The notes: generated from the letters alone by a model not told the origin. 37,598 nucleotides of DNA from a bacterium (GCA_021779995.1 JAJXZP010000276.1:1-37598); one strand, 5' to 3'; shown: positions 1-37,598, counted from the first letter of the stretch. Translations and numbers: made by a program.

Positions 1-70
1 GACGGGCCCGCGGCGCCCTGGCCGCCTGGCTTGAGGCGCCGCCGGTGCCGGCCGGGCGGGCGGCGAGGCT

Positions 71-889
71 TCAGCCCGCTCGAGGCGCCGCTTCGAGCTC
101 GCCGACGAGACGGCGGACGAGGGCCGCGTCTTCGGCCAGGGCGGGGATCACGGCGTCGAGACCGTTGCCCGCGCCGGCGCTCACGGCCCCGATCACGACG
201 AAGCGGCCCATCTTCGGGTCGAACTCGGCCTTCTTGAAGGCGGCGAGCCGCCGGCGCCAGTCGGCCTCCTCGTCGCGCAGGCTTCCGACGCTCCCGTCGC
301 GGGCGATCCGGCGCACGAGGAGCATCGCCACATAGCCGCCCGCCGCCTCGAGCGCCGAGGAGCACTCTCCCGAGGCGCCGCCGGGGAGGGCTTCCCAGGC
401 CAGGCGGACGAAGGGGTGGTCGATTTCGGCGGCGAGCTCGATCGCGGATCGGTAGCGGTCCAAGCAGGTGTTCCGCCCCAGCGAGAGGCAGACGGTCACG
501 CCCTGCCGGGCCGCGCGGTCGCCCAGGCGCCGCGCTTCCGCGGCGAGCAGCGCGCGCCCCCGGGGCTCGCGGCAGGCGGCGGAGTCTCCGCCGAAGAAGA
601 TGCGCACGATCGGAGCCTGGAGCCTGAGCGCGGTCTCGAGCACCGACTCGAAGCGCAGGCCGAGCTCGCCGCCGGGCTCGGCGCGGTACAAGGGGGCGTA
701 GGACGCCGTGGTCAGGCCCGCGCGCAGGGTGTCCATCATGGCGCCTGACTCCGCCTCGGTGTCGCCCTGCGGGATATGGATGCCGCCGGCCCATTCAATC
801 GCGTCGACTCCGGCCTCGGCCGCGGCGGCTATCACGTCGTGGGCGCTCAGAGAAAGGAAGGCCGAGGAACTCAACCCGATGCGGATCAT
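71..889 (-). CDS. Sugar phosphate isomerase/epimerase-like TIM-barrel protein (xylose isomerase-like family)
   Basis: 272-aa ORF; MIRIGLSSSAFLSLSAHDVIAAAAEAGVDAIEWAGGIHIPQGD resembles the AP_endonuc_2 fold N-terminus; SD-like CGGAG before ATG. Confidence 0.8.
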   Translation of the reverse strand: MIRIGLSSSAFLSLSAHDVIAAAAEAGVDAIEWAGGIHIPQGDTEAESGAMMDTLRAGLTTASYAPLYRAEPGGELGLRFESVLETALRLQAPIVRIFFGGDSAACREPRGRALLAAEARRLGDRAARQGVTVCLSLGRNTCLDRYRSAIELAAEIDHPFVRLAWEALPGGASGECSSALEAAGGYVAMLLVRRIARDGSVGSLRDEEADWRRRLAAFKKAEFDPKMGRFVVIGAVSAGAGNGLDAVIPALAEDAALVRRLVGELEAAPRAG

Positions 890-1073
890 GCGAACTCCGG
901 GGTGCGGGGCGCGGGCCGCCGCGGGGATTGTATCGGTTTTTTACGGCTCCCGCTCGATGCTTCGCGTCGAGCGCGGGCCGGAGGCCGCCACCATTCTAGC
1001 CCGAGCGCCGACGATCCACAAGCGCGAAGCCCGGCCGCGATCCGAGATCGCGGGACCTGCGAAAGAGCCTCCA

Positions 1074-1102
1074 TTGCTTTGGCTCTTCCTCGATTCTATA
1101 CT
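1074..1102 (+). promoter_or_regulatory. Sigma70-like promoter TTGCTT-N17-TATACT, 6 nt before the ATG at 1109
   Basis: -35 at 1074-1079, -10 at 1097-1102, spacer 17. Confidence 0.55.
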
Positions 1103-1108
1103 GGAAAA

Positions 1109-3367
1109 ATGGCGCCGCTCACACCCGCGTCCCTGTCGCGGGGACGCAGATCGTTCTTCACCTTCAACGGCCTCAATTCCATTTCGTTCATCCTGCTTTC
1201 CGGCAGCTTCGTCACCCTCTACGCGCTCAGCCTCGGAGCCTCCAACGCCCTCGTGGGGGCGCTCAACGCCTTCGCCTACGGCACCTTCTTCTTCCTGCCC
1301 CTGGGCAAGAGCCTGGTGCGCCGCCGCTCCATAGTCTCGGTCTTCGGCTGGGCCTGGTTCTACCGCTACATCGCCATGCTCCCCGCCCTGGCCGCCCCGA
1401 TCTTCGCGGCGACAGGCAGGCCGCTCGGCGCCTTCGCCTGTCTCGTCGTGGCGGTCGCCGTCTTCAACATCCTGCGCGGCATCGGCATGATCGGGAACAA
1501 TCCGGTCCTCGCCAACCTCGCCTCCGGAGGTCCGGGCGGCAAGCGGGTCGACAAGGGGGCCTTCCTCGTCAACGTGCAGATCGTCGGTTCGGTGGCCTCG
1601 CTCGGCACGAACCTGGCCATAGCCCTGGTCATCGGCAACAAGGCGGGGCCCTGGGTCTTCTCCGCCTCCATGGCGGTCGGCATAGTCATCGGCCTCGCCG
1701 GCTCCCTCGTCCTCATCCGCGACATGCCCGAGCCGGAGGGTTACCGCCCCGAATCCTCGGCCTCCTTCGTGGCCGTGGCCCGCGAGGCCTTCGCCAAGCG
1801 GCCCTTCAGGATCTTCATCGAGGTGCTCGTGCTGCTGTCCTTCGTCGCGGGCATGGCGAGGACCTTCATGCCCGTGTACGCCAAGGACGTCTTCGCCCAG
1901 GGCGACAACGCGATCATGGTCTACTCCCTCGTGGGCAGCCTGGGCTCCATCGTCATGGGCCTGCTCACCCGGCTCCTGGTCGACCGCCTGGGCGCGAGGC
2001 CCCTGTACGTGATCTTCGTGGCCGCGGCGGCGCTGAGCCTCGCGCCCCTCGCCCTGGCTCCGGGACCCGTGGGCTTCCTCTCCGGGCCGCTCGAGGCGGC
2101 CGCCTTCCTCGTCTTCGCCAACTTCGTCTCCGCCTTCGGCCTCACGGGCGAGGAGAACGCCGGGCAGACCTACTTCTTCGCCCTGGTCGAGCCCGAGCGC
2201 ACCCTCGACCTCGGCATCGTCTACTTCCTCATGTACGGCCTGGGCGGCGCCGTCGGCTCGACGGCGGGCGGTTTCATCCTCGACTTTCTCGGCGCGCGGG
2301 GGCTCTCGGCCTCGACCTCGTACCAGTTATTCTTCGGTTCCCTGGTCGTCATACTCGCCTACGTGCTCATACGGCTCAACGCCCTGGTGCGGCTCGGCTC
2401 GGCCTCGGTGCGGGAGTCGCTCTTCGTCATGCTCTCCCTGCGCGACCTTCGGGCCTTCGACCTCCTGGCGCGGCTCGACCGCAGCGCCGATCCGGCCGAG
2501 GAAATCGCCCTCATCCACGACATCGGCGCGGCGGCCAAGGGGCGGTCCTCGGCGCGCGCCCAGAGCGCGCTCCTTGAGTACCTTTCCTCGCCCCGCTTCG
2601 AGGTGCGGCTCGAGGCCCTCATCGCGCTGGAAAGCATGCCCCAGCTCGACGACGCGGCCGTGAAGGCCCTGATCGAAGAGGTGGAGCGGCAGCCCTACAC
2701 GACGGCCTACGTGGCGGCTCGCATCCTGGGCAAGGCGGGGCGGCGGTTCCGTGAGTCTGTCCTGCCCTGCCTGCGCGCGGCGGCCGAGGCCGAGGACTAC
2801 ATGCTCGTAAGTTCGGCCATGACGGCCCTGGCCCGGCTCGACGACGGCGAAAGCCTGCCGCTCATCGAGCGGATTCTCGCCCGGACCGGCATAGGGCGGG
2901 TGCGCATAGCCGCGGCCTACGCGATCGAACTCCTGCGCAGCCGGGCCTCGGTGCCGATCCTCGTGTCCTGCCTGCGGCGCGAGGGCGGCCCGCCCTTCGT
3001 GTCGGACGAGCTGCTGCTGGCCAGCGCCTCGGTGCTCGGCCTCATGCCGCGCTTCTACGCCCTCTACACGGCCTTCCTCGACGACGAGGAGACCGGCACA
3101 GCCCTGCTGACGGACGCGGCGGCCGAACGCTTCGGCCCGGACGCCGAACCGGCCAAGGCCGAGGCCTTCGCCCGGACCTTCAGAGCCGCCCTCGACGCGA
3201 TCCTCGCCGAGCCCCCCGACGGCCGCCCGATGCATTCGCTCATCCTGGGCGACTGGGAGGGCGCGAGCGCGGCCGACCTCGTGCTGGCCGAGGCCGCCCT
3301 CGAGCCCGAGCTGGCCTACCGCGGCTTCCGCTTCTTCATCGCGGCCTACGCGGCGCTGCGCTCCTAA
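1109..3367 (+). CDS. MFS transporter with C-terminal HEAT-repeat domain
   Basis: The 776 ORF start is too far upstream; ATG at 1109 (MAPLTPASLSRGRRSFFTFNGLNS) follows a promoter. Many TM helices, then alpha-helical repeats such as ALLEYLSSPRFEVRLEALIALESMPQLDDAAVKALIEEV. Confidence 0.85.
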   Translation: MAPLTPASLSRGRRSFFTFNGLNSISFILLSGSFVTLYALSLGASNALVGALNAFAYGTFFFLPLGKSLVRRRSIVSVFGWAWFYRYIAMLPALAAPIFAATGRPLGAFACLVVAVAVFNILRGIGMIGNNPVLANLASGGPGGKRVDKGAFLVNVQIVGSVASLGTNLAIALVIGNKAGPWVFSASMAVGIVIGLAGSLVLIRDMPEPEGYRPESSASFVAVAREAFAKRPFRIFIEVLVLLSFVAGMARTFMPVYAKDVFAQGDNAIMVYSLVGSLGSIVMGLLTRLLVDRLGARPLYVIFVAAAALSLAPLALAPGPVGFLSGPLEAAAFLVFANFVSAFGLTGEENAGQTYFFALVEPERTLDLGIVYFLMYGLGGAVGSTAGGFILDFLGARGLSASTSYQLFFGSLVVILAYVLIRLNALVRLGSASVRESLFVMLSLRDLRAFDLLARLDRSADPAEEIALIHDIGAAAKGRSSARAQSALLEYLSSPRFEVRLEALIALESMPQLDDAAVKALIEEVERQPYTTAYVAARILGKAGRRFRESVLPCLRAAAEAEDYMLVSSAMTALARLDDGESLPLIERILARTGIGRVRIAAAYAIELLRSRASVPILVSCLRREGGPPFVSDELLLASASVLGLMPRFYALYTAFLDDEETGTALLTDAAAERFGPDAEPAKAEAFARTFRAALDAILAEPPDGRPMHSLILGDWEGASAADLVLAEAALEPELAYRGFRFFIAAYAALRS

Positions 3368-3450
3368 AGGACGGCTTCTTCCGCGCCGGGCAGGAGCGTT
3401 CCCCAACCGGGCGTCCGCCTGCCTCGAAATCGGCGTAACGGGGGGAACGG

Positions 3451-4053
3451 TTAGAAGGGCAGGCTCTCGAGCAGCCGCACGACCAGGGCCACGAGCCGCG
3501 AGACGGCGAGGTCGGCCAGGACGACCACGACGAGGCCGGTGATGAGCCCCTGCAGGTAGTTGACGATCCGATTGCGGTAAATCACGCGGTTGATGCGGAA
3601 GAGCACGGGATTGAGGAATGCGTCGACGACTCGCCACAAAGGATGAAGGGAGTTCCAGCGCGCGGCGTAGGCTATGATCCGGACGAGGGCGAAGACCGCG
3701 AAAAACGACAGGAGAAAGCCCACGGCCGACCAGGCCACCTGGAGCGCGACGCCGAGCACGATGCCCAGGCTGATGCGCTCGGTGAAGGCCACCACTCTGA
3801 GGAGCTGGTCGACGAGGATGAGCAGGGCGAGGCCCGCGATGGGGGAGAAGTCGAAGGCCCCCGCGCTCAGGAAGCGAAAGCGGGAGAAATAGCCCAAATA
3901 GGGATCCACGACGCGCTTGAGGAGCTGCCCCCCCTTGCCGAGATCGACGCGCGGCACCCACGACACGAAGATGCGGATCATGCAGAGGAAGAAATAGACC
4001 GAGACCAGGGCGCTCACCACGCGTGCGACGATCGAGAGGACCAAAGACTCCAC
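3451..4053 (-). CDS. YggT family membrane protein
   Basis: GTG start; VVSALVSVYFFLCMIRIFVSWVP...VVDPYLGYFSRF typical of YggT; 7 nt downstream of the preceding gene. Confidence 0.85.
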   Translation of the reverse strand: MESLVLSIVARVVSALVSVYFFLCMIRIFVSWVPRVDLGKGGQLLKRVVDPYLGYFSRFRFLSAGAFDFSPIAGLALLILVDQLLRVVAFTERISLGIVLGVALQVAWSAVGFLLSFFAVFALVRIIAYAARWNSLHPLWRVVDAFLNPVLFRINRVIYRNRIVNYLQGLITGLVVVVLADLAVSRLVALVVRLLESLPF

Positions 4054-4060
4054 CTTTCGG

Positions 4061-5317
4061 CTACGTGCCGGGAGCGTTCAACTTGCCCAGCTCGTCCATC
4101 GTCTTCTTGAGCTGCTCGGCGCTCTGCGCGGCGTGGAGGCTCTCCTTGGCCGGATCGAAGGTCGGGTCCAGGACGAGGGCCTGCTTCCAGTACTCCTCCG
4201 CCTTGGCGTTGTCGCCCTTCGCATAGGCGTCGAGGCCGTTAAGATACAGGGTATCCACCCGCTTCGCAAGAGCGGCTCTGCCGAGGTCGCCGAGCAGGAA
4301 GGAGGCCTGGATCGAGACGCGGTTGAGCGGCGTCATCTGGGTGGTCAGGTCGAGGGTATAGTTGACCGCGATCCGGACCAGCTCGAAGTCGACGGTGGAG
4401 CCGATCGTCACGCGCGGATTGCCGCCCTTGAGGAGGAGGCCGCCCTGCATGCGGAAAAAGCTCGTGATATCGACGAGGAAGCCCCCCGCCACATAGAAAT
4501 TCTCCGACAGCGAAGGATCGACCAGGTTGATGGGCTTGGACAGGTCGAAGGAGAGGGTGAGGGGGTGGAGGGGAGAGTAGCCGATGCCGAAAGAGGCGGT
4601 GGTGGGCAGGGGGTCGCCCTCCACGGCGGGCCCCAGGTTCTTGAGGGCGAGGCCGAAGGAGAGATTCTTGCCGCGCCAGTGGTCGAACTTGCCGAAGTCG
4701 AAGCGGGTGAGCAGGCCGGTGTCGACCATGGCGCCGAAGGCGGAGTTGCCGGCGGTGGCGCCGTTGGCGACGGCCGGCATGGAGCGGTAGGCGATCTTGC
4801 CGGTGGCCCCAACGGCCAGGCCGCTGAAGTAATAGCCGGGGAAGAAGTCGTAGGACAGATTGAAGCCCGCCATGGCCTCGCTGTAGTAGCCGGAGCCCTG
4901 CTGGTCGCCGAACTGGTCGTAGGCGGTGAAGGGGAGGTAGAGCCATTTGCCGGCCACGCCGAAGCCGAAGCCCCCCGTCCTGATGGTGTAGACCGCACCC
5001 TCGATCTTGGTGTCGGCTATCCAGTTGTTGTGGTAGACCGCCAGCTCGGTATAATCGAGCATGCTCGACGCCGCGGGGTTGGCCTCGAAGTACGAGGAGT
5101 CCTTGGAGACGGCGGTGTAGGCCGTGCCCATGCCCTCGTCGAGGCCGCCCATGGGAATGAGCAGGGAGCGGAAGGTGGTGAGCCCGGTATTGGGGTCGGG
5201 ATTGAGAAGCTGGGTGAGGGTTTGATAGGTATCGGGCGAGAATTGGGCCCAAAGGCCGGCGCCCGACACGAGCATCGAGGCTGCCGCGAGGAAAACCGGC
5301 ATCCGCTTCATATCCAT
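4061..5317 (-). CDS. Outer-membrane beta-barrel protein (UPF0164/FadL-like, spirochaetal type) with C-terminal TPR
   Basis: Signal peptide MKRMPVFLAAASMLVSGAGLWAQ; alternating beta-strand pattern; C-terminal TPR-like LNGLDAYAKGDNAKAEEYWKQALVLDPTFDPA. Confidence 0.7.
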   Translation of the reverse strand: MDMKRMPVFLAAASMLVSGAGLWAQFSPDTYQTLTQLLNPDPNTGLTTFRSLLIPMGGLDEGMGTAYTAVSKDSSYFEANPAASSMLDYTELAVYHNNWIADTKIEGAVYTIRTGGFGFGVAGKWLYLPFTAYDQFGDQQGSGYYSEAMAGFNLSYDFFPGYYFSGLAVGATGKIAYRSMPAVANGATAGNSAFGAMVDTGLLTRFDFGKFDHWRGKNLSFGLALKNLGPAVEGDPLPTTASFGIGYSPLHPLTLSFDLSKPINLVDPSLSENFYVAGGFLVDITSFFRMQGGLLLKGGNPRVTIGSTVDFELVRIAVNYTLDLTTQMTPLNRVSIQASFLLGDLGRAALAKRVDTLYLNGLDAYAKGDNAKAEEYWKQALVLDPTFDPAKESLHAAQSAEQLKKTMDELGKLNAPGT

Positions 5318-5331
5318 CGTAAATATACCGT

Positions 5332-5361
5332 ACGGCGCCTGACATTTCTACTCGGCGCCGT
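5332..5361 (-). promoter_or_regulatory. Hairpin in the predicted 5' UTR of the beta-barrel gene
   Basis: ACGGCGCC (5332-5339) / GGCGCCGT (5354-5361), perfect 8-bp arms, 14-nt loop. Confidence 0.45.
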
Positions 5362-5371
5362 TCTTCCTTCA

Positions 5372-5377
5372 ATTATA
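5372..5377 (-). promoter_or_regulatory. -10 element TATAAT upstream of the beta-barrel gene
   Basis: Plus-strand ATTATA in an AT-rich patch; -35 weak. Confidence 0.35.
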
Positions 5378-5501
5378 GGAAACTGCTACCGAAAATTAAG
5401 CGGAATCGTAGGGCTGGCACTCATATGCCTGACGATTCGGCCGGGTAGCCGCCCCTAGGGCGAAGTATCTTCTAGTACTGAAAGGTGTTGATCAACGCCC
5501 A

Positions 5502-8500
5502 ATGCGCCACGAGCAGTCCGGCCCTGCCGCGCCCCGCGATTCGACGCCCCGAGCGGAGCGCCCGTGGAGGGGTTCGAGCCGGGTCCTCCTCAGCCTCCTA
5601 CTCCTCATCGTCTGCCTCCGGGGAGCCGAGGCCGCGGGGGCGGAGGATCTCGATGCCTTCGCGGCGGCGGTGCGCACGGACATGGACGCGGCGCAGACCC
5701 TGGTCGCTTCGGCGCGGAGCGCCCAGGACCAGATAAAAGCCGCGCAGCTGTATCAGGATGCCTCGCAGCGCTATCAGGCCATCATCGACCGCCTCGAGGC
5801 CCGGATGCAGCAAGGTCAAGACCGCCGAGGCCTGCTTCTTTCGCTGCTCACCTCGGCCCTGCTCAGCAAGGCCGACATCGACAAGTCGCTCAAGAACTAC
5901 GACGCCGTCATCGTCACGCTCACCGACCTCATCAGACGCAACCCGAGCCGATTCGACCAGGCCAACGGCCTCATCCGCGAAATCATCGGCATCCGCGACC
6001 GCTACGCCCGGATCGCGACCGAACTCTTCGACGCCATCAAGACGAAGGACACGACGCTTCCCTCCACGCAGGACTACATCAAGGAGCGCACCCAGGAGCT
6101 GCAAGACCTCGACCCCTACTCGAACCAGGACATCCTGGTCCGGATATCCGAGGCCATCCTCAAGTCGCAGAACCTCAGGACCATGCGGGCCATCATGACG
6201 CAGGGCCGCGGCCTCCTCGACGGCGCCCGCTATGCCGACGCCATCGCCGCCTACGAACAGGGCCTGGAACTCTATCGCCAGCAGTTCGAGACCTCGGGCT
6301 ACGACCTGCTGGATCCGAGCACGGCTCAGGTGCTCACGGTCGACCAGAGCGGTCGGCTCGCGACCCTGGCGGTCGGCGCCGACGGCACGGTGCTCCGGAC
6401 GGACCCCTCGGGCCATATCCTGAAGAGTCCCGACGGGACGGACCTGCCCGCGCTCGACGCCCAGGGCAAGCCGCGGCGCCTCGCCTTCGTGCTCGTGGGA
6501 GGACGCCAGCAGCTCGAAAGCGGCCAGGGCGGCGTGGTCGAGTACGCCGAGAATCTCGTGCGGGGAGCCCGGGCGACGGCCGATTCCCTGCGCGCGGGCC
6601 AGGGCCCCTTCGCCGCGCTCGCCCCCGCGGACCAGAGCCTCGAAGCGGCCTTCGCCTCCGGCGACACCGCCGCGGCCGAGGCCGCCCTCAAGCCGGCGCA
6701 GGCCGCCCTCGGCGACCTGGCCAAGGCGCGTTCCGACGTCATCGCCGCCGGGCTCGGCCTCGAAAACCTCGACAAGCAACTGCCCAAGCGCCGCGACGGC
6801 GCCGATGTCTCGTACATCCTGTACGCCTATCTCTCCTACGCCGACCTCTTCCTCCGCGGCCGCCCGGAGGTGGCCGACTACGGCCGCCTCGATCGGCTCG
6901 GCGACCCGCGGTGGCGTCCGCCCGAGGAGCGGAATAAGCGAGAAGGCATCGCCGGGGCCATGCTCGACGAGTATGCTTCCTACCTCAATGGCCTGCAGGC
7001 CGCCTTCGAACCTCAGCTCGGGAAAGCCTTCTCAGCGGGCCTGGCGGCCATCGACGGCGCGAACTGGGACGGAGCCAGGGCGGACTTCGACCAGGCGGCA
7101 AAGTTCTCCGCGCCCGGGCTCGACATGCTGGACCTGTGGAAGCTCGTCTATCCGCCCGAGGCCGTCGCGAGCCTCGATCCGGAAGACACGGCGGTCTACG
7201 ATCGGAAGAAGGCCGACTACGACCGGATCAAGCATCTCGGCATGCTCGCCGCGGGCTACTCGACCCTCGTCGAGGCGGTCAAGGCGACGGAAACGGTCTT
7301 TGCCGAGGCCAAGGTCTTCATGAACGGTCTTCCGCCCGACGCCCCCCTGGACGCCTCGCTCGGCACCCTCGACGGCTTCCTGACCCGCTTCGGCGAGGCG
7401 GAGAAGGGGCTCATCGCCCTGAGCTCGGAGACCGACGGCCTCACCGAGCAGATCGCCCGCTGGCTGAAGGCCGAAAACGCCGACGACCCCTCGGCCAAGG
7501 CGCAGAAAGAATACCTCAGGCGAATCGCCGATCTCCTCGCCAGGGTGCGGCAGGAGAAGATCGAGCTCATCGCCTTCGGCGCGCGCCTGCAGACCGGCAC
7601 CGCGGACAGGGAGCTGGCCTCGGCCGAGACCGCCGTGCGCACGGCCGGCGATCTCATCGTCGGGCCTCTCTCCGCCATACCCGACCGGGCGGGACTCCAC
7701 GACCCGAGCGCCTCGCGCGCGGCGACGATCCTCGCGGCCGAGGAGAAGACGATAGGCGACCTGGAGGCCCGGATCGCGAAGTTCCTGGCGGGAATCGACG
7801 CCGAGTCGCCGGAGGTCCGCGCCGACCCGGCGGTGCAGGCTCTCCGAGCCGAGCTCGCCAAGGCGGCCGCGCAGGCGGCCGACCTGCAAAAGGTCCGCTC
7901 CGCCGCCCTGGCGCAGGCCCTGGATCACAAGCAGACGGCGGCGAAGGCGCTCGCCGCGGCGGGGCCCCTCCTCGCGGACGCCCGGCGCCTCTTGACGGCG
8001 AGCCAGGCGAAAGGCGCCTCCCCCTCCGAAGTGCGCCAGGACCTCGACCTCTCCAAGGCCAGGCTCGCCTCCGCCCTGGCCAGGATACTCGACTGGTCGA
8101 ACAGGGATTTCGACCTGGCCACCTGGACCGAGTACTACAATAACCAGTACGGTAAGCTGAAGGCCGAGCGCGACAAGGCCGACGACAACTACGTGCTCAA
8201 CGAAACCTTCACCCTGCTCGACCAGGGGCAGCGCTACTACAATCAGCAGCTCTACGACCAGGCGGGCGAGGCGCTCGACTCGGCCCAGTCCATCTGGATG
8301 AGCCGGCACAGCCAGGAGCAGCCCCAGGTGCGGTATTGGCAGAACTTCGTCAAGATGGCCCAGGACACGAACAACAAGCGCGAAGTCAAGCCGAGCGATC
8401 CGCTGTACTACGATATCAGCAACTACCTCTCGCAGGCGCGCACCCAGTACGTCCGCGGCAGCGACCTTTTGCAGAAGGGCGACAAGACCGCGGCCGCCGC

Positions 8501-9149
8501 GGCCTTCGATGCGGCCCGCCAGAACATCAGCTACGTGACCCGGGCCTTCCCCCTGAACGCCGAGGCCGGCCTCCTCACCCTCCAGATCCTCAAGGCCACC
8601 GACCAGGCCGCCTACCTCCAGTCCCTGCCGAGCCGGATCCAGGCCGCGCGCGACCTCCTGGCCACCGATCCCCAGACCGCCTACTCGCGCATCGCCGATC
8701 TCGCGAAGATGGAGAGCGGCGACGCGAGCATCCAAAGCCTCCTCAAGGAGGCGGAGATCAAGACGGGCAGGCGCCCGCCCGAGCCCACGAGGGAGCAGAT
8801 CGCCCGCGCCTCGGCCCTCGTGGCCCAGGCCGAGAACCTCATGAAGACCGGAAGGAGCTCGGACAATGCGCAGGCCTCGGACCTCCTCAACCAGGCCTAC
8901 GCCCTCGATCCGCGGAACCCCAGGGTCTTCGCCGACATCAAATACCTCACGGTCCTCTCGGGCAGGGGCGGCCAGGCCGGCCCCGGTCTCAATCCCGCGG
9001 ACCAGGCCCTCCTCGACACGGCCACCTCCCAATACGCCTCCGGCCAGTACAACCAGGCGCGCGACACCCTCAACCGCCTCCTCCAGGCCGGCAAGATGAC
9101 GCGGGATGTCGTCAAGCTCGACCAGAACCTGAAGCAGCTGGGGTACTAG
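5502..9149 (+). CDS. Large exported TPR-repeat protein
   Basis: 1215 aa; hydrophobic N-terminal segment (VLLSLLLLIVCLRGAEAAGAED); TPR-like segments throughout. Confidence 0.8.
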   Translation: MRHEQSGPAAPRDSTPRAERPWRGSSRVLLSLLLLIVCLRGAEAAGAEDLDAFAAAVRTDMDAAQTLVASARSAQDQIKAAQLYQDASQRYQAIIDRLEARMQQGQDRRGLLLSLLTSALLSKADIDKSLKNYDAVIVTLTDLIRRNPSRFDQANGLIREIIGIRDRYARIATELFDAIKTKDTTLPSTQDYIKERTQELQDLDPYSNQDILVRISEAILKSQNLRTMRAIMTQGRGLLDGARYADAIAAYEQGLELYRQQFETSGYDLLDPSTAQVLTVDQSGRLATLAVGADGTVLRTDPSGHILKSPDGTDLPALDAQGKPRRLAFVLVGGRQQLESGQGGVVEYAENLVRGARATADSLRAGQGPFAALAPADQSLEAAFASGDTAAAEAALKPAQAALGDLAKARSDVIAAGLGLENLDKQLPKRRDGADVSYILYAYLSYADLFLRGRPEVADYGRLDRLGDPRWRPPEERNKREGIAGAMLDEYASYLNGLQAAFEPQLGKAFSAGLAAIDGANWDGARADFDQAAKFSAPGLDMLDLWKLVYPPEAVASLDPEDTAVYDRKKADYDRIKHLGMLAAGYSTLVEAVKATETVFAEAKVFMNGLPPDAPLDASLGTLDGFLTRFGEAEKGLIALSSETDGLTEQIARWLKAENADDPSAKAQKEYLRRIADLLARVRQEKIELIAFGARLQTGTADRELASAETAVRTAGDLIVGPLSAIPDRAGLHDPSASRAATILAAEEKTIGDLEARIAKFLAGIDAESPEVRADPAVQALRAELAKAAAQAADLQKVRSAALAQALDHKQTAAKALAAAGPLLADARRLLTASQAKGASPSEVRQDLDLSKARLASALARILDWSNRDFDLATWTEYYNNQYGKLKAERDKADDNYVLNETFTLLDQGQRYYNQQLYDQAGEALDSAQSIWMSRHSQEQPQVRYWQNFVKMAQDTNNKREVKPSDPLYYDISNYLSQARTQYVRGSDLLQKGDKTAAAAAFDAARQNISYVTRAFPLNAEAGLLTLQILKATDQAAYLQSLPSRIQAARDLLATDPQTAYSRIADLAKMESGDASIQSLLKEAEIKTGRRPPEPTREQIARASALVAQAENLMKTGRSSDNAQASDLLNQAYALDPRNPRVFADIKYLTVLSGRGGQAGPGLNPADQALLDTATSQYASGQYNQARDTLNRLLQAGKMTRDVVKLDQNLKQLGY

Positions 9150-9150
9150 G

Positions 9151-12100
9151 ATGAGGACGAACAAGCGTTTCGTGACGCCGCTCCGGATCGGGGCCGCCCT
9201 CGCGCTCCTTTTCGTCTGCCTCACGGCGCGGGACTCCGGGGCCCTGGACTACTGGGAGCCGCCCTCGGTGCTGGCAGCGGGCCGCTTCCCGACGGTCTTC
9301 TCGACCCCGGACGGCCCCCTCGTCCTGTGGCAGCAGTCGCAGGTTTCGGGCGAGGCGGGCAAGGCCTGGATCTGGCGCGCCTATCTCCGGGACGGCGCCT
9401 GGCACAGCGACCGCATCGACGAGCAGCCGCTGGCCTTCCAGGGCGCCGAGCCCCTGCTCTACTCGGCCTCCATGTCCGGAAGCGGCGAGATAGCCGTCGC
9501 GTGGCCCTCCTCCTCGAAGAGTTTCGAGGTGAGCCTCTCGGACGACGGCGGCACGACCTTCCGACGCTCCGGCTCGATCGACAGCGCCTCGACCTCGGTG
9601 GCTCCCCGCATCTTCCCCAGCTCGGGCGGGGGCTGGATCCTCTTCGTGACCCAGGGGAAGCCGGGTGCCGCCCTGGGCCAGGACCAGGGCAGCCTGCCGA
9701 GCACCATCAGCATCTACTCCTCGGCCTCCCCGGACGGCCGCTCCTGGTCCGCCCTCCAGCCCCTCGTCGCGCCCGACGAGGGCCTCAGCGTCAACTTCCT
9801 CCCGGCCTCGGCCCCGGTGGGAGGCCGCGACATCGTCGTGTTCCAGACCCTGATCCCGCTCGAAGGCTCGGTGCCCTCGCATTACATGCTCATGGCCAAG
9901 ACCTCTTCCGACGGGGGACGCAGCTGGTCCCGGGCCACCGTGGTGACCGGCTTCGCCGATCCGGCCGGAGGCGCCGCGGCCGGTCCCGAAAACTACGACA
10001 ACCAGCGCCCGGCGCTCTTCCCGATCGATGGCAGCGCGCTGCTCGTCTGGGAACGGCGCATGACCAAGACGACGAGGACCCGGATCTGGTCGGCGCGTCT
10101 GGACGGCGAGGGCGCCCTCGAACCCGGCAGTCCGGCTCCCGTTTCGCCCGACCTGAGTTCGTACATCCTTTCGCAGACCTACGAATCCGGCGGCCGACCC
10201 TCCGTCGTCTACCTCGAGGACAGGCTCAAGGGCAACGCGGTCTACGACGCCCACTACCGGGACGGCCGATGGGAAAGCGAGAGTCTGGGCCTGAGCGCCC
10301 GCGGCGATCCCTCGCAGTCGGGCTTCACGGCCTTCGCCCGCGTGGTCAGGTACAAGGGCCGCAGCTACGTCGCCTGGCAGTACGACAAATCGGGCGGCTC
10401 GCGGATCTACACGCTCGAGCCCGTGCTCCACGTCGATCCGCCCGGCCTCGTCGCGCTCAACTTCGATCCCGCGAGGAAGTCGCGGCACGAGAGCGCGCAG
10501 ATCCGGGTGGACTTCCCCGTCGACGTCTCGGGCATGAAGAGCATCGCCTACCTCTGGAACCGCGGCGCCCTGACCGCCGGGGCGACGCTCGCCGAGCAGC
10601 GGCGGGACGCCGCCCTGATCTGGCGGACAGGCACGGTGCTCCCGGCTTCGGAGCAAAACCTCGAACTGCCCGCCGCGCAGGACGGCCCCTGGACCCTCGC
10701 GGTCTCGATCGAGGACAACGCCGGCAACCGCTCCCGGCCGGCCTCGCTGACCTTCGTGCGCAAGCGCACTCCGCCCCGGCCGCCGATCATCCTCCCGCCC
10801 GACACCGACCCGAGCGGCTTCCTCGCCTCCAACACCTTCACGATCGACTGGCAGGAGGCGCCCGACCCCGACCTCGCGGGCTATACCTGGGAACTCCGCT
10901 ACGCGGGGCCCCTGGAGAGGAAGGCCGGCGCGCTTTCTCAGGGGGCGGGCGGGCTTTCGCGGCAGGCGGGCGCGCAGGCGGTGGCCGCCGTCCGGGCCTC
11001 GGCGAAGGAGAGCGCGGCGCGCGCGGCCCCGCTGCCGGGCCTGAGCTCCTACGAGAGCGAGCTCGTCCAGCGTGCGGGACCGCCCGTGCCGCCGCCGGTC
11101 ATCCGCGGCACGACGCCGAGCTTCTCCCAGACGAATGTCGACAACGGCTACTACCTGTTCTCGGTCGCGGCCATCGACAGCGTGGGCAACATCAGCGACG
11201 TTTCCACCATTCTCCTGCGCGCCGACAAGTATGTCCCGCACACGATCGTCACCCGGGTCGAGCCCACGCGGGACGCGCTGGGGCGGACGAACCTGCGCAT
11301 CCTGGGCCGCGGCTTCACCACCGACGGCATCATCGACCGGATCGTCCTCGACCGCGACGGCAAGCCGCCGTACGACGTAGAGCGCAGTTCGGGCAACGGC
11401 GACTACCGCCTCGTCTCCGACCGCGAGATCGACGGCTTCTCCTTCGGCGACGTGCAGACCGGCCAGTACCGGCTCGGGCTCCACCACTCGACGCGCGGCT
11501 GGTACTGGACACCCGCCCTCGTCTCGGTCGACCTCTCGGGCACGGTCAAGTACGGCGTCGAGGAGGCCTACCGTCCCGCCTGGCGCTTCCTGGGCCTGCA
11601 GAGCCGGCCGCTCTCGATCTACGACGCATTCATACTCGCGGCGATCCTCTTCGCCGGCCTCGGTCTCGCGCTCTCCCTGCGACAGGTCGTCCTGGTCGCG
11701 CGGGAAGGCGCCGAGGTGCGGCGCGAGGTGCTCGCCCTGATTTCCGGAGGGTCCATGCCGACTACAGAAAAGCTTCGTCGAGCGCAGTCGCTCAAACGGC
11801 GCGGAGCCGGCCTGAGGGTGAAGTTCACCCTCACCATCGGCATCCTCGTCATCTTCGTGGTCGTCCTCGTCTCGATCCCCCTCGGGCTCCTCATGATCAG
11901 CACCCAGCGCTCGGCCCTGGCCACGGGCCTGGAGCAGCGCGCCAAGGTCCTCCTCGAAAGCGCCGCCCAGGGAGGCCGCTTCTTCCTCGGCAAGGAAGAC
12001 GCGGTCACCCAGCTGAGCTTCCTCCCCGACCAGGCCAAGGCCATGGAAGGCGGGGTGTACATCACCATCACCGGCAACAGCGCCCAGGCCAAGGTCGCGG

Positions 12101-13983
12101 GCCAGGATGTCGTCTACGCCACCAACGACGACGCGATCGCCTCCAAGGTCGAGGGCGCTCCCTTCGTGCTCGGACAGTCCGTCATGCGAAGCTCAGGCCC
12201 CGGGGCCGACCCGCTCGCGCCCGGGATCGCCTCGATGGCGGCCGAGCTCCAGACCAAGTCGGAAGAGGCGATAGCCCAGAACCTCGCCGACAAGGTGAGG
12301 CTCGCCCAGGAGAAGGCCGGCCTCGGCCAGGGCGCCGCGGCCTCGGCCCGCAGGTCCCAGATCAACGACGCGCTCGACCAGGAGGACCGGCGGATCCGCG
12401 AGATGCTGAGGACCATCTCGGACGCGGCCGTCGGCTCGGTGCCGGCCTTCGATCCGGCGAAGCTGGCCTCCCGGCCGGAAGACTTCCTCTTCTACAAGCC
12501 GATCATCGAGTACCGCCCGAACGACCAGCTGCTCTATCGCGGCATGGTCCGCCTGGAGGTCAGCACGGTCCACATCGTGGCGGAGCTCCGCTCGGCCACC
12601 GCCAGTCTCGTGGGCATAACGCTCGTCATCGCCGCGATCGCGCTCGGCATCGGCATCCTCGGCGCCTTCATCCTCTCCACGGCGATCGTGCGCCCGATCC
12701 GCACGCTCGTGCTGCAGATCGCCAAGATCCGCGACACGCCCGACATCGAGACCCTGGCGGGGGAGCGCATCGAGGTGGCGACCCGCGACGAGCTCTTCAC
12801 CCTCGCCGACACGGTCAACCAGATGACCGACGGCCTCGTGAGGGCCGCCAAAGCCTCGAAGGAACTCATCGTCGGCAAGGGCATCCAGAAGATGTTCATT
12901 CCCCTCGACCCGGCCCCCGGATCGCGCGCCAAGCTCTCGACCGGCAGCCGCGACGAGAAGGACTTCGAGGTTTTCGGCTACTATGAAGGCGCCAAGGGCG
13001 TCTCCGGCGACTACTGGGACTTCAAGTCGATCAACGCCCGCTACCATTACTTCATCAAGTGCGACATCTCCGGCAAGGGCGTCTCCGCGGCCCTCATCAT
13101 GGTCCAGGTCGCGACCATGGTCATCAACTACTTCAACGAGTGGAAGAAGGCCATGCCGCGCAACATCGACCTCACCCAGCTCGCCTACCAGATCAACGAC
13201 TTCATCGAGGAGCGCGGCTTCCAGGGCCGCTTCGCCGCCTTCACCCTCGGCCTCTGGGACTCGCAGGACGGCGCCGCCTATATCTGCGAGGCCGGCGACC
13301 GCAAGCTCCATTCCTGGAACCATAAGCGCGGCGAGCTCGTCGAGGAACTCCTGCCCGACTCGCCGGCGGCGGGCATCTTCCCGAGCTTCATGGTCCAGAT
13401 GAAGAATCCCATGGTGCAGATCGTCCGCACGTTCGAGCAGGACGACGTGCTCCTGCTCTACACCGACGGCATCGAGGAGGCCAAGCGCCATTTCCGCGAC
13501 GCCGACTTCAAGATCGTGCCCTGCACCGACGTGCCGAAGGACCAGACGCACGAAAACCACTCGGGCGGCCAGGACAACGAGGAGTTCGGTTACGATCGCA
13601 TAACGGCCATTCTCGAGGCCGTGGACAAGCGCGGCTCGTACCGCCTCGTGAAGCAGCACGATCCCCTGCCCGACGACCTCCTCAGCTTCGACTTCTCGAC
13701 CTGCTCAGGCAGCCTGCAAGAGAAGGTCCTCGCGCTCATCGCGGTCGAGAAGGTCTTCCGCATGTATCCCGATCCGCAGGCGACCGAGAGCGACTACGTC
13801 CTCGTGGACGAGAAGGTGGACAAGTTCCTCGAACGGCACTTCGACCAGTACCGGCTCTACTGCTCGAAGAAGAAGCCCTACACCGATCCGCAGAAGGACA
13901 ACCCGGGCTACCTGCTCTACGCCGGCATCAAGGAAGACGATCAGTACGACGACCTGACGATCCTGGGCATCCGTCGCAAGTAG
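9151..13983 (+). CDS. Membrane sensor phosphatase: N-terminal BNR/Asp-box repeats, Fn3-like region, TM, HAMP, SpoIIE/PP2C domain
   Basis: 1610 aa; Asp boxes SDDGGTTF, SPDGRSW, SSDGGRSW; HAMP ILSTAIVRPIRTLVLQIAKI; PP2C motifs DISGKGVSAALIMVQ, LYTDGIEEAKRHF, DDLTILGIRRK; 1-nt gap after the TPR gene. Confidence 0.88.
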   Translation: MRTNKRFVTPLRIGAALALLFVCLTARDSGALDYWEPPSVLAAGRFPTVFSTPDGPLVLWQQSQVSGEAGKAWIWRAYLRDGAWHSDRIDEQPLAFQGAEPLLYSASMSGSGEIAVAWPSSSKSFEVSLSDDGGTTFRRSGSIDSASTSVAPRIFPSSGGGWILFVTQGKPGAALGQDQGSLPSTISIYSSASPDGRSWSALQPLVAPDEGLSVNFLPASAPVGGRDIVVFQTLIPLEGSVPSHYMLMAKTSSDGGRSWSRATVVTGFADPAGGAAAGPENYDNQRPALFPIDGSALLVWERRMTKTTRTRIWSARLDGEGALEPGSPAPVSPDLSSYILSQTYESGGRPSVVYLEDRLKGNAVYDAHYRDGRWESESLGLSARGDPSQSGFTAFARVVRYKGRSYVAWQYDKSGGSRIYTLEPVLHVDPPGLVALNFDPARKSRHESAQIRVDFPVDVSGMKSIAYLWNRGALTAGATLAEQRRDAALIWRTGTVLPASEQNLELPAAQDGPWTLAVSIEDNAGNRSRPASLTFVRKRTPPRPPIILPPDTDPSGFLASNTFTIDWQEAPDPDLAGYTWELRYAGPLERKAGALSQGAGGLSRQAGAQAVAAVRASAKESAARAAPLPGLSSYESELVQRAGPPVPPPVIRGTTPSFSQTNVDNGYYLFSVAAIDSVGNISDVSTILLRADKYVPHTIVTRVEPTRDALGRTNLRILGRGFTTDGIIDRIVLDRDGKPPYDVERSSGNGDYRLVSDREIDGFSFGDVQTGQYRLGLHHSTRGWYWTPALVSVDLSGTVKYGVEEAYRPAWRFLGLQSRPLSIYDAFILAAILFAGLGLALSLRQVVLVAREGAEVRREVLALISGGSMPTTEKLRRAQSLKRRGAGLRVKFTLTIGILVIFVVVLVSIPLGLLMISTQRSALATGLEQRAKVLLESAAQGGRFFLGKEDAVTQLSFLPDQAKAMEGGVYITITGNSAQAKVAGQDVVYATNDDAIASKVEGAPFVLGQSVMRSSGPGADPLAPGIASMAAELQTKSEEAIAQNLADKVRLAQEKAGLGQGAAASARRSQINDALDQEDRRIREMLRTISDAAVGSVPAFDPAKLASRPEDFLFYKPIIEYRPNDQLLYRGMVRLEVSTVHIVAELRSATASLVGITLVIAAIALGIGILGAFILSTAIVRPIRTLVLQIAKIRDTPDIETLAGERIEVATRDELFTLADTVNQMTDGLVRAAKASKELIVGKGIQKMFIPLDPAPGSRAKLSTGSRDEKDFEVFGYYEGAKGVSGDYWDFKSINARYHYFIKCDISGKGVSAALIMVQVATMVINYFNEWKKAMPRNIDLTQLAYQINDFIEERGFQGRFAAFTLGLWDSQDGAAYICEAGDRKLHSWNHKRGELVEELLPDSPAAGIFPSFMVQMKNPMVQIVRTFEQDDVLLLYTDGIEEAKRHFRDADFKIVPCTDVPKDQTHENHSGGQDNEEFGYDRITAILEAVDKRGSYRLVKQHDPLPDDLLSFDFSTCSGSLQEKVLALIAVEKVFRMYPDPQATESDYVLVDEKVDKFLERHFDQYRLYCSKKKPYTDPQKDNPGYLLYAGIKEDDQYDDLTILGIRRK

Positions 13984-13993
13984 CGGCGGCGCC

Positions 13994-14869
13994 TCAGCTA
14001 GCCGCCGAGCGCTCGGCGGCGGCCGCATTCCGGACCGCCTCCTCGAACTTTTCGAACCGCGGCGCCTCGCCGGCCGCCAGGGGGTAGCGGAACCGGGCGC
14101 CGCCGGAGCGCAGCTCCAGCATGCGGTAGCGTTCCTCGCCGGGCGGCGCGCCGCCGTCCACGAAGACGGGGCGGAGGTCCAGCGGCACATAACGCGTCAT
14201 GTGGCTGTACTCGGCCATCCGCTTCGAGCGGAAGGGCGGTTCCTCCGAGATGCCGTAGAACATGGACGGGGCGAGCGTCAGGATGTACGACGAAATGATC
14301 CTGGACGAGTCGAGGAAGCGGGGCACGGGCGTCTCGGGGTGGTAGAACCTGGCCGCCAGCTCGTCGTCGTTCATGACCTCGACGGCGTAGCTGTGGTACT
14401 TGTAGTCGATGCGCAGGAGATCGGCGAAGGGATCCGGCTCGATCGAACGCAGCCGGCGCTCCGGGGGAGCCTCGCGCGCCCGATACCGCCTGAAGGCGGC
14501 TATCATCGGAACGAAGAAATAGGAACTGACGGTGTTGTACAGAAGCGAAACCCGATCGCCGCCGCGGAGGTAGAAGCTCATGCGCGAGGCAAGGAGGGTG
14601 GTGGCCGTCTCCAGCACATCGACGTCCGCGAGCTCGAAGAGGCGCTTTTCGTAGCCCGAACGCCGCTTCTTGATGACGAGCACCCGCGAGAGCGCCTGGC
14701 AGAGAAAAGTTTCCGGCTCGAAGCCACGCATGCCGCGCGAGGCCGGGGCGCGCACGCAGTAGGGGAAATCGGGAAAGGCCTCGGCGACCATGTCGGCGCA
14801 GGCCGCCGGCAATCGGCCGGGCTCCTCGATCCTGGTCGACCAGGTCTCTACGCTGCCGTCTCTGCTCAT
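13994..14869 (-). CDS. Conserved hypothetical protein
   Basis: 291-aa ORF with SD-like GGGAGG before ATG; no family recognised. Confidence 0.7.
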   Translation of the reverse strand: MSRDGSVETWSTRIEEPGRLPAACADMVAEAFPDFPYCVRAPASRGMRGFEPETFLCQALSRVLVIKKRRSGYEKRLFELADVDVLETATTLLASRMSFYLRGGDRVSLLYNTVSSYFFVPMIAAFRRYRAREAPPERRLRSIEPDPFADLLRIDYKYHSYAVEVMNDDELAARFYHPETPVPRFLDSSRIISSYILTLAPSMFYGISEEPPFRSKRMAEYSHMTRYVPLDLRPVFVDGGAPPGEERYRMLELRSGGARFRYPLAAGEAPRFEKFEEAVRNAAAAERSAAS

Positions 14870-15008
14870 GGAACCTCCCGGATCGCCGTCAGAACGTACC
14901 CGCGTATCCAGGAGTCGTCAGCCGCGATACGCGGCGGTTCCGGCGAACTCCATCGCCTAAAAATGCCCGGCGATCAGGATAGCCCCGCCGATCCCCTGCG
15001 TCAACGAC

Positions 15009-16226
15009 TCAAGCGCCCTCGGCCAGAGCCCTCCTGGCCGCGAAGAAGAAGGGCAAGGCGGCCAGCTGCGCCACCAGGGAGAAGGCGACCAGCGCGACCA
15101 AGGACTTGTCGTAGAGGAAGCCCATGGCCCAGGAGCCGAGGAACCAGAAGGCGCCGAAGCCGGCGTTGAAGATGCCTATCGCGGTGCCGCGCCTCTCCTT
15201 CCGGACCATGGTCGTCACGGCTGCCTTGAGGATCGATTCCTGGGCTCCCATCCCTATGCCCCAGAGGAGCACGCCCGCGATCACGAGGGCGGGCGCCTTG
15301 AACAGGAATACGAGAGGGGCGAAGAAGGCGGAGATCGCGGTGGAGAGGATGATCGCCACCATGCCCTTCCGGTCGAACAGGGGCCCGAAGACGAGGGCCG
15401 AGACGGCGTCGATGCCCATGGCCAGAGCGTAGAGGACCGGCACGATGTTGTCGGGGAAGATCTGCTGCTTGACCACGTGGAAAGCCATGAGCGGGAAGTC
15501 GGCGAAGCCGATGGCGAGGAAGATGATGCCCCCGAAGTAGAGCCAGTAGGGCCTGGATAGCCCCTCCCGTTCGCGCTCGGGCGCGGTGGTCTCGAACTCG
15601 TGCGGCCGCGGGTAGCGGTGCCTGGCGACGAGGAGGAGGACCAGCGCGATCGAAGCCGGGATCCCGAGGAGGAAAAAGGCCAGGGAATAGGCCGAGAGCC
15701 TGCCGGAAGACTCCTTGAGTGTCAGGACGGCGAAAAGCATCAAGGGGCCCAGGACCGCGCCGATCTGGTCCAGCACCTCCTGCAGGGCGAAGCCCTTGCC
15801 GGCTCCCACCTCGTTCGCGGCGAACGAGGCGATGGTGGTCTTGGCCGGGTTCCTGATCGCCTTGCCCAGGCGCTCCACGACGATGAGGATGCAGGCGAAG
15901 AGCCAGCCGAAGCCGGGGGCGAGGGCCAGGGCCGGTATGGCGAAAAGATTGATGAGGTAGCCGATGATGGTCAGGAGCCAGTAGCGGTGCGTCTTGTCGC
16001 TCAGGTAGCCGGTCGCCAGGCGCAGGGCATAGCCGATGAGCTCACCGAGGCCGGAGACGAAGCCGACCGTCACCGCCGAGGCTCCCAGGAGGAGGAGATA
16101 GGGCCCGAGAATGCTCCGGGCCCCTTCGTAGGTGAAATCGGAGAAGAGGCTCACCACGCCGAGCAGGGCGAGAAAGGCATAGGCGGCCTTCCTCTTGGTA
16201 TCAGTCGCAGGACGATCATCGTTCAT
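15009..16226 (-). CDS. MFS transporter
   Basis: 405 aa, 12-TM pattern; FLALLGVVSLFSDFTYEGARSILGPYLLLLGASAVTVGFVSGLGELIGY. Confidence 0.85.
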   Translation of the reverse strand: MNDDRPATDTKRKAAYAFLALLGVVSLFSDFTYEGARSILGPYLLLLGASAVTVGFVSGLGELIGYALRLATGYLSDKTHRYWLLTIIGYLINLFAIPALALAPGFGWLFACILIVVERLGKAIRNPAKTTIASFAANEVGAGKGFALQEVLDQIGAVLGPLMLFAVLTLKESSGRLSAYSLAFFLLGIPASIALVLLLVARHRYPRPHEFETTAPEREREGLSRPYWLYFGGIIFLAIGFADFPLMAFHVVKQQIFPDNIVPVLYALAMGIDAVSALVFGPLFDRKGMVAIILSTAISAFFAPLVFLFKAPALVIAGVLLWGIGMGAQESILKAAVTTMVRKERRGTAIGIFNAGFGAFWFLGSWAMGFLYDKSLVALVAFSLVAQLAALPFFFAARRALAEGA

Positions 16227-16474
16227 GGGGCCTCGATTCGCGGGGAATGTAGGTCGCTTCGATTCCTCCCGCCGCTACGGCGAGGAACGCGGGGCGCTCG
16301 GGCGAGTCGACTCCGAAGCCGGCCGACCTGCCGAACCCCGGCTCTTGACGCAAGCGCCGCGAGACTTGCCTATGATACTGAGCCACGCGCGATCCTTTCA
16401 ACGCGATCGGGTCGAAAGAGCCGTCGCGCGACCATGCAAATCCGATATCCGCCACGCGACGAAGGCGCCGGCCC

Positions 16475-16589
16475 GAAGCCGCGGCGCCGATCGGCCAGAA
16501 GCCACTGCGACGACCGGCCAGAAGCCGCTGCGACGACCGGGGCGAAGCCGCGGCGCCGATCGGCCAGAAGCCGCGGCGCTCGCCGGCCC
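16475..16589. repeat. Five tandem 23-bp repeats
   Basis: GAAGCCGCGGCGCCGATCGGCCA; GAAGCCACTGCGACGACCGGCCA; GAAGCCGCTGCGACGACCGGGGC; GAAGCCGCGGCGCCGATCGGCCA; GAAGCCGCGGCGCTCGCCGGCCC. Confidence 0.92.
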
Positions 16590-16632
16590 TGCGTTTCCCT
16601 CTTTGTTCTGCGGTCTGGCTACTTTTAGTTGC

Positions 16633-16661
16633 TTGACGCATCCAACCAACCGAAGTACAGT
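16633..16661 (+). promoter_or_regulatory. Sigma70-like promoter TTGACG-N17-TACAGT, 6 nt before the GH94 ATG
   Basis: -35 at 16633-16638, -10 at 16656-16661, ATG at 16668. Confidence 0.6.
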
Positions 16662-16667
16662 TGCGTC

Positions 16668-19232
16668 ATGGACTACGGCCACTTCGACGACGCGAGGCGG
16701 GAGTTCGTCATCACCCGACCCGACACTCCCCTCCCCTGGCTCAATTACCTGGGGCAGGACGATTTCTTCGGCCTGTGCACCAACACGGGCGGGGGGTACA
16801 GCTTCTGGAAGGACTCGCGCCTCAGGCGCCTGACCCGCTACCGCTACAACAACATTCCCTACGACCTGGGCGGCCGCTACCTCTACGTCAACGACGACGG
16901 GAGCCTCTGGAACCCGGGCTGGATGCCGGTCAAGGCCGAGCTCGACGCCTACGAGTGCCGCCACGGCCTCGGGTACACGCGCATCCTCGGCGCGAAAGAC
17001 GGCCTGGAAGTGGACGTGCTGTTCTTCGTCCCTCCCGGACAGAACCTCGAGATATGGAAGACGCGGGTCCGGAACAGCTCCGCACGGCGCAAGCGGCCGC
17101 GGCTCTTCTCGTACCAGGAGTTCGCCTTCTACGAGGCCCTCAACGACATGACCAACTACCAGCGCACCTGGTCCATCGGCGAGGTCGAGGTCGAGGGGAA
17201 CGCGATCTACCACACGACCGAGTACCGCGAGCGGCGCAACCACTACACCCTCTTCGCCTGCACGCGCCCCGTCGCGGGCTTCGACACCGACCGCGACGCC
17301 TTCGTCGGGGTGCACGAGGGCCTCCACGAGGCGCGCGTTCCCTTCTCCGGCGCCTGCACCGGATCCCTGGCCTCGGGCTGGAATCCCATCGGCTCGCACC
17401 AGGTCGATCTCGACCTCGCTCCGGGCGAGGAGGCCGTCTTCTCCTTCATCCTGGCCTACGTCGAGCAGACCGAGGCGCCCAAGTTCGAGGCTCCGCGCCG
17501 GGCCAACAAGAGCGCGGGCCGCGCCGTGCTGGCGCGTTATGCGAACGAATCTGCCGTCGACGCCGCCTTCGCCGAGCTCGGCTCGTTCTGGGAGAACCTG
17601 CTCTCGAACTTCCAGGCCGAGCTTCCGGACGAGCACGCCTCGCGCATGCTCAACACCTGGAACCAGTACCAGTGCCTGGCCACCTTCAACCTCTCGCGCT
17701 CGACCTCGATGTACGAGACGGGCATCGGCCGGGGCATGGGCTTCCGCGACTCGAACCAGGACATCCTGGGCTTCGTCCACATGATCCCCGCTCGCGCGCG
17801 CGAGCGGCTCCTCGACATCGCCTCGACCCAGCTTTCGGACGGCACCTGCTACCACCAGTACCAGCCCTTGACGAAAAAGGGCAACGCCGAGGTCGGCGGC
17901 GACTTCTACGACGACCACCTCTGGCTCGTCCTGGCGGTCTGCGCCTACATAAAGGAGACCGGCGACCTCGCCGTGCTGGACGAGCGCTGCGGCTACGCGG
18001 ACAGGAGCTACGCAGGCGCGGGCGCCGAGGAAACCCTCCTCCACCACCTCGAAACCTCCATCGCCTACACCCTGCGCAAGCGCGGCCCGCACGGTCTGCC
18101 CCTCATCGGCCACGCCGACTGGAACGACTGCCTCAACCTCAACTGCTTCTCCACCGAGCCGAACGAGAGCTTCCAGACGGCCGGCGACGCGAAGGGCTCG
18201 GGCGCCGAGTCGGTCATGATCGCGGGGCTCTTCCTCTACGCCGCGCGCGAAATGGCCGAGCTCTACGACTTCATGGGCGAGCCCTCCGGCGCCGAGCGGA
18301 TGCGCGCCGCTCGGCGCGACATGCTGGCCGCGGTCGAGGGCCCGGGCTGGGACGGCGAGTGGTACCGCCGCGCCTACGACGCGGCGGGGAAGCCTGTCGG
18401 CTCGAAAGAGTGCGACGAGGGGAAGATCTACATCGAGAGCCAGGCCTGGTGCGTGCTCGGCGGAGCCGGGTTCGGCGAGGCTGCGGTTGACGCGGCCGAC
18501 GCCTCCGGCGCTTCGCCCGCAGCCGCCGGCGCGCCCCCCCCTGGCGCTGCCGTACCCGGGAAATCCGACCGGGCCCGGCTCGCCATGGAGAGCGTGCACC
18601 GCGAGCTCTTCACGCCCAAGGGCGTCATCCTGCAGCAGCCGGCTTATTCCGCCTATCGCGTCGAGCTCGGCGAGGTGTCGAGCTACCCGCCGGGCGTCAA
18701 GGAGAACGGCGGCATCTTCTGCCACAACAACGCCTGGGTCCACCTCGCCTGGTGCCTCCTCGGGGAGGGCGACCGCGCGCTCGAGTACTATCTCTCGATC
18801 TGTCCGAGCGCCAAACAGGAGGAGATCGAGCTCTACCGCTCCGAGCCCTACGTCTACGCCCAGATGATAGCCGGCCCGGACTCGCCCCTCTTCGGCGAGG
18901 CCAAGAACTCCTGGCTCACCGGCACGGCGGCCTGGACCTTCGTCGCCCTGACCCAGGGCATCCTCGGGATCAAGCCCGACTACCGCGGCCTGCGCGTGCA
19001 GCCCTGCCTGGCGCACGACTGGAAGGGCTTCGCCGCGACGCGGAAATACCGCGGAGCCGTCTATCGGATCGAGGTGCGCAACCCCGAAGGCGTCTGCTCC
19101 GGCCTGCGCTCGGTCTCGATCGACGGGGCGCCGCTGGACGCCGGGCGCCTCGCGGAGGCGGGCGGCCGGGCGGTCGTTCTGCCCTTCTTCCCCTCGGGCG
19201 GCGAACACAGGATAGAAATCCTGATGGGCTGA
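16668..19232 (+). CDS. GH94 glycoside phosphorylase, cellobiose phosphorylase-like
   Basis: MDYGHFDDARREFVITRPDTPLPWLNYLGQDDFFGLCTNTGGGYSFWKDSRLRRLTRYRYNN; HADWNDCLNLN catalytic region; QQPAYSAY. Confidence 0.92.
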   Translation: MDYGHFDDARREFVITRPDTPLPWLNYLGQDDFFGLCTNTGGGYSFWKDSRLRRLTRYRYNNIPYDLGGRYLYVNDDGSLWNPGWMPVKAELDAYECRHGLGYTRILGAKDGLEVDVLFFVPPGQNLEIWKTRVRNSSARRKRPRLFSYQEFAFYEALNDMTNYQRTWSIGEVEVEGNAIYHTTEYRERRNHYTLFACTRPVAGFDTDRDAFVGVHEGLHEARVPFSGACTGSLASGWNPIGSHQVDLDLAPGEEAVFSFILAYVEQTEAPKFEAPRRANKSAGRAVLARYANESAVDAAFAELGSFWENLLSNFQAELPDEHASRMLNTWNQYQCLATFNLSRSTSMYETGIGRGMGFRDSNQDILGFVHMIPARARERLLDIASTQLSDGTCYHQYQPLTKKGNAEVGGDFYDDHLWLVLAVCAYIKETGDLAVLDERCGYADRSYAGAGAEETLLHHLETSIAYTLRKRGPHGLPLIGHADWNDCLNLNCFSTEPNESFQTAGDAKGSGAESVMIAGLFLYAAREMAELYDFMGEPSGAERMRAARRDMLAAVEGPGWDGEWYRRAYDAAGKPVGSKECDEGKIYIESQAWCVLGGAGFGEAAVDAADASGASPAAAGAPPPGAAVPGKSDRARLAMESVHRELFTPKGVILQQPAYSAYRVELGEVSSYPPGVKENGGIFCHNNAWVHLAWCLLGEGDRALEYYLSICPSAKQEEIELYRSEPYVYAQMIAGPDSPLFGEAKNSWLTGTAAWTFVALTQGILGIKPDYRGLRVQPCLAHDWKGFAATRKYRGAVYRIEVRNPEGVCSGLRSVSIDGAPLDAGRLAEAGGRAVVLPFFPSGGEHRIEILMG

Positions 19233-19318
19233 CGAGGTCTGTGCGCACGGGTTCATGGACGAGGCCCCCTCGGACGGCCACCTAGCCCAAGGGCGGCCTA
19301 TCGTGACAGTATCGCCGC

Positions 19319-19639
19319 ATGGAAGGCAGCCAGTCAGATCCGGCCGAAGGGCTCTTCGACGCTTCGGGCAAGCCCCTCGCCGACGGCGTCGAGGTCGACT
19401 ACCCGGTCACCTTCGACCTCAGGGTCATCTACGTCCTCTCGCAGGGCGCCACTATCGTCGAGGATCTCGAACGCATCTACGCGAGCCTGGGCGTCCGCTG
19501 CACCCTCATCCAGGGCATCGCCGCCCCAGGCTCGAAGTACGGCCGCATGGGCAGCCGTGTCACGATGCAAAGCCGCGACCAGATGTACGCGGCCTACGAG
19601 GCGATAGGCAAGCTGCCCTACGTGAAGACCGCGCTCTAG
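19319..19639 (+). CDS. DUF493/YbeD-like small protein
   Basis: 106 aa; DYPVTFDLRVIYVLSQG...EDLERIYASLGV. Confidence 0.6.
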   Translation: MEGSQSDPAEGLFDASGKPLADGVEVDYPVTFDLRVIYVLSQGATIVEDLERIYASLGVRCTLIQGIAAPGSKYGRMGSRVTMQSRDQMYAAYEAIGKLPYVKTAL

Positions 19640-19734
19640 CGGACCGTCCTGGAAAGGCCGTCCTGCTTCTTCCCCGCCCGAAGCTTCCGATAAGCTCGCG
19701 GAAAGGGTCCTGCGGCGGCTGCGACGGGTTCATC

Positions 19735-19847
19735 TCCGACGGCGGCCTCGGGTGAATTCCCAAGGCGAGTCGGACGAGGGGTGGCATCGTGGAAGGGGCC
19801 GGGCCTGCCGAGATCCCCTCCGCGATGCCGGGACCCCGACGGCAGGC
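19735..19847. other. Structured intergenic element: two hairpins and a possible pseudoknot
   Basis: TCCGAC/GTCGGA enclosing CCTCGGG-TGAATT-CCCAAGG; GGCATCGTGGAAGGGG (19783-19798) with CCCCTCCGCGATGCC (19815-19829); GCCTGCCG (19803-19810) with CGGCAGGC (19840-19847). Confidence 0.5.
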
Positions 19848-19874
19848 TCCGAGAAAAGCCGCCGGAGGACGCCC

Positions 19875-21278
19875 TCACCGATCGAGGAATCCGCGCGCGA
19901 AATCGAGAAACCTCTCCACGTCCTTGAAGTCGCTGGCGATGCCGACCGAGATGCGCACCGCGCCCGAGGCCGTCGTCGTGATGCAGTCGCGGAAATCGTC
20001 CATGCTCAGGCGCTGGTCGTGCCCCGGAGCCGTGAAGCAGGAGGTGAGCTCCTCGCTCGAGATACCCAGCGCGATCTCCCCGGCGCCGGGGTTGCAGAAG
20101 CAGCCCGTGCGGAGCGAGATGCCGTGGGTGTTCGCCGCGGCCTCGACGGCGCGGTGGTCGATCGTCTTCCCCTGCGCGTTCGAGAAATTGAGGGCGATCG
20201 TGCCGCCTCGCCTTCGCGTATCGAGCGGTCCGTAGATTTTCACGAGCGGCACGCCCGTCGAGTAGCGCAGCTCGGACAAGTTGTCGAGGAGCCAGCCGGT
20301 CAGGCTCAGCACCCTCTCGTGGACCAGCTCGACGCCGACCGCCTTCAGGTGCCGCAGTCCGATTTCCACCGCGGGAATGCCGAGGTAGTCCACGGTCCCG
20401 TCCTCGAAGGCGGCGGCCCCGTCGGTCAGGTAGTACTTGTCGCCCTGCACCGAGACGACGGTTATCGTGCCGCCGGCGAACCAGGGACGGCGCAGCTTGG
20501 CGAGCGCCTCCTTGCGCGCGATGAGGGCGCCGATGCCGGTCGGGTAGCCGAACATCTTGTAGAACGAGAGCGGCACAAAGTCCGGCTTCCAGCGCGAGAG
20601 ATCGACGACATTGGTCGGTCCGAAGGCGGCTATGTCCACGAGCACGTCCCAGCCGCTCTCGTGGGCGAGTTCGATCCACTCCAAGGGATGCTGGACGCCG
20701 GAGAAGTTGGACTGGGCCGGGTAGGCGAAAAGCTTGCTGGGCGCCTTCGGCGAGGCGCCCAGCTCCGAGCCGAGCCGCTCGCCCGAAATGCGGAGATCGG
20801 GCAGCTCGACGGGGAGGTAGGTGATCGAGGCGCCGCGGGCGCGCGCGAACTCGCGAATGCCGTTGACGGAATTGTGATTGTCGAAGGTGAGCAGGTACCG
20901 GGAGCCGGGCTCGAAGGGATAGGACTCGCCCACGAGCTTCAGCGCGCCCGAGGCGTTCTGCGTGAAGATGACCAGGTACTCTTCGGGCGAGGCGTTGAAG
21001 TATTCGAGCACATACTCCCGCGCGCTCTCGACGAGTTTCGTCGCGGCCTGGGACGAAGGATTGCTCGAGTGCGGATTGCCGAAGACCCCTGCGGCGAGAA
21101 TCCCGCGGTGCGCCTCGATCTGGGACTCGGCGTAGAGGCCGCCGCCCGTGTAATCCAGGTATACGTGGCCCTGGGAGTCGAGCCGCGAATAGTCGGCGGC
21201 GCGCAGGGCGTCGAGCGACGCGGTTTTCGCATAGCCAGGATATCGAGCGATAAAATCTTCCACAGCATGTTTTTTCAC
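19875..21278 (-). CDS. Class V aminotransferase, molybdenum-cofactor-sulfurase (MOCOS) N-domain-like
   Basis: PLP-lysine motif SFYKMFGYPTGIGALI; Cys motif RTGCFCNPGAG. GTG start at 21278 preceded by AAGGAAGGA preferred over 21332. Confidence 0.8.
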   Translation of the reverse strand: MKKHAVEDFIARYPGYAKTASLDALRAADYSRLDSQGHVYLDYTGGGLYAESQIEAHRGILAAGVFGNPHSSNPSSQAATKLVESAREYVLEYFNASPEEYLVIFTQNASGALKLVGESYPFEPGSRYLLTFDNHNSVNGIREFARARGASITYLPVELPDLRISGERLGSELGASPKAPSKLFAYPAQSNFSGVQHPLEWIELAHESGWDVLVDIAAFGPTNVVDLSRWKPDFVPLSFYKMFGYPTGIGALIARKEALAKLRRPWFAGGTITVVSVQGDKYYLTDGAAAFEDGTVDYLGIPAVEIGLRHLKAVGVELVHERVLSLTGWLLDNLSELRYSTGVPLVKIYGPLDTRRRGGTIALNFSNAQGKTIDHRAVEAAANTHGISLRTGCFCNPGAGEIALGISSEELTSCFTAPGHDQRLSMDDFRDCITTTASGAVRISVGIASDFKDVERFLDFARGFLDR

Positions 21279-21377
21279 GTAGTCCTTCCTTTCCTCGGCT
21301 TCAATCCCGCCGATGGCGGCGCGTAGGGTCATCTTCCCGCCGACGCCTATCTGTTCGGCGATTCGGTGTGATGCGCG

Positions 21378-23195
21378 TCATATCTTAAACTTATCCGACG
21401 CCTCCCGCACTTCCTCTATAAGCCTACCGTTTCTGGCGGTTTGGTCGATCGTGGCCATTATCGCCTTGTTGATTTCCTCAGTCCCATGCGTCACCTCGAT
21501 GTTGTTCTGCACGACGACATCGTTCACGCTCTTGAGCCTCTCTACCTGCAGGAGGATCGACGCGTTGCCGGCAGCCATCTCCTGAGCGCCAGAGGATATC
21601 TCACGCGTAATTCCCCGGAGACGGGCGAGAGCGTCGAGTATCTGCCTGCCTCCCTCGCGCTGTTCGTCCATGCTGTCCCCGATCGATTTGACGGCCGCAC
21701 CGAGAGCCGACGATCGGCCCAGGATCTGCTCGAAGGAGCTCACGGCGGCAAGGGAGGCGGAGCGCACCGACTCGATGGACGAAGAAACACGGCCGAGATC
21801 GGCCGATATTTCCCTTGATTGCGAATTGGACTGTTCCGCGAGCTTTCTGATCTCGTCGGCCACCACCGCGAACCCCTTCCCCGATTCCCCGGCGTGGGCC
21901 GCCTCGATGGCCGCGTTCATCGCGAGCAGGTTGGTCCGGTCGGCGATCTCGGTGATCAACCGCGCGGCCTCGTTGAGATTCCGCGAATACCCCACGATGG
22001 CGACGACCGCTTCGTTGACCTCGTCGATCTTGGTCTTTCCCTCGGTTCCGTCCGAGGAGAGCCTATCCGAAGCCTCTGCGGCGCGCCCGACGTTCGCGGC
22101 GACCGACTCAATATTCGCGATCATCTGCTCGACGGAGGCCGAGGACTGCGACACCACAGAGGATTGGCTCGAGATCATCGCGGACAGGGCATCGACGCTC
22201 CGCGCCAGCTCCTCGATCGCGGCCGAAACGCTCCCGACGGCATCCGATAGTTCCACCAGCTGCCCCTTCGTATTGCCGATGTTGGAATTGATCTGGATCA
22301 CCGCGGCGCCCGTCTCTTCCATATTGGCCGACAACCCTTGGCCCTGTTGCTCGAGTTCGGCCAACTTCTCCTTGACAATGCTCACAAGATGATGCAGGTC
22401 GACCACGAGGGTATCGACATACTTCGCGGTGCGACCCAGCTCGTCATGGCGCCGCGAATCGATCCTGACGGTCAAATCCCCGCCTCCGACTTTTTCCACA
22501 GAGCGGAGCAGGAGACCCAGCGGCCTCGTAATGGACCGCGCCGTCACGATCATCACCGCGGCCACTATGGCCAGGGCGAAGGCCGCCACCCCATATACAA
22601 CGAGCGAGGAGACTCGCTCGGCTACCCGCGCGCGCGAGTAGCTAGCATCGCCTCCCTTGATGACGAGCGCCTCGAGCGTGCCGAGGCTCCGTCTCAGGGC
22701 CGTAAAATAGCCGTCGGCAGATCGGGTCAGCGAGAAGAATTGCGAGAAATCGACGCCGGGCTTGACGCTGTCGAGAATCGTGGCGATGACGCCGGAGAAA
22801 TCTCCGTAGGCCGCAGCAAGGTCGGTCATCGCGGCTTGTTCCTCCTGGGACGCGCCCTTCAAACTCTGCAACGACGACAGGAGCGAGTTTCCATCTGCGA
22901 TGTTCTTCTTGATGCCGGCGATCAGGGTCTGCAGGAGGGCGGATCCGTAGCCCTGGCTGCCATAGTTGATAAGCTTGTACATGTCCACCTGCGCTGCGTA
23001 GGCGTGAAGCTCGATCTGGAGGCTCGTTCTGGTCAAGCCTCCACGGACGGCGTATACATCCTCGAGCGAGGCGGAAAAAAGACCGAAGGCCCTGCCCGAT
23101 ACGGCCGCGAGGATGGCCAAGGAGAGCACCGACACCGCGGAGAGGAGAATGAGCTTGCCCAGGATACTCAAGCCGGAAGCCGTGCCTCTCTTCAT
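21378..23195 (-). CDS. Methyl-accepting chemotaxis protein
   Basis: 605 aa; two TM segments, HAMP, signalling hairpin [41 protein letters not shown]. Confidence 0.95.
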
Positions 23196-23749
23196 GGCGA
23201 GCGCCCCTTCGCCCCGGCTCCGAGGCGCAAGGCCGAAAAGCGCGGATCATGGAGAATGATATCAGCGACCTCTTCGGTTTCCTTTTCTATGGCTTTTTCG
23301 TCGGTGCGATAGACGATGTCGGCGGCCGCGTAGTATTTGGGCTTCTCGTTCTCCCACATCAGCCTGATATCGTCTTCGAGGGAAGTATCCTTGTTGACGC
23401 GCGGCCGATCGGCCGCCCGGACCCTGTCGATCAAGGCCTCGACGGAGGCCTCGAAGAGAATGAATATCCCGGTCGGCTTCAGGAGATCGGTGTTCCATTC
23501 GTAGCGGACGGTCCCGCCTCCGAGACACACGATCGCGTCGTTCTGGGCGGCGAAGTGCTTGCAGATGGAATATTCGAGTTCTCGGAACGCGAGCCAGTCT
23601 TTCTCCGCCACGAGCCGATGGAAGCTGTAGCCGAGGCGCCCGTCCATCTCGCGGTCCAAATCCAGGAAGCGGAGCCCCAAGGCTTCGGCGACGCGCTCCC
23701 CGATGGTGGTCTTTCCCGAGCCGATCATGCCGCAAAAGTAGATATTCAT
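23192..23749 (-). CDS. Shikimate-kinase-like P-loop kinase
   Basis: 185 aa; [48 protein letters not shown]; 4-bp overlap with the MCP gene. Confidence 0.75.
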
Positions 23750-23756
23750 CGCGATC

Positions 23757-24227
23757 TCACGTTTCCCTGATGACGAGCCGGCAGAAGCGGTCGCCCTTGC
23801 CTATCGTCTCGTTCAGTTCCATAGAGACCCCATGCGCCGCCGCCCGGCCGCGGTCGCCCTCCATGGCTATATCGCACAACGTATCGATCCTCTCGGGGGC
23901 AAGGCCCATCTCCTTCCAGGCCTCCACGAGGGGGCAGAAATTCATCCGTTGCACCGAGTGATGCTCGCAATATTCGATGTCGGATTCGAAGACGAGGGCT
24001 GAGCCTTTCTCTTCGTGCCTTCGCACCCAATCCCGGTGTGTGAAGGGCTCGGGATCCTTCTTCGCCTTCATCCTTCCGAACTCGAATATCGCCTTTCGGC
24101 AAAGCCGCTCGACCTCGGCCTCCGGCAAGGCTTCCATAAAAGTGTCGTAGAGCAGCGCGAGCCAGACGGCGCGATCCTTGATCGCCGCGCGCACTTTCTC
24201 CACTGTCTTCTCGGTCTTCAAGTCCAT
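23757..24227 (-). CDS. L-2-amino-thiazoline-4-carboxylic acid hydrolase-like protein, paralog 1
   Basis: Internal ATG at 24227 (MDLKTEKTVEKVRAAIKDRAVWLALLYDTF); ERIDTLCDIAMEGDRGRA shared with neighbour. Confidence 0.75.
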   Translation of the reverse strand: MDLKTEKTVEKVRAAIKDRAVWLALLYDTFMEALPEAEVERLCRKAIFEFGRMKAKKDPEPFTHRDWVRRHEEKGSALVFESDIEYCEHHSVQRMNFCPLVEAWKEMGLAPERIDTLCDIAMEGDRGRAAAHGVSMELNETIGKGDRFCRLVIRET

Positions 24228-24244
24228 CGTAAACTCCTCGCCTA

Positions 24245-24706
24245 TCATCTCGCTCGCAGTCCGATTCGGCAGAAGGCGTCGCCCTTGCCTATCGTCTCCC
24301 CGAGGCTCATCTCTATGCCGTGAAAATCCGCGCGCCCGCGGTCGCCTTCCATGGCGATATCGCACAGGGTGTCGATCCTCTCGGGCGGCAGTCCCATGGC
24401 CTTCCACCCGTCCACGAGGGCGCAACGATGGACGCGGTTTTCCGCCCCGCGCTCGTCCCATTCGATCTCCGACTCGAATATCCTCGCCGTCCCCGACTCG
24501 ACGTACTTCTTGACGAGATCTCTCGCGGAAAACGGCGTCGGGTCCTTCGCCGCCTTGTAGCGTCCGTAGGCGTAAATCGCCTTCCGCGCCAAACGCTCTA
24601 TCTCCGCGGCCGGAAGAGCCTCGCCGAATGCGTCCATGACGAGGGCGAGCCACTGGGCACGGTCAGCGACGGCCGAACGTACTTTGGCCAAGGCCTTATC
24701 ATCCAT
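24245..24706 (-). CDS. L-2-amino-thiazoline-4-carboxylic acid hydrolase-like protein, paralog 2
   Basis: 153 aa; GLPPERIDTLCDIAMEGDRGRA and ETIGKGDAFCR shared with paralog 1. Confidence 0.75.
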   Translation of the reverse strand: MDDKALAKVRSAVADRAQWLALVMDAFGEALPAAEIERLARKAIYAYGRYKAAKDPTPFSARDLVKKYVESGTARIFESEIEWDERGAENRVHRCALVDGWKAMGLPPERIDTLCDIAMEGDRGRADFHGIEMSLGETIGKGDAFCRIGLRAR

Positions 24707-26180
24707 GATCGTTCCTCCTCGCAGCCGCTCGACCGGCGTCCAGCAGGGACTCGAATCTAAGCCGGCGCGCGCGATATCGGGCCCTCAAGCTCGCCTCGGG
24801 CTCCCAGACCTCGCCGAAGCCTATGCGCGCCGCGGAGAGTTCGACCAACCCGGCCCCGGTGAGCGCCGATTCCAAGAATAGGGCCGTTCCGGCCATGGTG
24901 GCCTCGTCGCGAAGAGTCAATTCCACCGGTATCCCCGTCGCGTCGGCGCGCATCCTGTTCCAGGCCCCGGACCTGCTCCCTCCGCCGGAGATCGCGATGT
25001 TCCGTGGAGCTATGCCCGAATCGCTCAGGAGCTCGACGAGAGCGGCGAGTCGAAAGCAGGTCGACTCCATCACCGCTCGCAGGATGTGCGCGGGGCCGTG
25101 GCCCGGGCCGAGGCCGAGCAGGCCGCCGCGCGCGTCGGCATCCCAGTAGGGGGAGCGCTCCCCCGTCAGGCCGGGCAGGGCGAAGGGCGCGTCCAGATCG
25201 AAGGGGAGACGTGCAATCTCCTCTTCGCGATTCCGTATCCCCGTTCCGAAGAGCGAACAGAAATAGTCGAGAGCCCCGCAGGAAAGCCCCGTGGCTCCCC
25301 CGACCAGGAAAAGACCGTCAACCATAGCCGGATTCACCGTGAGCCGCATCCCAGGATCGCCCGGTCTCTCGGCGCAGGCGACCATGAGCACGTCGGTTGT
25401 CCCGGATACGAGTGCCGCTACGCCGGGAAGGAGGACTCCCGATCCGTACATCGCCGTCGTGCCGTCGATCGAGCCGAGCGCCACGGGCGTTCCCTCGGGC
25501 AAATGCGCCGCCCGCGCGAACTCTCCGGCGGCCTGCCCCACGAGCGCCGTCGCCGAGGCGATCCCAGGCAGGAAGCCGGGACGAAGACCGACCCTCGCGA
25601 GCAGCGGCTCGTCCTCCGCGGGACCGGCGATATCGACGAGCCCCGTATAACCGGCCGTGGCTCGATCGATCGCCCTGGCCCCGGTCAGGCGCCAGACGAT
25701 GTAATCCTTGAGACTCAAGACCGACGCCAGCCGCTCGAAGCATCCCGCCTCGTGCGTCTCGAGCCAGGGGAGTTTGGGCAGCAGCAGCTCGGGCGAGAGC
25801 CGCCTCGCCGAGCGCGCGTAGAAAACTTCGGGGCCTATCTCGGAGGCGAGCGCCTCGGCTTCGCGGGCCGCCCTCGTGTCGGCCCAGACCATCGCGGGCC
25901 GGAGGGGCCGCCCTTCCCCGTCGAGGAAGACCCAGCCGAGCATCGACGAAATTCCCACACCGTCGGGTCGGGCCCCTCCTGCGGAGTCGATAGCCGCGGA
26001 CGAAGCCCTGAGCACAAGGCGCAGCGCTTCGTCCGCGTCGATCTCGGCGGCGCCGGGCACGCCGCCGGCGCCGTAGCTCACCCGCACACGCTCACGGGCT
26101 TCGGAGATGCGCGCCCCGTCTTCGCGAAGAAGGCAGGCACGGCAGCTGGAGCTTCCGAGATCCACGACGAGAAAATTCAC
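24699..26180 (-). CDS. FGGY-family carbohydrate kinase (xylulokinase-like)
   Basis: GTG start at 26180 (MNFLVVDLGSSSCRACLL); MVWADTRAAREAE; GSIDGTTAMYGSGVLLPG; ISGGGSRSGAWNRMRADATGIPVEL; 10 nt after the upstream stop. Confidence 0.87.
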   Translation of the reverse strand: MNFLVVDLGSSSCRACLLREDGARISEARERVRVSYGAGGVPGAAEIDADEALRLVLRASSAAIDSAGGARPDGVGISSMLGWVFLDGEGRPLRPAMVWADTRAAREAEALASEIGPEVFYARSARRLSPELLLPKLPWLETHEAGCFERLASVLSLKDYIVWRLTGARAIDRATAGYTGLVDIAGPAEDEPLLARVGLRPGFLPGIASATALVGQAAGEFARAAHLPEGTPVALGSIDGTTAMYGSGVLLPGVAALVSGTTDVLMVACAERPGDPGMRLTVNPAMVDGLFLVGGATGLSCGALDYFCSLFGTGIRNREEEIARLPFDLDAPFALPGLTGERSPYWDADARGGLLGLGPGHGPAHILRAVMESTCFRLAALVELLSDSGIAPRNIAISGGGSRSGAWNRMRADATGIPVELTLRDEATMAGTALFLESALTGAGLVELSAARIGFGEVWEPEASLRARYRARRLRFESLLDAGRAAARRNDHG

Positions 26181-26190
26181 GCTCTCGCCT

Positions 26191-27126
26191 TTACGCCCCT
26201 GCGGACTTGGCCGTCTCCACCATCGCGGCGAGGGCGTGAGGGTCGAGCCACGTGGGAATGGAGCATCCGTTGGCGAGAATGAATCGCGAACTCCCGCCAA
26301 GTCGCAGCCCCTCGCGCACATTCTGCCTACAGAACGCGGTCGAGACGCGCGTGACCCGATCGTTGTCGATGCCGCCCATGACCACGCCGGACCACTTAGC
26401 CTTCATCTCGGCGAGGGAGGGATTGCCCGCCGTCCGGTCCTCCCAGCTCATGATCGCGACCGGGAAATCGAGCACATCGTCGGTGTAGATTCTCTCGCCG
26501 TGAATGTGTGCGGTATTCATCCTGCCCAGGCTCGCTATCGCGCGGAACACCTTCATAGCCGCGGGCTTGGCGAACTCGAGAAAGACCCCGCGGTCCAGCT
26601 GGCTCTCGCTGCCGAGCACCGACATGAAGATGCCGCTCGCGCCGAGCGTTAGAGCCTTCTGGCAGTAGGCGATGAGATTGTCCGCCGCCACGTCCAGCGC
26701 CGCCTTCAGCTCCTTAGGGGCCGTCTTCACGAGATTCGCGAGATGCTCCCCGGCGATGCTGCGCTGCAGGCTCTGCCAGGGATCGAAAACCGTGTCGATG
26801 AAATAGGCCTTGCCCTTGAGCCTTTCCGCCACGATCCTGATGGCGGCGAGCTGCTCGTTCCAGTCGCAGGACTCCGGCTCGAAGCGCGCAATCCTCCCCA
26901 GGTCCGCCGCCGACTTGACTTCCTCGAGCCCCTCCGGCATCGGATAGAAATAATCGTTCATCAGCTTCAGGAAATCGAAATCGTAGTGCTCGAACCAGTC
27001 GAGCGCGATCGCCGCGAACTTCTCTCCGCTCGCGTGCTGATTGCCGAAATGGTACCACATCGACATGGGCGGCCGGTCCAGGCTTTTGCCCTGGAGGACC
27101 GCGTCTATTCGCTCGATCTTCGTCAT
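26191..27126 (-). CDS. Uroporphyrinogen decarboxylase-fold protein (UroD/MtaA/CmuA-like)
   Basis: MTKIERIDAVLQGKSLDRPPMSMWYHF typical UroD-family start; NTAHIHGE and NGCSIPTW candidate metal-ligand motifs. Confidence 0.82.
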   Translation of the reverse strand: MTKIERIDAVLQGKSLDRPPMSMWYHFGNQHASGEKFAAIALDWFEHYDFDFLKLMNDYFYPMPEGLEEVKSAADLGRIARFEPESCDWNEQLAAIRIVAERLKGKAYFIDTVFDPWQSLQRSIAGEHLANLVKTAPKELKAALDVAADNLIAYCQKALTLGASGIFMSVLGSESQLDRGVFLEFAKPAAMKVFRAIASLGRMNTAHIHGERIYTDDVLDFPVAIMSWEDRTAGNPSLAEMKAKWSGVVMGGIDNDRVTRVSTAFCRQNVREGLRLGGSSRFILANGCSIPTWLDPHALAAMVETAKSAGA

Positions 27127-27161
27127 TGTTCTCTCCTTAGGATGATCCGGCGCCTTGTTGC

Positions 27162-27875
27162 CTAAGAGACGCCGAGGTAGGCCCTGCGGATGGCGTCGTC
27201 GGTCCTGAGTTCGGAGCAGGGCGCTTCATGGGTGATCTTCCCCGTTTCGAGGATGTAGCCGTATCTCGCCACCTGAAGCGCCAGATTCGCGTTCTGCTCG
27301 ACGAGGAGGATCGTCTTCCCCATTTTGTTTATCTGGACGATGAAATCGAATATCTTGTCGACCATCAGGGGCGCGATGCCCAGACTGGGCTCGTCGAGGA
27401 ACAGTATCTTCGGGTCGGACATGAGTCCCCGCGCGATGGCAAGCATCTGCTGTTCCCCTCCCGAGAGCGTGCCACCCTCCTGCTTCCTTCTCTCCGCGAG
27501 CCGGGGGAAAAGCTCGAAACTGCGCTCGACGAGTTCCCGGACCCGCGCCTTGTCCTTGATCGTATAGGCGCCGACCTGCAGGTTCTCCTCGACGCTGAGT
27601 TCGGAGAATATCTTCCGCCCTTCGGGCACGTGCGATATCCCCCGCGCGACGACTTCCTCGGGCCGCTTGTTGACGACGTCCTCGCCGCCGAACCGGACCG
27701 TTCCTCGGGTGGCCTTCACGACCCCCGAAAGCGTGTTGAGAAGCGTGGTCTTTCCGGCGCCGTTGGCGCCTATTAGCGTCACGAGATCTCCCTGTTCCAG
27801 ACGGATCGAGACGCCCTTGAGCGCGTTGATCTTTCCGTAATGCACCACGAGGCCGTCGACTTCGAGAAGCGCCAA
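27162..27875 (-). CDS. livF: Branched-chain amino acid-type ABC transporter ATP-binding protein
   Basis: GANGAGKTTLLNTLSG; LSGGEQQMLAIARGLMSDPKILFLDEPSLGIAPLMVDKIF. Confidence 0.93.
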   Translation of the reverse strand: MALLEVDGLVVHYGKINALKGVSIRLEQGDLVTLIGANGAGKTTLLNTLSGVVKATRGTVRFGGEDVVNKRPEEVVARGISHVPEGRKIFSELSVEENLQVGAYTIKDKARVRELVERSFELFPRLAERRKQEGGTLSGGEQQMLAIARGLMSDPKILFLDEPSLGIAPLMVDKIFDFIVQINKMGKTILLVEQNANLALQVARYGYILETGKITHEAPCSELRTDDAIRRAYLGVS

Positions 27876-27877
27876 AC

Positions 27878-28639
27878 CTATACCCTCCTCTTCCCCAGAT
27901 AGGCTTCGATGACCCGCTCGTCGTTCTGTATCTCGGCCGCGGTTCCCTCGGCTATCTTGGAACCGTAGTCGAGGACGGTGATTTTGTCGGCGAGGCTCAT
28001 GACCAGTTTCATGTCATGTTCGATGAGGAGCAGGGTGAGACCCTCTCGCCGGAGCTCGCGAATGAACCTGTCGAACTCCTCGGTCTCCGCCGTGTTCATA
28101 CCGGCGGCCGGCTCGTCGAGCAGCAGCAGCTGGGGCCGCGCGGCGAGGGCCCTGGCTATCTCGAGCTTGCGCTGCTCCCCGTACGACAGATTGCGCGCGT
28201 ATTCCTCCCGTTTGTCGACGAGACCGACCTTCTCCAGGATATCCATCACGAAGGCGCGGCCTTCCTTGTCCTCCCGCCTGTAACGAGCGTTGTGCGATAC
28301 CGCGGCCCACACGAAGGACTTGTATTGATTGTGGGTTCCGGTCAGCACATTGTCGAACACCGACATGTAGCCGAACAGACGGATGTTCTGGAAGGTCCTG
28401 GAGATGCCCTTGGCGGATACCTTCTGAGGCGGCAGCCGCTCGATCCGCTCTCCGCGCCAGACGACCTGCCCGGAGTCAGCCGGAATGATGGAGCTGATGT
28501 TGTTGAAGAGCGTGGTCTTGCCAGCGCCGTTGGGCCCTATGATCGCATGCGTCGTGCCTTCCGCGACGGATAGGCTGACCTTGTTCACGGCGACCAGCCC
28601 GCCGAAGCGCTTTTCGAGGTCGCGTATCTCGAGAATCAC
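27878..28639 (-). CDS. livG: Branched-chain amino acid-type ABC transporter ATP-binding protein
   Basis: GPNGAGKTTLFNNISSI; LSYGEQRKLEIARALAARPQLLLLDEPAAGMNTAETEEF. Confidence 0.93.
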   Translation of the reverse strand: MILEIRDLEKRFGGLVAVNKVSLSVAEGTTHAIIGPNGAGKTTLFNNISSIIPADSGQVVWRGERIERLPPQKVSAKGISRTFQNIRLFGYMSVFDNVLTGTHNQYKSFVWAAVSHNARYRREDKEGRAFVMDILEKVGLVDKREEYARNLSYGEQRKLEIARALAARPQLLLLDEPAAGMNTAETEEFDRFIRELRREGLTLLLIEHDMKLVMSLADKITVLDYGSKIAEGTAAEIQNDERVIEAYLGKRRV

Positions 28640-29655
28640 GCCGCACCTCCCCCCGCCTGGCCCTCGGCCGCGGAATCGATCTTCTGCTTCCGGAAATGGA
28701 ATCGGGCCGTCCCCGACGGAGGCACGAACAGTCCCTTGACCCCGGCGAGCCCCTCGGGCTTGACCACGATGACGAGAATGAGGATCGCGCCGTAGAGAAC
28801 CGAGCGGTATTGCGCCAGGAAGCGAAACAGCTCAGGAATCAGCATGAGGATGACCGCGCCGATGACGGGCCCGATGATCGAGCCGGTTCCGCCCAGGGCC
28901 ACCATCGTGAGTATCAGGAAGGACTCGTTCATGCCGAACTGGTCCGCGCTGATGTACCTCACGAAATGCCCGTAGAACGCCCCCGCGAGGCCGGTGAACA
29001 GGCACGATATGGTGAAGGCGAGAACCTTGTAGCCGAAGACCGGGACACCCATCGTGGAAGCGGCCACCTCGTCCTCGCGGATGGCCACCCAGGCCCGTCC
29101 CACCCTGGAGCGATAGAGCCTGGCTATGAGAAATACCACGAGGGCGGCGAATACGAGGACAAGGTAGTAATAGTTGGAAAAGTTCTTGAAGGAAAACCCG
29201 AACAGCGAGGGGACCGGGATGCCGGGGATTCCCATCGGACCCCGGGTGAGCGAGTTCCAGTTCATGATGAGGATCCTGACGATCTCGCCGAAGGCCAGAG
29301 TCCCGAAGACCAGGAAAGTCTGCCTGAGCCGCAGCGTAGCCAGGCCCAGGAATGCGCCTACCATGGCGGTGAAGAGACCAGCCAAGGGCATCGTGACCCA
29401 GAACGGCCAGTGAAGACTCAGGCTGAGAATGGCCGAGGCGTAGGCCCCGATGCCGTAGAAGGCGCCGTGGCCGAGGGAATACATTCCGGTGAAACCGATG
29501 ATCAGGTTGAGGCTGGAGGCGAGCACGACGTAGATGCCGATCATGGTGGCGATTCTGACGAAGTATTGGTTCCCCAGCAGATACGGCAACGCGATGAGGA
29601 GCAACCCTACGCAGAGCTGCAGGACAAGGCGATATTTTCGGGAGATCGAAATCAT
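28636..29655 (-). CDS. livM: Branched-chain amino acid-type ABC transporter permease
   Basis: NLIIGFTGMYSLGHGAFYGIGAYASAIL; ATG at 29655 with GAGGG upstream preferred over GTG at 29667; 4-bp overlap with livG. Confidence 0.92.
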   Translation of the reverse strand: MISISRKYRLVLQLCVGLLLIALPYLLGNQYFVRIATMIGIYVVLASSLNLIIGFTGMYSLGHGAFYGIGAYASAILSLSLHWPFWVTMPLAGLFTAMVGAFLGLATLRLRQTFLVFGTLAFGEIVRILIMNWNSLTRGPMGIPGIPVPSLFGFSFKNFSNYYYLVLVFAALVVFLIARLYRSRVGRAWVAIREDEVAASTMGVPVFGYKVLAFTISCLFTGLAGAFYGHFVRYISADQFGMNESFLILTMVALGGTGSIIGPVIGAVILMLIPELFRFLAQYRSVLYGAILILVIVVKPEGLAGVKGLFVPPSGTARFHFRKQKIDSAAEGQAGGGAA

Positions 29656-29677
29656 TATATCCCTCACTTCCGGCGTG

Positions 29678-30544
29678 TCAGAGTTTCGCTTTCTTCCCGA
29701 GGATCCCGTTCGGGCGGAAGAGCAGGAAGACGATCAACAGGAGATAGCTGACGAAATCCTTGTACCCTGACGAGACAAATTGGACACTCATGTTCTCGAT
29801 GATCCCCAAAAGATAGCCACCGAGGATCGCGCCCGGGATAGAGGTGATGCCGCCGAATACCGCGGCGGTAAATCCCTTGATCCCAGGGACAAATCCCATG
29901 TAGGGATTGATCGCATTGTAGTAGATGGCCGCCAGGACTCCGACGAACGCGGCGAGGGCTCCCGAAAGGGAGAAGGCGATGGAGGTCACCCGGTCCACCT
30001 TGATGCCCATGAGGCCCGCGGTGCGGTAGTCCAGGGCGACGGCGCGGACCCCGAGACCGATCTTGGTGCCGTAGAACAGGAGCTGGAGAAGCAGCATCAT
30101 CGCGGCCGCCAGGGCCACCATGAATATCTGCAGCCACGACACGTTGGCTCCGGCTACCACGAGAGCCGTCGAAGAGTAGAAACTCGGCATGGCCTTCGTC
30201 TGGGCCCCGAAAATAGCGGCGGCGATCTCCTTGAACAGGAACGAGAATCCTATCGTGCAGACCAGGGATGCAATATGAGGCACTCCGCGGAGAGCCTTGA
30301 AGGCCACCTTCTCGACGATCCAGCCGAGCCCCCAACCGACCGCGAAGCCCGCGAGGAGGGCGAGGAAGAGGTTGGGCGTGATGTAACTCACGACGATCCA
30401 GCCGGCATAGGCGCCGAACATGTAAATTTCGCCCATCGCGAAATTGACCAGCTTCAGGAGCCCCCAGACGAGGGAGAAGGAGATCGCGATGAGCGCGAAA
30501 AGGCTGCCTTCAGTAATTCCGTTGACGAGCTGCTGCGTGAACAT
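29678..30544 (-). CDS. livH: Branched-chain amino acid-type ABC transporter permease
   Basis: MFTQQLVNGITEGSLFALIAISFSLVWGLLKLVNFAMGEIYMFGAYAGW; GGGGAG upstream of ATG 30544. Confidence 0.92.
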   Translation of the reverse strand: MFTQQLVNGITEGSLFALIAISFSLVWGLLKLVNFAMGEIYMFGAYAGWIVVSYITPNLFLALLAGFAVGWGLGWIVEKVAFKALRGVPHIASLVCTIGFSFLFKEIAAAIFGAQTKAMPSFYSSTALVVAGANVSWLQIFMVALAAAMMLLLQLLFYGTKIGLGVRAVALDYRTAGLMGIKVDRVTSIAFSLSGALAAFVGVLAAIYYNAINPYMGFVPGIKGFTAAVFGGITSIPGAILGGYLLGIIENMSVQFVSSGYKDFVSYLLLIVFLLFRPNGILGKKAKL

Positions 30545-30563
30545 GCTATCGATTCTCCCCATA

Positions 30564-30593
30564 AGCTTCGGACCCCCGGAAGGGTCCGAAGCT
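30564..30593 (-). other. Intercistronic stem-loop between livK-like and livH-like genes
   Basis: AGCTTCGGACCC (30564-30575) / GGGTCCGAAGCT (30582-30593), perfect 12-bp arms, 6-nt loop. Confidence 0.85.
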
Positions 30594-30615
30594 CGATTCA
30601 AGACCTGACAGGAAA

Positions 30616-31740
30616 CTACTTCAACAGCTTGAAATCGCCGTTCACGACCTGCACGGCCTTATAGCCCTTGATCGCGTCGCGGTTGGGGGTGAAGGTGATG
30701 GTGCCGGTGAGTCCCTGGAAGCCCTTGATTCCAGCCAACGCGTCTCGGATGGCCTGCTTGTCGGTGGAACCGGCGCGCCTGATCGCCTCGGTCAAAATGT
30801 AGATCGCGTCATAGGCGAGGGCCGCGTGGAAATTGGGCGTCGCGCCGAAGCGCTTCTGGAAACCGGTCACGTAGGCTTGCACGCGGGGATCGGTATCCTT
30901 GGCGAAGAAGCTGACGTTGGTGTAGAGGCCGTTCACGGACGAGCCGCCGAGCTTGGTGAGCTCGGTGGAGTAGAGCGAGCTGGGCCCGAGCACGGGGATA
31001 TCCCAGCCCATCTTCTGGCGCTGCAGGCTGATGAGGGCCCCGTCGTTGTACATCGTCGCCATGTAGAGCGCGTCGGGCTTGGACTCCTTGAGCTTGGTGA
31101 GCACCGCGTTGAAGTCCTTCTCTCCCTGGAAGAAGGACTCGACCGCGACGATCTTGCCGCCGATCTTCTCGAAGTTCTCCTTGAAGAACTTCTGAGTGTC
31201 CATGCCCCAGTCGTTGTTGATGAAGAGAATGGCCATCCTCTTGATCTTGAGCTTATTGAAGGCGAGATCGGCCATGAAGGGCTGCTCGTAGGCCTGGGTG
31301 CCGACGATGCTGAAGCTCCAGACCGAGCCCGGAGTGAAGGTCGTGGCGCTCGCAGTGGGCGAGAGCTGCACCATGCCAGCGGCGTCGTAGATCGGCTGTG
31401 AGGCCAGGCAGCAGCTGGAGGTGAAATCGCCGATCTCGGCCACGATGCTCGGATCCGAGGTCCATTTCTGCGCGAGGGAGACGGACTCCTTGGGGTCTCC
31501 CCTCGAATCGCCTACGGAGAGCACATATTTCTTCCCGAGCACCCCGCCTTGGGCGTTGATCTCGTCGATCCCCATCTGGACGGAGCGCTGGAAGTTCACG
31601 CCATACTCGGCGTAGTCGCCCGTCAATGGCGCGGTCAGCGCGATGTGGATAGTGTTGTCTGTTCCGCCGGCAGCCCAAAGTGAAGCACCGCCGACCAGCA
31701 CCAGTACCGCACTCAAGAGCGCGATCATTCTGTTCTGCAT
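30616..31740 (-). CDS. livK: Branched-chain amino acid-type ABC transporter substrate-binding protein
   Basis: Signal peptide; IHIALTAPLTGDYAEYGVNFQRSVQMGIDEINAQGGVLGKKY; AGGAGGGG before ATG. Confidence 0.92.
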   Translation of the reverse strand: MQNRMIALLSAVLVLVGGASLWAAGGTDNTIHIALTAPLTGDYAEYGVNFQRSVQMGIDEINAQGGVLGKKYVLSVGDSRGDPKESVSLAQKWTSDPSIVAEIGDFTSSCCLASQPIYDAAGMVQLSPTASATTFTPGSVWSFSIVGTQAYEQPFMADLAFNKLKIKRMAILFINNDWGMDTQKFFKENFEKIGGKIVAVESFFQGEKDFNAVLTKLKESKPDALYMATMYNDGALISLQRQKMGWDIPVLGPSSLYSTELTKLGGSSVNGLYTNVSFFAKDTDPRVQAYVTGFQKRFGATPNFHAALAYDAIYILTEAIRRAGSTDKQAIRDALAGIKGFQGLTGTITFTPNRDAIKGYKAVQVVNGDFKLLK

Positions 31741-31766
31741 GAGCCCCTCCTAACAAAGATTGTTCG

Positions 31767-31784
31767 ATCGAGCATAGGCTCGAT
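31767..31784 (-). promoter_or_regulatory. 5'-UTR inverted repeat ATCGAGC-N4-GCTCGAT
   Basis: Perfect 7-bp arms, 4-nt loop, upstream of the livK-like SD. Confidence 0.5.
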
Positions 31785-31806
31785 GTTCCTACGAGTCAAA
31801 AACGAT

Positions 31807-31839
31807 ATGTTATTTACATTTTTGTTGCTTTTATAACAT
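31807..31839 (-). promoter_or_regulatory. Candidate operator ATGTTAT-N19-ATAACAT
   Basis: Perfect 7-bp inverted half-sites just downstream of the predicted start site. Confidence 0.55.
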
Positions 31840-31850
31840 TTCTATGGCAG

Positions 31851-31879
31851 ATTATAAGGACGGTCCTCGCTCTTGTCAA
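31851..31879 (-). promoter_or_regulatory. Perfect-consensus sigma70 promoter TTGACA-N17-TATAAT of the livK-led cluster
   Basis: Minus-strand TTGACA at 31874-31879, TATAAT at 31851-31856, A8 tract upstream. Confidence 0.9.
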
Positions 31880-32002
31880 CATTTTTTTTGCCCGCAGGAC
31901 CGGAGATCGGCGGAGCGCTCTGACTCGGACCGGAGCCCGTGCAGAATATTGCGACGAAGGGGCTTATACTCAGGCTCCATACGCTCAACTCAGGAGTTTG
32001 CC

Positions 32003-32776
32003 TTGGCCGACAGCGAGAAAAGGAGAAGCCTGATCCAGCAGTACCTCGTGCAGAATGGAGCATGCTCGATTTCGGCGCTGGCAAGCCGCCTGGAAGTATC
32101 GACGATGACGATACGGCGAGACATGGAATTGCTCGCAGGCAAGGGGCTTGTCCGGGTCTACCATGGAGTCGTCGTTCCCCTCAAAGAGGAGGCCACCTCG
32201 CTTCAGGAGTACGCGCTTACGAAGGCCGAGGCCGTGCATGTGCAGGAAAAACTCCGAATCGCAAGGGCTGCCGCATCCATGGTCGAGCCGGAGGACATTC
32301 TCTTCATCGACGGAGGCTCTACCGCGGCCCTGGTGGCGCGCGAGCTTCCGCGCGGCATCCCTCTCACGATCATCTGCCTGAGTCTCAACGCATTTCTCAA
32401 TGTCGCAGGCAATCCCGCGGCAGAAGTCATTCTGGCCGGAGGGATTTACCACGAAGAAACCCATATCTTCGAAGGTCCCGAGAGCATCGAGCTCATCAGA
32501 CGATACCGAGCGACCAAGGCCTTTGTCTCGGCCAACGGCTTCCGCGAAGACCTCGGGGTGACCTGTTCCAACAATTATCTGCTGTCGATCAAGCAAGCCG
32601 TGCTGCGCTCGAGCATCCAGAAGATACTGGTCGCCGATTCTTCCAAGTTCGGGAAAGTCAATTCCTGCTATTTCGCGGATCTTTCGGATTTCAGCGAACT
32701 GATCACGGACGACGGCCTGCCCGATTCGGCGTTGCAATCGATTCGAGACTCGGGTACCAAAGTGCAGGCCGTCTAG
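32003..32776 (+). CDS. DeoR-family transcriptional regulator
   Basis: TTG start preceded by CAGGAG; SEKRRSLIQQYLVQNGACSISALASRLEVSTMTIRRDMELLAGKGLVRVYHGV; C-terminal sensor domain FIDGGSTAALVAREL. Confidence 0.9.
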   Translation: MADSEKRRSLIQQYLVQNGACSISALASRLEVSTMTIRRDMELLAGKGLVRVYHGVVVPLKEEATSLQEYALTKAEAVHVQEKLRIARAAASMVEPEDILFIDGGSTAALVARELPRGIPLTIICLSLNAFLNVAGNPAAEVILAGGIYHEETHIFEGPESIELIRRYRATKAFVSANGFREDLGVTCSNNYLLSIKQAVLRSSIQKILVADSSKFGKVNSCYFADLSDFSELITDDGLPDSALQSIRDSGTKVQAV

Positions 32777-32884
32777 CCGGGTATTGAAAAGCTTCGAGTA
32801 TTTCGACGCCCGGCCGGGCTCCTTGTTCCGTCGCGCGCCTATGCGCACTGGAGAACTCGACACCCCCATGGACTCCGGCGAACC

Positions 32885-32913
32885 TTGACGCCGCCCCCGG
32901 CGGAGGCTACAAC
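32885..32913 (+). promoter_or_regulatory. Sigma70-like promoter TTGACG-N17-TACAAC upstream of the MFS gene
   Basis: -35 at 32885-32890, -10 at 32908-32913. Confidence 0.5.
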
Positions 32914-32951
32914 GATCAACATTCCCCGGCCCATTCATAAAAGGAGCGCGC

Positions 32952-34253
32952 ATGACCGCCCTCATAGAATCGCTCAACCTGGAGTCCAAGCGTCGCCATT
33001 TCCGCGCCTCGTACTTCTGGGTGATCGGCGTGTTCTACCTGTTCCAGGGATTCTACCTCTCGGGGATCATGACCTACGGCAGCGTCAGGATGTCCGAATG
33101 GGCGGTGCCGGTCACGACCCAGACCCTCATCAAGACCCTCGTCGCCCTGCCGACCTTCTTAAAAATGTTCTCGGGCCTCTTGAGCGACCGCGTTCCCTTG
33201 GGGCGGCTGGGGCGGCGCAAGCCCTACATTTTCCTCGGCCTCATCTTCTACGTCCCGGCCTTCGCGATCCTGGCCTTCCACGACGCCTACGACGCCCTGT
33301 GGATCGCCTCGCTCATGGCCGTCATGGCCGGTTGGATGCTGGTGGACGGCACGATGGACGGCTTCGCGGTGGACATCACGCCCGACGAATTGCAGGGCAG
33401 CTTCCAGGGCGTGCACAGCGCCACGCGCATGGTGGGCTTCGCGGCCGGCTCGGTGCTCATCCCGCTGATCGGCCCCCGGCTCGGCTGGACGACGACGGTG
33501 GCGCTCATGGCCTTCGCCGCCCTCGTGCAGACCGCCAGCGCCTTCTTCTTCCGCGAGCCGAAGGTGACTCGCGCGGACCTGAAGACCCTGATGCCCCTGG
33601 GCGCGGTGCTTAAAGAAGCCTTCGGCGGCTCGAAGCCCTGGATGGGCATTCTCTTCATGCTCAGCCTGACCGCCGTGACGGCCATCCCGGGTGTGGCCCA
33701 GCTGTACATCCTGACCGACCTGGGCTGGGGCCGCGATCCCGGGCTGCTCAAGCTCTACGGCTTTCTCAACCTGGCTCTGTTCGGCGGGGCCGCCCTGGGC
33801 TCCTTCGTCGTCGGACGGATCATGAGCACGAGGACCTATTCGATGCCCTTCTACGCGCTCACGACGGTCGCCTACTGGATCCTCATGCTGCCCTGGCTGC
33901 TCGTCGCCCGATCGGGAGGCGGCGTTCCGCTCATCTTCGCGTGCCAGTTTCTGTCCGGCATCGGCTACGGTCTGGGGAACGTGATCGTCTTCACGATCGC
34001 CATGCGCCTCTGCCCGGCCTCCATCGAGGGCTTCATGTTCTGCACCTTCATGTCTTTCTCCAACATCGGCGAGTACGCCCTCGGGGCGAACGTCATCACC
34101 GGCCTCGCGGGCTCGATGGGCGGCATCATTCCTTCCTTCTTCTCGCTGCTTCCCTTCTCCCTGCTCGCGCTCCTGTTCGTGGGCCTGATCATCCGGGCAT
34201 TGAAAAGGGGCGCCGCCCCTCTCGGAACGGCGCCCCTGCTCGCGCGGGACTGA
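32952..34253 (+). CDS. MFS transporter (AmpG/GPH-like)
   Basis: 433 aa; LLSDRVPLGRLGRRKPYIFLGLIFY; SD-like AGGAG before ATG. Confidence 0.87.
   Translation: MTALIESLNLESKRRHFRASYFWVIGVFYLFQGFYLSGIMTYGSVRMSEWAVPVTTQTLIKTLVALPTFLKMFSGLLSDRVPLGRLGRRKPYIFLGLIFYVPAFAILAFHDAYDALWIASLMAVMAGWMLVDGTMDGFAVDITPDELQGSFQGVHSATRMVGFAAGSVLIPLIGPRLGWTTTVALMAFAALVQTASAFFFREPKVTRADLKTLMPLGAVLKEAFGGSKPWMGILFMLSLTAVTAIPGVAQLYILTDLGWGRDPGLLKLYGFLNLALFGGAALGSFVVGRIMSTRTYSMPFYALTTVAYWILMLPWLLVARSGGGVPLIFACQFLSGIGYGLGNVIVFTIAMRLCPASIEGFMFCTFMSFSNIGEYALGANVITGLAGSMGGIIPSFFSLLPFSLLALLFVGLIIRALKRGAAPLGTAPLLARD
34206..34237. other. GC-rich stem-loop inside the 3' end of the MFS gene
   Basis: AGGGGCGCCG (34206-34215) / CGGCGCCCCT (34228-34237), perfect 10-bp arms, 12-nt loop. 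Confidence 0.6.
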
Positions 34254-34300
34254 GGATCGATTCGATCCGGCAGCCCGGGCCTCGAAAGCGGGTCGGGAAC

Positions 34301-34867
34301 TTAGGCCTTGTAGTCGGCGTCCTCGAGCTGCTTGCGGGCGCCTTCGACGGTCGCCTGGAGGGCGGTGGCCTTGGCGTCGGCGTCGCCGATGTTGCCGGCG
34401 TCATAGCTGGTCTTGATGTCGGCGAGGCCGGTCTTGGCCTGCGCGACGAGGGCCCTGAGCGACTTCACGTCGACCTTGGCCTTCCTGCCGTAGCGGGCGG
34501 CCTTGGCGATCTCCTTCTGGACGACGGGAAGGTCGGCGTTGATGGCGGCGACGATGCCGTCGACGGCGGTCTGCATGGCGGCCTTGCCGGCATCGACACC
34601 GCTCTTCGCCGTATTCGAGGCGTCGAGCAGGGCCTTGGCGTCGGTCTTGGCCTTGCCGTAAGCCTTGGCGGTCAGATCGGCCTGGAGGGTATCGTTCGCG
34701 GAGGAGGCCGTCTTGAAGGCATCGGGAGCGTAGACATCAGCCTGCGCGGTCTTGGCGTCGTTGAAGGCGGCGGTGGCGGCGTCGATGTCGGCCTGGGGAA
34801 TCTTGGGGGCGCAGGCAAAGGCCAGCGCGGCAAGAGCGACGACTGCAGCAACCTTGAGGTACTTCAT
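34301..34867 (-). CDS. Ala-rich lipoprotein, DUF4398-like
   Basis: MKYLKVAAVVALAALAFAC lipobox; helical Ala-rich repeats. Confidence 0.78.
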   Translation of the reverse strand: MKYLKVAAVVALAALAFACAPKIPQADIDAATAAFNDAKTAQADVYAPDAFKTASSANDTLQADLTAKAYGKAKTDAKALLDASNTAKSGVDAGKAAMQTAVDGIVAAINADLPVVQKEIAKAARYGRKAKVDVKSLRALVAQAKTGLADIKTSYDAGNIGDADAKATALQATVEGARKQLEDADYKA

Positions 34868-34959
34868 TTCTTTCCTCTCCGTGGGACATGTGGGAATCTG
34901 CGTGAGCGGCGCTTAAGCATCTACGATGTTGTATCAGCGTCTGCCTGCAACCCTGCGTA

Positions 34960-34988
34960 GGGATAGCAAATATCGCACGATATGTCAA
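34960..34988 (-). promoter_or_regulatory. Promoter TTGACA-N17-TATCCC with a palindrome in the spacer
   Basis: TTGACA at 34983-34988, TATCCC at 34960-34965, ATATCG-CA-CGATAT at 34970-34983. Confidence 0.65.
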
Positions 34989-35382
34989 TAGAAGCGGTAT
35001 AATTACCTATATTCATTAGAAATACATTAGTTGTATCAATTGGTTATTCATTTATAGATTTTAATATTAAACGCAGAAAATAGTGGTTGTCAGCGGGCCT
35101 ATGCGACCAGAGCGGTACAGGACATCATTTTCGGGTTTGAAACAAAGAATGCCAGTGATCGATGGATGTAAAAAAAGGCAAACCCCGGCTTCCACGAGCT
35201 CCATCCTCGCGAACGGCGGGCACCTCGTTAACCGCCGGCCGACACGTCCGTCGGCAGGTCCCCCGATATCCGTGCCGCCTTCATTTTTTTTCGACAACCT
35301 CCCGCTATACTCGACAGAGGCCGCCGCGGAATCCATCTCGGCCCTGCGTCGGCTTGAATGCTTCTTTATGAGGAGGCTATCC

Positions 35383-37500
35383 ATGTCGCCGCTCCCGCCA
35401 TTTCCCCGAATGCTGGTCGCCGCCGCACTCGTTTCGCTGGCCCTCGCCTCCGCTTTCGCCCAGAGCGCAGGCCCGGCCGCTTCGGGCGGAAGCGGCCCAA
35501 TGGCCGCCGGTCCCGTCGAATTGCCCGTCACCAAGGTCGTGCTCTACTCCTCCGGCGTGGGCTATTTCGAGCACCGCGGCATCGTCTCGGGCGACGCCAC
35601 GGTCGCCCTGAGCTTCCGCTCCGACGAGGTGAACGACGCGCTCAAGTCCCTCGTGGTCTGGGACTTCGGCGCGGCATCAGGCGCGGCCCCCGGCTCGGGC
35701 GGCCTCGCGGAGTCTCCTTCGGTCAGCTATCCTTCCCAGGAGAGCCTCGACCGCGCCCTCAAGGGCTTCAGGATCGACCTCTCGGGCTCGCCCCGGATCG
35801 CCGACATGCTCGCCCGGCTCCGCGGCGCCGAACTGGCGGTCGACGCGCCCGACACGATCAAAGGCCGGATCGTCTCGGTCGAGTCGCGGCCGGGCGGCAA
35901 GGACGGCTCGGTGATGCTGCCCTGGCTCGTGCTCGCGACGAAGGACGGAATTCGGGCCATCTCGATCGACAGGATCGCCGCCTTCCGTTTCCTCGACCCG
36001 AAGTTATCGGAAGACTTCGACCGGGCGCTCTCGCTCATCCTCTCCACCGAAGACTCGCTCAGGCGGGTGCTCAAGGTTCATCTGCCCGGCTCGGGGCCGC
36101 GGCAGGCCGTCCTCGGCTACGTCGTGGCGGCCCCGGTCTGGAAGGTCTCCTACCGCCTCGACCTCTCCGGCGACAAGAGTTTCCTCCAGGCCTGGGCCAT
36201 CGTCGACAATCCGACCGACCAGGACTGGAAGGACGTGAGCCTCTCGCTGGTGAGCGGCCGGCCCGTATCCTTCCGGCAGGACCTCTACGCCCCGCTGTAC
36301 CTGAACCGCCCCTTGCTGCCGCTCGCCATAGCCGGCGCGGCCCAGGCGCGCAGCTTCGAGTCGGGCCTGCCGGAGGAGGCCCGGGCGGAGGCCGACGAAG
36401 CCTCGGGAGTTCCGGCCCCGGCGGCCATGATGCGGGGCGCGGCCAAGTCCTTCGCGGCGCCCCTGGCCGAGGCTGCGGCGCCGGCTCCCTCCCTGTCGCA
36501 GGGCGCGGCTCAGGCGGCGAGCGGCCGGGCGGCGGGAGACCTGTTCGAGTTCACGCTCCGCGGGGCGGTGACCCTGGATCGAAGGCACAGCGCCATGCTG
36601 CCCCTCGTCGCGGGGGCCATCGACGGCCGGAAGGTCTCGGTGTTCACGCCGGGCTCCGGTCCGGGCGGCTCCGACCCCCTCCACCCCATGCTCGGCGCCC
36701 TCCTCGAAAACGACACGGGGATGAAGCTGCCCGCCGGCCCGATCACCGTCTTCGACGGAGGCATCTACGCGGGCGACGCCCTCCTCGACTTCCTTCCCGA
36801 GCGCGACCAGCGCCTCATCGTCTTCGGCGACGACCTCTCGGTCGACGCCGAGGTCTCGGCCTCCAGCTCGCGCGAGACCCTCGGCGTCACCGTCGCGAAG
36901 GGCGTCATGACCTTCGCGCGCCGCGTCACCTGGACGCGCAGCTACACCTTCGATAACACCTCGACCGCGGCCAAGACGATCGTGGTCGAGCATCCGATCA
37001 CCCCGGGCACCACCCTCGCCTCGCCCTCGGCCTACGACGAGAAGACCCCGGAGTTCTACCGCTTCAGCCTCGCCCTGCCCGCCTCGGGCTCCTCCTCGCT
37101 GGTCGTCAAGGAGAGCTCGCCCGAAGAGGAGCGCATAACGCTCGCCACCCTCGACCCGGAGTCCTTCCTGGCCTACGCCAGCTCGAAGGGCGTACCGGAG
37201 TCGGTCCGGACGGCCCTGCGCAAGGCCGTCGAGCTTAAAAACCGAGCCGACGACGCCGACCGCGCCCTCGCGGACCTGCAGTCGCGGAAGACCGAGATCG
37301 ACGCGGACGAGGCGCGGATCAGGGAGAACATCCAGGCCGTGGGCAGGGACTCGAGTCAGGGCCAGCAGTACATGAAGAAGCTGTCCGACTCCGAGACCGA
37401 GCTCGACAAGCTCGGTGGCCGCATCGAGGCCGCCCGCGCCGCCGCCCAGAACGCGCGCGACGCCTACGCGGCCTACCTGGGCGCCCTCGACCTGAAGTAG
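35383..37500 (+). CDS. DUF4139 domain-containing exported protein
   Basis: ATG at 35383 preceded by AGGAGG; signal peptide; VTKVVLYSSGVGYFEHRGIVSGDATVALSFRSDEVNDALKSLVVWD; C-terminal coiled coil. Confidence 0.85.
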   Translation: MSPLPPFPRMLVAAALVSLALASAFAQSAGPAASGGSGPMAAGPVELPVTKVVLYSSGVGYFEHRGIVSGDATVALSFRSDEVNDALKSLVVWDFGAASGAAPGSGGLAESPSVSYPSQESLDRALKGFRIDLSGSPRIADMLARLRGAELAVDAPDTIKGRIVSVESRPGGKDGSVMLPWLVLATKDGIRAISIDRIAAFRFLDPKLSEDFDRALSLILSTEDSLRRVLKVHLPGSGPRQAVLGYVVAAPVWKVSYRLDLSGDKSFLQAWAIVDNPTDQDWKDVSLSLVSGRPVSFRQDLYAPLYLNRPLLPLAIAGAAQARSFESGLPEEARAEADEASGVPAPAAMMRGAAKSFAAPLAEAAAPAPSLSQGAAQAASGRAAGDLFEFTLRGAVTLDRRHSAMLPLVAGAIDGRKVSVFTPGSGPGGSDPLHPMLGALLENDTGMKLPAGPITVFDGGIYAGDALLDFLPERDQRLIVFGDDLSVDAEVSASSSRETLGVTVAKGVMTFARRVTWTRSYTFDNTSTAAKTIVVEHPITPGTTLASPSAYDEKTPEFYRFSLALPASGSSSLVVKESSPEEERITLATLDPESFLAYASSKGVPESVRTALRKAVELKNRADDADRALADLQSRKTEIDADEARIRENIQAVGRDSSQGQQYMKKLSDSETELDKLGGRIEAARAAAQNARDAYAAYLGALDLK

Positions 37501-37509
37501 AGGCGCGGC

Positions 37510-37540
37510 GCCCGCCGCGGGTTGATCGTCGCCGGCGGGC
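37510..37540. terminator. Putative terminator hairpin after the DUF4139 gene
   Basis: CCCGCCG / CGGCGGG arms, about 15-nt loop; no T-tract. Confidence 0.3.
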
Positions 37541-37598
37541 CGCACGGGCGCGCCGCACGCGCCCGCGGGTTAGCCGCCGGCAGCCGGGCAGCAGGAGC

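Follow-up and report, generated by a model that had tools for sequence, protein, structure and literature searches.

A spirochaete gene set joining a Liv-type importer to kinases, ATC-hydrolase-family proteins, and a UroD-like protein: a tentative link to a sulfur-bearing carboxylate

The described systems closest to the gene set reported here are the HAAT (LivKHMGF) importers, the Pseudomonas pathway from L-ATC to L-cysteine (L-ATC hydrolase and carbamoyl-cysteine amidohydrolase), the MtaA/CmuA methylcobamide:CoM methyltransferases, the shikimate kinase AroK, and CyuA/CdsB. For the ATC_hydrolase family (PF14196), the hydrolase annotation rests on very little biochemistry, with one enzyme cited; the same published analysis had already noted the similarity of the family to V4R and its three cysteines, and a related domain was found in archaeal signaling proteins (PMC5847659). 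We examined a 37,598-nt stretch of DNA (GCA_021779995.1 JAJXZP010000276.1:1-37598; here, the window) from a spirochaete MAG that is 88.6% complete. Its minus strand was found to carry an operon-like run of about 12 genes, which we propose, with a confidence just short of even, to be a transcription unit for the uptake and catabolism of one small sulfur-bearing carboxylate, most probably with an N-blocked or ring-bound cysteine unit on a hydroxylated carbon chain.

Gene order and control region

The first-pass annotation had described an eleven-gene minus-strand cluster at 21378-31740, and the ORF coordinates agreed with it: all 11 ORFs were found over this span, with overlaps of 4 bp (livM/livG), 8 bp (kinase/ATCH), and 4 bp (SKI/MCP) as quoted, and with gaps of 14, 10, 2, 35, 10, 17, and 7 bp at the remaining junctions. 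All five HAAT components were present in the order KHMGF, comprising (on the minus strand, as for every gene of the run) the periplasmic substrate-binding protein LivK (30616..31740; PF13458 3.5e-61; 57-66% identity to LivK of related operons), the permeases LivH (29678..30601; 60-62% identity to LivH in the related loci L023/L027) and LivM (28636..29667; 58-66% identity to LivM in the same loci), and the ATPases LivG (27878..28639; 59-62% identity to relatives) and LivF (27162..27875; 63-66%). These were followed by genes for a UroD-like protein, an FGGY kinase, two ATC_hydrolase-family proteins (ATCH_a and ATCH_b), a SKI-like kinase, and an MCP with a 4HB-like sensor, HAMP, and signaling domains (21378..23195; PF00015, PF00672). 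The scanned proteins scored above the curated Pfam cut-offs (periplasmic binding protein, UROD family, FGGY, two ATC_hydrolase, SKI, and MCP), while LivH, LivM, LivG, and LivF were identified via homology to relatives. By-eye comparison with relatives indicated that the LivH start may be internal, near 30544; for the FGGY gene, GTG 26180 is a more probable start than 26321.

The co-directional run was found to extend past 21378, with a gene for a cysteine-desulfurase-like class-V PLP enzyme (19875..21332; PF00266) located 45 bp downstream of the MCP gene. This gene belongs to the operon set because its ortholog in G307, a genome of the same family, ends an operon (L165) with the order UroD-GntR-ATCH-LivK-LivH-LivM-LivG-LivF-DhaK-DhaL-PLP; the ortholog is 68% identical and shares 4 bp with the end of dhaL. 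The operon-like character of the cluster stood, and its count of eleven was raised to twelve through this linkage in a relative. Among the order's 197 genomes, 3 gave a match to the PLP enzyme at the E-value limit used, one of them being the window's own; the match in G319 (L166) had no ATCH or Liv gene nearby. The MCP, which had been suggested to couple chemotaxis to the same substrate, fared less well: it was missing from every related operon examined and for this reason is regarded as an accessory, lineage-specific addition.

Upstream of livK, a TTGACA-17-TATAAT promoter (31851..31879, minus strand) matched the sigma-70 consensus at 12 of 12 positions; in the control, shuffles averaged 2.5 sites scoring 9/12 or better. 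An inverted repeat with an ATGTTAT/ATAACAT core (31804..31842; 10-nt arms, 90% complementary, 19-nt spacer) was positioned just downstream of the promoter and represents a candidate operator. A DeoR-family regulator (31997..32776, plus strand; DeoRC 1.2e-45, HTH_DeoR), whose true start is near 31997, is encoded divergently. This layout of promoter, inverted repeat, and divergent regulator suggests one regulated transcript. A second promoter-like site (29681-29654), inside the livH/livM junction, was judged to be a chance occurrence.

Recurrence and variation of the gene set

An ATCH-alignment scan of 84,980 genomes returned 80 loci, reduced to 76 after removal of four near-duplicates; these counts depend on a single conserved peptide pattern and on where contigs end. 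The neighborhood search recommended by the first-pass annotation (ATCH, FGGY, UroD, and LivK across genomes) revealed that the combination is conserved, in reordered form, in four spirochaete MAGs (L023, L024, L025, and L027), each with LivKHMGF, FGGY, ATCH, SKI, and UroD in an order unlike that of the window; contig ends truncate L024 and L025, which hold the set as far as their sequence extends. In L027, a PfkB, a GntR, and an extra copy each of UroD and ATCH were also encoded. The Liv proteins, UroD, ATCH_b, and SKI were 54-66% identical to their spirochaete relatives, and ATCH_a was 47-51% identical. Beyond the spirochaetes, an adjacent ATCH-SKI pair was detected in three Rhodospirillaceae MAGs and in one MAG labeled Nitrospiraceae, and a deltaproteobacterial locus (L026) carried a close ATCH with no operon seen. 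When the window UroD was searched against 30 genomes of the same family, no ortholog above 30% identity was recovered, so this exact version of the operon is sporadic. The combination had not been recognized as a described pathway, and the papers searched likewise gave no account of this gene set.

The association with the importer was accompanied by a variable kinase. A Liv operon (at least three same-strand Liv genes within 10 kb) was present at 27 of the 76 ATCH loci, and 23 of these 27 encoded DhaK, FGGY, or PfkB, mostly as DhaKL, compared with DhaK at 2 of the 49 loci without Liv. By simple motif match, the catalytic Asp and His patterns of DhaK were kept in nearly all cases, and the DhaKL operon of G307 shows the kinase module being swapped. 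Culturable bacteria with the DhaKL form include Anaerotruncus colihominis and Maledivibacter halophilus. Elsewhere, ATCH genes were found next to importers of peptides and of polar amino acids, with no kinases. In nine of these genomes, 59 matches to Liv-type binding proteins were counted over about 38 Mb, or about 1.6 per Mb; at that density, chance alone would place one in about 2 of 76 20-kb windows, versus the 27 observed. That the locus is a chance run of unrelated same-strand genes, a view with nothing in its favor beyond the unusual combination, is accordingly so improbable that we give it almost no weight; recurrence in changed order, module swapping, and a single strong promoter also count against it. 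Overall, the operon arrangement is well beyond chance, given that other genomes carry the same set in a different order and that a 12/12 sigma-70 promoter lies upstream of livK.

Features of the encoded proteins

The amino-acid reading usual for Liv importers was weakened by the alignment of LivK, which is without the acid used by amino-acid-binding relatives. It has a Ser where 4gnr, 4n0q, 3ip5, and 3td9 carry Asp or Glu, at a position that we take, from general knowledge of LIV-binding proteins, to be the alpha-ammonium-binding site. The acid was absent in 28 of the 28 ATCH-linked LivKs aligned and was retained in about 10 unlinked LivKs from the same genomes; since some unlinked LivKs were likewise without it, the loss is common to the linked set and not exclusive to it.

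The FGGY kinase (24699..26180; FGGY_N/FGGY_C) scored below every equivalog cut-off (best XylB, 218.6 vs 380.25) and was the fastest-diverging gene of the operon, at 36-37% identity between the window and its relatives and 41% for L023 against L027, a pattern that might reflect differing specificity. The SKI-like P-loop kinase (23192..23749; PF01202 1.8e-32) reached 88.2 bits against an AroK equivalog cut-off of 204 and grouped in a clade with GGGTVRYxWN and RPRVN motifs in which the Arg before PxY is lost. This shikimate-carboxylate Arg (presumably R136 of M. tuberculosis shikimate kinase, by numbering from general knowledge) was replaced by Glu in the window and by other residues in the clade, and was kept in AroK-type sequences. 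Three related genomes encoded a separate SKI gene beside chorismate synthase (AroC); no AroC was detected in the window's own genome, but in a MAG 88.6% complete, failure to find AroC or a second SKI gene does not prove that either is missing. A role for the SKI-like gene as the supplier of shikimate kinase was considered and dropped, given the separate SKI beside AroC in related genomes and a window genome without an AroC match. Judged by its sequence, the protein appears to be a paralog and not a canonical shikimate kinase.

Both ATCH proteins, ATCH_a (24245..24706; PF14196 4.8e-13) and its tandem paralog ATCH_b (23757..24227; PF14196 3.1e-14), exceeded the family cut-off of 28.1 bits (50.6 and 54.4 bits), and C94, C114, and C145 were invariant among 9 ATCH sequences. 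An AF2 model of ATCH_a (pLDDT 90.9) was matched by Foldseek to TRAPPC3 and to the MopR/PoxR/DmpR sensor domains, consistent with a predicted V4R/Bet3-type fold; sequence searches of the PDB with ATCH and UroD gave no matches. In the tree, ATCH_a and ATCH_b were sister sequences (support 95/78), ATCH_a being the faster evolving, within the clade of the SKI-linked ATCHs; those linked to DhaKL form a different clade. The twins most likely arose by tandem duplication within this lineage. Because of the sensor-domain matches and the related domain of archaeal signaling proteins (PMC5847659), the ATCHs might instead be V4R-type ligand sensors or carriers, not enzymes, in a unit that couples transport, sensing, and chemotaxis. 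We consider this quite unlikely, as the ATCHs here are free-standing and paired with metabolic genes, and are tight with SKI in alphaproteobacteria.

The UroD/MtaA-superfamily protein (26191..27126; PF01208 1.9e-25) is not HemE, scoring 22.1 bits against a HemE cut-off of 302.95 (TIGR01464); for the MtaA/CmuA subfamily, the values were 42.6 bits and 235.4 (TIGR01463). Its AF2 model (pLDDT 92.3) matched HemE structures and the Methanosarcina mazei methyltransferase 4AY7/4AY8. H207 and C288 were invariant in a 13-sequence alignment and, together with H209, are putative Zn ligands; the window clade has an H-I-H...C pattern, and most other ATCH-linked UroDs have H-I-C...C. These features raise the alternative of methyl-group catabolism, in which UroD, as a Zn methyltransferase of the MtaA type, would remove a methyl group from the imported substrate together with a corrinoid protein encoded elsewhere. 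The fold match, the H-x-[CH]...C pattern, two B12-binding_2 matches elsewhere in the genome, and 14 UroD-family matches in the genome as a whole are in keeping with such a role. It is nonetheless very unlikely in our estimate, since neither the operon nor any inspected related operon encodes a corrinoid protein or reactivase, the MtaA score is far below the cut-off, and the window clade has HxH in place of HxC.

In an alignment with E. coli SufS, the PLP lysine and the catalytic cysteine were both retained in the class-V PLP enzyme. Cysteine desulfurases are its closest relatives of known structure; its score was below the SufS-like subfamily cut-off (127.1 vs 475.1, TIGR01979). A cysteine link was also apparent at other ATCH loci, 24 of the 76 having homologs of CyuA (L-cysteine desulfidase) that aligned over the full length at 30-63% identity to E. 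coli CyuA and kept four cysteines in 14 of 14 examined. The search for CyuA in the window's genome gave no match, which is not proof of absence in an 88.6% complete MAG. The recurrence of CyuA, cysteine-desulfurase-like, and CysK-like genes beside ATCH argues against a polyol or sugar-acid operon devoid of sulfur chemistry, with FGGY (DhaKL elsewhere) as its core, a DeoR sensing sugar phosphate, and ATCH and UroD drifted to unrelated roles. The FGGY, DhaKL, and PfkB kinases and the DeoR regulator are typical of sugar or polyol use, and one relative has a PfkB above the ribokinase cut-off; Liv-type importers, on the other hand, are unusual for sugars, and we regard this explanation as unlikely.

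Proposed pathway and comparison with known systems

The partners that recur suggest a carboxylate that lacks a free alpha-amino group and has one phosphorylatable part and one cysteine-yielding part. From gene order, co-direction, conserved linkage, predicted folds, and retained or lost residues, we infer a substrate of this kind, its reactions, their order, and their regulation as follows. LivKHMGF would import the substrate, and FGGY would phosphorylate its hydroxylated part, with the SKI-like kinase acting on the same or a second hydroxyl; in related operons the job of FGGY would fall to DhaK-DhaL or a ribokinase-like PfkB. Opening or processing of the cysteine part, whether thiazoline-like or N-blocked, would be the task of the two ATCH proteins; the UroD-like protein would act on a thiol or thioether at a Zn-type site, and the class-V PLP enzyme would take sulfur from the released cysteine, as CyuA would in other lineages. 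The products would be cysteine and a phosphorylated polyol or ketose, with DeoR repressing the unit until the phosphorylated product appears and the MCP adding chemotaxis. Thiazoline/thiazolidine-type adducts are one candidate substrate class, not singled out by the evidence. The earlier guess of a phosphorylatable N- or S-containing substrate fits with the CyuA and cysteine-desulfurase-like partners and with kinase modules in most Liv-type versions. Against the sulfur-carboxylate proposal, the role of the SKI-like kinase beside FGGY lacks explanation, and the ATCH fold is also found in sensor domains. Also counting against it are the lack of a CyuA match in the window's genome, the thin biochemistry behind the hydrolase annotation of PF14196, the missing carbamoyl-cysteine amidohydrolase, and the kinase-free ATCH loci with peptide or polar amino-acid importers.

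A broader view, which we offer as doubtful, is that the operon and its DhaKL relatives form an undescribed modular pathway across anaerobes for cysteine adducts with hydroxylated carbonyl compounds (e.g., 2-polyhydroxyalkyl thiazolidine carboxylates), in which the kinase module would change according to the sugar part and lineages would differ in whether CyuA or a PLP desulfurase releases the sulfur. If the sulfur-carboxylate proposal is true, many gut and sediment anaerobes would share a hitherto overlooked means of importing a sulfur-containing metabolite and liberating its sulfur and carbon, and a function would be provided for the large ATC hydrolase family, non-HemE UroD-like proteins, and the SKI-like clade. 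Since kinases are swapped among the recurring sets, comparison of the variants makes the substrate question directly testable.

When compared with known systems, the operon shares with the Pseudomonas L-ATC pathway its ATC_hydrolase family proteins and nearby cysteine-handling enzymes; it differs in that ATCH function here is predicted, the Pseudomonas route includes neither kinases nor UroD, and no carbamoyl-cysteine amidohydrolase was found among its 12 genes. CyuA homologs often neighbor ATCH in Bacillota, whereas here a class-V PLP desulfurase-like enzyme occupies the operon end. The UroD-like protein has the superfamily fold of MtaA/CmuA and a putative metal site of the His-X-(Cys/His)...Cys pattern, yet departs from them in score, in HxH, and in the corrinoid partner missing from the operon. 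With AroK, the SKI-like protein shares the P-loop, Walker A, the Asp of the DxD region, the GGG motif, and the FRxxE Arg, but it is without the Arg before PxY and is placed in its own clade, with the AroC-linked SKI of related genomes being a separate gene. Finally, the importer resembles HAAT systems in its five ordered components and in carboxylate-binding Ser/Thr segments of LivK that look retained, and is set apart from them by the change of the alpha-ammonium acid to Ser and by its linkage to kinases and ATCH.

Genes at the 3′ end and flanks of the operon

The operon was found to reach past its reported end with a class V PLP gene, cysteine-desulfurase-like, on the minus strand (19875-21332). 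Beyond the operon's 3′ end, on the opposite strand, lies a GH94-family phosphorylase gene (16629-19232, plus strand; PF17167 and PF06165). The plus-strand gene at 9151-13983 encodes a protein of 1610 residues that contains HAMP and SpoIIE domains. On the other flank, the DeoR regulator gene is followed by an MFS/BT1-like transporter (32952-34253, plus strand), which is divergent from the operon and for which no connection to the ATCH system was seen.

UroD family in the window genome

UroD-family matches were detected at 14 places in the window genome (G000), spread over several contigs. One of these, C280, scored 449 bits with nearly the full profile covered, and could be HemE.

ATCH and SKI-clade genes at other loci

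In the spirochaete locus L027, the SKI-linked and DhaKL-linked ATCH clades (9968-11457) were both present within one operon. An ATCH-UroD pair was observed in Treponema socranskii and a relative (loci L015, L016, L036, and L037), where its partners were amidohydrolases and M20 peptidases, along with a GntR regulator and an NhaC-like transporter; no Liv genes were found at these loci. SKI-clade kinase genes also stood solo, with an adjoining ROK-like regulator and no ATCH nearby, at L117 and L118 (genomes G324 and G325); these kinases share 53-54% identity with the window SKI.
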